From Pseudomonadales bacterium (GTDB lineage Bacteria > Pseudomonadota > Gammaproteobacteria > Pseudomonadales > Azotimanducaceae), in NCBI GenBank assembly GCA_019090615.1, contig JAHRVQ010000031.1, positions 1 through 52,173 of the forward strand: a DNA stretch of 52,173 bases. Reading direction: 5' to 3'. Shown here in pieces: positions 1-52,173 of the stretch. Each line of letters starts with the position of its first letter. Position 1 is the stretch's first letter. The translations under genes and the position numbers were made by a program. The notes under the pieces were generated by a model. That model was not told the DNA's origin and did no database searches. It worked only from the letters and a program-made list of their open reading frames with translations.

Positions 1-2
1 GT

Positions 3-380
3 TTATTTGAGGGCCGGTTTAAATCAAGTCTGGTACAGGATGATATCTATCTATTGGCTTGTATTTGTTATATCGAACTCAATCCAGTCAGCGCTGGTAT
101 GGTAACTGATCCTGGTGATTATCGTTGGCCTGGCTATGCTGCACATGGGTTTGGCACTCACATATCAATGTTAACACCACACCGGTTATATCTTTCACTG
201 GGTGAATCAAAATCAACCAGGTTAATAAATTATCGAAAACTTATTGGTGAATCGATCGGCATCGATGTTGTTGCAAAGATCCGTCATTGTGCCAATAAGG
301 GCCTGATTTTAGGTGCTGAGAAATTTAGACAACAGTTTGAAGATATAACCGGGGACCCGCTTGTTTCTATGGATAATTGA
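3..380 (+). CDS. REP-associated tyrosine transposase, C-terminal part (5' end outside window)
   Basis: Reading in frame from base 3, the protein has the hallmark of RAYT transposases (Y1_Tnp/IS200-like superfamily): an FEGRFKSSLV block, then LLACICYIELNPVSAGMV, then DPGDYRWPGY. These proteins nick and move or maintain REP-type palindromes. The HUH motif and catalytic tyrosine would lie upstream or near this end and cannot be checked in full. The gene runs off the left edge and stops at 378-380. Six bases later begins a 26-bp motif that recurs inverted at the edges of the two small elements at 851-1131 and 3050-3291, so the enzyme and those repeats are probably linked. Family assignment is firm; activity is unknown because the N-terminus is missing. 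Confidence 0.88.
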   Translation, partial: LFEGRFKSSLVQDDIYLLACICYIELNPVSAGMVTDPGDYRWPGYAAHGFGTHISMLTPHRLYLSLGESKSTRLINYRKLIGESIGIDVVAKIRHCANKGLILGAEKFRQQFEDITGDPLVSMDN

Positions 381-385
381 TGGGA

Positions 386-411
386 TTTACTCTGGCACTT
401 TACTCTGCCCC
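386..411 (-). repeat. RAYT-adjacent terminal repeat motif
   Basis: TTTACTCTGGCACTTTACTC is the reverse complement of the motif starting at 851 and 3050 and resembles the right end of the element at 3266-3290. It lies just after the transposase stop codon, where RAYT genes often carry their cognate repeat. Confidence 0.7.
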
Positions 412-455
412 CAAAACTTGCTGCCGGTGATGCGGAGCGTTATAAGTCTTAAATT

Positions 456-758
456 ATGATCCAAATTATTCGAACACTACCTTTGGCATTAATACTGGCT
501 ATAGCTGCTATCTTGCACTGGGCTATGTTCGACGCTGCAAGCGGATTATCTGTGGGTGTTTTATGGCTAGGCTTCATTCTGATAACTATCATGCTTTATC
601 TGAAATTTGATTTTATTAAGCTTGATGATTCTTATGAAGGTCTCTCATTTAAAGAAGAGTGCTCCGATTATTTTCTTGCTGCAAAGATGTTAGGCTATTT
701 GCCTTGGAGCTTGTTTTTAGGCTTTGTGATTTTAGCTTTTGTTTTGAGGTCTGCATGA
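456..758 (+). CDS. small three-helix membrane protein, unknown function
   Basis: A 100-residue protein with three predicted hydrophobic helices: about residues 8-25, 31-49 and 79-97. The polar stretch between helices two and three contains KLDDSYEGLSFKEECSDYF. I recognise no family. It lies between two inverted copies of the RAYT-linked motif (386-411 and 851-877), so it could be a passenger of a repeat-bounded segment or a resident gene flanked by insertions. No strong Shine-Dalgarno sequence precedes the ATG; the nearest purine-rich stretch (GGAGCG, about 434-439) is too far away to be convincing. Coding status is likely, because hydrophobic segments alternate with charged loops. Confidence 0.55.
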   Translation: MIQIIRTLPLALILAIAAILHWAMFDAASGLSVGVLWLGFILITIMLYLKFDFIKLDDSYEGLSFKEECSDYFLAAKMLGYLPWSLFLGFVILAFVLRSA

Positions 759-850
759 CTTATAACGAATAAGGATAAGCTCGGGTTCAACACGGAAAAC
801 CTATTTATAGCAAATATCTTTTTTTAAACGGGCAGGATTGGAAGCTCCTA

Positions 851-1131
851 GGGTCGGAGTAAAGTGCCAGAGTAAGCCCTATTGTTATTACAGCAAACTG
901 GCGGTATCAGCAATTATTCTTTCCATCTTTTGCGACCCCACCGGTACAATACTAAAAAGGTTTGCGGCATCAGACCCAACTAAAGACGACAGCTAAATCT
1001 AGCCACACTCTAGTTGGCAACGTATTGAGTGGCGCCTATTCAGCCAGTGCTGTCTCAGCGATTATTTGCCAATCATATGAAATCAGCTCTGATCATTGTC
1101 GGTCTAACATGGCACTTAATACTGATCTGAG
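851..1131 (+). mobile_element. MITE-like element, copy 1 (degenerate right end)
   Basis: The segment opens with GGGTCGGAGTAAAGTGCCAG and aligns in order with 3050-3291. Shared blocks are GCGACCCCA, the CATCAG block, TAGYCACAYTCT followed by TTGG, GCGATTAT with GCCAWTCATRTG, and GTTGTCG or ATTGTCG before a GCACTTWAT end. The right terminus (about 1105-1131) is a decayed inverted copy of the left. An open frame inside (962-1183) follows the repeat and looks non-coding. Confidence 0.6.
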
Positions 1132-1296
1132 GGAGTTCCTGGTTTGGAGGCTGCGCAGGAAATACCAGCTTGGAATGATTTAGTCGTTTCCATGTTAGCA
1201 TATGCACTGCGCGTCAGTATGCTTGATTACTATCGTTATTTAGTATTAAGAGGAGGTGGTCAAAGTCTATAGGACTATTACTCGCTGGTGATAGAT

Positions 1297-1452
1297 ATGT
1301 TGTTCAAGTGGTTTAATCGTCGCAGTCAGCGGCGTAGCTACAACTCGGTTGGTTACGAAAAATTAATTGAATTGATGGTTTTGCAAAGTCTTCAAGATTT
1401 AAGGGCAAGCCGTTTGGAGTCGCCTTATTACAAAAACGGCTGTTACCTATGA
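1297..1452 (+). pseudogene. group II intron reverse transcriptase/maturase, C-terminal remnant
   Basis: This short frame encodes MLFKWFNRRSQRRSYNSVGY followed by EKLIELM. The LFKWLNRRSQRRSYNW block is typical of the maturase C-terminus of LtrA-like group II intron proteins. In-frame codons just upstream read YYYSLVID after a stop at 1270, which also fits the family. The expected IPKPR-like end is replaced by unrelated sequence. No RT domain (YxDD) is present and I could not find intact intron domain V or VI after it. I read this as a small decayed fragment, not a gene. Confidence 0.6.
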
Positions 1453-1558
1453 TTGATAGCAAAGTGATTGTTGAAGAATCGAGAGCGGTAGTTCTGCTCA
1501 CATGAGCGACTGGGCGTTTTACCACGACTGTTTGAAATAGAAATAAGAGGAAAATTTA

Positions 1559-2122
1559 ATGAGTAAATTAACATCCGTTTGTTTGGCGATAAGTATTTTT
1601 ATATTATCTGGACTAAACAATACTTATGCAGATAACGCCGAATTAGACTTTTCAGAATTTGTCGATGGTAAAGGCGTTATTTCACTGCCTAAAGATTTTA
1701 GAAAAACAATGGCTCATCTGGGCTCATGGTTTGTACCAACAGGTGAAGCAAGTGGTTTTCATGATGTCTATGCCAGGCAGGTTGATGTTAATCATTATTT
1801 GGAATCTGGGAAGTTTCAAGATGGCGCTATTATCATTAAAGAATTAAGGGCTTCTAGCTCGGCAGATTATACAACGGGGACTAATGTTAGTTTCTCTAAT
1901 GCAACCATTAAACAATGGTTTGTTATGATTAAAGATTCAAACAACAGGTTCCCCGACAATAAAAGCTGGGGGGATGGATGGGGCTGGGCGCTTTTTAAAA
2001 CAGATAATCACACTGTAAATGTAAGTATGGATTATAAAAAAGACTGCCTCGGCTGCCACTACCCAGCCAAAAATAATGATTGGGTGTATATCGAAGGATA
2101 CCCAACCTTAGCTAAGCCGTGA
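1559..2122 (+). CDS. cytochrome P460 family protein
   Basis: A 187-residue exported haem protein. Residues 1-24 form a Sec signal peptide ending near TYA/DN. The mature part has the cytochrome P460 pattern: a GSWFVPTG block, an FPDNKSWGDGWGWALF block, and a C-terminal haem-binding DCLGCHY with Cys163, Cys166 and His167. Characterised P460 enzymes oxidise hydroxylamine (or bind NO) in the periplasm; whether this one does is unknown. AAGAGGA just upstream of the ATG is a good ribosome binding site. The gene stands alone between transposon debris, with no electron-transfer partner nearby, so it may be a detoxification protein or recently mobilised. Confidence 0.85.
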   Translation: MSKLTSVCLAISIFILSGLNNTYADNAELDFSEFVDGKGVISLPKDFRKTMAHLGSWFVPTGEASGFHDVYARQVDVNHYLESGKFQDGAIIIKELRASSSADYTTGTNVSFSNATIKQWFVMIKDSNNRFPDNKSWGDGWGWALFKTDNHTVNVSMDYKKDCLGCHYPAKNNDWVYIEGYPTLAKP

Positions 2123-2290
2123 TAAATAGGCACTAGTCCTGCGTGTCAACCTGGTCCCATGCAAACTCTGTTCGGGATAACCTCTGTTTGGGGTAACATA
2201 GATTCAGGCTGACAACATGCAGACGATTACCAGTGACTGCTTGAGCAAGGCCAATATCTACGTTCTGTTAGCATCAAGAGATCTGGACAT

Positions 2291-2310
2291 GCGGCATTAT
2301 AAAATGCCGC
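2291..2310. repeat. perfect hairpin palindrome
   Basis: GCGGCATT and AATGCCGC form an 8-bp stem around a 4-base ATAA loop. No T-tract follows, so it is not a standard terminator. It may be a REP-like singlet or the leftover end of a mobile element. Confidence 0.5.
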
Positions 2311-2331
2311 CTATCCGCCGGGCATCACTCT

Positions 2332-2382
2332 ATTAAACCTAACCAGTTTGCTCTGCATCAAGATCGTGGTTCGCCTATGCAG
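2332..2382 (+). pseudogene. IS3-family integrase core remnant (orfB)
   Basis: The frame reads IKPNQFALHQDRGSPMQ, closely resembling the IxPxQLxxHxDRGSxM block around the second catalytic Asp of IS3-family DDE integrases. The similarity covers only about 17 codons, with nothing recognisable on either side. It is probably a relic but could be chance. Confidence 0.4.
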
Positions 2383-2593
2383 TTACTCAAGAATTGCATA
2401 GCTATTTGCTCTGCTACCCAAATAAAATAAATAGTATCTGCCAACATAGTACTGCTGCTATGCTTGCCGCGGTTACGATACATGCTACAAGCGAGCCTAA
2501 CGGTACAACAAGAAAAATATTGAGCGTATTAAGTACGGCTATTTCTAAATTAGACCTCCAGGGATTAAAACGAAAAATTGTAAACTAATTATA

Positions 2594-3037
2594 TTGGTCG
2601 CAGCGGCGATATTGAGCATTACCTCTTGCACCTTTGACCCTAATGCAAAACCGTCCAGGCCGGCAACGAACGAACATTCCTTTGGGATTGACGAATACGA
2701 TGAAGATGCAATTGAAGACTACATGAGCGGTTTGAAAGGCGTTGTTCAATTTTTGAGCGCCACTCAAACTGCGGATTCTGTAGTTATTATGCAGGGACAA
2801 ATGTTATTGGGGCTGGCATTAGGGCAAATGAAAACAGCAAAGATTGAGATTGAGATTTGGCCCTACGCAGCGCGGAATAAAGCATGGCAAATAAAAGGTA
2901 GCCGAATGCAAAAATATAACGAATTGGTTAGAGAAGAATCAGCGAGAGTGCTAAGCGATCCAAGTTATTCTACAGAGCTAAAGACAATCATCAAGTCGAT
3001 AAAATTAATCACCAAAGAATCACTTTTGGCTAAGTAG
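2594..3037 (+). CDS. putative lipoprotein, unknown function
   Basis: The frame has a lipoprotein-like N-terminus: a hydrophobic run LIILVAAAILSITSC with a lipobox-type ITSC ending at the presumed lipidated cysteine, then a polar, acidic mature domain (EYDEDAIEDYM) and a helical, Lys-rich C-terminus. The first standard start is TTG at 2594, but that cuts off the positively charged n-region (KTKNCK) encoded just upstream. An ATT at 2564, or loss of the original start by rearrangement, is therefore possible. A MITE-like element begins 13 bases after the stop. No family is recognised. Confidence 0.6.
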   Translation: MVAAAILSITSCTFDPNAKPSRPATNEHSFGIDEYDEDAIEDYMSGLKGVVQFLSATQTADSVVIMQGQMLLGLALGQMKTAKIEIEIWPYAARNKAWQIKGSRMQKYNELVREESARVLSDPSYSTELKTIIKSIKLITKESLLAK

Positions 3038-3049
3038 GAAAATGCCTGA

Positions 3050-3291
3050 GGTCGGAATAAAGTGCCAGAGTAAACCTGATTGCTCGTACGGCAAGGCGGC
3101 GGGAGTAGCCGTTTTTTATTCGATTTATTACGACCCCAAAAGTAAAAAGTCTTCTCGCATCAGTCCTGACTAGATGTAGTCACATTCTCATTGGTGGTAC
3201 TTGGAAGTGCCGGCGCGGCGATTATACGCCATTCATGTGCAACCATGACCAGGCCGTTGTCGATTTACTTTGCACTTTATCTGACCGCAGG
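3050..3291 (+). mobile_element. MITE-like element, copy 2, with inverted ends
   Basis: The left end GGTCGGAATAAAGTGCCAGA is mirrored at the right end (about 3266-3290) by TTTACTTTGCACTTTATCTG, giving terminal inverted repeats of roughly 24 bp with a few mismatches. The interior aligns with the element at 851-1131. It carries no gene. The likely mobiliser is a RAYT-type enzyme, since the same motif follows the transposase gene at the left edge. Target-site duplication is not obvious. Confidence 0.65.
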
Positions 3292-3363
3292 AAAATCTTA
3301 TTTTGACTTGTACGGTAATCTCTCTTAGCCTGACCCAATCTAATCTCTAAAGGAATAGCGATC

Positions 3364-4710
3364 GTGACTAACGCAATTACTATATCAGGTTCCACCTACA
3401 CCGTAACGGGCACTGTAAAAGATAAAAATACTAACCAGGGAATTCTGGATCTCCACGTTTTTGTGAATGACTTTGATGTGTTCAATGAGGATGATTTTCT
3501 GGGTATTGGAGTTACCGACAAAGATGGCAGATTTTGTGTTAGTTTTGATGCTTCCCAATTCGGCAATTACTTTGATCGATCTCCAGACTTGTACTTTGTT
3601 GTTCAGGACGCAGGGCTGGAACTGCTGGATACTAAAGACGATGTAATTACGGATGCGAATACATCCACGCCGGATATTAACCTGCTGGTGGATATATCAA
3701 ATGACGAATTGCGAAAGGAGATCAATAAAGATGCCGCGCCGGGATGGGTCGGCGGGTTTTCTGAGTCAAACCAAAGCTTTGCATATCCCGATCCGGATCT
3801 TAGTTCATTGAAAATGTTGGACAACATGGAGAACATAGACAAGCTGCAACGCCAACAGAAGGTTTTGTGGCCTGAGTTCAGTTGGAATACCGCGCCGGGT
3901 GAGGCTGATTCAAAACGCTGTTACCAGATGTTTGCGCCAGATATTTCCCGGCTAGGCTATACCAATGAGGGGCGAGTCTATTCAATCATTTGTCCGCAGC
4001 AAGGAATAACTGTTCGCGGCCTGGGGACTATGAATGTAGAAGTTACTGTTACTGGCAACAGAGGTTGGGCGCATGAAGCGGAGCAGTGCTCAGAGCGGGA
4101 ACTGGCTGCCGGTATGTCTGTAGTGGGTAAGATATGGTTTAGCCCAAGCGCGCGCGAAGGCAAGTATGTAAAGCAATTAGGTGCAGAATTTGATAAACAC
4201 GATCTGCCTTTTCCCTGGGACAAGGCACGAGCCATTGTCGTCAAGACCCATATTCCAGGTGACCCTGAAGAACCCATTTTTCCATTGAGGCAAGGCGAGA
4301 GTACAGATTTCCCTATACCTGATTTCGCCAGGCACCAGAAAATAGCCTGGAACGTAGGGCATTTAGGTGTACAGATCGGTGCTATCGAGACGACAGGCAA
4401 TGAGCTTGTAGATAAGTTTAACCAGTTCGTCCTGGGTGTATTCAACGTTGGATCGGGTAATATGCTGAAGCGAGGCAATATACTGACCTGGAATGTTTGG
4501 TTTACAGCCCCTGGGTTAGTCGATGAGGATGAATGGCGGGGCCACGCAGAAAAATGGCGAGAATCGATACAGGCAGATCATGGTAGCCCCGAGGGGCCGG
4601 GTACAAAGGCTAGATATTTTGATGGTACGCCGTTCAATCCATTGGAGTCGGCCGCAGAGACAAGGTTACCGGGTATTCTTGCCCACTTGGCAAAAAATCT
4701 GGCGAGCTGA
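3364..4710 (+). CDS. large protein with transthyretin-like N-terminal domain, unknown function
   Basis: A 448-residue protein starting at GTG, with AAAGGAA as ribosome binding site. Residues about 10-110 look like a transthyretin/CNA-B/carboxypeptidase-regulatory beta-sandwich: YTVTGTVKDKNT, a GIGVTDKDGRFCVSFD block, then YFVVQDAG. The remaining ~330 residues are unfamiliar, with conserved-looking aromatic blocks (KVLWPEFSWN, GNILTWNVWFTAPG) and many Trp and Gly residues. There is no signal peptide. Nothing next to it suggests a pathway; it stands alone between a MITE-like element and vapBC. Possible analogies include an intradiol dioxygenase-like fold, but the metal-ligand Tyr/His pattern could not be identified. 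Confidence 0.75.
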   Translation: MTNAITISGSTYTVTGTVKDKNTNQGILDLHVFVNDFDVFNEDDFLGIGVTDKDGRFCVSFDASQFGNYFDRSPDLYFVVQDAGLELLDTKDDVITDANTSTPDINLLVDISNDELRKEINKDAAPGWVGGFSESNQSFAYPDPDLSSLKMLDNMENIDKLQRQQKVLWPEFSWNTAPGEADSKRCYQMFAPDISRLGYTNEGRVYSIICPQQGITVRGLGTMNVEVTVTGNRGWAHEAEQCSERELAAGMSVVGKIWFSPSAREGKYVKQLGAEFDKHDLPFPWDKARAIVVKTHIPGDPEEPIFPLRQGESTDFPIPDFARHQKIAWNVGHLGVQIGAIETTGNELVDKFNQFVLGVFNVGSGNMLKRGNILTWNVWFTAPGLVDEDEWRGHAEKWRESIQADHGSPEGPGTKARYFDGTPFNPLESAAETRLPGILAHLAKNLAS

Positions 4711-4912
4711 ACAGGGCGAGCTAACGATCAAAGTAGCGCAATCTTGCTATGCTTACCCTGGCAAGGTTTTGCGCGATGCTTATTTAACCTGCACTGTGTC
4801 AGGAATTACCCGCCAGCTATGTGAAAATATGAGCTGATCATGGTTGGTTTGTTCTGGTATTTTGCACATGCGCTTGGGGGCTTTTAGGTTTCGGGTTTAT
4901 ATACAAGCCTCG

Positions 4913-5320
4913 TTAGTTTGCTGCAAACAATGCTAACGGCAGGTGCTTAGAGTAGTGGCGTAAGTCTTTGTCATTCGTGTATATCAACAGCTTCAACCGT
5001 ATAGCTACAGCACAAATGAGAAAATCTGTGTGCGAACCCTGAATCCCTTTTTTGCGGCAAAGATTTGAATATTCGGCTGCTATTTCATAATCCGAATCGA
5101 GCGTAGGCTCATTTGGGAAATAACTGAGTTTGTCCCTCAACACTGCGTAGTCATTATAATTGCTATAACCGGAAAGAACTTCTTGTCGGATCAAACCAAT
5201 AATTTTAGCTCTATTTTCATCAATAAGAACGCTGATTTGATGTGCGACCTTTGCTTCCCTCGGTGCTGTGCCTCTAAACGCCAGGGACCATATACAGGTA
5301 TCGATAATAACGCCACTCAC
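4913..5320 (-). CDS. vapC: PIN-domain ribonuclease toxin VapC
   Basis: A 135-residue PIN-domain protein. Acidic residues expected to bind Mg2+ are visible: Asp7 in VIIDTCIW, Glu47 in RQEVLSG, Asp99 in HTDFLICA, and Asp117/Asp119 in YTNDKDLRHY. VapC toxins cut RNA, often tRNA or rRNA, to stop translation when the antitoxin is lost. Its ATG overlaps the vapB stop by 4 bases, so the two are translationally coupled. Length is normal for the family and all catalytic residues are present, so it is probably active. Confidence 0.9.
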   Translation of the reverse strand: MSGVIIDTCIWSLAFRGTAPREAKVAHQISVLIDENRAKIIGLIRQEVLSGYSNYNDYAVLRDKLSYFPNEPTLDSDYEIAAEYSNLCRKKGIQGSHTDFLICAVAIRLKLLIYTNDKDLRHYSKHLPLALFAAN

Positions 5321-5511
5321 TGACGAGCTTTCTTGTAGTCATAGTCTTCATCGCAAGGTAAATTACCAAAAAGTTCAGTCACTTCCTGTTGTTTTCTGCG
5401 CTGTACATATTCAGTAAGTGCTTGATTTACAGTATCTTTTTTTGTCGAAAGCCCGCCTACTTTTAGTGCTTTATCAAGTGGTTTTGGATCTATAGCCAGG
5501 TTGGTGGCCAT
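5317..5511 (-). CDS. vapB: VapB-type antitoxin
   Basis: A 64-residue antitoxin: MATNLAIDPKPLDKALKVGG, a KKDTVNQALTEYVQRRKQ helix and a C-terminal toxin-binding tail ending DEDYDYKKARQ. This is the short VapB pattern in which the N-terminal part binds DNA and the tail blocks the PIN active site. I chose the internal Met at 5511 instead of the longer frame to 5565 because GGAG lies 8 bases before it and family members begin MATNLAID. The upstream stretch 5520-5565 (CACAAAGA-type repeats) is the likely autoregulated operator. Confidence 0.87.
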   Translation of the reverse strand: MATNLAIDPKPLDKALKVGGLSTKKDTVNQALTEYVQRRKQQEVTELFGNLPCDEDYDYKKARQ

Positions 5512-5630
5512 TGTCGGCTCCAGTTCACACAAAGATTTACACAGGCTATCACACAAAGGTAACAAGTCAATTAATCACACCTTCGGTGCTTGGCCTGCGG
5601 TAAATTTCATCATGGCAAGGTATTGCGAAG

Positions 5631-5969
5631 TTATTCATCAGGCTTAGCAGCATGCGGTGTCGCACACACAGAGAGCGTGTCTGCATCAACTCTAATCGGA
5701 TAGGTTTTAATGCCCTCATAGGCGGGTGGAGCCATCACTGCGCCATCCTCCAGATTGAATTCTGCGCCATGGTAGGGGCAGACGATACAGCCATTTTCAA
5801 AGGTGCCGCCTTCGAGGCTGAGTCGATCATGGGAGCAATAGTTAGCGATTGCATAATATTGGTTCTGGTGCTGACAGAGTAAAATTTCCTCCCCGTCTAG
5901 TTCAACAGGAAGCTGTTTGCCTTCTGATAATTCAGATTTAGCGGCAACGACGTGGAATTGATTCGACAT
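5631..5969 (-). CDS. Rieske [2Fe-2S] ferredoxin-like protein
   Basis: A small soluble Rieske protein of 112 residues. Cluster ligands are Cys45 and His47 in YCSHDRLSLEGG, and Cys64 and His67 in CIVCPYHGAEF, spaced as in NirD/BphA3-type ferredoxins. It has no transmembrane anchor, so it is a cytoplasmic electron carrier, perhaps for an oxygenase elsewhere; no partner oxygenase is adjacent. The start MSNQFHV at 5969 fits the family. An upstream ATG at 5996 would add nine residues, and neither has a clear Shine-Dalgarno sequence. It diverges from the acetoacetyl-CoA synthetase gene across about 100-130 bp that must hold both promoters. Confidence 0.85.
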   Translation of the reverse strand: MSNQFHVVAAKSELSEGKQLPVELDGEEILLCQHQNQYYAIANYCSHDRLSLEGGTFENGCIVCPYHGAEFNLEDGAVMAPPAYEGIKTYPIRVDADTLSVCATPHAAKPDE

Positions 5970-6098
5970 AGGATTAACACAGTCTCGTGGGGTCATTTAA
6001 GGCCATCTATCCTAGCGATATTGCCTATAGAATCAAGCTTGTCGATACTGATTAGGGTAAACTTGCCGCCGCATCTTTTAAGGTCGTAGGTCAAATCA

Positions 6099-8030
6099 AT
6101 GAAAAATCCACTCTGGTCTCCCGCTCCGCAGCGGATCGCAGAATCAAACATGCAAGCATTTCAGGCATTTTGTGATGTTACGGGCGGTTATGAACAATTA
6201 CATCAGTTTTCGGTGACTGAAAAAGCGGCCTTCTGGTCAGCCGTATGGGACTACTGTGGCGTTATTGGTGATAAGGGCGAGACGGTTTTACGGCATCCTG
6301 AGCGAATGCCAGGTGCCGAGTGGTTCCCTGAGGCCAAGCTGAATTTTGCAGAAAATCTACTCCGTTATCGAGATGATAAAATTGCGCTTATAGCGTATCT
6401 CGAAACGGGTCAGCGGCGCACGCTGAGCTATGCTGAGCTTTACCAGCAGGTTGCATCAACCGCTGCCTGGTTAGCGCAAAAAGGCGTTCAACCGGGCGAT
6501 CGGGTTGCTGCTTTGCTGCCGAATATCCCGGAGGCGATGGTTGTGATGTTGGCAGCGACCAGCCTCGGTGCGATATTTTCTTCCTGTTCGCCCGATTTTG
6601 GCGTCAGTGGCATTTTAGACCGGTTCGGCCAAATTGGGCCCAAAGTGCTGGTGACCTGTGACGGTTATTTTTATAACGGCAAACCGGTTGCTATAACCCA
6701 GCGGGTCGAGCGCATTCTTGAGGCAGTTGATTCAATAGAACAGGTATTGATGGTTAAATTGCTTAATTCAGAGGCTGATAACGCGGCTAGTGCGGAAAAT
6801 GTAAGAAATACTACGCTGTTGCTGGAGGTGCTAGAAACCCCTGCGGCAGATATTAAGTTTCATCGCACGGATTTTAATCACCCGCTATATATCATGTATT
6901 CCTCAGGCACAACCGGCGCGCCAAAATGTATTGTGCATGGTGTGGGCGGTACTTTGTTGCAGCATCTAAAAGAACATCAACTACATACTAATCTGCAGCG
7001 GCAGGACAAGTTGTTTTTCTTTACCACCTGTGGCTGGATGATGTGGAACTGGTTGGCCTCTGGGCTTGCAACTGGCGCTACCATGATATTGTACGATGGT
7101 TCGCCATTTCATCCTGCACCAAATGCCATGATTAATCTTGCGGAGCAGGAGCAGGTGAGTATTTTTGGTACCAGTGCCAAGTATCTGGCGTCGCTACAGA
7201 AAGCAGAAATCAAACCGGCAGAATCTCACAACCTGGCTAAGTTGCATACTGTACTGTCGACCGGTTCACCGCTCAGCCATGAAAGTTATAATTACGTTTA
7301 TACAGATTTTAAGCAGGATATCTGTCTTGCATCGATTTCTGGTGGCACCGATATTATTTCATGTTTTGTTCTGGGTAACCCAAACCTGCCAGTATTTGAG
7401 GGAGAATTACAATGCGCTGGTTTAGGCATGGACGTAAAAATATACGATGATCAGGGTAAGGCGATTATTCAGCAAAAGGGTGAAATGGTCTGCCAATCCA
7501 CTTTTCCATCAATGCCTATAGGGTTTTGGAATGATGCGTCAGGTGAAAAATATCATGCGGCGTATTTTGCCAAATTCGATAATATTTGGGCCCACGGTGA
7601 TTATGGTGAACAAACTGCCAATGATGGCTATGTAATTTATGGTCGCTCTGATGCGGTGCTTAATCCAGGCGGGGTGCGTATTGGTACTGCGGAAATATAT
7701 CGTCAGGTTGAAAAAATTGATGCAGTACTGGAATCGGTCTGTATTGGCCAGGATTGGCAGGGTGATGTTCGGGTAATACTGTTTGTGGTATTAAGGCCAG
7801 GTATCGAATTGGGTGCTGAGTTAGTTGCGGAAATAAAATCTACTATTCGGCAGCATACCTCGCCGCGCCACGTACCTGCACTGGTTATTGCCGTGGCTGA
7901 TATACCAAGAACTATCAGCGGTAAAATTGTTGAATTGGCGGTGCGTAATGTTGTGCACGGCAGGCCTGTGACTAATACTGATGCATTAGCCAATCCAGAG
8001 TCGCTAGCGGGTTTTAAAGGGCTTGTTTAG
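6099..8030 (+). CDS. acetoacetyl-CoA synthetase (acetoacetate-CoA ligase)
   Basis: A 643-residue AMP-forming ligase. The N-terminal block FWSAVWDYCGVIGDKG and the WFPEAKLNFAENLL segment are typical of acetoacetyl-CoA synthetase (EC 6.2.1.16), related to acetyl-CoA synthetase. The adenylation P-loop YSSGTTGAPKCIVHG is at about residues 266-280, the hinge GRSDAVLNPGGVRIG near 514-528, and the catalytic Lys in ISGKIVE near 609. It activates acetoacetate with ATP and CoA, feeding ketone-body or PHB-derived carbon into central metabolism. No obvious Shine-Dalgarno sequence is present, though the preceding AGGTCGTAGG is purine-rich. It stands alone; the next gene converges. Confidence 0.93.
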   Translation: MKNPLWSPAPQRIAESNMQAFQAFCDVTGGYEQLHQFSVTEKAAFWSAVWDYCGVIGDKGETVLRHPERMPGAEWFPEAKLNFAENLLRYRDDKIALIAYLETGQRRTLSYAELYQQVASTAAWLAQKGVQPGDRVAALLPNIPEAMVVMLAATSLGAIFSSCSPDFGVSGILDRFGQIGPKVLVTCDGYFYNGKPVAITQRVERILEAVDSIEQVLMVKLLNSEADNAASAENVRNTTLLLEVLETPAADIKFHRTDFNHPLYIMYSSGTTGAPKCIVHGVGGTLLQHLKEHQLHTNLQRQDKLFFFTTCGWMMWNWLASGLATGATMILYDGSPFHPAPNAMINLAEQEQVSIFGTSAKYLASLQKAEIKPAESHNLAKLHTVLSTGSPLSHESYNYVYTDFKQDICLASISGGTDIISCFVLGNPNLPVFEGELQCAGLGMDVKIYDDQGKAIIQQKGEMVCQSTFPSMPIGFWNDASGEKYHAAYFAKFDNIWAHGDYGEQTANDGYVIYGRSDAVLNPGGVRIGTAEIYRQVEKIDAVLESVCIGQDWQGDVRVILFVVLRPGIELGAELVAEIKSTIRQHTSPRHVPALVIAVADIPRTISGKIVELAVRNVVHGRPVTNTDALANPESLAGFKGLV

Positions 8031-8090
8031 GCTGTTCTCGGATATTGCGCAACCGAGTCGGTGAGGAATTAGCAATTTTTAGCTGCTTAG

Positions 8091-8124
8091 CTGGCCGACC
8101 CTGGGATTATCCAGGATCGGCCAG
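8091..8124. terminator. bidirectional hairpin between convergent genes
   Basis: CTGGCCGA pairs with TCGGCCAG, then after one mismatch CCTGG pairs with CCAGG around a GATTAT loop. This gives 8 + 5 base pairs. It sits between two converging ligase genes, the expected place for a shared terminator. No long T-tract follows on either side. Confidence 0.65.
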
Positions 8125-8164
8125 GCTTAACGGCAAGCAGGCTTTGTTAAGCAGGCTGACGGTA

Positions 8165-9808
8165 TCAGGCGGTACGTAAATCCGGCAATTTGTAATTTTG
8201 TTCTTCGAGTTGGGACCGAATGGTTTTTTTGTCGATCTTACCGGTTGAGGTCAACGGGATTTCAGCCACAAAAATCACTTCATCGGGTAGCTGCCATTTA
8301 GCAAATATTTCAGCACAATGGTCGAGGATTAACTCGCTGGTGACATTTGCACCGTCGGTAACAATAACCATTGCTACTGGCCGTTCATCCCATTTTGGAT
8401 GCGGCTGCGCCACCACTGCCGCCTGAGTTACGCCTTCCAGGGCAACAATATGGTTTTCAATGTCTACTGATGAGATCCATTCGCCACCTGATTTGATCAA
8501 ATCTTTGGACCGGTCGGCAATGATTAGATATTCCTCTGGGTCAATTTTGGCGACGTCACCAGTGACCAGCCAACCTTCATGAAACTTATCAGGCTGCGGG
8601 TTATTGAAATATTCCGCTGCAATCCATGGCCCCCGAATAAGCAATTCACCGACAGCCTCGCCATCGTGAGGCAGGCGGTTCCACTCCTCGTCAAATATTT
8701 CCATTTCAAGCCCCGGCATTAACAGGCCTGCCTTGGCTATATTTTCGAATTGTTGATCTTCAGTTATTTTCATATGCGAGCGCTTGGCTACTTTGCGCGA
8801 TAAAGTGCCAAGCGGATTAGTTTCCGTCATGCCCCAACCCTGTATCATTTCGACGTTTAATTCTTCCCAGTACCAGCGCATTAGAGACACTGGTGGCGCA
8901 GATCCGCCACAGGTAAGTCGGCTGAGTTTGCTCAGGTCCAGGTCGTTTTGACTATCTGATGTTAGTATGTTCTTTATGCCCTGCCAGATGGTAGGCACAC
9001 CCGCAGAAAGCGTGACTTCTTCATCAGACATTAGCTGCAGCAGCTTATCTGGCGACATGAACTTATGTGGCATGACTTGTTTGCAACCCAACATGGAAGC
9101 GCAGTAGGGTAAACCCCAGCCCATGGCGTGGAACATAGGTACAATACCGCAGATAGAATCCACCGCTGATAGCCCCATGCCGTCAGTCATGGCCTGGGTA
9201 ATGGTATGCAAATAGGTGGACCTGTGGGTATACATAACACCCTTGGGCTTGCCGGTTGTGCCGCTGGTATAACAGAGTGCCATGGGAGAGTTTTCATCGA
9301 TAACCGGCCAGTCATAGGTTTTTGGCTGCTGTTGAATAAAATCTTCGTAATCCACTGCATTTGGGAAGCTGGTTTCGCCGCCTTCGCCGTGCCTGCATAT
9401 GACGATTAGCTCCACCGTAGGGAGTTTATCTAGCAGAGGCTCAAGTAATTCCAGCAAGTCTTCATCAACAAAAATAACCCGGTCCTGGGCGTGATTAATA
9501 ATGTATTCAAGGTCTGTTGGTGACAGGCGAATGTTCAGTGTATGCAGCACTGCACCCATAGAGGGCAGGGCCTGATAGAGTTCGAGGTGGCGGTAATTAT
9601 TCCACATAAAGCTGGCTACTCGGTCACCCACCTGAATGCCATGGGCCTGTAGCGCACCGGCTACCTGATTAGCTCGCTCCCAGGTGGTTTTAAGGGTTTG
9701 TCGGTGGGTACCATTTTCCTGCAGCGTGACTATTTCTTCGTGAGGGTCGAGTTTTGCACCACGGCCAAGTAGGCTGGACATGAGTAGTGGCGTTTGTTGC
9801 ATGGTCAT
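8165..9808 (-). CDS. AlkK-like medium/long-chain fatty acid-CoA ligase
   Basis: A 547-residue AMP-forming acyl-CoA ligase. The adenylation motif CYTSGTTGKPKGVMYTHRS lies near residues 180-198. IQGWGMTETNPLG, the TGDVAKIDPEEYLIIADRSK block and the C-terminal catalytic Lys in LTSTGKIDKK follow in the normal order. The closest well-known relative by pattern is AlkK of the alkane-use pathway; substrates are probably medium- to long-chain fatty acids. The protein is soluble or membrane-associated. It converges on the acetoacetyl-CoA synthetase gene. The 300 bp upstream has no gene, so it has its own promoter. Chain length cannot be read from sequence alone. Confidence 0.9.
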   Translation of the reverse strand: MTMQQTPLLMSSLLGRGAKLDPHEEIVTLQENGTHRQTLKTTWERANQVAGALQAHGIQVGDRVASFMWNNYRHLELYQALPSMGAVLHTLNIRLSPTDLEYIINHAQDRVIFVDEDLLELLEPLLDKLPTVELIVICRHGEGGETSFPNAVDYEDFIQQQPKTYDWPVIDENSPMALCYTSGTTGKPKGVMYTHRSTYLHTITQAMTDGMGLSAVDSICGIVPMFHAMGWGLPYCASMLGCKQVMPHKFMSPDKLLQLMSDEEVTLSAGVPTIWQGIKNILTSDSQNDLDLSKLSRLTCGGSAPPVSLMRWYWEELNVEMIQGWGMTETNPLGTLSRKVAKRSHMKITEDQQFENIAKAGLLMPGLEMEIFDEEWNRLPHDGEAVGELLIRGPWIAAEYFNNPQPDKFHEGWLVTGDVAKIDPEEYLIIADRSKDLIKSGGEWISSVDIENHIVALEGVTQAAVVAQPHPKWDERPVAMVIVTDGANVTSELILDHCAEIFAKWQLPDEVIFVAEIPLTSTGKIDKKTIRSQLEEQNYKLPDLRTA

Positions 9809-10115
9809 TATTATGACTCCTTATCACACTGCTTTTTTGAAAGTAGCGTAGGATACTTTAAATACTTGGGATTATGAATCAGAGCGTAAAATTGAGGCCA
9901 GGTTTATGATTTGTTTATACCCTGAATGCAGTTCTGATACTGGTGGTAATCTGGGCGTAATAGTGGGACCAATTATTGAATGAATATGGGTAATCATAGA
10001 CCAGTAAAATGCGGATAATATCCGGTGTTATTTAAAGATATTTTGTTGCTGGCTATGTGGCGTTTTTTTGCCAGGTCGGCTGGTTAATTTCCGCCAGTGT
10101 CTGCTTAGGCCAGGG
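9809..10115. other. intergenic, nothing recognised
   Basis: About 300 bp between two minus-strand genes. It must contain the promoter of the acyl-CoA ligase near its left side. I saw no hairpin, repeat or small gene that I could support. Confidence 0.5.
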
Positions 10116-10919
10116 CTATTGCTGTTGCAAAATAATCGCTAATTGTTGAGATCGGGCCAGCAGCACCCCGGATGCAGACCAGATAAAGCCGTCTTCGACT
10201 AAATAACCATTGGTGGCTGCTTCAGTCTGGAACATAACCAGCACAAAGTCGTGCTTGTCCTGCTCGGGGATGGGGTTTATAAAATGCACCGTATGGTCAA
10301 TTGTGGGGGCATGAATTGGCTCGCTGGTAACGGCGTAAATTGACGGAAACCATGAGTCAGATATAGCCAGGATCGCCAGATCATCTAATGGTCGGGTAGT
10401 TGCCATACGGCTCCAGCCGCCAACACAGGCAGTCTCACCAATGCTCGGTGGTATAGGGCCAATAGCCAGGCGCTGATCATATTGGGCGCGAAATTCGGCA
10501 TAGTGGGTCATTGCAGGGTTCATATGTTGGCTTTGCGGGATTGCTGCGGGTTTGGTTACCTCTGGCATCGATCTTTCTGAATGTGTCAGGCTGGTATGGG
10601 TATCTGCGAAGCTTGCCAACGCGATGGCGATGATTTTATCGCCCTGTTTAAGTTGGGCGGTGGCGCTTGATACTGTGCGACCGGGTTTAGCCAGAAAAAC
10701 AACCACGGTGGCGGGTCCGGGTTTTGAGGCAGAAAGAAAGTGACTGGTAAAAGACCGAATGGTTTGCTTAATCCCTGGTTGGTAGCAGGCATTGAGTAGA
10801 ATCGCCGCAATATATCCGCCGTTCGGGCCAACATTAATTTGCCAATCTGGCGAAATGTCTATTTCAAAATTAGTTTCATCTACTCTGGTTAATTCAATAT
10901 TTTGATCAAACGGGTGCAT
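10116..10919 (-). CDS. acyl-CoA thioesterase family protein (TesB-like hotdog)
   Basis: A 267-residue protein resembling the double-hotdog thioesterase family (acyl-CoA thioesterase/4HBT_3). The N-terminal half has DWQINVGPNGGYIAAILLNA, like the GxxxGGYxAA helix of hotdog folds, then TSHFLSASKPGPA and a strand pattern ending ALASFAD. The C-terminal half repeats the fold with IDHTVHFINPIP. It would hydrolyse acyl-CoA to free acid and CoA in the cytoplasm. It lies with acyl-CoA ligases, which suits lipid turnover, but is not closely spaced with them. The exact substrate is unknown. Confidence 0.8.
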   Translation of the reverse strand: MHPFDQNIELTRVDETNFEIDISPDWQINVGPNGGYIAAILLNACYQPGIKQTIRSFTSHFLSASKPGPATVVVFLAKPGRTVSSATAQLKQGDKIIAIALASFADTHTSLTHSERSMPEVTKPAAIPQSQHMNPAMTHYAEFRAQYDQRLAIGPIPPSIGETACVGGWSRMATTRPLDDLAILAISDSWFPSIYAVTSEPIHAPTIDHTVHFINPIPEQDKHDFVLVMFQTEAATNGYLVEDGFIWSASGVLLARSQQLAIILQQQ

Positions 10920-11032
10920 TGCTGTGTCCCTGTGCAGATAGGCGGCTGAGTTAAATTAGTTTACCTTGATTGGGTATCTATTGGGCATTAAAAAAAAGGG
11001 TTAGAAAAGGTGCTTTATGAGGACTGTTAGGG

Positions 11033-11066
11033 TTGAGAGGATTGAGAGGACTGAGAGGGTTAAGAG
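11033..11066. repeat. 10-bp tandem duplication
   Basis: TTGAGAGGAT, TGAGAGGACT and GAGAGGGTTA form about three imperfect 10-bp units next to and slightly overlapping the 3' end of the rarD-like gene. This is one of many short tandem duplications in the window. Confidence 0.65.
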
Positions 11067-11947
11067 CGCCGTTGCAGACGCCGTTGGTAGTGAATGGCCT
11101 CTACCGAAAATAGGCCGAGTGCAACCCAGATGCAACCAAAGGTGATTATTTTGTCGATTCCAAAGGGTTCGTGGTAAATGATAACTGCAATCAGTAGTGA
11201 AATACTTGGGGCTATATACTGAAATATTCCGACTGCGGTAAGGGATAAACGATTAATTGCGGCAGCAAAACAAAGCAAAGGTACCGTCGTTACAAAACTG
11301 CCTAATATAAGCAAAATGTCGGTGCTCATATCCTGCTGGGCAAATACCAATGTCTGGTGGCTAAAAAGCCATAGCAGCCCAGCAAGTGCAATCGGCGCCA
11401 CTAGCAGGGTTTCCAGGGTCAGCCCAGCAACGGCATGTAAATTCAAGTTTTTGCGGATAAGGCCATAGAAGCCAAAGCTGAATGCCAGGCTGAGAGCAGA
11501 CAAGGGGATTTTGCCGTGATAGGCCAGCTGCACCAGGATGCCAGCGGTGGCAATGATAAGCGCCAGCCACTGTATGGCCCGTAACCGCTCGCCTAAAAAA
11601 ATCATACCGAGCAAAACACTCACCAGTGGATTGATAAAATAACCCAGGCTGGTGCCGGCAATATTATTATCAAGCACAGCATAAATAAAGATCAGCCAGT
11701 TGCTGGTGAGTAGTAGTGCACTACAGAACAGGATGGCGAGCTGCTTTTTGCTCACTTTGAGTTTCTTTAACTGACCGGTATAGGCCAGAATACCCAGTAG
11801 CAAAAGCAGCGACCAGAGTACCCGCTGGATTAATATCTCAATGGCGCCAACATGGGTTAGCAATTTGAAATAAAGGGGTGCAATACCCCAGGTTAGGTAG
11901 GCTGCCAACGCAAAATAGGCGCCCTGGATGGATTTTTTTTCAAACAC
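11060..11947 (-). CDS. rarD: RarD/EamA-type transporter
   Basis: A 295-residue inner-membrane protein with about ten helices. It is built as two EamA repeats and starts with the RarD-like YFALAAYLTWGIAPLYFKLL. Further typical blocks are QRVLWSL, NWLIFIYAV, SLGYFINPLVSVLLGMIFLGERL and FQYIAPSISLLIAVIIYHEPF. The family exports or exchanges small metabolites; RarD was named for a chloramphenicol-related phenotype but its real substrate is unsettled. The C-terminus is Arg-rich (QRRLQRRS). A 190-bp gap separates it from the upstream phosphotransferase-fold gene on the same strand. Confidence 0.92.
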   Translation of the reverse strand: MFEKKSIQGAYFALAAYLTWGIAPLYFKLLTHVGAIEILIQRVLWSLLLLLGILAYTGQLKKLKVSKKQLAILFCSALLLTSNWLIFIYAVLDNNIAGTSLGYFINPLVSVLLGMIFLGERLRAIQWLALIIATAGILVQLAYHGKIPLSALSLAFSFGFYGLIRKNLNLHAVAGLTLETLLVAPIALAGLLWLFSHQTLVFAQQDMSTDILLILGSFVTTVPLLCFAAAINRLSLTAVGIFQYIAPSISLLIAVIIYHEPFGIDKIITFGCIWVALGLFSVEAIHYQRRLQRRS

Positions 11948-12136
11948 AAAACGGGTCTTATAGTGATTTTAAACGGAAACTGGATAAATATATGAAGCTG
12001 TTGATGCGACTGAAATGGGTAGTCTTTAAATGCCTACTAACCCAATTGTCAGCTTAAATTGCCAGTTTAAATAGCGGCAGAGTAAGTCGCCTGACTAGCT
12101 GGGTAGTACGCCCTGCTGTCAGGCTGGATAAAAGTG

Positions 12137-13183
12137 TTAACGCAACCGGTTAACTGCGTGTTCTGCCTGTAGCAGGGCGGTTTCGATACGTTCACGTAGT
12201 TCTTCAACGTCGACGCCTTCGGTACTTTTTTGGCCAGCCATATAACGACCGTATACGCCATGGAGAATAGCGGCAGTCTTCCAGCGATTAAAACCCACAT
12301 AATAATCAAGTTTTTCAAGGCTTCTGCCGGTACGATCTGCATAGCGTTGGGCCAGTTGGTAGCGGGGCGGAAACCCGGGTACGTTAGTAGCAGCGTCTGG
12401 CTTCAGCGGGATCTCATCATCAGGCTGTGGCCAGATATTGAGCGCATAGGCAAGATCCGCTAACGGATCGCCTAAAGTGGATATTTCCCAGTCAACCACA
12501 GCCGCAATTTTGGCATCAGGGCCGGTAAGACAATTATGTAATCCGTAATCACCGTGGACTAGTCTGGCCATGCCCTGGTCCGGCATATGGTCAAGAAAAT
12601 ACTGTTGTAGCTCGTGGGCGCGGGGGTCATCGAATTGCGCCATGTCGATGGATGAATTCCATGATCGATACCAGGTTTTTAGTTGCCGGCCAACATAATT
12701 TTCTTTTTTACCCAGGTCAGATAAGCCAATTTCGTCTGGGTCCAGAGAGTGTAAGTCCGCAAGTACATCAAAAAATGAAAAAGCCAGTGCTTCGCGTTTG
12801 GCTTCAGGCACCCAGTCGAGGGTTTCTTCGGCTGAATATAATGGCCGGCCATCAATCAAACCCATGACATAGAACCAGGCACCGGTAACGCCTGGGTCTT
12901 CGCAAAACCCTAGCGCCGCTGGGATCGGTACATTGGTTGGCCCAAGCGCAGAAATGATGGACCATTCGCGTCCCATATCATGCGCTTTGGGTAATAATTC
13001 TCCCATCGGCGGACGGCGGATAACAGCCTGTTTGCCATTAACATCATCAATCTGATAAGTCAGATTGGAATGGCCGCCTTCGAGTTGAGTCCACTCGAAA
13101 GGTGGGGTAAGACCATCGACATTTTGACTGATCCAATTTTCCACGGCAGGGATGTCGTAACCCTGGGCCTCTCGCTTGTTCAT
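12137..13183 (-). CDS. phosphotransferase-family protein (APH/ACAD10-11 kinase-like)
   Basis: A 348-residue aminoglycoside-phosphotransferase-fold protein. The nucleotide-binding start FEWTQLEGGHSNLTYQI, the catalytic loop LVHGDYGLHNCL and the metal-binding VVDWEISTLGDPLADLAY are all present. This subgroup matches the kinase-like domain of ACAD10/11, which act on hydroxyacyl-CoA, and is often encoded beside acyl-CoA genes. A role in hydroxy fatty acid breakdown is inferred. It starts at ATG near 13183, with GAGGTAAT preceding. Drug resistance is unlikely from the motif pattern. Confidence 0.85.
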   Translation of the reverse strand: MNKREAQGYDIPAVENWISQNVDGLTPPFEWTQLEGGHSNLTYQIDDVNGKQAVIRRPPMGELLPKAHDMGREWSIISALGPTNVPIPAALGFCEDPGVTGAWFYVMGLIDGRPLYSAEETLDWVPEAKREALAFSFFDVLADLHSLDPDEIGLSDLGKKENYVGRQLKTWYRSWNSSIDMAQFDDPRAHELQQYFLDHMPDQGMARLVHGDYGLHNCLTGPDAKIAAVVDWEISTLGDPLADLAYALNIWPQPDDEIPLKPDAATNVPGFPPRYQLAQRYADRTGRSLEKLDYYVGFNRWKTAAILHGVYGRYMAGQKSTEGVDVEELRERIETALLQAEHAVNRLR

Positions 13184-13597
13184 ACTATTACCTCAGTTAG
13201 CTGGTGCTGGTAAACCTGATCTAAATAAATCTAGTGGGTGGTTTTTATGGTTTGTATTACGCTTTGGGCTGACTTTATTTCAAACTCAATAATGCATACA
13301 AGCAACTTTTTTTTCACCTTTTGTTTTGGTTGTTTTGACGGCTGATGTTACAGCTGTTGTTGCGAGTGTTGTTTAAGTTGTTGGTTCACGACCCGTTGGT
13401 TGTTTAGGTGATGATACTCTTCTCTTTGAAAATTTGCCGGACTTAGTACCAGAATGCGAGAAATAGGATGAGAATGCAGAAGAAATGCGGGATATTAGGA
13501 CGAGGAGTGACGGTTAGTTGTTAGCTAGTTATTGCTTAGGGAATGAAGCTGGAGCGGATTATAAATGGCACAAAGGTGTGGATCAAAAAGGATAGCG
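13184..13597. other. intergenic promoter region between divergent genes
   Basis: About 400 bp between divergent genes, rich in GTT repeats (TGTTTTGGTTGTTTTGAC, GTTGTTGCGAGTGTTG). A loose 20-bp repeat around 13452-13492 also occurs. No gene is supported. A weak in-frame ATG at 13565 is not preferred as start of the next gene. Confidence 0.5.
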
Positions 13598-15247
13598 ATG
13601 TTTTTGAAGGAGCCGGCTTTAACCCGGTGGCTGATGCAAATAAGGCTGTTTGGGTTTGCTATCGGAGTAAATGTTATCGGCTTAAGCGGTGGTGCGCAGG
13701 CGCAACCGTTTTTTGTTGCGTCGCTGTTGTCTGAGTCAAAAGTTTCTGAGTCCAAGGTGTCTGAGTCAAAGGTTACTAAATCAAAGGTTGTTGAGTCAGA
13801 GATAGCTGAGCCGCTGTATAAGGCCAGTGCAAATGGGTTCTTCTTTATTCAGCTTTCCGATGCTCATGTCTACAATCGAAAGTCAGATTTTGGCGAATTT
13901 TCATCGCCTCAAATCCCCTGGTTTATACCGCAGCTGTTGGCGGATTATTTAGCGATTGAAAGTTTAAAGAAAACCTATGGCGAAAATGTTGCTGACCATT
14001 TGAGAGATGCACTAAATGGCGCGCCAAACGTAGGCGCAACGGCTGTTGATAGTAAGGCAGAGTTGGATGGTTGGTCGGACGTGCGCGTTTATCAAGCCTA
14101 TAAAGCGGCCTGGTTGAACCCTCAGGGCGTGCTGGGTACATTGGATGAGGTTATTCGTCAGGCGATGGCTGAGGTGGTAGGTTTTCAACCGGCATTTGTA
14201 GTTAATACTGGTGATCTTGTGCTGGAAGGTAATAATGGCACCGCTGAGGCCGTAGAACGCTGGTTTAAGTATTATCTTGAACTCACCGAGGGCCAGGATA
14301 CGATCTTTTATAATACCATTGGCAACAATGAGCTAGCTGGGACCGACAATCATGATTTTGCATTGGCCGATCCGCGCTACGGCAAATACTTCTTCAGAAA
14401 ATATATTGGTCAGACGCACTTTAGTTTTGACTACGAAGACTTTCATTTTATAGCCCTGGATACGCATTTACAGTATCGACAAGCGGATCAATCTGATCGT
14501 TGGGATTTTTATCAGATGCCGGTCGCCGTGTATGATTGGGCCAAACGTGATTTGCAAGCACATCAACAACAGACGCTGGTGGTTTTGAACCATGAGCCGT
14601 TTCATTTTGATACTGCGTGGCCTTTTGCCAATAATGGCTCCAGCGCCAGAGATGCTGGGCTGTTTAAAGAATTTGGTGTTGAATATGTGTTGAGTGGACA
14701 TACACACTACCGCAGTTATCAGTATATTGATGGGGTGCATCATATAACCACTGGTGCCTTGTCGGGTATGCGTTGGGCCTTGCCGGCCAGTATTCATGCG
14801 CGTGGTTATCGGTTTTTTTATGCCCTGGATCAGGCGTTATATTCTGCCTGGAAACCGACCGGCGAAGCGATGATGGTACTGGCAGAACCCCAGCCGATTG
14901 ATCAAACGCAGCGGATTATTATGGCTACCGCCAGTCGCCGTGCTTTTGCTGAAATAAGATTTGAATACCAGGGCGAAGTATTGTCGACGCGGCGTCTAGG
15001 CCAATATTTTTACCAGGTTGCGGTACCAGACAGAGCGAATTCTGATAAAACAAGAATTGATAAAGCAAGATCTGATAAGGCAATGTTTGATAAGGCAATG
15101 CTTGATGATGGAATGTCTGAAAATGGGATGGCTGATGAGAAGAGAAAGGGTTCGGCTGAGGTTTTACTCAGCTCGACCTCGGTAGTTATACAGGTGATTG
15201 CAACTGATACTCATGGCAAGGTTTCCTACCAAGAATTGAGATTGTAG
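13598..15247 (+). CDS. secreted calcineurin-like metallophosphoesterase with altered GNH motif
   Basis: An exported phosphoesterase of about 549 residues. ATG at 13598 is preferred over 13565 because AAAAAGGA lies 6 bases upstream. The signal peptide ends near AQA. Four of five metal-binding motifs are intact: LSDAH, NTGDLV, LNHEP and SGHTHYR. The third motif reads IGNNEL instead of the usual GNH[ED], so the catalytic His is replaced by Asn. Two five-residue repeat arrays flank the domain: five SESKV-like units at 13730-13804 and seven xDKAx-like units at 15041-15145. The substrate is unknown; catalysis may be weak or changed. Confidence 0.83.
   Translation: MFLKEPALTRWLMQIRLFGFAIGVNVIGLSGGAQAQPFFVASLLSESKVSESKVSESKVTKSKVVESEIAEPLYKASANGFFFIQLSDAHVYNRKSDFGEFSSPQIPWFIPQLLADYLAIESLKKTYGENVADHLRDALNGAPNVGATAVDSKAELDGWSDVRVYQAYKAAWLNPQGVLGTLDEVIRQAMAEVVGFQPAFVVNTGDLVLEGNNGTAEAVERWFKYYLELTEGQDTIFYNTIGNNELAGTDNHDFALADPRYGKYFFRKYIGQTHFSFDYEDFHFIALDTHLQYRQADQSDRWDFYQMPVAVYDWAKRDLQAHQQQTLVVLNHEPFHFDTAWPFANNGSSARDAGLFKEFGVEYVLSGHTHYRSYQYIDGVHHITTGALSGMRWALPASIHARGYRFFYALDQALYSAWKPTGEAMMVLAEPQPIDQTQRIIMATASRRAFAEIRFEYQGEVLSTRRLGQYFYQVAVPDRANSDKTRIDKARSDKAMFDKAMLDDGMSENGMADEKRKGSAEVLLSSTSVVIQVIATDTHGKVSYQELRL
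13730..13804 (+). repeat. in-frame 15-bp tandem array (SESKV repeats)
   Basis: Five 15-bp units encode SESKV, SESKV, SESKV, TKSKV and VESEI. They lie just after the signal peptide of the metallophosphoesterase. Units are near-identical in DNA, so the array is recent or actively slipping. Confidence 0.9.
15041..15145 (+). repeat. in-frame 15-bp tandem array (xDKAx repeats)
   Basis: Seven five-residue units: SDKTR, IDKAR, SDKAM, FDKAM, LDDGM, SENGM, ADEKR. They form a charged linker near the C-terminus of the same metallophosphoesterase. The middle units (GATAAGGCAATG) are the least diverged. Confidence 0.85.
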
Positions 15248-15450
15248 CGGTTTTCTGTCGTCAGGTTGTTGCCGTAGCAGGTAACCTTCTATAAAGACGG
15301 TGCTCTGCACTATCATTAGTAGAGCAGAATCCAGTAAATAAACTAAATCAGAACGTCAAATTTAATACCTAAAGCCAAATTCGTCATTTTCAATAAACTT
15401 CGTCTTTAACAATAAAGAGGACCCAATAATGCACTTAGCGAGGAATAACT

Positions 15451-16506
15451 GTGGTAGATAATATGTCTAAAAGGGGTTTTGACCCGCTCATTTATGCATT
15501 CGAGGATCAGGTGCCTCAGTTCGGCAAAATAACTCAGGTTGCTGATGGTGTGTTCTGGATTCGAATGCCGATGGACGGGCGTCTCAATCATATCAATGTC
15601 TGGCTGTTGCGTGATGGCGATGGCTGGACCATTGTCGATACCGGTTTGAGTAATGCAACCGTACAGCAACACTGGCAGGAAATTTTTGCCAATTGTCTTG
15701 ATGGCAAGCCAATAAGCCGTGTTATAGCGACCCATTTACATACCGACCATACGGGCAATGCCGGTTGGATAACCGCCAAATGGGACTGCGAGCTATGGAT
15801 GAGTCGCAGCGATTTTTATATGTGCAAGGTTATGGCGGCTGATGGCCCCGCAGACGTGCCGGAAGATGCGCTACGGTTTTATCGGCGAGCAGGTTTTAGT
15901 GATCAGCGACTGGACCGGTATCGGCAGCGTTTTGGTCAGTTTGGCCGCAGTATTTCCCAATTGCCTGCGGGTTATCAGAGAATTAAAGAAGGTCAATATA
16001 TCAATATTGGTGGGCGAGAATGGCGCGCTGTCATTGGTCACGGACATGCGCCTGAGCATGTCTGTCTGTATTCCCCAGAACTTAAGCTGATTATAGCGGG
16101 TGATCAGATACTGCCAAAAATAACCCCCAATATCAGTGTTCAACCCTCAGAGCCAATGGCCAACCCGTTACGAGATTTTTTGAACTCCTGCGCACGATTT
16201 AGAGAGCAGTTGCCACCCGACTTAATGGTTTTGCCGGCCCATGGCAGTCTTTATCATGGCGTGCATGAACGTTTGACGGCATTAATAGACTGGCATGAAG
16301 TAGCCATTGAAAAATTATATGACCTATGTGCAGAGCCAAGGCGGGCTGTGGACGTTTTTCCAGCGCTATTTAAAAGTGAAATTACTGATACCAGTTATTT
16401 CCCGGCGACGGGTGAATCTATTGCGCATTTGCATTGTGCGCTGGATCGGAGAATGTTAACTGTCGAACAGGACCAACACGGTGTTGCCTGGTGGCACCAG
16501 GCCTGA
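15451..16506 (+). CDS. MBL-fold metallo-hydrolase
   Basis: A 351-residue metallo-beta-lactamase-fold hydrolase. The zinc motif THLHTDHTGNAGW is near residue 95, a second histidine occurs in GHGHAPEHVCLY, an Asp in IIAGDQILP and a His in LPAHGSLYHG. This is the set expected for glyoxalase II-like enzymes. The family is broad and the substrate unknown. GTG at 15451 follows GAGGA; ATG at 15463 is an alternative. A ten-codon frame (15429-15461, AAAGAGGAC upstream) ends across the GTG and might couple translation. It is probably cytoplasmic, with no signal peptide. Confidence 0.88.
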   Translation: MVDNMSKRGFDPLIYAFEDQVPQFGKITQVADGVFWIRMPMDGRLNHINVWLLRDGDGWTIVDTGLSNATVQQHWQEIFANCLDGKPISRVIATHLHTDHTGNAGWITAKWDCELWMSRSDFYMCKVMAADGPADVPEDALRFYRRAGFSDQRLDRYRQRFGQFGRSISQLPAGYQRIKEGQYINIGGREWRAVIGHGHAPEHVCLYSPELKLIIAGDQILPKITPNISVQPSEPMANPLRDFLNSCARFREQLPPDLMVLPAHGSLYHGVHERLTALIDWHEVAIEKLYDLCAEPRRAVDVFPALFKSEITDTSYFPATGESIAHLHCALDRRMLTVEQDQHGVAWWHQA

Positions 16507-16540
16507 GCTGGTAGGGGGCGCAGAACAGTCTGCCAATGGC

Positions 16541-16585
16541 GCGTAGACCAATGATGTGTAGAACAATGGTGTGTAGAACAATGCG
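16541..16585. repeat. 15-bp tandem triplication
   Basis: Three units: GCGTAGACCAATGAT, GTGTAGAACAATGGT and GTGTAGAACAATGCG. They lie in the gap between the MBL hydrolase and the aldo/keto reductase and have no coding role. Confidence 0.85.
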
Positions 16586-16727
16586 CGGCATAAACAGCTG
16601 AAATTTGGGTTAAATAGTCGGGCGGGCCATTTTGCTGTAGATTAGACCTGATGAGTAAGGTGGCTAGCTACGTTAGACAGATTCGTTAGATCTAAGCACC
16701 TAAAAAATTTTTTGATGGAGTGCAGAT

Positions 16728-17756
16728 ATGTTAAAGACGGTCCGAGTGGGCAACAGTGGGCTTAGTGTTTCTCAACTTTGTTTGGGGACGATGAATTTTG
16801 GTGAGCCTGGCAGGGGGCATCAGGCTGACTGGACCCTCGGCATTAAAGAAAGCCGAGAAATATTTAGCGCGGCGATGGATCTTGGATTGTTTTATTTTGA
16901 TTGCGCCGACAACTATGGTATCGGTGCCTGTGAAAAGGTGGTGGGTAAATTACTGCGTGAGCTGTTGCCCAGAGACGAATATGTTTTAACCTCTAAGGTG
17001 GCCATGCCGATGGGGCGTAATGCCAATCAATGTGGTCTGTCGAGAAAACATATTATGGAAGGGGTGGATAAAAGCCTGCAACGCACCGGCCATGATTATC
17101 TTGATCAACTCATTATTCACCGTCATCCACATGGTGTACCCGGGCAAATTAACGTGCCCATTGAGGAAACCCTGGAAGCTTTACATGATGTGGTTAAGTC
17201 GGGCAAGGTGTTATATCTTGGCGCCTCAACTATGTATGCCTGGCAGTTTGCAGAATTGCAACTGACCGCAGAAAAGCATGGCTGGACCCAATTTATCTCG
17301 ATGCAGAATCACTATAACTTGATTTATCGCGAAGAAGAGCGGGAAATGAACCCCTATTGCGTACATTCAGGTGTGGGCTTGACGCCCTGGTCGCCATTAG
17401 CACGGGGTATCCTGGCTGGCGCCTACAAGGGTGGCCTTGAAGCCGGCAGCACCAGTCGATCTAAAGGCATGGATAGCAAACGGACCTCCAGTCTCTATCG
17501 CGGTAAAAATGATTTCGAAATTGTTGCTCGAGTCAATAAGCTGGCTGAAAAGTATGGTAAATCAGCGGCTCAAATATCCCTTGCATGGCTGCTTAGCAAG
17601 CCTGGTATCGTTGCACCGGTGGTGGGTGTGTCGAAAGTATCGCAACTCAATGACCTGGTTGAGGCAACCGAGATCACACTTGAGGCTGACGATATCAGTT
17701 ACCTTGAAGCACTTTACCAACCCCTTGATAACCTGTTGTCGTTGGGATTCTCGTGA
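16728..17756 (+). CDS. aldo/keto reductase
   Basis: A 342-residue NADP-dependent oxidoreductase of the AKR fold. The catalytic tetrad is visible: Asp and Tyr in FDCADNYGIG, Lys in LTSKVAMPMG and His in LIIHRHPHG. The cofactor end shows VVGVSKVSQLNDLVEA. The chain matches the potassium-channel-beta/YajO-like branch in length. The substrate is unknown. GATGGAG is the ribosome binding site. The next gene starts only 7 bases after the stop, so the two form an operon and may process the same hydroxy-aldehyde or sugar. Confidence 0.9.
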   Translation: MLKTVRVGNSGLSVSQLCLGTMNFGEPGRGHQADWTLGIKESREIFSAAMDLGLFYFDCADNYGIGACEKVVGKLLRELLPRDEYVLTSKVAMPMGRNANQCGLSRKHIMEGVDKSLQRTGHDYLDQLIIHRHPHGVPGQINVPIEETLEALHDVVKSGKVLYLGASTMYAWQFAELQLTAEKHGWTQFISMQNHYNLIYREEEREMNPYCVHSGVGLTPWSPLARGILAGAYKGGLEAGSTSRSKGMDSKRTSSLYRGKNDFEIVARVNKLAEKYGKSAAQISLAWLLSKPGIVAPVVGVSKVSQLNDLVEATEITLEADDISYLEALYQPLDNLLSLGFS

Positions 17757-17763
17757 TCGAAAA

Positions 17764-18498
17764 ATGACCGATGAAGAATGGCGTGTGCGTATTGAGCTGG
17801 CTGGGCTGTGTCGACTGGTGGCCTTATATGGCTGGGATGATATGTTGGATACGCATATTACTGCCAGGGTACCAGGCGCTGGACATCATTTTTTGATTAA
17901 CGCCTATGGCTTGATGTTTGAAGAAATTACCGCCAGCAATTTGATCAAGGTAGATGTGGCTGGGCAACCGTTAAATTCTGCCGCGGCGGCAATCAATCCG
18001 GCGGGGTTTGTTATTCACAGCGCGATTCATAAAGCGCGCCCAGATGTTAATTTTGTGATTCATCTACATACTATTGCTGGCGTTGCAGTTTCTTGTCAAC
18101 AGACTGGCCTGCTACCGTTGAACCAGACTGCGTTGAGTGTTTATTCTGAATTAGCCTATCACGACTATGAAGGGATTGTTGCTGATGCAGAAGAGCAGGC
18201 GCGCCTGGTCGCTGACCTGGGTCAGAGCAACGCCCTCATGTTAAGACATCACGGCACGCTGGCATGCGGCCCAAATGCCGGCGGTGCCTGGCAAAAGATT
18301 TATCGTCTTGAACGTGCCTGTAGTATTCAGGTCGCCGCTACGAATTTAAGCACTGACGGATTATTGCCCCTGAGCGCCGATATTATTCGCCAACCTCGAG
18401 TCGGTTCAACCACGGAATCACTTAGGGCTCGAGGTGATTCCATCTGGCCGGCGATGGTGCGTAAACTAGACCGAGTCGATCCTTCCTACAAGCTGTAA
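17764..18498 (+). CDS. class II aldolase/adducin family protein
   Basis: A 244-residue class II aldolase/adducin-like protein. The metal-binding histidines are in FVIHLHTIAGVAV and LRHHGTLACG, with the early block DMLDTHITARVPG. Family members cleave phosphorylated sugars or decarboxylate keto acids using a divalent metal; adducin-like members may lack activity. An upstream extension of the frame overlaps the reductase gene out of phase and is rejected. ATG at 17764 sits right behind the reductase stop, indicating co-translation. Confidence 0.88.
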   Translation: MTDEEWRVRIELAGLCRLVALYGWDDMLDTHITARVPGAGHHFLINAYGLMFEEITASNLIKVDVAGQPLNSAAAAINPAGFVIHSAIHKARPDVNFVIHLHTIAGVAVSCQQTGLLPLNQTALSVYSELAYHDYEGIVADAEEQARLVADLGQSNALMLRHHGTLACGPNAGGAWQKIYRLERACSIQVAATNLSTDGLLPLSADIIRQPRVGSTTESLRARGDSIWPAMVRKLDRVDPSYKL

Positions 18499-18757
18499 AC
18501 CAAAGCTAAACCAGCTATCCAAAAACCACCCTGAATGGCCTGTTTTTTAGTAGCTGCTCGGCCGCTAAAAGTCAAAGTTCTGGCGTCGTTGTCGCTAGAT
18601 CCGGCAGTGGTTTGACGGTTTATGCGGCCAATATCGCAACGGTTTTCAGGGAAACTTTCAGGTCTCGCAATACTATGTCGGAATTCTTTACATAATGGTT
18701 TTTTGGAGTGTGGCGAAAAATCAATAAGCTATTGATTTTAAACTAAAAATAAATTGT
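18499..18757. other. intergenic upstream of the PEP-CTERM gene
   Basis: About 260 bp of AT-rich DNA ahead of the sigma-54-type promoter. It could hold activator-binding sites for a PrsR-like enhancer protein, but I found no convincing palindrome. Confidence 0.4.
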
Positions 18758-18773
18758 TGGCACGGTCTTCGCT
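18758..18773 (+). promoter_or_regulatory. candidate sigma-54 promoter
   Basis: TTGGCACGGTCTTCGCT (18757-18773) has GG and GC separated by exactly 10 bases and matches the sigma-54 consensus TGGCACG-N4-TTGCW at all but one core position. It lies about 45 bases before the start codon of the PEP-CTERM gene. RpoN-dependent, PrsR/PrsK-linked control of PEP-CTERM genes is known. Confidence 0.75.
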
Positions 18774-18818
18774 GTATATCAAATACACTCAAAAATATCT
18801 GCTTTTAAGGATTTATAG

Positions 18819-19568
18819 ATGTACAACGTAGTATCTAAAACTTTTACAGGTTTTGCTTCTTTGGTGACCGCTAGTTTACTGCTTGCTTCACCTGTTAATG
18901 CCACCTTATTGATCGAACAATATGCCTCTGGCGATGCAACGCCAGGTAGCCTCGGCAGCTGGTCATTGACCGATTTTGATGTTGTTAATGGCGGCCAGAT
19001 TGGTGTGGGTACAAGCACATTAAATGCGCCTTCTGGTGATGCAATCACCTTTGTTGATGCAGCGGGTGAGGAACTCGAATTAAATCGAAACCTGGCGGAC
19101 AATGTTTCCTGGTGGAATAACGGTGAGACCTCCGATTATGATGTTTTTACTACCGATGAAAACTTGATCACCATCCTTTTGCCGGAAAATACTTTTGCTT
19201 TTTCGTTTAGTGTGGGCGCTGACCTCAGTTCAAATTATGCCAATGCCTGGTTGATCGCAACAGAGACCGATGGTCTCGGCATTGATTCTCACTATAATTT
19301 TAATGTTAATCGAAATAATACCCCTGGATTTGGTATTTATTCAGAAATTGCCGCCGATGGTTCATGTAGCGCACTCACTTCCGTTACCATTGAGCCTGAT
19401 TATTGGGGCGTCGGTAATTTTTCTATCAATCAAAGTGGGCTCGGCTGTCTTGCACCCTTGCCTAACAGTGTGCCAGAACCTGCCGGTACAGCGTTGTTTG
19501 GTTTAGGTCTGGTTACCCTGCTATTTGGACGTAGGCGTTCACAAAGAATAAGCCCGATAAAAATATAG
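18819..19568 (+). CDS. PEP-CTERM sorting-domain protein
   Basis: A 249-residue surface or exported protein. A Sec signal peptide covers about residues 1-29 (ending VNA). The C-terminus has the exosortase sorting tag: VPEPAGTALFGLGLVTLLFG followed by an Arg-rich RRRS tail. The region between is a Ser/Thr/Gly/Asn-rich beta domain without a named family. An exosortase (EpsH) elsewhere in the genome would cut near the PEP motif and attach or release the protein into the extracellular matrix. AAGGA precedes the ATG. The gene stands alone behind a sigma-54-type promoter and is followed by a strong hairpin. Confidence 0.92.
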   Translation: MYNVVSKTFTGFASLVTASLLLASPVNATLLIEQYASGDATPGSLGSWSLTDFDVVNGGQIGVGTSTLNAPSGDAITFVDAAGEELELNRNLADNVSWWNNGETSDYDVFTTDENLITILLPENTFAFSFSVGADLSSNYANAWLIATETDGLGIDSHYNFNVNRNNTPGFGIYSEIAADGSCSALTSVTIEPDYWGVGNFSINQSGLGCLAPLPNSVPEPAGTALFGLGLVTLLFGRRRSQRISPIKI

Positions 19569-19584
19569 GGAAGGGTGCCAGGTC

Positions 19585-19623
19585 GTTAGCAACCGTAGCT
19601 TCTCGTTTTGTACCGTTGCTAAC
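19585..19623 (+). terminator. hairpin after the PEP-CTERM gene
   Basis: GTTAGCAAC pairs with GTTGCTAAC (9 bp); inside, after a C-C mismatch, GTA pairs with TAC. It starts 16 bases after the stop codon. No T-tract follows, so termination efficiency is uncertain. Confidence 0.55.
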
Positions 19624-19666
19624 AGTCCTGAACCTGTACACAGTCCTGAACCTATAAACAGTCCTT
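19622..19666. repeat. 18-bp tandem duplication
   Basis: ACAGTCCTGAACCTGTAC is followed by ACAGTCCTGAACCTATAA and a truncated third ACAGTCCTT. It abuts the preceding hairpin. Confidence 0.85.
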
Positions 19667-19724
19667 ATTAGTTGTTTTTCAATGAGCTAGCCCTGATTAA
19701 ACAGGGTGTTGTTGTAGATAGCCT

Positions 19725-20393
19725 TTAATCAGCACTTTGCTGACAGTTGATAAGTAAAATTTCGCCGGCAGCAGCGACAGGTTTTTTTAACCGTTTGGTA
19801 ATGAGCTTGACCCCGGGGTATTTCTTTTTAGTTTTTGTCACAAGGTCCGTAAATGGTTGGCGACAGGGGTCGGCGATAATAATTTGATCCACACCAGCGC
19901 GTTTTGCACGGCCAATTAAAAGATTTAAAATCTGTGTCATTTCGTCCCAATAACAGATATCTGCGCCGATAATCAGGTCAAATTTTTTCAGGCTGTTAAC
20001 AGTTAGCTGCTGAAAAGACATTTTTTTTGCTTCGATTGCGACCTTATTTATCTCAGCGTGTAAGGTCATAAATGGCAGTACGTTTGAGTCTGCATCAATG
20101 CCGGTTACATCTGCGTTATATTTTTTTGCGCAATAGATACCCAATAATCCCCAGCCGCAGCCTATTTCAAGCACCCGGAGGTTTTCTTTAAGCGGGTTCT
20201 TGCGCAGATAATCCATGATCAAAAAACTAGAATTCCAGAACTTATTACCGTGCAAGGTGGCGATATTACCTGCCCGTTTTAAACGCCGTATGTCCTGGTG
20301 GGAAGAGTTTAAAATCTTTACCCCAAAGGCCGTACGCTGGTTTGCCCTGGAAGTAATTTTCGTGGTTTTTTTTGCTGCCATTGAGGACACCAT
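19725..20393 (-). CDS. class I SAM-dependent methyltransferase (METTL20/21-like)
   Basis: A ~222-residue methyltransferase. The SAM-binding motif is VLEIGCGWGLLGIYCAKKY, followed by ADVTGIDADSNVLPFM and a post-motif GADICYWDEMTQIL. This pattern fits the protein-lysine methyltransferase_16 group, which includes eukaryotic METTL20/21 and bacterial ETF-beta methyltransferases. The N-terminus is Lys/Arg-rich (AAKKTTKITSRANQR). I chose ATG at 20393; a TTG at 20402 and an ATG at 20381 are alternatives. It is transcribed away from the molybdenum hydroxylase genes. The target is unknown. Confidence 0.8.
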   Translation of the reverse strand: MVSSMAAKKTTKITSRANQRTAFGVKILNSSHQDIRRLKRAGNIATLHGNKFWNSSFLIMDYLRKNPLKENLRVLEIGCGWGLLGIYCAKKYNADVTGIDADSNVLPFMTLHAEINKVAIEAKKMSFQQLTVNSLKKFDLIIGADICYWDEMTQILNLLIGRAKRAGVDQIIIADPCRQPFTDLVTKTKKKYPGVKLITKRLKKPVAAAGEILLINCQQSAD

Positions 20394-20670
20394 TGAGAGC
20401 AATCACTTAACGCGAACTGCATATTTTAGGTAGAAGGTTGTCGATAGAATATTATAAATAGAATGTTGTTGAGAAAAAGTACCTGGTTGAGGCAACGTCA
20501 GGTTAAGAAAAATTTAGCCTATGCTGGCTGCTATTCTAACCTGCCAAAATAACCCAGGGTAGGGTGGTGCATGATGTATCGTTAAACAGTCCACTTGATA
20601 TGCGGTAGCAGTTAATGGCACTGTTAGGGTACTAAAAAAGGATCGCCAAAAAAAGGAATGAGGTGTAAAT

Positions 20671-21210
20671 ATGTCGCTTAGCTTTAGCATTAATGGCCAG
20701 CCAGTGCGTACTGCACTGACGTCGGATACCCCTTTGTTGTGGGTTATTCGGGATGAACTGGATCTCAAAGGTACAAAATATGGTTGTGGTATTGGTCAAT
20801 GCGGTGCTTGTACGGTACATATTGATGGTGTTGCAGCGCGTTCCTGTATTACACCTGTTGGTGCGATTAAGAATAAGACTATTACCACTATCGAAGGTTT
20901 AGATGGGGATGGTGAGCATAAATTGCAAACGGCCTGGATTGAAGCGCAGGCACCGCAATGTGGTTATTGTCAGTCTGGGCAGATTATGCAGGCGGCCAGC
21001 CTGTTAAAAAGCTATCCACAACCAACAGATGCTCAAATTGATCAGGTGATGAACGGCAATCTATGTCGTTGTATGGCCTATGTGCGTATCCGTAAAGCCA
21101 TAAAAATAGCGGCGACATCACTACCATCCAGTTCACAACAGCTGTCCGATCAACACCCGACGCAGGCCAGTATTAAATCGAGTATTAGTTCGACAGGCAG
21201 CAAGGTATGA
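20671..21210 (+). CDS. [2Fe-2S] subunit of a molybdenum hydroxylase (IorA-like)
   Basis: A 179-residue small subunit with both iron-sulfur clusters of the xanthine-oxidase family. The plant-type cluster uses Cys39, Cys44, Cys47 and Cys59 (YGCGIGQCGACTVHIDG). The second uses Cys97, Cys100, Cys132 and Cys134 (QCGYCQSGQ and NLCRCMAY). It passes electrons from the Mo site of the next gene product. It overlaps that gene by 4 bases (ATGA), a translational coupling. There is a Ser-rich tail of about 25 residues. GAGGTG before the ATG is the ribosome binding site. Confidence 0.93.
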   Translation: MSLSFSINGQPVRTALTSDTPLLWVIRDELDLKGTKYGCGIGQCGACTVHIDGVAARSCITPVGAIKNKTITTIEGLDGDGEHKLQTAWIEAQAPQCGYCQSGQIMQAASLLKSYPQPTDAQIDQVMNGNLCRCMAYVRIRKAIKIAATSLPSSSQQLSDQHPTQASIKSSISSTGSKV

Positions 21211-23531
21211 ATAAACTTTCTCATTTAGGGCCTTTTAATACACTAGAAAAAAGCCGTCAGGTCAGTCGCAGAGGTTTTTTGATTGGCGCGACTAGTGTGG
21301 GATTTACGCTGGCTTTTATGCCCCCAGAGGTTGGTGCTAACGACCGAGATGATTTGGTTGATAATGGTGCGGCAGCCGCTTTGAATGACGCATCAAATGG
21401 GGTATTTGAACCGACGGTCTGGTACAGCATAGACCCAACAGGCATTGTTACGGTCAATATTGCTGAGGCTGAAATGGGCCAGCATATAGGCACTGCACTG
21501 GCGCGTATTATTGCTGAGGAACTTGAGGCCGACTGGCAACAGGTGGCATTAAAGTATGTTGATACCGAAGCCAAATATGGTTATCGAGTAACTGGTGGAA
21601 GCTGGTCCATCTGGCATAATTTTGATTTATTGAGCAGAGCTGGCGCGGCGGGAAAAAAAGCCCTTATTGAAGAAGGCGCAAAGTTGTTGGGAGTCGCGAG
21701 CTATGAATGCTCGGCCCGCAATAGCCAGGTTATCCATAAAGATCGCAGTATTAGCTATGCGGAAATCGTAACCCGGGGCAATATCTCAAGGGTTTATTCT
21801 GCCCAACAATTATTAAAAATGCCCATCAAACATCCCGCTAACAGGGTCTTGATTGGTGAGGACACAAAGGCGTTAGATATTCCAGACAAGACTCGCGGCA
21901 AGGCGGTCTACGGTATTGATGCCAGTTATCCAGGGATGGTATACGGTAAACCATTAATACCGCCGACGCGATATGGCGCAAAGATAACCGCTATCGACGA
22001 TGCTGCGGCATTAAAAATTGTTGGTTATCAACGCACCATCGCTTTGACGGATCCGTCAAATACTGTACCTGGTTGGGCCGTTGTCATTGCTGATTCATAC
22101 CATGCAGCCCTCAAAGCGGCGCCGCTTGTTAAAGTTAGTTGGGATGCGGGTGATACCGCCGGCGTGTCTGAACAGGATATTCTGGATCGTGGTGGGGCGC
22201 TAATTGAGTCTGCGGTGGGTTCGTTGCTACTTGATGACCCCCTGGTGGATACGAATTTCGCCGCCGCTAAGGAAGTTTTGCAACGGCGTTATACCACCAG
22301 TACGGTATTACATTTTCCACTTGAACCGATGAATGCCATAGCCCTGGAAAAAAACGGCAATTGGGAGATACATACGGGTAATCAATGGCAGTCGTTAACG
22401 CTACCTGTATATGCGCAGGCGCTGGATGTTGCTGAAGAAAAAATAATTATGCGCAGCTATTTGATTGGCGGTGGTTTTGGCCGCCGCTTGATGGGCGATT
22501 ATGGCGTACCGGCTTTATTGGCAGCCAAAGCATTGGCTAAACCAGTGAAACTTTTGCTAAGCCGTGAAGACGATTCGAGATTTGATTCTGTTCGCTCGCC
22601 CTCAGTTCAGGACGTTAGTATGGCTTTTGATCAACAGCAACAGGTGATCGGTATGCAGCATCATGCTGCTGCGGGCTGGCCGACGGAAGTGATGGCGCCG
22701 GGTTTTTTGGGTACTGGTACTAATGGAGAAAAATATGATCCATTTTCAATTAGTGGCGCTAATCACTGGTATAGCGTAGGCAGCCATCGGGTTAGGGCTA
22801 TCTCAAATGATCTGGCGAACAAAACCTTCCGCCCAGGCTGGTTACGATCGGTTGGTCCGGGCTGGATTAACTGGGCGTTGGAGTCATTTATGGACGAAGC
22901 AGCGCATAAAGTGGGAATAGATCCAATCACCTTCCGTTTGAAACATTTGATCAGCCGCGGCAGAAATAAAGGCGCTGCACCAAATTCTGTGGGTGGTGCC
23001 AATCGCCTGGTTCGGGTGCTACGCCAGGTGGCTCAAAATGCCGGCTGGGGTCAGGACCTGCCTGTTGATACCGGCATGGGTGTGGCAACGACCTTTGGTC
23101 AGGAGCGGGATATGCCCACCTGGTGCGGCTGCGTGGCACTGGTCCATGTGGATCGTAAAACTGGAAAAATCAGTTTGCAGAAACTCAGCCTGGTGTTAGA
23201 TGCAGGTACTATCGTACATCCTGATGGTGCCTTGGCTCAGACCGAAGGAGCGGCCCTATGGGGGGTTAGTATGGCGTTGCATGAGGGTGCAAAATTTGTC
23301 AATGGTGAGGTTGAAGATACTAATTTAAATACCTATACCCCATTGAGAATGTCGGATGTGCCGGCCATGGATATTGAATTTATTGAAAATAATTATCAGT
23401 CGGTTGGCCTGGGTGAACCTGCTACAACAGTGGTTGCGCCAGCGATTGGTAATGCAATTTTTAATGCCGTAGGTGTGCGATTGCGACATTTGCCGATGAC
23501 TTCGGCGGCAGTTCTGGCTGAGCTTGTCTAA
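21207..23531 (+). CDS. molybdopterin-binding large subunit (IorB-like, aldehyde/N-heterocycle oxidoreductase)
   Basis: A 774-residue subunit binding the molybdenum cofactor. The N-terminus has a twin-arginine signal (SRRGFLIGATSVGFTLAFMP), so the folded complex is exported by Tat, carrying the small subunit along. MCD-type motifs include AEMGQHIGTALARIIAEEL, LIGGGFGRRL, and a C-terminal GLGEPATTVVAPA with the catalytic Glu. The pattern matches isoquinoline 1-oxidoreductase beta and periplasmic aldehyde oxidases. No FAD subunit, c-type cytochrome or XdhC-type maturation gene lies next to it, so the electron acceptor and substrate are unknown. Confidence 0.92.
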   Translation: MNKLSHLGPFNTLEKSRQVSRRGFLIGATSVGFTLAFMPPEVGANDRDDLVDNGAAAALNDASNGVFEPTVWYSIDPTGIVTVNIAEAEMGQHIGTALARIIAEELEADWQQVALKYVDTEAKYGYRVTGGSWSIWHNFDLLSRAGAAGKKALIEEGAKLLGVASYECSARNSQVIHKDRSISYAEIVTRGNISRVYSAQQLLKMPIKHPANRVLIGEDTKALDIPDKTRGKAVYGIDASYPGMVYGKPLIPPTRYGAKITAIDDAAALKIVGYQRTIALTDPSNTVPGWAVVIADSYHAALKAAPLVKVSWDAGDTAGVSEQDILDRGGALIESAVGSLLLDDPLVDTNFAAAKEVLQRRYTTSTVLHFPLEPMNAIALEKNGNWEIHTGNQWQSLTLPVYAQALDVAEEKIIMRSYLIGGGFGRRLMGDYGVPALLAAKALAKPVKLLLSREDDSRFDSVRSPSVQDVSMAFDQQQQVIGMQHHAAAGWPTEVMAPGFLGTGTNGEKYDPFSISGANHWYSVGSHRVRAISNDLANKTFRPGWLRSVGPGWINWALESFMDEAAHKVGIDPITFRLKHLISRGRNKGAAPNSVGGANRLVRVLRQVAQNAGWGQDLPVDTGMGVATTFGQERDMPTWCGCVALVHVDRKTGKISLQKLSLVLDAGTIVHPDGALAQTEGAALWGVSMALHEGAKFVNGEVEDTNLNTYTPLRMSDVPAMDIEFIENNYQSVGLGEPATTVVAPAIGNAIFNAVGVRLRHLPMTSAAVLAELV

Positions 23532-23609
23532 GTTCGGTTTATTTTGGTGCATTTGCGGCTAGTTCATCCTGCCTGTCTATACTGAAAGAAAGGTGGGTGG
23601 AAGATTAGT

Positions 23610-25307
23610 GTGGGTAATCTGATAAATTGGAAATCACGTTATGCTGAAATGGTGGATCAGCAGGAAAAGCAACAGGGGCGATATCGAAAAAAAAATAGCC
23701 TGATGCTGGCTGCATTAAGCAGCGTTTTATCCCTTGCCAGGGATATTGACGATGCCGAGACTGATCAAAAGCTATTGGCCCTGCAGGGCCTTTTGCGGCA
23801 GGACAAAATAACCAATGTTGATCTTGAGCAGGCGGTTCGGACCCTGGCTAACCGGGCCAAGTCCAGTATGGACAGCCGGCAGCAAAAACTAACTAAAATT
23901 ACCGGCGATCTAAAGCGGCTCTCAAAAAGTGTTCGCGAGATCGCCGCTGACCCCAGCATTGTAAATTCGTTAAAGCAATTTGAGAAAAATCTGGCCGGTA
24001 AGAAAAAGAGTTATGCTGAGTTACCCGCGCTATTAGAGCAACTGGTATCTTTGCACAAGTCTGCGATCAATGAACTGAACGATAATCTTAAGAACGATCT
24101 GAAGAACAAGCAAAATATTAAGCCGAAGAAAGCTGACGGTCATTCAGATCAGAGGTCTCTCTGGCAACGTTGGTTTGGTTCGTCATCAGGTAATCCCGGG
24201 GCGGCTCTATCCGATGCAATGTCAGATGCAACCCATGCTGCTGAATTGCAGAATGAGCAAACTGAATATGTGCCGGTATTGACCAGTTCTCTGGCTGGTT
24301 TGATGGATCAGATCAGGCCGCCTGAGGATGTTAAAGTAGTTTACGATGAGGTTTGTACGCTACTGGAGAGTTCGCCCTCTATCGTTCAACTGCCGGCGCT
24401 GGTGAATTCTGTGTGTGAGGTGGTTTCTGCGACCTTGCAAAATGACCAACAGGAATTTGAAAATTTTCTTAGCAAGCTGAACAAAAAAATCCAGCATGCT
24501 AATAATAATCTTGCGACCTCGCAATCTATGTGGTTAGAAGAAGTAGAGGCAGGTAATCAGCTCAATCAGTCTATTCGCCAGGCCGTGGGCAGGATTCAGT
24601 CAAACATAGAGTCAGTGACTGAAATAGATCAGTTAAAGGCCGAAGTGAGCAACAACTTGGACCAAATGGTGTCGATTATCGACCAACACCAGAAAGACGG
24701 CCTGAGCCGTCATCAGTCACTTAGCGAAGAGCTCAATGCATTGTCCAGCCGAGCTAAACAAATGGAGCAGGCTACTCGCGATGCGGAAGTGAAAATTGAG
24801 GAGCAGCGTCAGCGGGCATTGACCGATTCACTAACAAGATTACCCAATCGTGAGTTCTATCAGCAACGGGCGCGACAGGAAGTCGCCCGCTGGCACCGCT
24901 ATGAACGGCCTTTATGTCTGGCGGTTTGTGATATAGATTTTTTCAAAATGGTGAATGATAACCACGGCCATGTGGCCGGCGATGAGGTGCTAAAACAGGT
25001 CGCTGATATTATAAAAAATCGACTCAGGGAAAGTGATTTTGTGGCGCGTTATGGCGGTGAAGAATTTGTTGTGTTGTTGCCGGAAACAGAACGGGAGCAG
25101 GCCTTTGCAGTAATGGATTCAGTCCGCGAGGGTATTGATATGGCACCATTTGAATTTGCCGGCGAGGATATACCGGTATCGATATCCATTGGTATTGTAA
25201 ATTTTAAGGGTAAGGATATTTTAGGTAGTGCCTTTGCCCGCGCAGATAAGGCCCTGTACAGGGCCAAAGGCGCTGGACGCAATTGCTGCATTATCGCTGA
25301 TGCCTGA
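23610..25307 (+). CDS. diguanylate cyclase with long coiled-coil N-terminus
   Basis: A 565-residue cytoplasmic protein. Residues 1-400 are highly charged and helical, with predicted coiled coils and no membrane helix. A GGDEF domain begins at DSLTRLPNREFY (about 410). It has the metal-binding CDIDFFKMVND, the active site RYGGEEF, and the inhibitory I-site RESD five residues before the GGEEF. It should make cyclic di-GMP with product feedback. No sensory domain is recognised; the N-terminal region may bind a protein partner. The start is GTG at 23610 with GGGTGGAAG upstream (GTG at 23608 is out of frame). It stands alone. Confidence 0.93.
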   Translation: MGNLINWKSRYAEMVDQQEKQQGRYRKKNSLMLAALSSVLSLARDIDDAETDQKLLALQGLLRQDKITNVDLEQAVRTLANRAKSSMDSRQQKLTKITGDLKRLSKSVREIAADPSIVNSLKQFEKNLAGKKKSYAELPALLEQLVSLHKSAINELNDNLKNDLKNKQNIKPKKADGHSDQRSLWQRWFGSSSGNPGAALSDAMSDATHAAELQNEQTEYVPVLTSSLAGLMDQIRPPEDVKVVYDEVCTLLESSPSIVQLPALVNSVCEVVSATLQNDQQEFENFLSKLNKKIQHANNNLATSQSMWLEEVEAGNQLNQSIRQAVGRIQSNIESVTEIDQLKAEVSNNLDQMVSIIDQHQKDGLSRHQSLSEELNALSSRAKQMEQATRDAEVKIEEQRQRALTDSLTRLPNREFYQQRARQEVARWHRYERPLCLAVCDIDFFKMVNDNHGHVAGDEVLKQVADIIKNRLRESDFVARYGGEEFVVLLPETEREQAFAVMDSVREGIDMAPFEFAGEDIPVSISIGIVNFKGKDILGSAFARADKALYRAKGAGRNCCIIADA

Positions 25308-25348
25308 TAGTGAGAGCAATGCTTACCAGACAGGCCAGCCAAACTTGC

Positions 25349-26182
25349 TCAGGCGGGGTAATAAGCGTCTTTACCCTGGGTATAGGTGAAGAAAGTCTGG
25401 TCAGCATTGCGGTTGACTAAATGTCTCGAAAACATCGGATGATTCAGGCTTCTTACCTCATGTTCTAGCTCAAATAGCTTTTCTCCCGTGTCTGGATCAA
25501 CTATCTGAGTAAAACGATACTGGTGTTGATCAGATTCTTCGATGATCAAGCCGCGCTCTAATAGTGCATTGTAAGGTGAGGAAAAATTAGCCAGGTAGAT
25601 GGCTATATGGTGGCCATCATAAGGTTTTACTTCATCACTGGCTTTAAAACGTAATATTTGCTCGCGGCCAATTGCCACTTCGCAATAATTTTCCTGGGTG
25701 TTTACTGGCGCGCCCATAATCTGTTGGTAAAAACGACCGATGCCCGAAATATGCTGATAGTTCACATTCAATTCCACATAGGCGATCCCTAGTTGCATCT
25801 TTGCCTGGCTTTCAAAACAGTGCAGGGTGTTGCCCCAGGGGCAGGTAACGGTGATCTGCTGCTCGCTAATTTCATAACTGAACAATGTTTCCTTCAAGCG
25901 CTTACCGGCGCTTTCCAGGCGTTTTTGTAAGGATGCAAGGCTTGGAACCCGGATGCCTACCTTGCCACGTAATACCTGCGGTTCACCTCTGGGTAAATGA
26001 AATTGCTGGTTGCCAAGGTTTATCCAGACGTTAAAGGGGCCAAAATCAATATAGGGATCACGCGTAAAACCCATTATGTTGACGTAAAATAGTGTGCCTA
26101 AAGATTGGTCTGGCAGGGTTAGGTTAACGTGTTCCAAAGCCAGAATATTACCAACGTCTTCAATTTGACGATCAAAGTCCAC
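25349..26182 (-). CDS. VOC (glyoxalase/dioxygenase-fold) protein
   Basis: A 277-residue two-domain vicinal-oxygen-chelate protein. The first domain is near residues 14-125 (LALEHVNLTLPD, FYVNIMGFTRDP). The second is near 130-270, with IAYVELNVNYQ, FYQQIMGAPVN and HHIAIYLANFSSP. Candidate metal ligands are His18, His176-177 and Glu residues in LFELEHEVRS. The superfamily covers glyoxalase I, extradiol dioxygenases and epimerases, so function is open. It converges on the diguanylate cyclase gene. GGAGATAAAT precedes its ATG. Confidence 0.78.
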   Translation of the reverse strand: MDFDRQIEDVGNILALEHVNLTLPDQSLGTLFYVNIMGFTRDPYIDFGPFNVWINLGNQQFHLPRGEPQVLRGKVGIRVPSLASLQKRLESAGKRLKETLFSYEISEQQITVTCPWGNTLHCFESQAKMQLGIAYVELNVNYQHISGIGRFYQQIMGAPVNTQENYCEVAIGREQILRFKASDEVKPYDGHHIAIYLANFSSPYNALLERGLIIEESDQHQYRFTQIVDPDTGEKLFELEHEVRSLNHPMFSRHLVNRNADQTFFTYTQGKDAYYPA

Positions 26183-26602
26183 GATTTATCTCCTTTTTAG
26201 CCTGGGTGTTTGACTATTGGTTATAGAAAATACCATCCGTTGCAGTTGAAAGCGAGACATTCGCCATTGGTGGGATATGCCTGAGTATGCTGGTAGGCGA
26301 GGTTGGCGGGTACCCAGAATGACCCACCGGATATGAAATATAGACAGCTCGTCGATACCGTTTTATGATCCGCCCGTTGGTCTATTCAATGTACAGTATC
26401 AGGATCGAAAATCGTTCTCGAAAATCGTTATCGAAAATTATTATTGTATCGCTGAATGTTGACATGACCGCATTGGATCAGAATTAGAAAACCGCTGTTG
26501 GTGAACATGCCTGACAAAATACGCGGAACTTAATATAAATATAATAGGCAGGGTTGGGGGTGATTAGTCATCCGCTGACAGAAGCGCTTAGGAGGTAATA
26601 CA
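26183..26602. other. divergent promoter region with 13-bp tandem repeat
   Basis: Gap between the divergent VOC and alcohol dehydrogenase genes. It holds three 13-bp units (26405-26417, 26418-26430, 26431-26443: TCGAAAATCGTTC and variants). No gene is supported. TATAAATATAATAGG (26533-26547) is a plausible -10 region for the dehydrogenase. Confidence 0.6.
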
Positions 26603-27694
26603 GTGATAAAAATGAAGGCAGTGGTAACCCGAGGTTTAAATGAATACGCGGTGGAAGAAGTCACGCTGGATCCCCCTAAAGCGGGTGAGGTGCTAGTCAA
26701 AATCCTGGCTACAGGCGTTTGCCATTCAGACTTGTCTGTCATCAATGGCACTATACCCGTTGCGTTTCCTATGGTTTTGGGCCATGAAGGGGCAGGCGTT
26801 GTGGAAGAGCTGGGTGAGGGTGTAACCAAGTTTGCGGTAGGTGATCATGTGGTGCTGTCTTTTGTGCCAAATTGTGGCGATTGTTATCACTGTATACGCA
26901 GCGAGCCTTATCTTTGTCTGGCCAGCAAGCCAGATGGAAAAATGATGGATGGCACCGCTCGAGTACACGTAGGTGATGAAGATATTAATGTTATGCAATG
27001 CCTGGGTAATATGGCTGAGTATGCTGTAGTGCCGGATATATGCCTGGCCAAGATTGATAAAGAGCATGATATGAAGGCCGCTGCGCTAGTGGGTTGTGGC
27101 GTTACAACGGGTGTTGGTGCTGCGTTAAAAACGGCTGAAGTAAAGCCTGGCAGTACTGTTGCAGTATTTGGTGCTGGCGGTGTTGGCCTGTCGATCATTC
27201 AGGGCGCGCGTATAGCCGGTGCAGCGAAAATTATCGCAGTGGATTTGTCCGATGAAAAGCTGGCTAAAGCCATTGAGTTAGGCGCAACTGATGGCGTTAA
27301 TGCCGGTGGTGATCCAGTTAATGAAATTATGCAAATGACAGGCGGCATCGGCGTTGACTATGGCTTTGAAGCTATTGGTATCCCAGCGGTGGTTGATCAG
27401 GCACAACGAGCGACCCGACGTGGCGGCACTACAACCGTTGTTGGTGTGGGCAAATTAAGTGAAAAGCTTGAGCTAAATGCGTTGATGTTCCCATTAACAG
27501 GCAAAACCTTTAAAGGTTCCATGTATGGCAGTGCGGAATTTCGCGTGGATTTTCCAAAATACCTGGAGCTTTATAAGCAGGGCAAACTTGACCTGGATGG
27601 CATGGTAACGCAGGTTTATTCAATCGATGAAGCGGTGCAGGCTTTTGAAGATTTAGAAGCCGGTAAAAATGCCCGTGGGGTTATTGTTTACTAA
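26603..27694 (+). CDS. zinc-dependent alcohol dehydrogenase (class III-like MDR)
   Basis: A 363-residue medium-chain dehydrogenase. The catalytic zinc ligands are Cys and His in TGVCHSDLSVING and GHEGAGVVE. The structural zinc site has FVPNCGDCYHCIRSEPYLC. The NAD-binding motif is VFGAGGVGLSIIQGARIAGA. Similarity is to class III/S-(hydroxymethyl)glutathione-type and related primary-alcohol dehydrogenases. The start is GTG at 26603, with a perfect AGGAGGT 6 bases upstream (an ATG lies at 26612). No glutathione- or formaldehyde-related neighbour is present, so the substrate is not assigned. Confidence 0.92.
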   Translation: MIKMKAVVTRGLNEYAVEEVTLDPPKAGEVLVKILATGVCHSDLSVINGTIPVAFPMVLGHEGAGVVEELGEGVTKFAVGDHVVLSFVPNCGDCYHCIRSEPYLCLASKPDGKMMDGTARVHVGDEDINVMQCLGNMAEYAVVPDICLAKIDKEHDMKAAALVGCGVTTGVGAALKTAEVKPGSTVAVFGAGGVGLSIIQGARIAGAAKIIAVDLSDEKLAKAIELGATDGVNAGGDPVNEIMQMTGGIGVDYGFEAIGIPAVVDQAQRATRRGGTTTVVGVGKLSEKLELNALMFPLTGKTFKGSMYGSAEFRVDFPKYLELYKQGKLDLDGMVTQVYSIDEAVQAFEDLEAGKNARGVIVY

Positions 27695-27713
27695 GCGGTT
27701 TAAGACGCAGTAG

Positions 27714-27911
27714 CTAGGCTCGGGTGCAGTAGGTGGCACTCAAGTCTAGCAGCTGTGGAGTAAGTGGTGGAATAAGTGGATTTAATTCGACATAGACTGT
27801 TGCTGCTCGTATCACTGCCTCATCTAATATTCCCTGAGATTTGAATTGTCCGCGTCCTTTGCAACTATCTCCATTGGCCAGGCACGCAATTGGTTCATTA
27901 ATGTATTTCAT
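27714..27911 (-). pseudogene. REP-associated tyrosine transposase fragment
   Basis: The reading frame aligns with the middle of RAYT proteins: MKYINEPIACLANGDSCKGR, then QFKSQGILDEAVIRAATVYV followed by ELNPL. The normal block is xxLNExIARxANxEDxCxGRFWEGRFKSQALLDEAALLxCMxYVDLNPIRAG. About four residues (FWEG) are missing, and the sequence after LNP is unrelated. It is a relic of a second RAYT lineage, distinct from the one at the left edge. The frame's start abuts a perfect 13-bp tandem duplication (27900-27925). Confidence 0.6.
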
Positions 27912-27925
27912 AAATGTATTTCATA
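27900..27925. repeat. perfect 13-bp tandem duplication
   Basis: AATGTATTTCATA occurs twice head to tail with no mismatch. It lies at the start of the RAYT relic. Confidence 0.95.
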
Positions 27926-28503
27926 AGCCAGGAAACTGAACCTGGTCTATCCCACAACAGATCAACCCTGTCAGGTATTGATAATAAAGTAGCTGTTCTC
28001 AAGAGATGTGATGCCTGGGTTTCCCCCAGGGATTTAGCTGCAGCCATTTATCCATTACTTCGTCAGTAGACCAACGTTTATTTCAGTTCAGCACTATATT
28101 GCCCTTGCGATTGCCCTTGCCCTTGCGATTGCGGATTGTACTTGTGTGCAATTGTGGGTCATAGAGTAGGAAATGTACGGTGTCCCAAATTACTCCTTTC
28201 AACCATTTCCCAGGATGCCCTCTGCCATTTTCTCTCTACCATTTATTTGGGATTATTTTTAATCATTCTGTGGCCATTAGATGGGGTGCCAGGTCGGCAT
28301 AAAATATCTGAACCCCAGAGCGAATATTGGTACCTGGAGCGCTATAAACGCACCAAATGTGGTTGTTAGCCCGCTGTTTTTAGTAATAGATATGCGTCTA
28401 ACTTGTGCGGAATGCTGTTGTGCGCACCATTGTTGATCTTTTAGTTGGTGCATATTTGATGAGTGAATTAACCAAGTTTTTGAAATATAACAATTTTATT
28501 AGT
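27912..28503. other. long intergenic region upstream of the urea locus
   Basis: About 590 bp without a convincing gene. It contains GCCCTTGCGATT-type duplications (28101-28130), a GGGTGCCAGGTCG motif at 28284-28296 also found at 19573-19585, and GCACCA/TGGTGC half-sites at 28349-28451. A 77-codon frame at 28136-28369 is probably chance. Confidence 0.5.
28349..28451. promoter_or_regulatory. candidate NtrC-type enhancer half-sites
   Basis: CGCACCAAATGTGGTTG (28349-28365) and the pair GCACCA (28424-28429) with TGGTGC (28446-28451) resemble NtrC half-sites (TGCACCA-N3-TGGTGCA), though the spacings are not canonical. They lie 55-155 bases upstream of the sigma-54-type promoter, a normal enhancer distance. 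Confidence 0.45.
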
Positions 28504-28519
28504 TGGCACAATCGGTGCT
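28504..28519 (+). promoter_or_regulatory. candidate sigma-54 promoter of the urea locus
   Basis: TTGGCACAATCGGTGCTA (28503-28520) has TGGCAC and TGCT elements with GG-N10-GC spacing. The expected start site is near 28530, about 175 bases before the porin gene. RpoN with NtrC commonly activates urea and other nitrogen-scavenging genes. Confidence 0.7.
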
Positions 28520-28703
28520 AATGACTAAGCGTACTCCAAGTGCACCATTTTAGGGGTGGGGTGATAGTCAGGGCGATGGTCATATCGTTTTAGAGCGAAA
28601 ATAATCTAACCGAAAAAGATAACGATTTTAATTTTTTCGCAAAATTTTGCCTGCTGCCCAACCAGAAAAAATTGTTTGATATACACAACCAAGAGGGAGA
28701 AGG

Positions 28704-29939
28704 ATGTTTAATCGTCAAAATGGGATTAGCAAAAGCGTAGAAGGCGAATCACTAGATGCCTGTGCGTCAGAAAGAAATAGTACAACTGCGAGTCAACTAA
28801 CAGCGGGTTTATCGAAGCTAGCTGGTGTTGGCCTGGTTTGTCTGGCCTCATCAATTATGCCAGCGTCAGCTGGATATAAGATGGAACTGGATGAAACCCG
28901 TTGGTTAAGTGTTGGTGCTGGTATTAGAACGGCTTTCACCTCAACTGAAGATGCTGCGCCAGATGGTGATGATCGTGCAAACGATTTCGACGTGCAGAGC
29001 ATACGCCTGTATTTTAATGGTCAGGTACACGACAAGATTAAGTTTACGCTGAATACCGAAGAAATTTTTTCGGATGGCCCAGTAGATATACTGGACGCGT
29101 TTGTACAGTTTGAACTGAACCCATATTTTAATATCTGGTTGGGCCGTATGTTAACCCCAGCGGATCGTATTGAAATGAATGGTCCCTATTATGGCTTAAG
29201 CTGGAATCAATATACGCAGCCCCTCTATCCCTCCGATCAGGGTGGTGATGCGGGTAGTTACGGGCGAGACGACGGTATTACCGTCTGGGGTGCTGCAGGT
29301 AAATTCCAGTATGCGTTTGGTATTTTTGACGGTCTGCAAGGATTAGGCAATCAGGAAGATGATCTACTCTTTGCCGGTCGATTTGCCTATAACTTTTTGA
29401 ATATGGAATCCAATCCTGGCTATTACACTAGTAGTACCTATTACGGTAGCCTCGGTAATATCCTGACATTAGGCGTTTCTTTTCAAACCCAGGATAGTGG
29501 CACGGGCAGTGAGCTAACATCTGGCGATTTTGACGGTTACACAGTGGATCTATTGTCAGAAACAGTTTTTAGCGGCGGCGGTGTATTGAATATCGAAGCA
29601 GAATACAAAGATTTTGATGCGGATTACACTCTGGGAACTCCTACTGGGGACGCTGGCGGCGAGTTTCTTTTATTCGATGGCGAATCCTACTTTGTAACAG
29701 TTGCTTTTATGTTTGCCGGTGACGGTTTTGGCAGGTTTCAGCCGTACGTCCGTTATGTGGAAAATGAACCCAACGACGGCGACAGTACTGATCTGGTAGA
29801 AGCAGGTTTGAACTATGTGATTTCAGGGCACAACGCACGTATTAATTTTAATGTTAGTAGTGGTGATGCAAATATTACGGGTTATAAATTAGGTGATGAC
29901 GTAGATAGTTTTTCCTTTGGCGTACAGCTTCAATTCTAA
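28704..29939 (+). CDS. outer-membrane porin linked to urea uptake (OprO/P-like)
   Basis: A 411-residue beta-barrel porin. A signal peptide with an unusually long n-region ends near SASA/GY, about residue 56. Alternating amphipathic strands follow (RLYFNGQVHDKIKFTLNTEE, LGRMLTPADRIEMNGPYYGL), and the chain ends in the BAM signal SFGVQLQF with terminal Phe. It resembles phosphate/anion-selective OprO/P-type porins. Its place directly before urtA suggests outer-membrane passage of urea or short amides. GAGGGAGAAGG lies just before the ATG. Confidence 0.85.
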   Translation: MFNRQNGISKSVEGESLDACASERNSTTASQLTAGLSKLAGVGLVCLASSIMPASAGYKMELDETRWLSVGAGIRTAFTSTEDAAPDGDDRANDFDVQSIRLYFNGQVHDKIKFTLNTEEIFSDGPVDILDAFVQFELNPYFNIWLGRMLTPADRIEMNGPYYGLSWNQYTQPLYPSDQGGDAGSYGRDDGITVWGAAGKFQYAFGIFDGLQGLGNQEDDLLFAGRFAYNFLNMESNPGYYTSSTYYGSLGNILTLGVSFQTQDSGTGSELTSGDFDGYTVDLLSETVFSGGGVLNIEAEYKDFDADYTLGTPTGDAGGEFLLFDGESYFVTVAFMFAGDGFGRFQPYVRYVENEPNDGDSTDLVEAGLNYVISGHNARINFNVSSGDANITGYKLGDDVDSFSFGVQLQF

Positions 29940-30023
29940 GTGCAATTTAAGCGGCACTTTTATAACCACAGAGATAACTTAGTTATTCGAACAATAAAAT
30001 CAAAAATTACAGGGATTAATAAC

Positions 30024-31346
30024 ATGAAATTGAAAGCTGCCGTGCTACGCACGGTTTCAAGCCGCCCGATTAGAGCGGTATTAAAAACAGGGCTGGTGAC
30101 GGCTAGTTGCTTGCTGAGTTCAATGGCCATGGCCGCTGATACTATCAAAGTGGGTGTATTACATTCGTTGTCAGGTACTATGGCAATCAGTGAAACTACG
30201 CTGAAGGACACCGTCCTGATGATGATAGAGCAACAAAATAAAAAGGGCGGGTTACTGGGTAAAAAGCTAGAAGCCGTAGTAGTGGACCCAGCGTCTAACT
30301 GGCCTTTATTTGCTGAAAAAACTCGCGAACTGCTTTCGCAAAAGGAAGTTGACGTGATCTTTGGCTGCTGGACTTCGGTTTCTCGAAAGTCTGTACTGCC
30401 AGTGATCGAAGAGTTGAATGGGTTGCTATTCTATCCTGTGCAATACGAAGGTGAAGAGTCTTCGAAGAATGTTTTTTATACCGGTGCAGCACCTAACCAG
30501 CAGGCTATTCCAGCTGTGGATTACCTGATGCAGGAATCAGAAATTGAACGTTGGGTATTGGCAGGTACGGATTATGTTTATCCAAGAACTACCAACAAAA
30601 TCCTTGAGGCCTATCTATTACATAAAGGTGTAGCGAAGCAAGATATCATGATCAATTACACGCCCTTTGGTCATTCCGACTGGCAAAGTATTGTTTCTGA
30701 TATAAAGAAATTCGGTGCCCAGGGTAAAAAAACAGCGGTAGTGTCTACTATTAATGGCGATGCAAATGTGCCGTTTTATAAAGAGTTAGGTAACCAGGGT
30801 GTGTCTTCTGAGGATATTCCTGTTATAGCATTTTCAGTTGGTGAAGAAGAGCTATCTGGGCTTGATACCAAGCCTTTAGTGGGTCACCTGGCAGCCTGGA
30901 ACTATTTCCAAAGTGTAGATAATGATGAAAATGAAGCGTTCATCAAACAATGGAAAAAGTTCATCAAGGATAGGAAGCGTGTTACTAACGACCCTATGGA
31001 AGCTACCTATATTGGTTTTAATATGTGGGTCAAAGCCGTTGAAAAAGCCGGCACCACTGATGTTGACACTGTTGAGCAGGCTATGATCGGTATTACTACG
31101 CCTAACCTGACAGGTGGTACAGCGGTGATGAATCGTAACCATCATTTGTCGAAACCTGTTTTGATTGGTGAAATTCAGGCTGACGGTCAATTTGAAGTGG
31201 TTTCGGAAACCGATGGTGTTGTGCCCGGTGATGCCTGGTCAGACTATTTGCCTGGGTCAAAAGATATCGTAGCGGATTGGGTTGAACCTATCCGATGTGG
31301 TAATTTTAATGCAGAAACGGCAAAATGCTCCGGTCAAAATTTTTAA
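30024..31346 (+). CDS. urtA: urea ABC transporter substrate-binding protein UrtA
   Basis: A 440-residue periplasmic binding protein of the Peripla_BP_5 fold. The signal peptide ends SSMAMAADTIKVGVLHSLSGTM. FGCWTSVSRKSVLPV and FYPVQYEGEESSKNVFYTGAAPNQQ are diagnostic of UrtA. It captures urea for the UrtBC permease. A GTG at 29940 would add 28 residues before the signal and is rejected in favour of ATG at 30024. A strong terminator-like hairpin follows the stop codon, so it should be the most abundant product of the transporter operon. Confidence 0.96.
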   Translation: MKLKAAVLRTVSSRPIRAVLKTGLVTASCLLSSMAMAADTIKVGVLHSLSGTMAISETTLKDTVLMMIEQQNKKGGLLGKKLEAVVVDPASNWPLFAEKTRELLSQKEVDVIFGCWTSVSRKSVLPVIEELNGLLFYPVQYEGEESSKNVFYTGAAPNQQAIPAVDYLMQESEIERWVLAGTDYVYPRTTNKILEAYLLHKGVAKQDIMINYTPFGHSDWQSIVSDIKKFGAQGKKTAVVSTINGDANVPFYKELGNQGVSSEDIPVIAFSVGEEELSGLDTKPLVGHLAAWNYFQSVDNDENEAFIKQWKKFIKDRKRVTNDPMEATYIGFNMWVKAVEKAGTTDVDTVEQAMIGITTPNLTGGTAVMNRNHHLSKPVLIGEIQADGQFEVVSETDGVVPGDAWSDYLPGSKDIVADWVEPIRCGNFNAETAKCSGQNF

Positions 31347-31372
31347 TTGAATAATTGATCAGTAATATAGTC

Positions 31373-31414
31373 AAAGAGAGGTCTCATGTTGGTTGATAGT
31401 GAGCCTCTCTTTTT
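31373..31414 (+). terminator. intrinsic terminator/attenuator between urtA and urtB
   Basis: AAAGAGAGG pairs with CCTCTCTTT, and CTCA pairs with TGAG after a one-base bulge. A run of T (about 31409-31414) follows. It is placed so that most transcripts would end after urtA while some read into the permease genes. Confidence 0.82.
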
Positions 31415-31510
31415 GTTTGTTCAGTTATTTGTTCAGTTATTAAATTGTCGATTTATAAGTTAGTTGATCAACATAATTTGAAAACCCAATTCATCACCAC
31501 AGAGTATCCA

Positions 31511-33181
31511 GTGAAATATTTTCTCCATTTAACCCTGTTCTTTATTTTGAGCCTTGCGATTCAGACTGTTCAAGCTGAAGACAGCATAAATGCTGATGAT
31601 CAGGATCAGATGACACAAATTATCCATCTGGCAGATCAGTTAAGCCGCGTCAGGCTAAAAAAAATACAACCCATTTTAAGTCAGTTAGAAATAACCGGTG
31701 CGGACATAGTACAGCCAATGTTCGAGGCCATGCGGGCGGGTAATTTGTATTACCTTAAAGCAGACAAAAATAGCCAGCGGCGGCCCGTTATAGTTGAGTC
31801 GCTGGGCGACTCAAACTACCAGCTAAAAGATGCTATTACCTTAGATAAAAAAGGCCAGGCGACCAAAAAACAACTTAAAAAAATTAGATCGAATAATAAA
31901 ATTCGCGGCTTTCTCAGGGATGCTATAGCGCGACTTACCCTGTCTAGCGAAAACCCTGAGGTGCGCGAAGCCGCAGTGAAAAATATGCTGGCATCGATAG
32001 ATGAAAAAACCATAGACTTACTATTAAAAGCCCGCCTGCAAGAGCAGGATGATGATATTCTGGAATTAATGGATGTAGCAATTGCTCTCCATACGCTACG
32101 CACAAGTGAAGATGCTGGTCAGCGACTGGCGGCTTTAGAGCCACTGGAACAAAGTTTGTTGCCTGTTGTACGTAATAGTTTAAATCAGTTAGTGGCAGTG
32201 GATGCAGCCGGCAAATATATAGAAGCTGATGATACCCTCCGGGTACGGGCCAGTGAGATGCTCAAAGATATTCAGCAGCAGCTTGATTTTTATGGCTTTA
32301 TTGAAACCTTATTTTTTGGCCTAAGTCTTGGTTCGGTGTTGTTACTAGTTGCCACTGGTTTGTCGATTACTTTTGGTGTAATGGGGGTGATTAATATGGC
32401 CCATGGTGAGTTGATTATGTTGGGCGCATACACAACTTATGTAGTTCAGTTGATGATGCCAAATTATATTGAATATTCAATATTGGTCGCCATTCCAGCC
32501 GCTTTTGTGGTTTCCGGGTTGGTGGGCATTGCTATCGAGCGTGGCGTAATTCGTTTTCTACAGGGGCGCCCGTTGGAGACCTTACTGGCAACATTTGGTA
32601 TCAGCCTGGTATTGCAACAGGCGGTTCGATCAATGTTTTCACCACTTAATCGTCAGGTTGCGTCACCCGAATGGATGAGTGGTTCGCTGGAAATCAATGC
32701 AGTTCTTAGCATTACCTATAACCGCTTGTATATATTGATTTTTGCGTTGCTGGTGTTTTTTGCATTACAGCTTATTATGAAAAAAACACCGCTTGGACTC
32801 TATGTGCGAGCGGTGTCACAAAATAGAGATATGGCAAAAGCCATAGGTATTCGTAGTGGTTGGGTGGACGCGATGACTTTTGGCCTGGGCTCCGGTATTG
32901 CAGGTGTTGCAGGTGTGGCATTAAGTCAACTCACCAATGTAGGTCCAAATTTAGGTCAGGCCTATATCATTGATTCTTTTATGGTGGTGGTATTTGGCGG
33001 GGTGGGAAACCTTTGGGGTACCCTGGTGGGTGGCATGTCGCTGGGGTTGGTGAATAAATTTCTTGAGCCAGCCCTGGGTGCGGTATTAGCGAATATTCTG
33101 GTGCTGGTATTTATTATTTTGTTTATTCAAAAACGGCCCCGTGGATTATTTCCACAAAAAGGCCGGGTAGCAGACTCATGA
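31511..33181 (+). CDS. urtB: urea ABC transporter permease UrtB
   Basis: A 556-residue permease. The signal peptide (KYFLHLTLFFILSLAIQTVQA) gives the GTG start at 31511; an upstream TTG at 31445 is less likely. Residues about 25-270 form a helical, HEAT-like periplasmic domain usual in UrtB. The C-terminal half is a LivH-type permease with about eight helices (LSITFGVMGVINMAHGELIM, FGISLVLQQAVRS, GGVGNLWGTLVGG). Together with UrtC it forms the inner-membrane channel. The next start overlaps its stop (ATGA), so urtBCDE is translationally coupled. Confidence 0.95.
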   Translation: MKYFLHLTLFFILSLAIQTVQAEDSINADDQDQMTQIIHLADQLSRVRLKKIQPILSQLEITGADIVQPMFEAMRAGNLYYLKADKNSQRRPVIVESLGDSNYQLKDAITLDKKGQATKKQLKKIRSNNKIRGFLRDAIARLTLSSENPEVREAAVKNMLASIDEKTIDLLLKARLQEQDDDILELMDVAIALHTLRTSEDAGQRLAALEPLEQSLLPVVRNSLNQLVAVDAAGKYIEADDTLRVRASEMLKDIQQQLDFYGFIETLFFGLSLGSVLLLVATGLSITFGVMGVINMAHGELIMLGAYTTYVVQLMMPNYIEYSILVAIPAAFVVSGLVGIAIERGVIRFLQGRPLETLLATFGISLVLQQAVRSMFSPLNRQVASPEWMSGSLEINAVLSITYNRLYILIFALLVFFALQLIMKKTPLGLYVRAVSQNRDMAKAIGIRSGWVDAMTFGLGSGIAGVAGVALSQLTNVGPNLGQAYIIDSFMVVVFGGVGNLWGTLVGGMSLGLVNKFLEPALGAVLANILVLVFIILFIQKRPRGLFPQKGRVADS

Positions 33182-34296
33182 GTAGTACAAGCATTCCCGC
33201 TGGTCAGATCTCAACCCTGCATGCAATAAGAAACAAAGCGCCGTTGTTCCTGGCGATATTATTTGGCGCCACATTGTATGCGTCGGTATGTAATCTATAC
33301 GTACCACAGGGTTCCGTTTTTTATGTCAGCACCTATACCATTACCTTACTCGGTAAGTATCTTTGTTATGCCCTGTTGGCGCTGTCAGTGGATGTTATCT
33401 GGGGTTATTGCGGTATTTTAAGCCTGGGTCATGGTGCATTTTTTGCGTTAGGCGGATACGGAATGGGTATGTACCTGATGCGCCAGATAGGCGATAGAGG
33501 GGTCTATGGCAACCCTGAATTACCCGATTTCATGGTGTTCCTTAACTGGCCAGAATTACCCTGGTATTGGGCTGCCTTTGATCAATTCTGGTTCTCTGCG
33601 CTGATGATTCTGTTCGTTCCCGGCAGCCTGGCTTTTGTTTTCGGCTGGTTAGCATTTCGTTCTCGGGTCACGGGTGTTTATCTGGCTATTATGACTCAGG
33701 CGCTAACCTATGCTTTGATGTTAGCTTTCTTTCGCAACGAAATGGGCTTTGGCGGCAATAATGGCTTAACCGATTTTAAGGATATACTTGGCTATAATTT
33801 GCAGGCTGACAATACCAGGGTGGTGTTGTTTCTTCTCACAGCCCTGGCTTTGGCGCTTGCTTATGTAGCCAGTGAACTAATTATGAACTCGAAATTTGGC
33901 CGGGTAATTATTGGTATCCGTGATGCGGAAGACCGGCTGCGTTTTCTTGGTTATCGAACTGACCTCTATAAAGTGGCGTTGTTTGTCTACTCTGCTTTGT
34001 TGGCGGGTATTGCAGGTGCCCTGTACGTACCACAGGTTGGTATTATTAATCCGGGTGAATTTTCTCCCCTTAATTCAATTGAAATAGTTATTTGGGTAGC
34101 TATTGGTGGCCGAGGTACCTTGTACGGTGCGGTTATTGGTGCCTTGATCGTGAACTATGCCAAAACTAAATTTACCGCCATTTTACCTGAGGTTTGGTTG
34201 TTTGCACTGGGGGCACTTTTTGTCGCTGTGACGATATTTCTACCCAACGGTCTGGTGGGTTTGTTTAAACGTCGATCGCAAGGGAAGCTGTCATGA
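33178..34296 (+). CDS. urtC: urea ABC transporter permease UrtC
   Basis: A 372-residue LivM-type permease with about ten membrane helices. Typical blocks are LSVDVIWGYCGILSLGHGAFFALGGY, FRSRVTGVYLAIMTQALTYA, FGGNNGLTDF and VAIGGRGTLYGAVIGA. It pairs with UrtB. It overlaps urtB and urtD by 4 bases each. The length is normal for the family. Confidence 0.95.
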   Translation: MSSTSIPAGQISTLHAIRNKAPLFLAILFGATLYASVCNLYVPQGSVFYVSTYTITLLGKYLCYALLALSVDVIWGYCGILSLGHGAFFALGGYGMGMYLMRQIGDRGVYGNPELPDFMVFLNWPELPWYWAAFDQFWFSALMILFVPGSLAFVFGWLAFRSRVTGVYLAIMTQALTYALMLAFFRNEMGFGGNNGLTDFKDILGYNLQADNTRVVLFLLTALALALAYVASELIMNSKFGRVIIGIRDAEDRLRFLGYRTDLYKVALFVYSALLAGIAGALYVPQVGIINPGEFSPLNSIEIVIWVAIGGRGTLYGAVIGALIVNYAKTKFTAILPEVWLFALGALFVAVTIFLPNGLVGLFKRRSQGKLS

Positions 34297-35192
34297 CAAT
34301 GTCGAAGCGCGGTGTTGCAACCGATAGCCAAAATGCGCCTGAGGCAAATAAAGCAGCCGGTATGAAACACAATCTCCGTGAGGCATTTCGTCGAGATCGC
34401 GTTTGGCCCTGGCTAATTGACGAGCCGCAACCCGAAATCAACGTCGCCCATCAATATATTCTATACGTTGAAAGCCTAACGTTGAGTTTCGACGGTTTTA
34501 AGGCACTTAATGACCTTAATTTGTATATTAGAGATGGTGAATTACGTTGTTTAATTGGTGCTAATGGCGCTGGTAAAACCACCTTGATGGACGTGATAAC
34601 CGGTAAAACCAGGCCTGATGTGGGCACCGTCTATTTTGGCCAGACTATCGATTTACTCGGCAGATCTGAGGCAGATATTGCACAATTGGGTATCGGTCGT
34701 AAGTTTCAGAAACCCAGTGTATTCGAAGCCCAATCCGTGTTTGCAAATCTTGAGCTGGCAATGCAGGCTAATAAACGCCTTCTGCCAACTTTATTGGCGC
34801 GATTGAGTGGTGAGCAAATAGACCGTATTGATGAAATTCTAGGTATTATCGGTTTAAGGGAGCAGGGTCGAATGTTGGCTGGGGCGTTGTCTCACGGTCA
34901 AAAGCAATGGTTAGAAATTGGTATGTTGCTAGTGGCTAATCCGCGGCTGCTATTGATTGATGAGCCTGTGGCCGGTATGACAGCACAGGAAGCTGAGCAT
35001 ACTGCCGAGTTACTAAAGACGCTTGCTGGAGATCATACCGTGGTGGTGGTAGAGCATGATATGGAATTTGTCCGCAGCATCGCGCAAACTGTCACGGTAT
35101 TGCATCAGGGCTCAGTGCTGGCAGAAGGCAGCATGGCAGAGGTGCAAAATAATCAGGATGTGATTGAAGTATATCTCGGAGAAGAGCAATGA
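34293..35192 (+). CDS. urtD: urea ABC transporter ATP-binding protein UrtD
   Basis: A 299-residue LivG-type ATPase with an N-terminal extension of about 55 residues before the ATPase core, which starts at YVESLTLSFDGFKAL. Walker A is GANGAGKTT, the signature is LSHGQKQWLE, Walker B is LLLIDEPVAGM and the H-loop is VVVVEHDMEFVRS. It powers urea import with UrtE. It overlaps its neighbours by 4 bases on each side. Confidence 0.95.
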   Translation: MTMSKRGVATDSQNAPEANKAAGMKHNLREAFRRDRVWPWLIDEPQPEINVAHQYILYVESLTLSFDGFKALNDLNLYIRDGELRCLIGANGAGKTTLMDVITGKTRPDVGTVYFGQTIDLLGRSEADIAQLGIGRKFQKPSVFEAQSVFANLELAMQANKRLLPTLLARLSGEQIDRIDEILGIIGLREQGRMLAGALSHGQKQWLEIGMLLVANPRLLLIDEPVAGMTAQEAEHTAELLKTLAGDHTVVVVEHDMEFVRSIAQTVTVLHQGSVLAEGSMAEVQNNQDVIEVYLGEEQ

Positions 35193-35884
35193 TTCGCGTA
35201 CAGTCGGCTAATCAACTCTATGGCGGCACGCAAATTTTATGGGATATCGATTTAACCATTGAAGCCGGTAGTTGCGTTTGCCTCATGGGAAGAAACGGTG
35301 TTGGTAAGACCACCTTGTTAAAGTGCCTTATGGGTTTGTTGCCAGTAAAGTCTGGCCAGTTGATCGTTAATGGTGTCGACATAACCCGCCAACCCGCTGA
35401 ATCCAGGGCCCGTATGGGGATTGGTTATGTGCCACAGGGCAGAGAGATTTTTCCTTTACTAACGGTCGAAGAGAACTTGAAAGTTGGTCTGGGTAGCAGG
35501 CGTGATAACGTAAGAAAAATACCTGATCAAATTTTTGATTTGTTTCCTGTATTAAAGGATATGCTGAACCGCCGTGGCGGTGATTTATCGGGTGGACAGC
35601 AACAGCAACTTGCTATTGGCCGAGCACTTGTTTTAGATCCGACGCTATTGATACTGGATGAGCCCAACGAAGGTATTCAACCGAATATCGTACAGCAAAT
35701 TGGTGATGTTATCCTACAACTCAACCAGGAGCAGAAGATGACAGTGCTTCTGGTGGAGCAGAAACTAAATTTTGCGCGACGTATAGGTGAAGAATTTCGT
35801 TTAATGGAAAGGGGTAGTATAGTTGCCGGCGGTCAAATGCCTGATTTAACAGACGAACTTATTGCCAGGCATTTAGCGGTTTAG
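35189..35884 (+). CDS. urtE: urea ABC transporter ATP-binding protein UrtE
   Basis: A 231-residue LivF-type ATPase. Walker A is GRNGVGKTTLL, the signature is LSGGQQQQLAIGRAL, and Walker B is LILDEPNEGIQPN, with the N-E-G variation typical of UrtE/LivF. It forms the ATPase dimer with UrtD. It is the last urt gene, followed by a GC-rich hairpin at 35916-35946. Confidence 0.95.
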   Translation: MIRVQSANQLYGGTQILWDIDLTIEAGSCVCLMGRNGVGKTTLLKCLMGLLPVKSGQLIVNGVDITRQPAESRARMGIGYVPQGREIFPLLTVEENLKVGLGSRRDNVRKIPDQIFDLFPVLKDMLNRRGGDLSGGQQQQLAIGRALVLDPTLLILDEPNEGIQPNIVQQIGDVILQLNQEQKMTVLLVEQKLNFARRIGEEFRLMERGSIVAGGQMPDLTDELIARHLAV

Positions 35885-35915
35885 GCATGTAGCGTATTTA
35901 CTGGTTGCAGGTTTG

Positions 35916-35946
35916 TGTCGCGCCAGTTTAGCTGAGAAGCGCGACA
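35916..35946. terminator. hairpin between urt and ure operons
   Basis: TGTCGCGC pairs perfectly with GCGCGACA (8 bp) around a 15-base loop. No T-tract follows. It may be a weak terminator or processing site between the importer and urease genes. Confidence 0.45.
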
Positions 35947-36053
35947 GGGTTGCCTGACAGTATAGAATAATTATTAATGTACGACTTAAATAGTGGTTTA
36001 GCGGATGCCAGTTGTATCCCTGCCGATGGATTATTACTGAATAGGATGGATTT

Positions 36054-36281
36054 ATGAAGCTTGTTAAATTTGAATGCAAAAAATTATTCGCAAGAGTCGC
36101 GAATCTATCATTGATGTTGCTGCTGGTGTTGCCATTTTCGTCAGCATTTGCCCATCCGCAGGATCAGGCGCTTAATCTGGGACATTATATGACGCACCCA
36201 GAAGTGCTTGTGGTGTTGTTTGCTATGGCGACAGCGGTTGTTGTCAGATTCAAGCTAAAAAAGACAGCTTCTAAAAGATAG
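36054..36281 (+). CDS. small membrane protein between urea transporter and urease genes
   Basis: A 75-residue protein. Residues 1-33 look like a Sec signal (LMLLLVLPFSSAFA), then a short periplasmic HPQDQALNLGHYMTHPE, one membrane helix (VLVVLFAMATAVVV) and a basic tail RFKLKKTASKR. The mature form would be about 42 residues, with two histidines in the GHYMTHPE motif. I recognise no family. AGGA lies 8 bases before the ATG. It is between urtE and ureD on the same strand, so a link to urea or nickel handling is possible but unproven; HupE/UreJ-type nickel permeases are much larger. Confidence 0.75.
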   Translation: MKLVKFECKKLFARVANLSLMLLLVLPFSSAFAHPQDQALNLGHYMTHPEVLVVLFAMATAVVVRFKLKKTASKR

Positions 36282-36342
36282 ACTCTTAAAAGGCAGTTTC
36301 TAATGGGCCCGCGAAAGACCATACAGTCTACTCTGACGATAA

Positions 36343-36387
36343 CCATTAAACCGAATTCCATTAAACCGAATACCATTAAACCGAATA
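36343..36387. repeat. 15-bp tandem triplication before ureD
   Basis: Three units of CCATTAAACCGAATA (first unit ends TT) lie head to tail, ending about 30 bases before the ureD start codon. This leader could vary in length by slippage. Confidence 0.92.
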
Positions 36388-36418
36388 AACTGTTTAAGGC
36401 GCTTGGTGAAAACTCATC

Positions 36419-37351
36419 ATGAGTGCTGTGAAATTATCAGGGCAACTGTCTGAAGACTCGTCAGCAACGTCATCAGAACAAGACATTTCAGAACAAGATG
36501 TCTGGCCTGCGGAAATTAGCCTGGTGTTCGAAAAAAACACCACTAAAACGCAGCTAAAGCAGGCCCGGCATAAGGGGCCGCTATATGTTCAGAAACCGTT
36601 TTACCCTGAGGGCAAGGACTGGGCCCATGTGTATTTGTTGCACCCGCCAGGTGGTTTGGTGTCAGGGGACAGTCTTAAGATTAACGTCGAAGCGAAAGCA
36701 AACGCGGGGGTATTATTAACAACCCCTGGCGCCGCTAGAGTCTATCGAGCCAGGGATCAGGCGCAATTAAGGTTACAGCAACAATATCAACGGGTTGATT
36801 TGACCATTAACAGTGGCGCTACCATCGAATGGTTTCCCCTTGAGACCATCGTTTTTGATGGCGCAGCAGCCAATATCGATACCACCATTCGGTTGCAGGA
36901 AAATAGTCACTTCATAGGCTGGGAGATTACCTGCTTTGGCCTACCAGCTAGCCAGCAACCATTTACAAAGGGCAGTTTTCGACAGCGCTATCGTATCGAA
37001 CAATCTGGTATGCCCTTGTTTATCGACCAACTGGTTATTGGTGATGGATCTTCTTTGATGCTGGAGAGTTCAGTTGCGCTTGCAGGTAATACCGTTAGTG
37101 GTTTTTTGATCGCCGGTCCGATGGATGAAAAGATCGATCAGGCGGCATTATTTGACCAGTTGCATGCCTGTACTGATTTGTTGGATATGCAAAACTGTGC
37201 AGCTATTACCCTGGTCGGTGAATTTATCATTGGTCGGTACCTGGGCCATAGTGCCGAGCAGGCGAAACAGATTTTTATAGCCTGGTGGGGCTTATTAAGG
37301 CCAGCTGTTATCCAACGTAAAACCTGTTTGCCCAGGATATGGGCCACTTAA
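36419..37351 (+). CDS. ureD: urease accessory protein UreD
   Basis: A 310-residue urease chaperone. Diagnostic blocks are HLLHPPGGLVSGDSL-like VYLLHPPGGLVSGDSL, TTPGAARVYR and WFPLETIVFDGA, then the ITCFGLPAS block. With UreF and UreG it binds apo-urease and helps deliver nickel. ATG at 36419 has only weak ribosome-binding sequence, and a 15-bp tandem repeat lies just upstream. It is the first gene of ureDABC(E)FG. Confidence 0.94.
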   Translation: MSAVKLSGQLSEDSSATSSEQDISEQDVWPAEISLVFEKNTTKTQLKQARHKGPLYVQKPFYPEGKDWAHVYLLHPPGGLVSGDSLKINVEAKANAGVLLTTPGAARVYRARDQAQLRLQQQYQRVDLTINSGATIEWFPLETIVFDGAAANIDTTIRLQENSHFIGWEITCFGLPASQQPFTKGSFRQRYRIEQSGMPLFIDQLVIGDGSSLMLESSVALAGNTVSGFLIAGPMDEKIDQAALFDQLHACTDLLDMQNCAAITLVGEFIIGRYLGHSAEQAKQIFIAWWGLLRPAVIQRKTCLPRIWAT

Positions 37352-37404
37352 ACACTAACAATAAAACTAACACTAACAAAAAGTATAAATAGAAGGTCGT
37401 AAGT

Positions 37405-37707
37405 ATGGAACTGCTACCCAGAGAAAAAGACAAGTTGTTGGTGTTTACTGCGGCGCTATTGGCGGAACGGCGACTAGCACGCGGAGTAAGGCTAAACTAT
37501 CCCGAGGCTATGGCCTATCTCGCGATGGAAATCATCGAAGGCGCTCGTGATGGTAAAACAGTGGCGGAGCTAATGTCTTACGGAAAAGAAATTTTGAGTG
37601 CTGATCAGGTCATGCAGGAAGTGCCAGAACTGATTAAAGAAGTGCAGGTAGAGGCTACCTTTCCAGACGGTACTAAACTGGTTACCGTACACAATCCGAT
37701 TACTTAA
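37405..37707 (+). CDS. ureA: urease gamma subunit UreA
   Basis: A 100-residue structural subunit with the conserved [20 protein letters not shown] start and [20 protein letters not shown], ending TLVTVHNPI-type [10 protein letters not shown]. The length is standard. It makes up the urease trimer with UreB and UreC. The last codons (CCGATTACTTAA) are the first unit of a 13-bp tandem triplication that continues into the gap to ureB. Confidence 0.97.
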
Positions 37708-37734
37708 CCCGATTACTTAACCCAATTACTTAAC
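37696..37734. repeat. 13-bp tandem triplication at the ureA stop codon
   Basis: CCGATTACTTAAC occurs twice and CCAATTACTTAAC once, head to tail. The first unit includes the ureA stop codon, so the array lies in the ureA-ureB spacer. Confidence 0.95.
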
Positions 37735-37751
37735 CGGCGGGAGAAGAAAAT

Positions 37752-38168
37752 ATGATTCCTGGTGAATTGTTGGTTGCTGAGGGCGATATTGAGCTCAATG
37801 AAGGACGGCAAACTGTGCAGCTAAAAGTTGAAAATACAGGCGATAGACCGATACAGGTGGGCTCCCACTATCATTTTTATGAAACTAACCCAGCTTTGCA
37901 ATTTAGCCGGGATATGTCGCTGGGTTTTCGATTAAATATACCCTCTGGTACTGCGGTTCGATTTGAACCAGGCCAGGCACGCAATGTTGAATTAGTGGCT
38001 TATGCGGGCAAACGCAAAATATACGGTTTTCGTGGTGAGATAATGGGTTCTGTGGATGATAAATTAAACCTTGGGCCGCAAGCGACCAGCCGCAAAGAGA
38101 ATAAAAATGGCACGCTCAATACTAAACTTAATACTAAATTAAATAATAACAAGGATGGCGAGACATGA
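37752..38168 (+). CDS. ureB: urease beta subunit UreB with C-terminal extension
   Basis: A 138-residue subunit. The usual core is clear: [33 protein letters not shown] and [13 protein letters not shown]. Normal UreB ends about there (roughly 100-106 residues). This protein continues for about 33 residues of polar, Asn/Lys-rich sequence that includes a repeated NTKL unit coded by 12-bp DNA repeats. GGCGGGAGAAG precedes the ATG. It overlaps ureC by 4 bases (ATGA). Confidence 0.95.
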
Positions 38169-39868
38169 GTAAAATTGATCGCCAGTCTTATGCAGAAATG
38201 TTTGGCCCAACAACCGGCGACAGATTAAGGCTGGCTGATACTGCGCTGATTATTGAAGTGGAAAAAGACTTTACTACCTATGGTGACGAAGTAAAGTTTG
38301 GTGGCGGCAAGGTAATTCGGGATGGTATGGGACAAGGCCAGGCTAGCTGTGAAGACAGCGTTGATATGGTCATTACCAATGCAGTAATACTTGATCACTG
38401 GGGTATTATTAAGGCTGATGTCGGTATAAAAAATGGCCGAATTAGTGCTATTGGCAAAGCCGGGAATCCTGATATACAGGATAACGTTGATATCTTGATT
38501 GGCCCGGGTACCGAAGTGCTCGCTGGTGAAGGACAGATTCTGACCGCAGGTGGCATTGATGCCCATATTCATTTTATCTGTCCACAACAAATTGAAGAAG
38601 CATTAATGTCTGGTGTCACTACAATGCTGGGCGGCGGCACCGGGCCTGCTACTGGTACCAATGCAACAACCTGTACGCCAGGGCCGTGGAATATCGCTAT
38701 GATGCTACAGGCCACAGATAATATGCCGATGAATTTCGGTTTTCTGGCTAAAGGCAATGCCAGTCTGCCGCTGGCGCTGGAGCAGCAAATGATGGCGGGG
38801 GCCTGTGGTCTAAAATTACATGAAGACTGGGGTACCACGCCGGCATCTATCGACAACTGCCTGAACGTTGCGGAACAGTATGATGTACAGGTTGCTATTC
38901 ATACGGATACCCTGAATGAATCAGGCTTTGTGGATGATACTTTACAGGCGTTTAAAGGCCGTGCCATCCACACCTATCATACAGAGGGCGCAGGGGGTGG
39001 CCATGCTCCAGACATTATTAAGGCCTGTGCTGAGCTAAATGTTTTACCGTCATCAACCAATCCAACCCGTCCTTATACAAGAAACACCGTAGATGAACAT
39101 CTGGATATGTTGATGGTATGCCATCATCTTGATCCTGCGATTGCTGAAGATGTTGCATTTGCAGATTCTCGTATACGTAAAGAAACTATTGCAGCTGAAG
39201 ATATACTCCATGACCTGGGGGCATTCAGTATGATTGCCTCAGATTCTCAGGCGATGGGGCGTGTCGGTGAAGTGATCACCCGTACCTGGCAAACAGCGCA
39301 TAAAATGAAACTTCAAAGAGGGCCATTAGAGCAGGATAGTGCTGCTAATGATAACTTCAGGGCGAAGCGTTATATTGCGAAATATACCATTAACCCGGCC
39401 ATTACCCACGGTATTTCCCATGAAGTGGGTTCGATCGAAGTGGGTAAATTGGCTGACCTGGTATTATGGAAGCCGGCATTTTTTGGATCTAAACCTTCGC
39501 TGATTATTAAAGGTGGGTTTATAGCTGCGGCTGCCATGGGTGACCCCAACGCTTCAATTCCGACACCACAACCGGTACATTATCGCTATATGTTTGGCGC
39601 ATTTGGTAATGCACCACGCCAGACTTCAGTTTCCTTTGCTTCGCAAGCCGCTATTGATGCTGGCTTTGATACCAGGCTGGATATTAGTCGGCGTATAGTC
39701 GCCTGCGCCAATACCCGGACTATTACCAAAAAGGATATGTTGCTTAATGACTGGATGCCAAAAATTTCAGTCGATCCGCAAACCTACGAGGTTAGGGCTG
39801 ATGGAGAACTATTAACCTGTGACGCGGCTGAAATATTGCCTCTGGCGCAGCTTTATAATTTGTTCTAA
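38165..39868 (+). CDS. ureC: urease alpha (catalytic) subunit UreC
   Basis: A 567-residue nickel enzyme (EC 3.5.1.5) hydrolysing urea to ammonia and carbamate. All active-site residues are present: His134 and His136 (AHIHF), carbamylated Lys217 ([10 protein letters not shown]), the histidines of VAIHTDT and [14 protein letters not shown], the flap Cys-His in MVCHHLD, and Asp in ASDSQAMG. The numbering of His134, His136 and Lys217 equals that of Klebsiella urease, so no insertion precedes them. It should be fully active once nickel is loaded. Confidence 0.98.
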
Positions 39869-39881
39869 CAAAATTATTAGC

Positions 39882-39977
39882 ATGGGAAAAACGAATCGGA
39901 TGATCCATTCAGTTGAAAAAGAACAGAGCGCTGCTCTTAAGGGCCTCGAGCAATTAGCAATGAGTAAAGAAAAATGA
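39882..39977 (+). CDS. possible small ORF overlapping the ureE start
   Basis: A 31-codon frame, MGKTNRMIHSVEKEQSAALK and on, fills the ureC-ureE gap and ends in an ATGA overlap with the ureE start codon. No clear Shine-Dalgarno sequence precedes it. It could couple ureE translation or be chance. Confidence 0.3.
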   Translation: MGKTNRMIHSVEKEQSAALKGLEQLAMSKEK

Positions 39978-40420
39978 GCCTTGAATTAACTCGGCGTCTG
40001 GCCGTACATGAAAATACATCGATTGATGATGAACTCACCCTGGATTATTTACAAAGGGAAAAGGGCCGTTTTCGCGCATTCACTAATAAGGATGTCGAAG
40101 TAAACGTTTTTTTACAACGCGGTCGTACTTTGGCGATTGGCGAAATATTGCAAAGCGCCTGTGGTCAAAATATTGCTATCGCTGGTGCGCTCGAAGAGGT
40201 AGCGATTGCCCAGACAGACGATTGGGAGAAGTTTTCTCGGGCCTGTTACCATTTAGGTAACCGGCATGTGAAGGTTGAGATTGGAGATCGCAGGTTGTGC
40301 CTTAAGCCGGATCATGTGCTGGAGGACTTGCTGGTGCTCATCGGGCTTAAGTTGAGCCATGAAAAGTCAGTCTTTGTACCAGAATCAGGTGCTTATGCCC
40401 ATGTCCATGAACATCAGTGA
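39974..40420 (+). CDS. ureE: urease nickel metallochaperone UreE
   Basis: A 148-residue UreE. The N-terminal peptide-binding domain is LTLDYLQREKGRFRAF. The C-terminal metal-binding domain includes YHLGNRHVKVEIG with the conserved His, and the protein ends in a short His-rich tail (YAHVHEHQ). It dimerises and brings Ni2+ to the UreDFG complex. The tail is shorter than the poly-His tail of Klebsiella UreE. Its 3' end overlaps the ureF start. Confidence 0.93.
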   Translation: MSLELTRRLAVHENTSIDDELTLDYLQREKGRFRAFTNKDVEVNVFLQRGRTLAIGEILQSACGQNIAIAGALEEVAIAQTDDWEKFSRACYHLGNRHVKVEIGDRRLCLKPDHVLEDLLVLIGLKLSHEKSVFVPESGAYAHVHEHQ

Positions 40421-41075
40421 AACTGCTTTTTTGCGCTTGTTGCAACTCAGTAGTGCAACGTTACCTGTGGGTGCCTATGCATTTTCGCAAGGCATGGAAA
40501 CGGCGATCGAAAAATCCTGGTTAACTGATGCTAACAAGGTGTCTGAGTGGCTAGCGGTACAGATAACAGAATCGCAGGCGCTGGTTGATATTCCATTACT
40601 ATACAGGCTGATGCTAGCGTGTAATGCTCAGCAAGATCAATCCTTGAAGTACTGGAACGCCTATGCGCTGGCCTGTCGTGAAACCAGTGAATTACGTCTT
40701 AATGATACTGCACTGGCGTTGGCGCTGGTTAGACTAGTAGAAAAATTAGATATATCGCTCAGGTTACCTGAAAGTCAGCTAAGCTACCTTACTGTTTTTG
40801 CAGCTGTGGCAGCATACTGGCAGATACCAGTGCGTCAGGCCGCGAGCGGTTATTTGTGGGCATGGCTAGAAAATCAGGTAGCCGCAGCAACCAAATTGGT
40901 GCCTTTGGGGCAGTTTCAGGCGCAGAATATACTGGCGGATTTGCTACAGCTCATTCCGCCGGCAGTGGATAAAGCAGAAAAACTCGAAGACCAGGATATA
41001 GGCGCATCTTTGCCAACATTGGCGATGATGAGCAGTTGGCATGAACGGCAATATTCCAGGTTGTTTAGATCCTGA
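40395..41075 (+). CDS. ureF: urease accessory protein UreF
   Basis: A ~226-residue helical chaperone. LRLLQLSSATLPVGAYAFSQ and the following GMETA are the standard N-terminus. It acts with UreD as the GTPase-linked gate for UreG. Three ATGs at 40395, 40401 and 40407 are in frame; the first has AGGT 4-8 bases upstream. The frame is open further upstream but overlaps ureE. A 96-bp gap separates it from ureG. Confidence 0.92.
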   Translation: MPMSMNISETAFLRLLQLSSATLPVGAYAFSQGMETAIEKSWLTDANKVSEWLAVQITESQALVDIPLLYRLMLACNAQQDQSLKYWNAYALACRETSELRLNDTALALALVRLVEKLDISLRLPESQLSYLTVFAAVAAYWQIPVRQAASGYLWAWLENQVAAATKLVPLGQFQAQNILADLLQLIPPAVDKAEKLEDQDIGASLPTLAMMSSWHERQYSRLFRS

Positions 41076-41171
41076 ATGTTGTGGTTCGATCGAAGCAGTA
41101 ATATTTACGGCAATTCAAGTTATCATTTAATTTTTTTGGCAGCTTAACATTCACAAATCCAGGGGGAAAAA

Positions 41172-41801
41172 TTGACAGCAAAACAAACATTAAGAGTTGG
41201 CGTCGGTGGGCCAGTAGGTTCGGGAAAAACAGCGCTGCTTAAATCGTTATGTCTACGCTTACGAGATGTCTATGATATCGCAGTAGTTACAAATGACATC
41301 TACACCCAGGAAGATGCGAAATTCCTAACGGCAAACAACGCCTTAAGTGCAGACCGAATCATTGGGGTAGAAACGGGTGGCTGTCCACATACGGCGATTC
41401 GTGAGGATGCTTCAATGAACCTTGCGGCCATTGAAACTCTACATGAACGTCATGATGCATTAGATGTGGTTTTTGTCGAGAGTGGTGGTGATAATCTAAG
41501 CGCGACCTTTAGTCCTGAGTTATCAGACCTGACACTCTATGTAATAGACGTCTCTGCAGGCGACAAGATTCCGCGAAAAGGTGGGCCAGGTATAACCCGC
41601 TCAGATCTATTGATTATAAATAAGATAGATTTGGCGCCGATGGTGGGCGCATCACTCGAAGTAATGGATCGTGATGCTAAATTGATGCGGCAGGATAAAC
41701 CTTTTATTTTTACCAATCTTAAAACCAATATCGGCCTTGAGAATGTTGCAGATTTCATTATTCAAGAAGGCATGCTTCAAGGTGATGGTGCCCCTGGTTA
41801 G
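41172..41801 (+). CDS. ureG: urease accessory GTPase UreG
   Basis: A 209-residue SIMIBI GTPase. P-loop [14 protein letters not shown], nickel-binding [35 protein letters not shown] and the NKIDLAP guanine motif are all present. It hydrolyses GTP to drive nickel insertion into urease. Translation seems to begin at TTG (41172) with AGGGGG upstream; no ATG or GTG lies before the P-loop. The rare start may keep UreG levels low. Confidence 0.95.
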
Positions 41802-42130
41802 GGCTCATAGTCGCCCTTAAGGGGTTTAATCTGAACTACCGACCCTCCCAAGAATTGCTGGATAACCCTGAAGACAATGGCTGTCTCATCAGGGTTATCC
41901 TGGATTGTGGCGAATCTTGCCTCGAGCGCTGCCCTAGTATAGCTGCGGCTGTTTTTTTAGACCTTAGGCTGTTATCGAGAAATACCTGAAGCGCCTCGAT
42001 CAATGCTCACATCATTCCTGTCTCTTAATGCGTTACTCACTCCTTGTCCGCAGCGGCGAATATCGTTCATTACGATGGAGCCCCAATCTTGATCCCTGGA
42101 GGCCCTGTGTGTCAGGGTGGTGGTTTGCTG
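41802..42130. other. intergenic between convergent ureG and SBP gene
   Basis: About 330 bp with a strong hairpin at 41860-41900. No gene was seen. It marks the end of the urease operon. Confidence 0.6.
41860..41900. terminator. strong hairpin after ureG (bidirectional)
   Basis: GGATAACCCTGA pairs perfectly with TCAGGGTTATCC (12 bp). Inside, AGACA pairs with TGTCT around ATGGC. It lies between converging genes; no T-tract follows on either strand. Confidence 0.7.
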
Positions 42131-42892
42131 TCAATGGTCGCGATTATCGACGGCGATGATTTTTGGAAATGAGCCATTTAATTTCATCGCCTTTAATGTA
42201 GCCGCCAATTTGGGTACCAGGTGGCTATGTTTTTCATGCAGATAGATATAATGGGATACCTTAGCTAACGTGTCTTCGCTCAAGCTTAGTTTCTGGCCCT
42301 GAATGTTTGGGAATTTGATGCCTAAACCGCGTATAAACAGGATGCAATCTACGCGTTGGTCTCGCAGCATATAAGCCAGTTGCTGCACTTTTCTAACCCC
42401 CACAGGAAATGAACTCGGTGGTAGGTTTTTTTCTATTATTTTCATCCCCCTTAGCCAGCCAACGGATTTGCCTGATAAGGCATTCCACCCATCGGATAAA
42501 TCGAAGGGGGCGTGGGAAATGGCAATAATCTCGATAGTGAAGATTGCTTCTGGGACTCGGAGAAGGTTCGGGTATTGTGTTTCAATTTCTCGGCTTCTAA
42601 CCAGCTCGCCATCGAAAAGTCCTTCCCCTGTCATTTTCAGGCTTCTTGCATAAGGTAGCCTGACAATTTTAAGTTCATATCCGTTTCGGTCAAAGGCGGT
42701 CCTTATTACCTCGCTTACATGGGCTGTAGCGGTATTATTTTTAGAAATTTCCAGGCCAACTTCTGGTCCGGCGAGCGTTAAGCGCGGATTTGCGAAGCTG
42801 GAAGAAGAAGTCATAGAAATTAGTAATGTCAATAAGATGTGAGTGCCTAGCAGGAACCTTCTGATGTTTATAGGGCTAAAGGGGGCTGGCAT
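42131..42892 (-). CDS. periplasmic SBP_bac_3-like protein
   Basis: A ~253-residue substrate-binding protein. A signal peptide (RRFLLGTHILLTLLISMTSS then SSFAN) precedes a PBPb/SBP_bac_3 fold. It has an FDGELVRSREIE motif, LSGKSVGWLRGMKI, and the QQLAYMLRDQRVDCILFIR hinge. Such solitary proteins without a permease gene often act as ligand sensors. The frame stays open upstream to 43108, but the signal peptide sets the start near 42892. Transcription is away from the porin cluster. Confidence 0.72.
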   Translation of the reverse strand: MPAPFSPINIRRFLLGTHILLTLLISMTSSSSFANPRLTLAGPEVGLEISKNNTATAHVSEVIRTAFDRNGYELKIVRLPYARSLKMTGEGLFDGELVRSREIETQYPNLLRVPEAIFTIEIIAISHAPFDLSDGWNALSGKSVGWLRGMKIIEKNLPPSSFPVGVRKVQQLAYMLRDQRVDCILFIRGLGIKFPNIQGQKLSLSEDTLAKVSHYIYLHEKHSHLVPKLAATLKAMKLNGSFPKIIAVDNRDH

Positions 42893-43549
42893 GTGGGGCC
42901 GAGATATGGCGGAGCAGAACGACATATATCCAAGTGTTATTACAGAACTTGTCAATATTATAGGCGATAAAAATTTTGAATGCTCGTGGTTCCTGATAGT
43001 AATGTTGTAATAGATATAGCTTATTAGGTTTTGCAATAACAGACGCTGTTCTAAGGTGTAAGCCGTGTTTAATAGTTTAAGGTTTTTCATATTTACACAG
43101 CTTTCCACCTACTCTCCTTATTAGTTTGTAATTAGGTAGACTGTATTTGTAAAAAATCCAGGCGTTATATAATTGGATTGTTGGGTGAAATTGGTTGGCA
43201 GTTGCAATAGATACAGGCTGTTGGCGATCGAATAATGTCTGATAGGTGTAAGCCAACGAATGGATGGGTGCCTGGTGACATAGGCCTCAATTTGAAATTC
43301 TATATGTTTTTTGTTTTTGAACAGTCAATTTACTAGCTGTCCTTTTAGCTCTGTTTAGTTCGGTTGGGCTAAAGATCTGTTTTTGATATTTTTTTTTGGT
43401 TTTTTCTTTACCTTTTTTATAGCCGTCTATACTCCTCGTATGATCATCTTAAACGGTGCTATTAAAATGCCGGATAATTATGCTGAAATACCACTTAGGT
43501 ACTTGTTTAATACTACGGTGTTTGTATTTACAATTATGGAATTTAAGCT
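42893..43549. other. divergent upstream region of the porin cluster
   Basis: The stretch 43295-43420 is very rich in T runs. TCTATACTC at 43426-43434 recurs at 45757-45765 before the second porin. The open minus-strand frame to 43108 is regarded as non-coding. No other gene was seen. Confidence 0.5.
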
Positions 43550-44746
43550 ATGAGATTTCTAAGAAATATACTTTTAACTATCATTTGCACGCTATTCGTA
43601 ATACCCACATCATGGGCAGAAATTGAATTTGCAGGGTTTATGTCGGTGGGTGGCGGTCAACTAATTGATGACGATGAAATTGACGAATATGTTGGCTTTG
43701 ATGGTAAGTGGAAATCAGACCCTGATACGGTGTTTGCATTGCAGATTTCTGCTCCCATTAGTGACCGACTCTCTGCCACGGGTCAACTGGTAGCAAAGGG
43801 TACGAACGATTATAACGTAGAGGCCGAATGGGCTTACTTAAGTTATGCAGTCAATGATCAATGGGATATCAGAGCGGGGCGGTTTCGTATCCCGTTTTTT
43901 AAATACTCAGATTTTATTGATGTTGGTTATGCATATCCTTATATCCGCCCACCCAGTGAGGTATATCGGATCTTATTCACTAATCTTACTGGTGTTGATA
44001 CCCTGTATAATACGTCCTTTGGTGATTGGCAGGCCAGTTTTCAATTCTACTATGGTCGGCTTGCCGCTTCTGTCGAGGCACCAGGTGAAACCATAGAGTT
44101 TGACCTGGCAAATTTGATGGGTATTAATATGTCATTTAGCTATGATTGGCTTACTCTATCATTGAGTCATAGTTACGGGCCTGAAACTACCATCCCTACA
44201 CCTTTGGCTTTTACTGCCCCCCCCCCTGGTGCGCCAGCTGGTACTCCGGCGTTGTTTGATGCATTAGCTGGTTTCCCAACTGTGGTGGAGGCGTTAGATT
44301 TTAATAATGAAATGACTTCCTTTACCTCTGTAAGTATTAATATTGACTATAACGACTGGCTACTTGATGCGGAATACACTGAGCTTAACCATAGAGACCA
44401 GGCATTTCTTAGCTCTGATGAAGCCTGGTTTTTCATGGTCGGTCGAAGGTGGGGTGATTTTACCTTCCATATAACCTACGATATTAAAGAGCCTAATTTA
44501 CGTCTAGGTTTTCTTGATGTTATACCAGATGGTGTAAACGACCAACTTGACGGTCTAAAAGCCCTTATTGCTGGTCAAATAGTCGACCAGGAAGAAAATA
44601 ATACACTTACTTTTGGGGTGAGATATGAGCTTGCCGCTGGCGCTGCGTTAAAAGTCGAATATGCTGAAATCGAACTACAACCGTTTCAGGCGGGTCCAGA
44701 ACTAAAAGGTAGTTTGTTGAGCTTTGCAGTGGACATAGTTTTTTAA
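43550..44746 (+). CDS. outer-membrane porin, copy 1
   Basis: A 398-residue beta-barrel. Signal peptide MRFLRNILLTIICTLFVIPT ends near SWA/EI. The mature protein opens FAGFMSVGGGQLIDDDEI and runs WKSDPDTVFALQISAP, AEWAYLSY and IRAGRFRIPFFKYSDFIDVG, ending in the barrel signal LLSFAVDIVF with terminal Phe. It closely resembles the protein at 45911-47074. I cannot name the solute. A Pro/Ala-rich loop (TPLAFTAPPPGAPAGTP) is missing from the paralogue. The small PstS-like gene follows 64 bases downstream. Confidence 0.82.
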   Translation: MRFLRNILLTIICTLFVIPTSWAEIEFAGFMSVGGGQLIDDDEIDEYVGFDGKWKSDPDTVFALQISAPISDRLSATGQLVAKGTNDYNVEAEWAYLSYAVNDQWDIRAGRFRIPFFKYSDFIDVGYAYPYIRPPSEVYRILFTNLTGVDTLYNTSFGDWQASFQFYYGRLAASVEAPGETIEFDLANLMGINMSFSYDWLTLSLSHSYGPETTIPTPLAFTAPPPGAPAGTPALFDALAGFPTVVEALDFNNEMTSFTSVSINIDYNDWLLDAEYTELNHRDQAFLSSDEAWFFMVGRRWGDFTFHITYDIKEPNLRLGFLDVIPDGVNDQLDGLKALIAGQIVDQEENNTLTFGVRYELAAGAALKVEYAEIELQPFQAGPELKGSLLSFAVDIVF

Positions 44747-44810
44747 AATAAATTTCAAATATCTTTAAAATGAACAAAAAATTTACAATATCATGTGTGG
44801 AGATTAGAAG

Positions 44811-45236
44811 ATGAAAAAATCAACGGTATACCAGGTATGCATCCTTCTGACGACAGCATTGTTTTTTAACCTGCCTGTCAACGCTGAAATGGCTGTAATA
44901 GTTCACCCCAGTAATTCAGCATCTTTGGATAAATCGGTTATATCTAAGATATTTCTCGGAAAAACTAAAAAATTTCCGGGAGGCGGCGCGGTTGTACCTC
45001 TAAACCAGGCGGAAGGGTCTGCTCCTCGGGAAGCTTTCAATCAAAATGTGCTTAGTAAAACATCGGCACAACTTAAAGCTTATTGGTCGAAACTAGTTTT
45101 CACGGGAAAAGGAACGCCGCCTAAAGATGTTAGTGTCGGAGAAGCTAAATCGTTAGTCGCTTCTAATCCGAATTTCATAGGTTATATAGACTCTGCAGAA
45201 GCAGATGCTTCTGTTAAGGTGGTTATGTCATTTTAG
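44811..45236 (+). CDS. small PstS-like periplasmic binding protein A
   Basis: A 141-residue exported protein. The signal peptide ends NLPVNA/EM. The mature part resembles one lobe of phosphate-type PBPs: VIVHPSN, SKIFLGKTKKFPGGGAVVPL, then KTSAQLKAYWSKLVFTGKG and a C-terminal NPNFIGYID. Full PstS proteins are about twice this size, so it is a single-domain variant. It is close to the protein at 47614 and less so to 47091. No permease is encoded nearby. It may bind an oxyanion passing the adjacent porin. Confidence 0.82.
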   Translation: MKKSTVYQVCILLTTALFFNLPVNAEMAVIVHPSNSASLDKSVISKIFLGKTKKFPGGGAVVPLNQAEGSAPREAFNQNVLSKTSAQLKAYWSKLVFTGKGTPPKDVSVGEAKSLVASNPNFIGYIDSAEADASVKVVMSF

Positions 45237-45910
45237 AGATTATGTGCAGCTTCACTTGCTAACGATAGTTCTCGTCTGTATTCGTAATGGAGATTTCCAT
45301 GCCGCTCTATCGGTTGCATCTTCGTAGGTACGAGTCCAGCAGTTAATAAATCATGGCGCTAAATTCGGTTCAGGTCTGGCGGTTTTTGGGGCCAAATAGC
45401 GCTCATGGTTATATAGTTGATTTGGTCCTGTAGCCTGTGTTTTCTTGCTACATTCTATTGTTACATTCTATTTCATAGCTTGGTTTTCTCCGCTTCGTTT
45501 TTACCTCTTGTTTTTGTCCTGCGTTTTTTTTCTTTTGTTTTCTCCCTGATGTAGTTCTCCTGGGTTTTTATCTATGGCTATTTCTAATGGTTAGTTACTT
45601 GTTCTAATGAAAACCAAAATAAAATTGGTTGGTTGTTGGTGGCAGTTGTCTGGGGTATAGATGTTTCTTTCGATTGTTTTTATTGTGGGTTATTTCATAC
45701 CGATATATATAATATCAAAATAATTCTTTCTATGTGTGGACCGTGTAATTATCTTATCTATACTCAAATTATCTTCTGGCTGAGTTGCTTGGTATAAAGT
45801 GTATTACTAAAGCGCAGGCCATATGCAGATAAAGCCAGGTGGGTAGGTTGCTCTACCTCTGACCTATCGTAATTGTTAGGAATCTATTTCTAAGCGGAAG
45901 GAGAATACCC
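45237..45910. other. 670-bp pyrimidine-rich intergenic region
   Basis: 45440-45600 is strongly pyrimidine-rich (TTTTTTTTCTTTTGTTTTCT and similar). A 13-bp tandem pair lies at 45447-45472, and TCTATACTC at 45757-45765. No gene is supported. Confidence 0.55.
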
Positions 45911-47074
45911 GTGACAGCAAGACATACTAAAACGATACTATTATTAAGTTTACTATTTACGGCAATATCAAGTTATGGTGAGATAACCTACAACGGTTTT
46001 TTGTCGGTGGGTGGCGGTCAGCTTATTGACGATGACGAGATAACTAGCTACGCGGGGTTTGATGGTAAATGGAAGTCGGATCCTGATACGGTTTTTGCCT
46101 TGCAAATTTCGGCGCCGCTTAGTGATAAGCTCAAGGGCACGGCACAATTCATAGCCAAAGGCTCTGATAGTTATAATGTAGAGGCTGAGTGGGCCTATGT
46201 TACCTACAATATCAGTGATCAATGGGATGTCCGGGCTGGGCGGCTTAGAGCGCCGCTTTTCAGCTATTCAGATTTTCTTGATGTCGGCTATGCCTACCCA
46301 TTTATACGTCCACCTACTGAGGTTTACCGAATATTGTTCACCACAATAACTGGCGTAGACACCTTGTATAACACCTCGTTCGGCAACTGGGATGCAAATT
46401 TTCAGTTCTATTATGGACGGCTTGATGCATCCACGTTTTTAGCGGGGGAAGAGCTTTTCTTTGATTTGGCGGACTTTACGGGTGTGAATGCGGTGTTCAC
46501 CTACGATTGGTTGAGCTTTCGCGCCACCTATAACCTGGCACCAAAATTGACTATTCCATTGCCTGCAGCGGCGCGAGGTCTGCTCGATGCTATAGCAGGT
46601 TCAGGTTTCCCGACGGTTGCTGAAGCACTAGACGTTGTTGACGAAACAGGCGCATTTTATGGTGTGGCTATGAATATCGATCTTCATGATTGGTTGTTAA
46701 GCGTTGAATATACCGAAGTTGATTTTGAAGACCAGTCGCTATTTAGTGATGATGAAGCCTGGTACTTTCTTGTTGGTAAGAGAATGGGTGATTTCACCTA
46801 TCATATTACTTATGAGTACCGCAAACAAACACCTGACCTTGGCTTTCTGGATGGGTTCGCTGATGATTCAGTGATTGCTCTGTTGGGGGGCTTGCCGCTA
46901 AAACCAACGGTTCTAGCATCTGTGAGACAAGCAGAAAATAATGTCCTGACCTTTGGTGTGCGATACGACTTCACCCCAGGTGCCTCATTGAAAGTTGAGT
47001 TTGCGGATATTGAATTTGAAAACCTGAACCAGGACGGTACATTAATTAGTTTCTCAGTTGATGTGGTATTTTGA
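45911..47074 (+). CDS. outer-membrane porin, copy 2
   Basis: A 387-residue paralogue of the porin at 43550: GFLSVGGGQLIDDDEI, FDGKWKSDPDTVFALQISAP, RAGRLRAPLFSYSDFLDVG, ITGVDTLYNTSFGNW, ending LISFSVDVVF. GTG at 45911 with AAGGAG upstream. Divergence is concentrated in the middle, in presumed outer loops. The PstS-like gene B begins 16 bases after its stop. Confidence 0.82.
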   Translation: MTARHTKTILLLSLLFTAISSYGEITYNGFLSVGGGQLIDDDEITSYAGFDGKWKSDPDTVFALQISAPLSDKLKGTAQFIAKGSDSYNVEAEWAYVTYNISDQWDVRAGRLRAPLFSYSDFLDVGYAYPFIRPPTEVYRILFTTITGVDTLYNTSFGNWDANFQFYYGRLDASTFLAGEELFFDLADFTGVNAVFTYDWLSFRATYNLAPKLTIPLPAAARGLLDAIAGSGFPTVAEALDVVDETGAFYGVAMNIDLHDWLLSVEYTEVDFEDQSLFSDDEAWYFLVGKRMGDFTYHITYEYRKQTPDLGFLDGFADDSVIALLGGLPLKPTVLASVRQAENNVLTFGVRYDFTPGASLKVEFADIEFENLNQDGTLISFSVDVVF

Positions 47075-47090
47075 GTAGCCAGGGTTAATC

Positions 47091-47510
47091 ATGAATAAGA
47101 CATTACTATGTTGTTGTATGGTGCTTGCCTGCATTATGTTCACGGGCTCATGTGCAGCAAAAACCGCTATCATTGTCCATCCGGGCAATAGTATTGGATC
47201 TGATAGGGGTGCCATTTCAAAAATATTTCTGGGCAAATCAAAAATATTTTCTGACGGTAGCAAGGCCGTGTCCATTAATATTTGTGATGATGACCCCTTA
47301 AAAAGTGAGTTCGAGAAAAAAGTATTGAATAAAACCAATGCACAGCTAAAGGCCTATTGGTCAAAGTTTGTATTCACTGGCAAAGGCTCACCACCCAAAG
47401 TTACCTCAGCTGCCGAGTTAAAATTGACGTTGGCAACAGGTCCAACCTTTATCGGTTATATCAATACCATAGACCTTGATAATAGCGTGAAGAATTTACC
47501 AACTTTTTAG
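47091..47510 (+). CDS. small PstS-like binding protein B (divergent)
   Basis: A 139-residue paralogue of proteins A and C. It keeps IVHPGN, SKIFLGKSK, KTNAQLKAYWSKFVFTGKG and FIGYI. The otherwise shared KFPGGG-VPLNQ segment is replaced by IFSDGSKAVSINICDDD, a position that may contact ligand. The signal peptide ends SCAAK, and the cysteine there could fit a lipobox (FTGSC), so it may be a lipoprotein. It directly follows porin 2. Confidence 0.8.
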   Translation: MNKTLLCCCMVLACIMFTGSCAAKTAIIVHPGNSIGSDRGAISKIFLGKSKIFSDGSKAVSINICDDDPLKSEFEKKVLNKTNAQLKAYWSKFVFTGKGSPPKVTSAAELKLTLATGPTFIGYINTIDLDNSVKNLPTF

Positions 47511-47613
47511 AACCAATTTTTATTACCAGTGCTGGAATATCGAAACGAAATTTTGCTAGACAACCAGACCACTGGGTTAATCAGTTAATACAGCTTATAA
47601 CGGAGACCTCATT

Positions 47614-48054
47614 ATGAGAGATATAACATTTTTTCGAACCGGGTTTTTTCTAAAAGTGACCCTTTCAGTGTTACTGTTAATCCCGGCTTACTCTGCCTTT
47701 GCAGAGATAGCGGTTATCGTTCATCCAAGTAATGGTACGGCGATGGAGAAAGGCGTAATTGCCAAGATTTTTCTTGGTAAAACTAAAAAATTTCCTGGAG
47801 GTGGTACAGCTGTACCTATGAACCAACCAGAAGCATCTGCAGAACGAGCCGCGTTTAATAAACAGGCGCTCAATAAAACCTCTGCGCAGTTAAAAGCCTA
47901 CTGGTCTAAGCTGGTATTTACTGGTAAAGGTACGCCCCCCAGAGAAGTTGATAGCGGTGAGATGAAATCTCTGATTTCAGCTAATCCCAACCTGATTGGT
48001 TATATTGATGCAGCGCAGGCTGATGATAGTGTTCGCGTCATTCATAAATACTAA
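47614..48054 (+). CDS. small PstS-like binding protein C
   Basis: A 146-residue protein with a Sec signal ending YSAFA/EI. It matches protein A in nearly every motif: VIVHPSN, KIFLGKTKKFPGGGTAVPMN, KTSAQLKAYWSKLVFTGKGT, LIGYIDAAQAD. A and C look like the more recent duplicates, B the older. GGAGACC precedes the ATG. A strong hairpin follows. Confidence 0.82.
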   Translation: MRDITFFRTGFFLKVTLSVLLLIPAYSAFAEIAVIVHPSNGTAMEKGVIAKIFLGKTKKFPGGGTAVPMNQPEASAERAAFNKQALNKTSAQLKAYWSKLVFTGKGTPPREVDSGEMKSLISANPNLIGYIDAAQADDSVRVIHKY

Positions 48055-48094
48055 AACCGGTGTTGATATTTACCTTTCTATTTCTATTTAGCGG

Positions 48095-48146
48095 CAATCA
48101 TTCGCAGTAATCAGCAGTTGTTAGTGCTGATTACTGTAAGTGATTG
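48095..48146 (+). terminator. strong hairpin after the binding-protein genes
   Basis: CAGTAATCAGCA pairs perfectly with TGCTGATTACTG (12 bp, 8-base loop); an outer CAATCA pairs with TGATTG. It begins about 40 bases after gene C stops. T-richness appears only about 8 bases later. Confidence 0.7.
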
Positions 48147-48821
48147 TCCCCAGCGTTTCTTTGTTTGGGTTTATCAAAATACGCTCAAAAAACAAAAATC
48201 GTAAAATCGTAAAATCGCAGTGTCGTAATGAAAGTTAATTGAGCCTGGTGCATAGTCTGTTTGAGTATCGTAGGCTTTGCTGTAGTTCATTTTGCTAGTT
48301 TGGTTTTTGATATAGTCCGCTCTGTGTACGATAAATAAACCTCTCCCTGTTCGTTGCTGCAATTACCAAGCAAGTTATTCATCTAGTCGCAGCATATTTT
48401 AATCTTCAGTTTCGTTATTAATTTGCATTATTGGCATCGATAAACGCTTGTTGCATTGTAAGTCGGGCAATGTTGGTCCAGCGCTCATGGTTAGCAGTGT
48501 AGTGTTATGGTATTCCTTGAAGGTATCATCTTGTTGAGGGCAAGTGGCCAGGCTCTAGTATAAGTAGGTATCTGGTGTGCTCGCTAGGGTGTTTTTCTAT
48601 ACGCCCAACCTTTATTATCCTAAGTAAACGTTGCTGTTATTTTTTCAGTGCCGAGTCGATAGAATAAGGGCTAATGGTAAATTGGGTTGAAGGTGCCGGT
48701 TTTATGCAACTCAATTTCTGTAACTTGTTTGATTGAATATGAACTGCGCTACTTGTGTTTAATGCTCGCTGTAATTGTTTAATTTACACGGTGCTGGGTA
48801 ACCGGGGTTGTGCTTTTTCCA
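48147..48821. other. intergenic, nothing firm
   Basis: About 675 bp between the convergent binding-protein operon and the kinase gene. Contains an 8-bp repeat (AAAATCGT) at 48196-48216. No gene or further hairpin supported. Confidence 0.5.
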
Positions 48822-51395
48822 TTAACGCCATTTAGCAATGGTTGAAGCAAGCGTCTTGTAAGTAACCGGTTTCGCCAAAAAATCATCCATGCCGCATTCT
48901 TTGCAACGGCGTCGGTCCTCATCAGAGGTGTTGGCGGTAACCGAGATGATGGGTAATGCTGCTTCTTTGCCAGACAAGTTGCGAATTTGACGGGTTGCTT
49001 CAAAGCCGTCCATGACTGGCATTTGACAATCCATCAACACCAGGTCTATCTTTTGGTTACGAACAACCTCCAAAGCGATACTGCCGTTTTCTGCCACTAT
49101 GGGATCTAGTCCCATTTTTTCTACCATGCGTTTGATAACCAGTTGATTGGTTAAATTGTCCTCGGCAATGAGGACCTGGTTTATTTTGGAAATTACCGCT
49201 TCCTTTTCGGTATCTTCTACTGGTGTAATGACTCTGACATCTGTGGTGATGTAGGTTAACTTCACCTGAGTTCCCTGGCCTTCGGTGCTTTCTATCGCCA
49301 TTTCTCCCTTTAATAACTCCAGTACCTTCGTGCAAAGCGCTAACCCAATGCCCAGTCCACCGTGGGCCCGACTAGCGCTCTGGTCGATCTGCCTGAAAGG
49401 TTCCATAACCTGTTTGATCTTAGAGGCGGGCATACCAATACCTGTATCGCTGATGGTAATATTTAGCTTCGATTGCTTGTCGGTTTGCTGTTCGACTGAA
49501 GTCGAAATGGTGAGCGTGCCACTGTTGGTAAATTTGATTGCGTTATCTAATATTAAGCCAAGTGCTATACCGTGTTTTTCTTCATCAGAGCATATTTCAA
49601 GATTATTTAAAGACCCAGTTTCTATAACTGTAGTGAGGTTTTTGCGGGTGATTTCTTTTTCCCTCTGTTTGATTGCGGTATTCAAACATTCCTGTAGCGA
49701 AAAATAGCGTTGATTTAGCTGGGTTCGTTTTGACTGTAGTTCAGTAAAAGCAATGATGTTATTTACCAATCGCAGCATTTCTTCAGATGACTTGTTGACA
49801 GCGTCGAAATACTCATTGACATCAAGGCTAACTTCCAACTGTGATTGATCTGCCATTGTGTTAACAGAGTCTTCCAATAATGCAATGGAACCTGACATGC
49901 CATTGATAGGCGTTCTTAGTTCGTGGCTAATGGTTGAGATGAAAGTGTCTTTAATTTTGTTGCTTCTTTTTAGAAGTTTGTAATTTTCCTCAAGCGCTTC
50001 CTGGTTGGTTTTTCTTAATAATAAATTATCTTCTTTTTCGCATCTAACCTTGTTGCCCATGGTTAATGCCATGATGACACCAGTAAATATTAAACTGAGG
50101 AATAAACTGTTCAGCGTCCACCAATTAGTCGGTGCATAACCGGTGGATTCGAGCATATATATCGTGCCGGAGATGCTAATGGGGGTAAAGGCCAGTAAAC
50201 CCATATAGGCTATGTTGTGCTTTAGTAACATGTCTCTAATCAAATAGACCTGAACCACAGCAAAAGACAAACACACTAAAAAGAAAGACCATAATATTAA
50301 CCAGTAATTTGCCATGATGACCAACAGCGCATTAGCCAGATAGAAAATGATAAGACCCGTGTTAAATTTACTTTGTTTTGGATGTCGATTCGAAATGTCC
50401 AGAAAACTGCTGATAAATTGTAAGTAGCTTGCTGAAAAAAGGATTAATACCAGTGGCAGATGGTTAGCCAGGGCGTTGCTTACCCACCCAGCTAATGGCT
50501 GAATTGTCCCGGCAAGGAAACTTAGCAAGGTACTAAGCGTAGTAAACCAGATAACATAATGGTAGAGCATTTTTTCTCGCAGGGAGAAGGATAAGAGAAT
50601 GTTGTAGAATAAGATCAAAATAAAAATATAGAAAAATACTTCAGATGAAGAAGCCTTTAAGGTGCGACCAATCAGCTTTTTATGTATAGAGATTAAACTA
50701 GTAGGCAGGCTTAAAGCGGTCCTGGAGTTTATTTTGAGATAGATTGTGACGGGTTCATTTACCGCATCCGGCAGGAAAAAAAGAAAATTTTTGTTGTTGA
50801 TTTCCCTTTTATTGTAGTCGTGCAATAGACCTGATATGCGTGATTCATAGCGACCAGCCTTAGGACGAAATATTTCAACGTTTTCAATAGTCGGGTTTTC
50901 TAGTCCGAGAACCAGGTCCTTAATATACTTTTCTTCTCTTAAGTCCTGGTAGGATATTTTTACCCATATTGAAGCGCTACTAAAGCCAAAGTGAACCGTG
51001 TCTTTATTGGTCGAACGAAATTTTTGCTGGTTTTCTGGACGTAGAATGTCACTGATACCCAGGGTGGCAGTTTCATCAATAAAATATAGAGATTGCTGGC
51101 TGATATTAAGTAGGCTGTCCGTATCGTTAAAATGGATTAATTCAGAATATGCTGTGTTCGAGCTCACTAAAAGTGAAGTCAATAAAGAAATTAGGGTGAG
51201 TAACCTTATTGGTGTAATTTTAGCCGCAACAACCTCATGTTTTATTTGCACGCAGGCGAGACTGTCTAGTTTTGATCTGAGGCGGCGGATGTTCCCGCTG
51301 CATCTGCTCCATAACCGCTGCAATTTCACGCAGTTACAATGGACTCGTAAATTTGGCATTAGCATATGTGATACTAGTATTAAATTGGTAGTCAT
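48822..51395 (-). CDS. 7TMR-DISM hybrid histidine kinase
   Basis: Up to 857 residues. A signal-like helix TPIRLLTLISLLTSLLVSSN precedes a 7TMR-DISMED2-type extracellular beta domain (about 95-240), a seven-helix 7TMR-DISM region (about 250-440), a coiled coil, a HisKA domain with STISHELRTPING (His near 491), a HATPase (LILDNAIKF, DTGIGMP, GLGIGLALC) and a C-terminal receiver with Asp in VLMDCQMPVMDG. The family senses extracytoplasmic ligands and phosphorylates its own receiver and a partner. The true start is unclear: the first ~48 residues are Arg/Cys-rich and a GTG at 51251 is an alternative. It faces the porin/PBP genes. Confidence 0.9.
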   Translation of the reverse strand: MTTNLILVSHMLMPNLRVHCNCVKLQRLWSRCSGNIRRLRSKLDSLACVQIKHEVVAAKITPIRLLTLISLLTSLLVSSNTAYSELIHFNDTDSLLNISQQSLYFIDETATLGISDILRPENQQKFRSTNKDTVHFGFSSASIWVKISYQDLREEKYIKDLVLGLENPTIENVEIFRPKAGRYESRISGLLHDYNKREINNKNFLFFLPDAVNEPVTIYLKINSRTALSLPTSLISIHKKLIGRTLKASSSEVFFYIFILILFYNILLSFSLREKMLYHYVIWFTTLSTLLSFLAGTIQPLAGWVSNALANHLPLVLILFSASYLQFISSFLDISNRHPKQSKFNTGLIIFYLANALLVIMANYWLILWSFFLVCLSFAVVQVYLIRDMLLKHNIAYMGLLAFTPISISGTIYMLESTGYAPTNWWTLNSLFLSLIFTGVIMALTMGNKVRCEKEDNLLLRKTNQEALEENYKLLKRSNKIKDTFISTISHELRTPINGMSGSIALLEDSVNTMADQSQLEVSLDVNEYFDAVNKSSEEMLRLVNNIIAFTELQSKRTQLNQRYFSLQECLNTAIKQREKEITRKNLTTVIETGSLNNLEICSDEEKHGIALGLILDNAIKFTNSGTLTISTSVEQQTDKQSKLNITISDTGIGMPASKIKQVMEPFRQIDQSASRAHGGLGIGLALCTKVLELLKGEMAIESTEGQGTQVKLTYITTDVRVITPVEDTEKEAVISKINQVLIAEDNLTNQLVIKRMVEKMGLDPIVAENGSIALEVVRNQKIDLVLMDCQMPVMDGFEATRQIRNLSGKEAALPIISVTANTSDEDRRRCKECGMDDFLAKPVTYKTLASTIAKWR

Positions 51396-51561
51396 GAACT
51401 ATCAGGGGTGCATGCAAAACCTGTTGGTTGATTAGTTCATTTATCAACCGGTGCTCTAAGTCTAGCAGACAATAGTAGTGCTAAAAGAAGTACATGGTGG
51501 TATTCCAGCGCCAATAAAACGCAGCTAATTATTGCGTAATTTGCCATTGCAGCTTTGTAAT

Positions 51562-51599
51562 ATGGAACGAGATATGCAGGATGGAACGAGATATACAGG
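51562..51599. repeat. 19-bp tandem duplication
   Basis: ATGGAACGAGATATGCAGG is followed directly by ATGGAACGAGATATACAGG (one mismatch), then a partial third ATGAAAC. Confidence 0.92.
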
Positions 51600-51736
51600 A
51601 TGAAACAACCTGCATAGTAGGTATCTGTTATGACATTATGTTTTAAGTGAGTTGATGTTATAACAAAATCATAGGGTTAAGTTGTTCTGTTCTACTAGTA
51701 TGAACCAGAGAGGGTCTAGCGGGCTATTGTTTCTAA

Positions 51737-51779
51737 ATGAACATCGTTTATATGAATGTCGTTTATATGAACATAGTAG
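51737..51779. repeat. 15-bp tandem triplication
   Basis: ATGAACATCGTTTAT, ATGAATGTCGTTTAT and ATGAACATAGTAG lie head to tail. Confidence 0.9.
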
Positions 51780-51937
51780 GGCGTTAACCGTCGATGCATG
51801 CAGCTTAAAATCCCCTCGGCTGTACAAGATTTGTTTAGAGTCTCATATGTGTCTCGCAAGACGTTTATTGAAGTGGGTAGACTTTCCCGGACACAAAGAT
51901 TCACATATTATTAACTTATCTAAAGAAGTGTCCGATT

Positions 51938-52173
51938 ATGAAGCCCAAGATAAAAAGTCCCACCTATACACCTGAATTTCGTGCCAGTGCCGTTAAATTG
52001 GCGATAGAAACTGATCAGCCAAAAGCAGCAACTGCCAGAGAGCTTGGCATTAATATCAATACCTTGCATACCTGGGTCAATCAGTATCACAAGACTAGCC
52101 AACCGAACCCAACGCAAGTCGATGAAAAACATCTGTATGACCAGTTGAAAGAATTAAAAAAGGAAAATCACAA
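51938..52173 (+). CDS. IS3-family transposase OrfA, 5' part (runs off window)
   Basis: The first 78 codons of a helix-turn-helix transposase subunit (HTH_Tnp_1). YTPEFRASAVKLAIETDQPK and the ATARELGINTLHTWV-type helix-turn-helix (ARELGININTLHTWVNQY) are followed by an acidic-basic coil ELKKEN. OrfA of IS3 elements is joined to the DDE OrfB by frameshift; that part is outside the window. ATG at 51938 is preceded by AAAGAAG. Confidence 0.88.
   Translation, partial: MKPKIKSPTYTPEFRASAVKLAIETDQPKAATARELGININTLHTWVNQYHKTSQPNPTQVDEKHLYDQLKELKKENH

Follow-up and report, generated by a model that had tools for sequence, protein, structure and literature searches.

In SBP-assisted receptors such as PstS-CtpL, the SBP is a complete two-lobe protein that often comes from an importer. 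AatJ-AauS is likewise presented as an SBP-assisted receptor (PMC7386598), and a paper on SBP-kinase pairs describes binding-protein genes that are adjacent to kinase genes, with the caution that the two are not always functionally linked (PMC11113362). In PMC3375315, YfiBNR is described as a tripartite c-di-GMP system in which YfiB carries a PAL domain, with output variants that use GGDEF-EAL proteins, HPT, or sensor kinases.

We analyzed a 52,173-nucleotide stretch of DNA from a Pseudomonadales bacterium (GenBank contig JAHRVQ010000031.1), hereafter the window, in which porin genes alternate with genes for small PstS-like proteins (Table 1). All seven ORFs in the preliminary description were found where it had placed them, and none of the seven encodes an ABC permease or ATPase, as it had claimed. 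ABC genes at ~31–36 kb of the window were assigned by eye to a urea cluster upstream. A urease cluster adjoins the porin-small cluster. The label "SBP_bac_3-like" is unconfirmed because the ORF at 42131–43108 has no Pfam or NCBIfam match; a relative of its product appeared among the neighborhood loci as one weak match (35 bits, locus L021), and the ORF is probably a bystander.

Table 1. Genes of the porin-small cluster and its flanks, in window coordinates.
Feature	Coordinates	Strand	Description
SBP_bac_3-like ORF	42131..43108	-	called length 325 aa (start may be internal); divergent
porin 1	43550..44746	+	398 aa; Porin_4; modeled as 16-strand barrel
small1	44811..45236	+	141 aa; single-lobe PstS-like; 64 bp 3' of porin 1
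porin 2	45911..47074	+	387 aa; 56% identity to porin 1
small2	47091..47510	+	139 aa; PstS-like; 16 bp 3' of porin 2
small3	47614..48054	+	146 aa; PstS-like; 103 bp 3' of small2; without its own porin
7TMR-DISM hybrid histidine kinase	48822..51395	-	857 aa; convergent; 767 bp from cluster; module membership doubtful

The three small proteins share 46–69% identity, and a Pfam scan returned no match for any of them at E≤1. Only small3 touched the NCBIfam PstS model TIGR02136 (E 1.1e-4), aligning to positions 118–230 of 295 and scoring 21.6 bits where the cut-off is 206.6. The AF2 model of small3 (pLDDT 89.5) had PstS structures as its best PDB matches (4exl, with E 1.8e-7 and an alignment of 119 columns out of 262 residues). 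Based on this structural match, the small proteins are one PstS lobe, resembling PstS domain II, rather than the small but complete binding proteins implied earlier. The phosphate-binding loop of E. coli PstS, which we take to comprise R135, S139, G140, and T141, was mapped by hand onto an alignment of 55 small proteins. The R135 column holds L or Q in 52 of the 55, whereas the S139 column retains S in 15 and the T141 column retains T in seven; as judged from these columns, the anion loop is degenerate. Because of this degeneracy, a phosphate-type ligand is unsupported, and phosphate-type sensing by the module was set aside.

Porin 1 matched Porin_4 above the cut-off of 27 bits (28.6 bits, E 1.6e-6), and porin 2 fell below it (24.5 bits, E 2.9e-5). 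The AF2 model of porin 1 (pLDDT 85.5) contains 16 strands, and general porins ranked best when this model was searched against the PDB; the protein is thus modeled as a 16-strand beta-barrel of the general-porin fold with a predicted pore.

Matches to the small gene were identified in 73 of 274 genomes of the class (E≤1e-5) and in 35 of 249 genomes of a phylum sample (E≤1e-8), the source genome being counted in both. Two neighborhood surveys together yielded 179 small genes, a total that includes four false matches to full-length PstS-like proteins, and 154 of these have a porin-like gene next to them in the same direction; none of 637 genes at least four places away from a small gene was porin-like. 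The class survey contributed 68 small genes from 60 regions, mostly from the top of the match list. Another 20 regions were chosen because they had long frames or scored lower; of these, L173 lacked a match, and the four full-length proteins (L170, L171, L172, and L174), which were kept in the totals, are among the 19 small genes from these added regions. Two plasmid loci, L160 and L165, were scored as porin-negative, the L165 record itself annotating a porin directly upstream. The co-occurrence of porin and small PstS-like protein thus recurs in many other genomes, and because of this recurrence, the pairing is more than chance.

The absence of Pst-type permeases around the pairs also held: among 665 near genes, all from the first class-survey loci, there were no PstA/PstC-like permeases and three ATPase-like ORFs. 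Other ABC-type genes occur near two loci outside this check (L163 and L166). Porin and small sequences co-varied across 113 pairs (Mantel r 0.79), and none of 999 within-genome paralogue shuffles reached this value, which may merely reflect linked genes moving together. The porin gene and the gene for a single PstS domain-II lobe thus make up a conserved unit; the two mostly point the same way, are inherited jointly, and have no Pst-type permease nearby.

A signaling gene lies within three genes of 94 of the 179 small genes, including two counts contributed by the DISM kinase of the window. These neighbor counts are per small gene, whereas the distant control is per gene: 13 of 637 genes at least four places away were signaling genes, or ~2% per gene and ~12% for six neighbors. 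The neighbors are chemoreceptors and GGDEF-EAL proteins, with hybrid kinases outside the Gammaproteobacteria; in 12 of the 20 loci from other classes, the gene directly 3' of the small gene encodes a hybrid kinase, and seven hybrid-kinase genes share 4 or 8 bases with the small gene. Ten large unclassified neighbors were scanned as potential hidden receptors and rejected, as none contained a signaling domain and one had no family match at all.

Gammaproteobacterial MCPs and two cluster kinases have in common a ~155-residue helical periplasmic domain that lacks a Pfam family. An HMM built from the MCP domains alone matched both kinases (E 1.2e-36 and 1.1e-17; set of 18); the truncated chemoreceptor of L019 and the chemoreceptor of L183 were excluded from sets A2 and A6, respectively. 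The domain profile matched 44 of 46 MCPs near small genes, many of which had helped to build it. Small genes also occur in 28 of 33 genomes with the helical domain, against a base rate of 73/274, in a comparison whose small-gene list omits the weakest class-survey matches. By hand count, 18 of the 42 matches in the domain search are rows or near-copies of the query alignment, and six of the other 24 have a small gene within 6 kb. One diguanylate cyclase shares the domain in part. The helical domain was not detected in kinases of other classes (none among the four profile matches in those loci), and in most GGDEF-EAL receptors the periplasmic domain is longer and unrelated (hhalign probability 0.2%). 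Because the shared domain was not detected in the other-class kinases and most GGDEF-EAL receptors have another, there is no single docking domain for all outputs, and we rejected that version of the model.

Because the same pairs turn up in many bacteria and frequently neighbor signaling receptors, they are probably part of a sensing device and not of an import system. We consider it reasonably likely that each pair forms the outer half of a sensory module spanning the envelope, which would comprise a porin, a periplasmic half-SBP, and an inner-membrane receptor, with interchangeable outputs. The porin would admit or recognize a solute or a state of the outer membrane, and the soluble half-SBP would dock on the receptor's periplasmic domain and so pass the signal on through the periplasm. 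In Gammaproteobacterial MCPs and the two kinases, the putative docking site would be the helical domain; the remaining receptors have different periplasmic domains. Receptor output would then set behavior through chemotaxis (MCP), c-di-GMP (GGDEF-EAL), phosphorelay (hybrid kinase), or cyclic nucleotide.

If the pairs instead worked as a unit for passive scavenging or buffering, the porin would admit a solute that the half-SBP keeps in the periplasm for a separate transporter, and nearby receptors would sense the solute directly. Pairs with no recognized signaling gene within three genes are indeed common (38 of 68 small genes in the class survey, although gene calling missed at least one receptor, in G107), and those of Alkalimonas and Rheinheimera appear by eye to sit among housekeeping-looking genes. 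However, the lack of PstA/PstC-like permeases among the 665 near genes, the enrichment of signaling genes relative to distant genes, and the receptor domain common to MCPs and two cluster kinases all make such a unit rather unlikely. We regard as somewhat less likely still an outer-membrane anchoring or export complex, in which the half-SBP is a structural lid or tether for the barrel, itself linked to the inner membrane, and the signaling proteins sense the envelope or surface state. GGDEF-EAL neighbors would fit this arrangement, as would the fusions identified in two genomes, where the small domain forms the C-terminal end of a protein with a J-like domain, a TM segment, and a long linker, the barrel gene is next, and glycosyltransferase or ABC-2 exporter genes are close by; however, just two such fusion loci were seen. 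In a third genome, the J-like N-terminal protein is encoded by a separate gene before the porin and small genes. These arrangements also speak for the sensory module. That the small proteins are functionless, degenerate PstS relics would account for the lost lobe and the degenerate phosphate loop, but is scarcely credible given that they are kept across classes, in several copies per genome, with mostly intact frames.

The preliminary description had the binding proteins inform the window kinase, which contains 7TMR-DISMED2, 7TMR-DISM_7TM, HisKA, HATPase, and receiver domains. The general part of this proposal is borne out in that signaling receptors are frequent neighbors of the pairs and hybrid kinases follow the small gene elsewhere, including at one paralogous copy in the same genome (L014); the DISM kinase is also the receptor gene nearest to the window pairs. 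The specific part fares worse: the kinase is convergent and 767 bp away, has a different sensor domain, and shows no conserved linkage. Its N-terminus matched nothing in 37 other relatives (E≤1e-20) or in 184 other class genomes (E≤1e-30), and the DISM domain was absent from nine cluster kinases scanned at other loci, a set from which the L183 kinase was left out on account of its length. We therefore rejected the DISM kinase as a conserved partner of the module, and it is unlikely to be the receptor of the window pairs. No receptor with the helical domain adjoins these pairs. Judging from domain similarity, an orphan MCP of 543 aa is the likelier receptor. It is encoded away from the window, on G000 contig C92 (L227, positions 5030–6661), and its domain is 36% identical to that of its nearest relative; the DISM kinase would be the second choice.

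Plasmid copies of the module sit beside efflux or catabolic genes. These copies had suggested McpT-type hydrocarbon taxis, an idea rejected on a DNA search with the plasmid trio: 10 plasmid records matched, of which three aligned with the trio and the other seven with no more than a short part of the chemoreceptor, and none of the 10 was from Pseudomonas putida. In the available portions of the pTTS12 paper, mcpT-2 is placed on a transposon and the word "porin" does not occur. Among the plasmid matches listed, 12 of 20 records label the match "phosphate ABC transporter substrate-binding protein."

A broader reading, which we hold tentatively at somewhat short of even chances, is that the module represents an unnamed, widespread trans-envelope receptor family, with an ordinary-looking porin as outer sensor and the half-PstS as messenger in the periplasm. 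In many Gammaproteobacteria, the readout would be through an unnamed helical sensor domain that chemoreceptors share with some hybrid kinases and partly with one diguanylate cyclase; the family would be a second YfiBNR-type solution, made from transport parts. A literature search for the module found no description of it. Many proteins that carry the "phosphate ABC transporter substrate-binding protein" annotation may be sensory components under a wrong name. Should the module operate as we infer, porins can be devoted to signal input, and the conserved receptor domain, which has no Pfam family, acquires a partner and a way to test for its ligands.

Among known systems, the window kinase resembles 7TMR-DISM receptor kinases in its DISMED2 and 7TM domains. 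Porin 1 has the fold and strand number of general 16-strand porins (Omp32, OmpU/OmpT, and PorB), but with ~10% identity in the fold search, and the module porins are genetically coupled to a half-SBP. The small proteins resemble domain II of the PstS of PstSCAB; however, they miss one lobe (139–146 aa, ~120 columns of the 260-residue PstS), their anion loop is degenerate, and neither a permease nor an ATPase gene is among the ORFs of the window cluster (the genome has two pst operons elsewhere, with genes named by eye). As in SBP-assisted receptors, a binding-protein fold is encoded beside a receptor that it may activate, an adjacency found for 94 of 179 small genes (in the window, with the DISM kinase only), whereas the small proteins are single lobes paired with a porin. 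YfiR is not known to be PstS-like, and no YfiR-family relay was encountered among the small proteins, which had no Pfam match at E≤1 and fold matches to PstS. The module would parallel YfiBNR in combining an outer-membrane part, a putative periplasmic relay, and an inner-membrane receptor with varying outputs, a likeness drawn here from gene layout, the window copy being beside the DISM kinase only; it differs in having a porin barrel as the outer part, a PstS lobe as the relay, and frequent MCP outputs.

Downstream of a stretch of genes for urea import and urease (assigned by eye), which includes a further porin-like ORF, the window carries a minus-strand ORF resembling a solute-binding protein (SBP), porin 1, small1, porin 2, small2, small3 and a convergent 7TMR-DISM hybrid histidine kinase (the DISM kinase). 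The two porins share 56% identity, and the three small proteins, which are single-lobe PstS-like proteins of ~140 residues (half-SBPs), share 46-69%. The preliminary description placed porins, small PstS-like proteins and a hybrid kinase together without an ABC gene; the window ORFs bear this out, as none in the cluster is an ABC gene.

No Pfam family matched the window small proteins at E≤1; their meaningful sequence matches were weak and all to PstS, and two further matches were at chance level (E 1.5). A structure model of small3, built from 47 sequences, had a pLDDT of 89.5; in structure searches it matched PstS proteins best, at E 1.8e-7 over about 120 alignment columns of the 260 PstS residues. 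Alignment to the genome's own PstS proteins identifies the small proteins as the counterpart of the inserted lobe of PstS, domain II. The PstS phosphate-loop residues, R135 and S139-T141 in E. coli, are not kept: in loop columns assigned by hand from E. coli PstS numbering, the arginine column (R135) holds L or Q in 52 of 55 small proteins, the serine column S in 15/55 and the threonine column T in 7/55. Full-length PstS proteins, one above the family cut-off and one below, are encoded by two pst-like operons elsewhere in the genome, whose permease and ATPase genes were named by eye.

This genome holds seven copies: three in the window and one each on contigs C10, C83, C11 and C22. A profile search of the class found members in 73/274 genomes at E≤1e-5, with at most twelve matches per genome, a few of the weakest being full-length PstS; in a phylum sample, 35/249 genomes matched at E≤1e-8, and 18 of these belong to other classes. 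A single-query search matched 3 of 28 relatives (own genome not counted), and close kin are therefore often without small genes. Among the named carriers are Colwellia, Pseudoalteromonas, Alkalimonas, Rheinheimera, Massilia and one Gemmatimonadetes bin; plasmid carriers include Pseudomonas aeruginosa, Caballeronia, Alteromonas and Massilia. On large P. aeruginosa plasmids, a chemoreceptor (MCP)-porin-small trio lies beside TetR regulators, with an efflux pump at one locus (L159) and an acyl-CoA ligase gene at the other (L165). An Alteromonas plasmid copy, small gene then porin, adjoins a type IV CRISPR locus (L161).

Neighbours of small genes (fraction of small genes with each)
Set	Co-directional adjoining porin-like gene	Signalling gene ≤3 genes away
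Class survey (Gammaproteobacteria)	59/68	30/68
Loci found by pattern	48/53	28/53
Other copies of this genome	4/4	4/4
Relatives	5/5	4/5
Window	2/3	2/3
Other classes	18/20	16/20
Plasmids	5/7	5/7
Extra class loci	13/19	5/19

The claim that porin and small PstS-like protein co-occur beyond this genome holds, for example, in the class survey and in other classes; no porin-like ORF was found among 637 control genes ≥4 places from a small gene. Among 113 pairs with a porin of ≥300 residues, the porin comes first in 93 and the small gene in 20. Across these pairs, small-protein distances correlate with porin distances (r 0.79). When porins were exchanged between paralogues within a genome, the fit was lower in 999/999 trials; these results show joint inheritance, not contact.

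Signalling genes made up 13/637 distant control genes, a rate of about 2% per gene, which corresponds to ~12% for a set of six neighbours. In the class, signalling neighbours are mainly MCPs or GGDEF-EAL proteins, and one relative has a class III cyclase; MCPsignal is present in 29/29 chemoreceptors near small genes, a set that includes two second MCPs farther from the pair. In other classes, a kinase lies ≤3 genes from the small gene in 15/20 loci and immediately after it in 12/20, overlapping by 4 or 8 bases in seven. Elsewhere in the genome, copies on C10 and C11 form a small-porin-GGDEF/EAL row, the C83 copy forms a kinase-porin-small row, and the C22 copy has an MCP three genes away.

The MCPs near small genes have a periplasmic domain of ~155 residues, flanked by two predicted membrane helices; a Pfam scan of 31 such domains gave no consistent family. 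A profile made from MCP domains alone hit, in a set of 18, two cluster kinases of the class (E 1.2e-36 and 1.1e-17), including the kinase at the C83 locus of this genome; alignment of the MCP profile with the kinase profile gave a probability of 95%. One cluster diguanylate cyclase matched partially (E 4.3e-9). Kinases of other classes gave no match, and the periplasmic domain of GGDEF-EAL receptors is mostly longer and unrelated; both count against the MCP-type domain as a general rule. The domain occurs in 33/274 class genomes, 28 of which have small genes (base rate 73/274, hypergeometric 8e-14). It lies ≤6 kb from a small gene in 24/42 places, and matches independent of profile building do so in 6/24.

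Fused versions of the small domain occur in two genomes (L166, L167), where it forms the C-terminal end of a larger protein. This protein carries a J-like domain (DnaJ matches at E 0.019, which misses the cut-off, and 5.7e-7, which passes it) and, judged by eye, a single membrane helix and a long linker. A barrel-type gene follows at 25 and 35 bases, and glycosyltransferase or exporter genes lie near. At another locus (L103), a relative of the fusion N-terminus is a separate gene ahead of porin and small gene. The small domain can therefore be anchored in the inner membrane while its gene stays next to one for a barrel.

Coordinates of features
Locus	Positions	Feature
Window	28704-41801	Urea import and urease genes
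Window	28704-29939	Further porin-like ORF
L166	4741-6765	J-like-domain/TM/linker/small fusion
L167	3731-5437	J-like-domain/TM/linker/small fusion
L227 (C92)	5030-6661	Orphan 543-aa MCP, shared helical domain
L228 (C74)	6357-10082	1241-aa MCP, distant copy of the helical domain

We regard the small-protein fold, the linkage, the spread, the fusion and the receptor domain common to MCPs and two kinases as established. In the proposed module, the porin side would supply a signal, the half-SBP would carry it, and an inner-membrane receptor would read it. The window pairs have no adjacent receptor with the MCP-type domain. The preliminary description suggested that the binding proteins could inform the DISM kinase, which is not supported: the linkage of this kinase is not conserved, and none of nine cluster kinases scanned (eight from other classes) has a DISM domain. 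The DISM kinase ranks behind the C92 MCP, which we predict to be the best candidate receptor for the window pairs. The C92 domain is nearest to that of a Bowmanella trio (36%), and no porin or small gene was seen in 12 kb around this MCP; a CheR-like gene and a GGDEF-EAL response regulator-like gene, identified by eye, are its neighbours. The C74 MCP, a second one of this genome with the helical domain, has a more distant version of it and long internal repeats.

Searches of the open-licence literature listed no description of a porin-small-receptor module. SBP-assisted kinases rely on binding proteins whose genes lie close by; one study cautions that neighbours of this kind do not always interact (PMC11113362). 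In its gene layout the proposed module resembles YfiBNR, a tripartite system with modular output (PMC3375315); unlike YfiBNR, it has small proteins without similarity to any YfiR family in Pfam.
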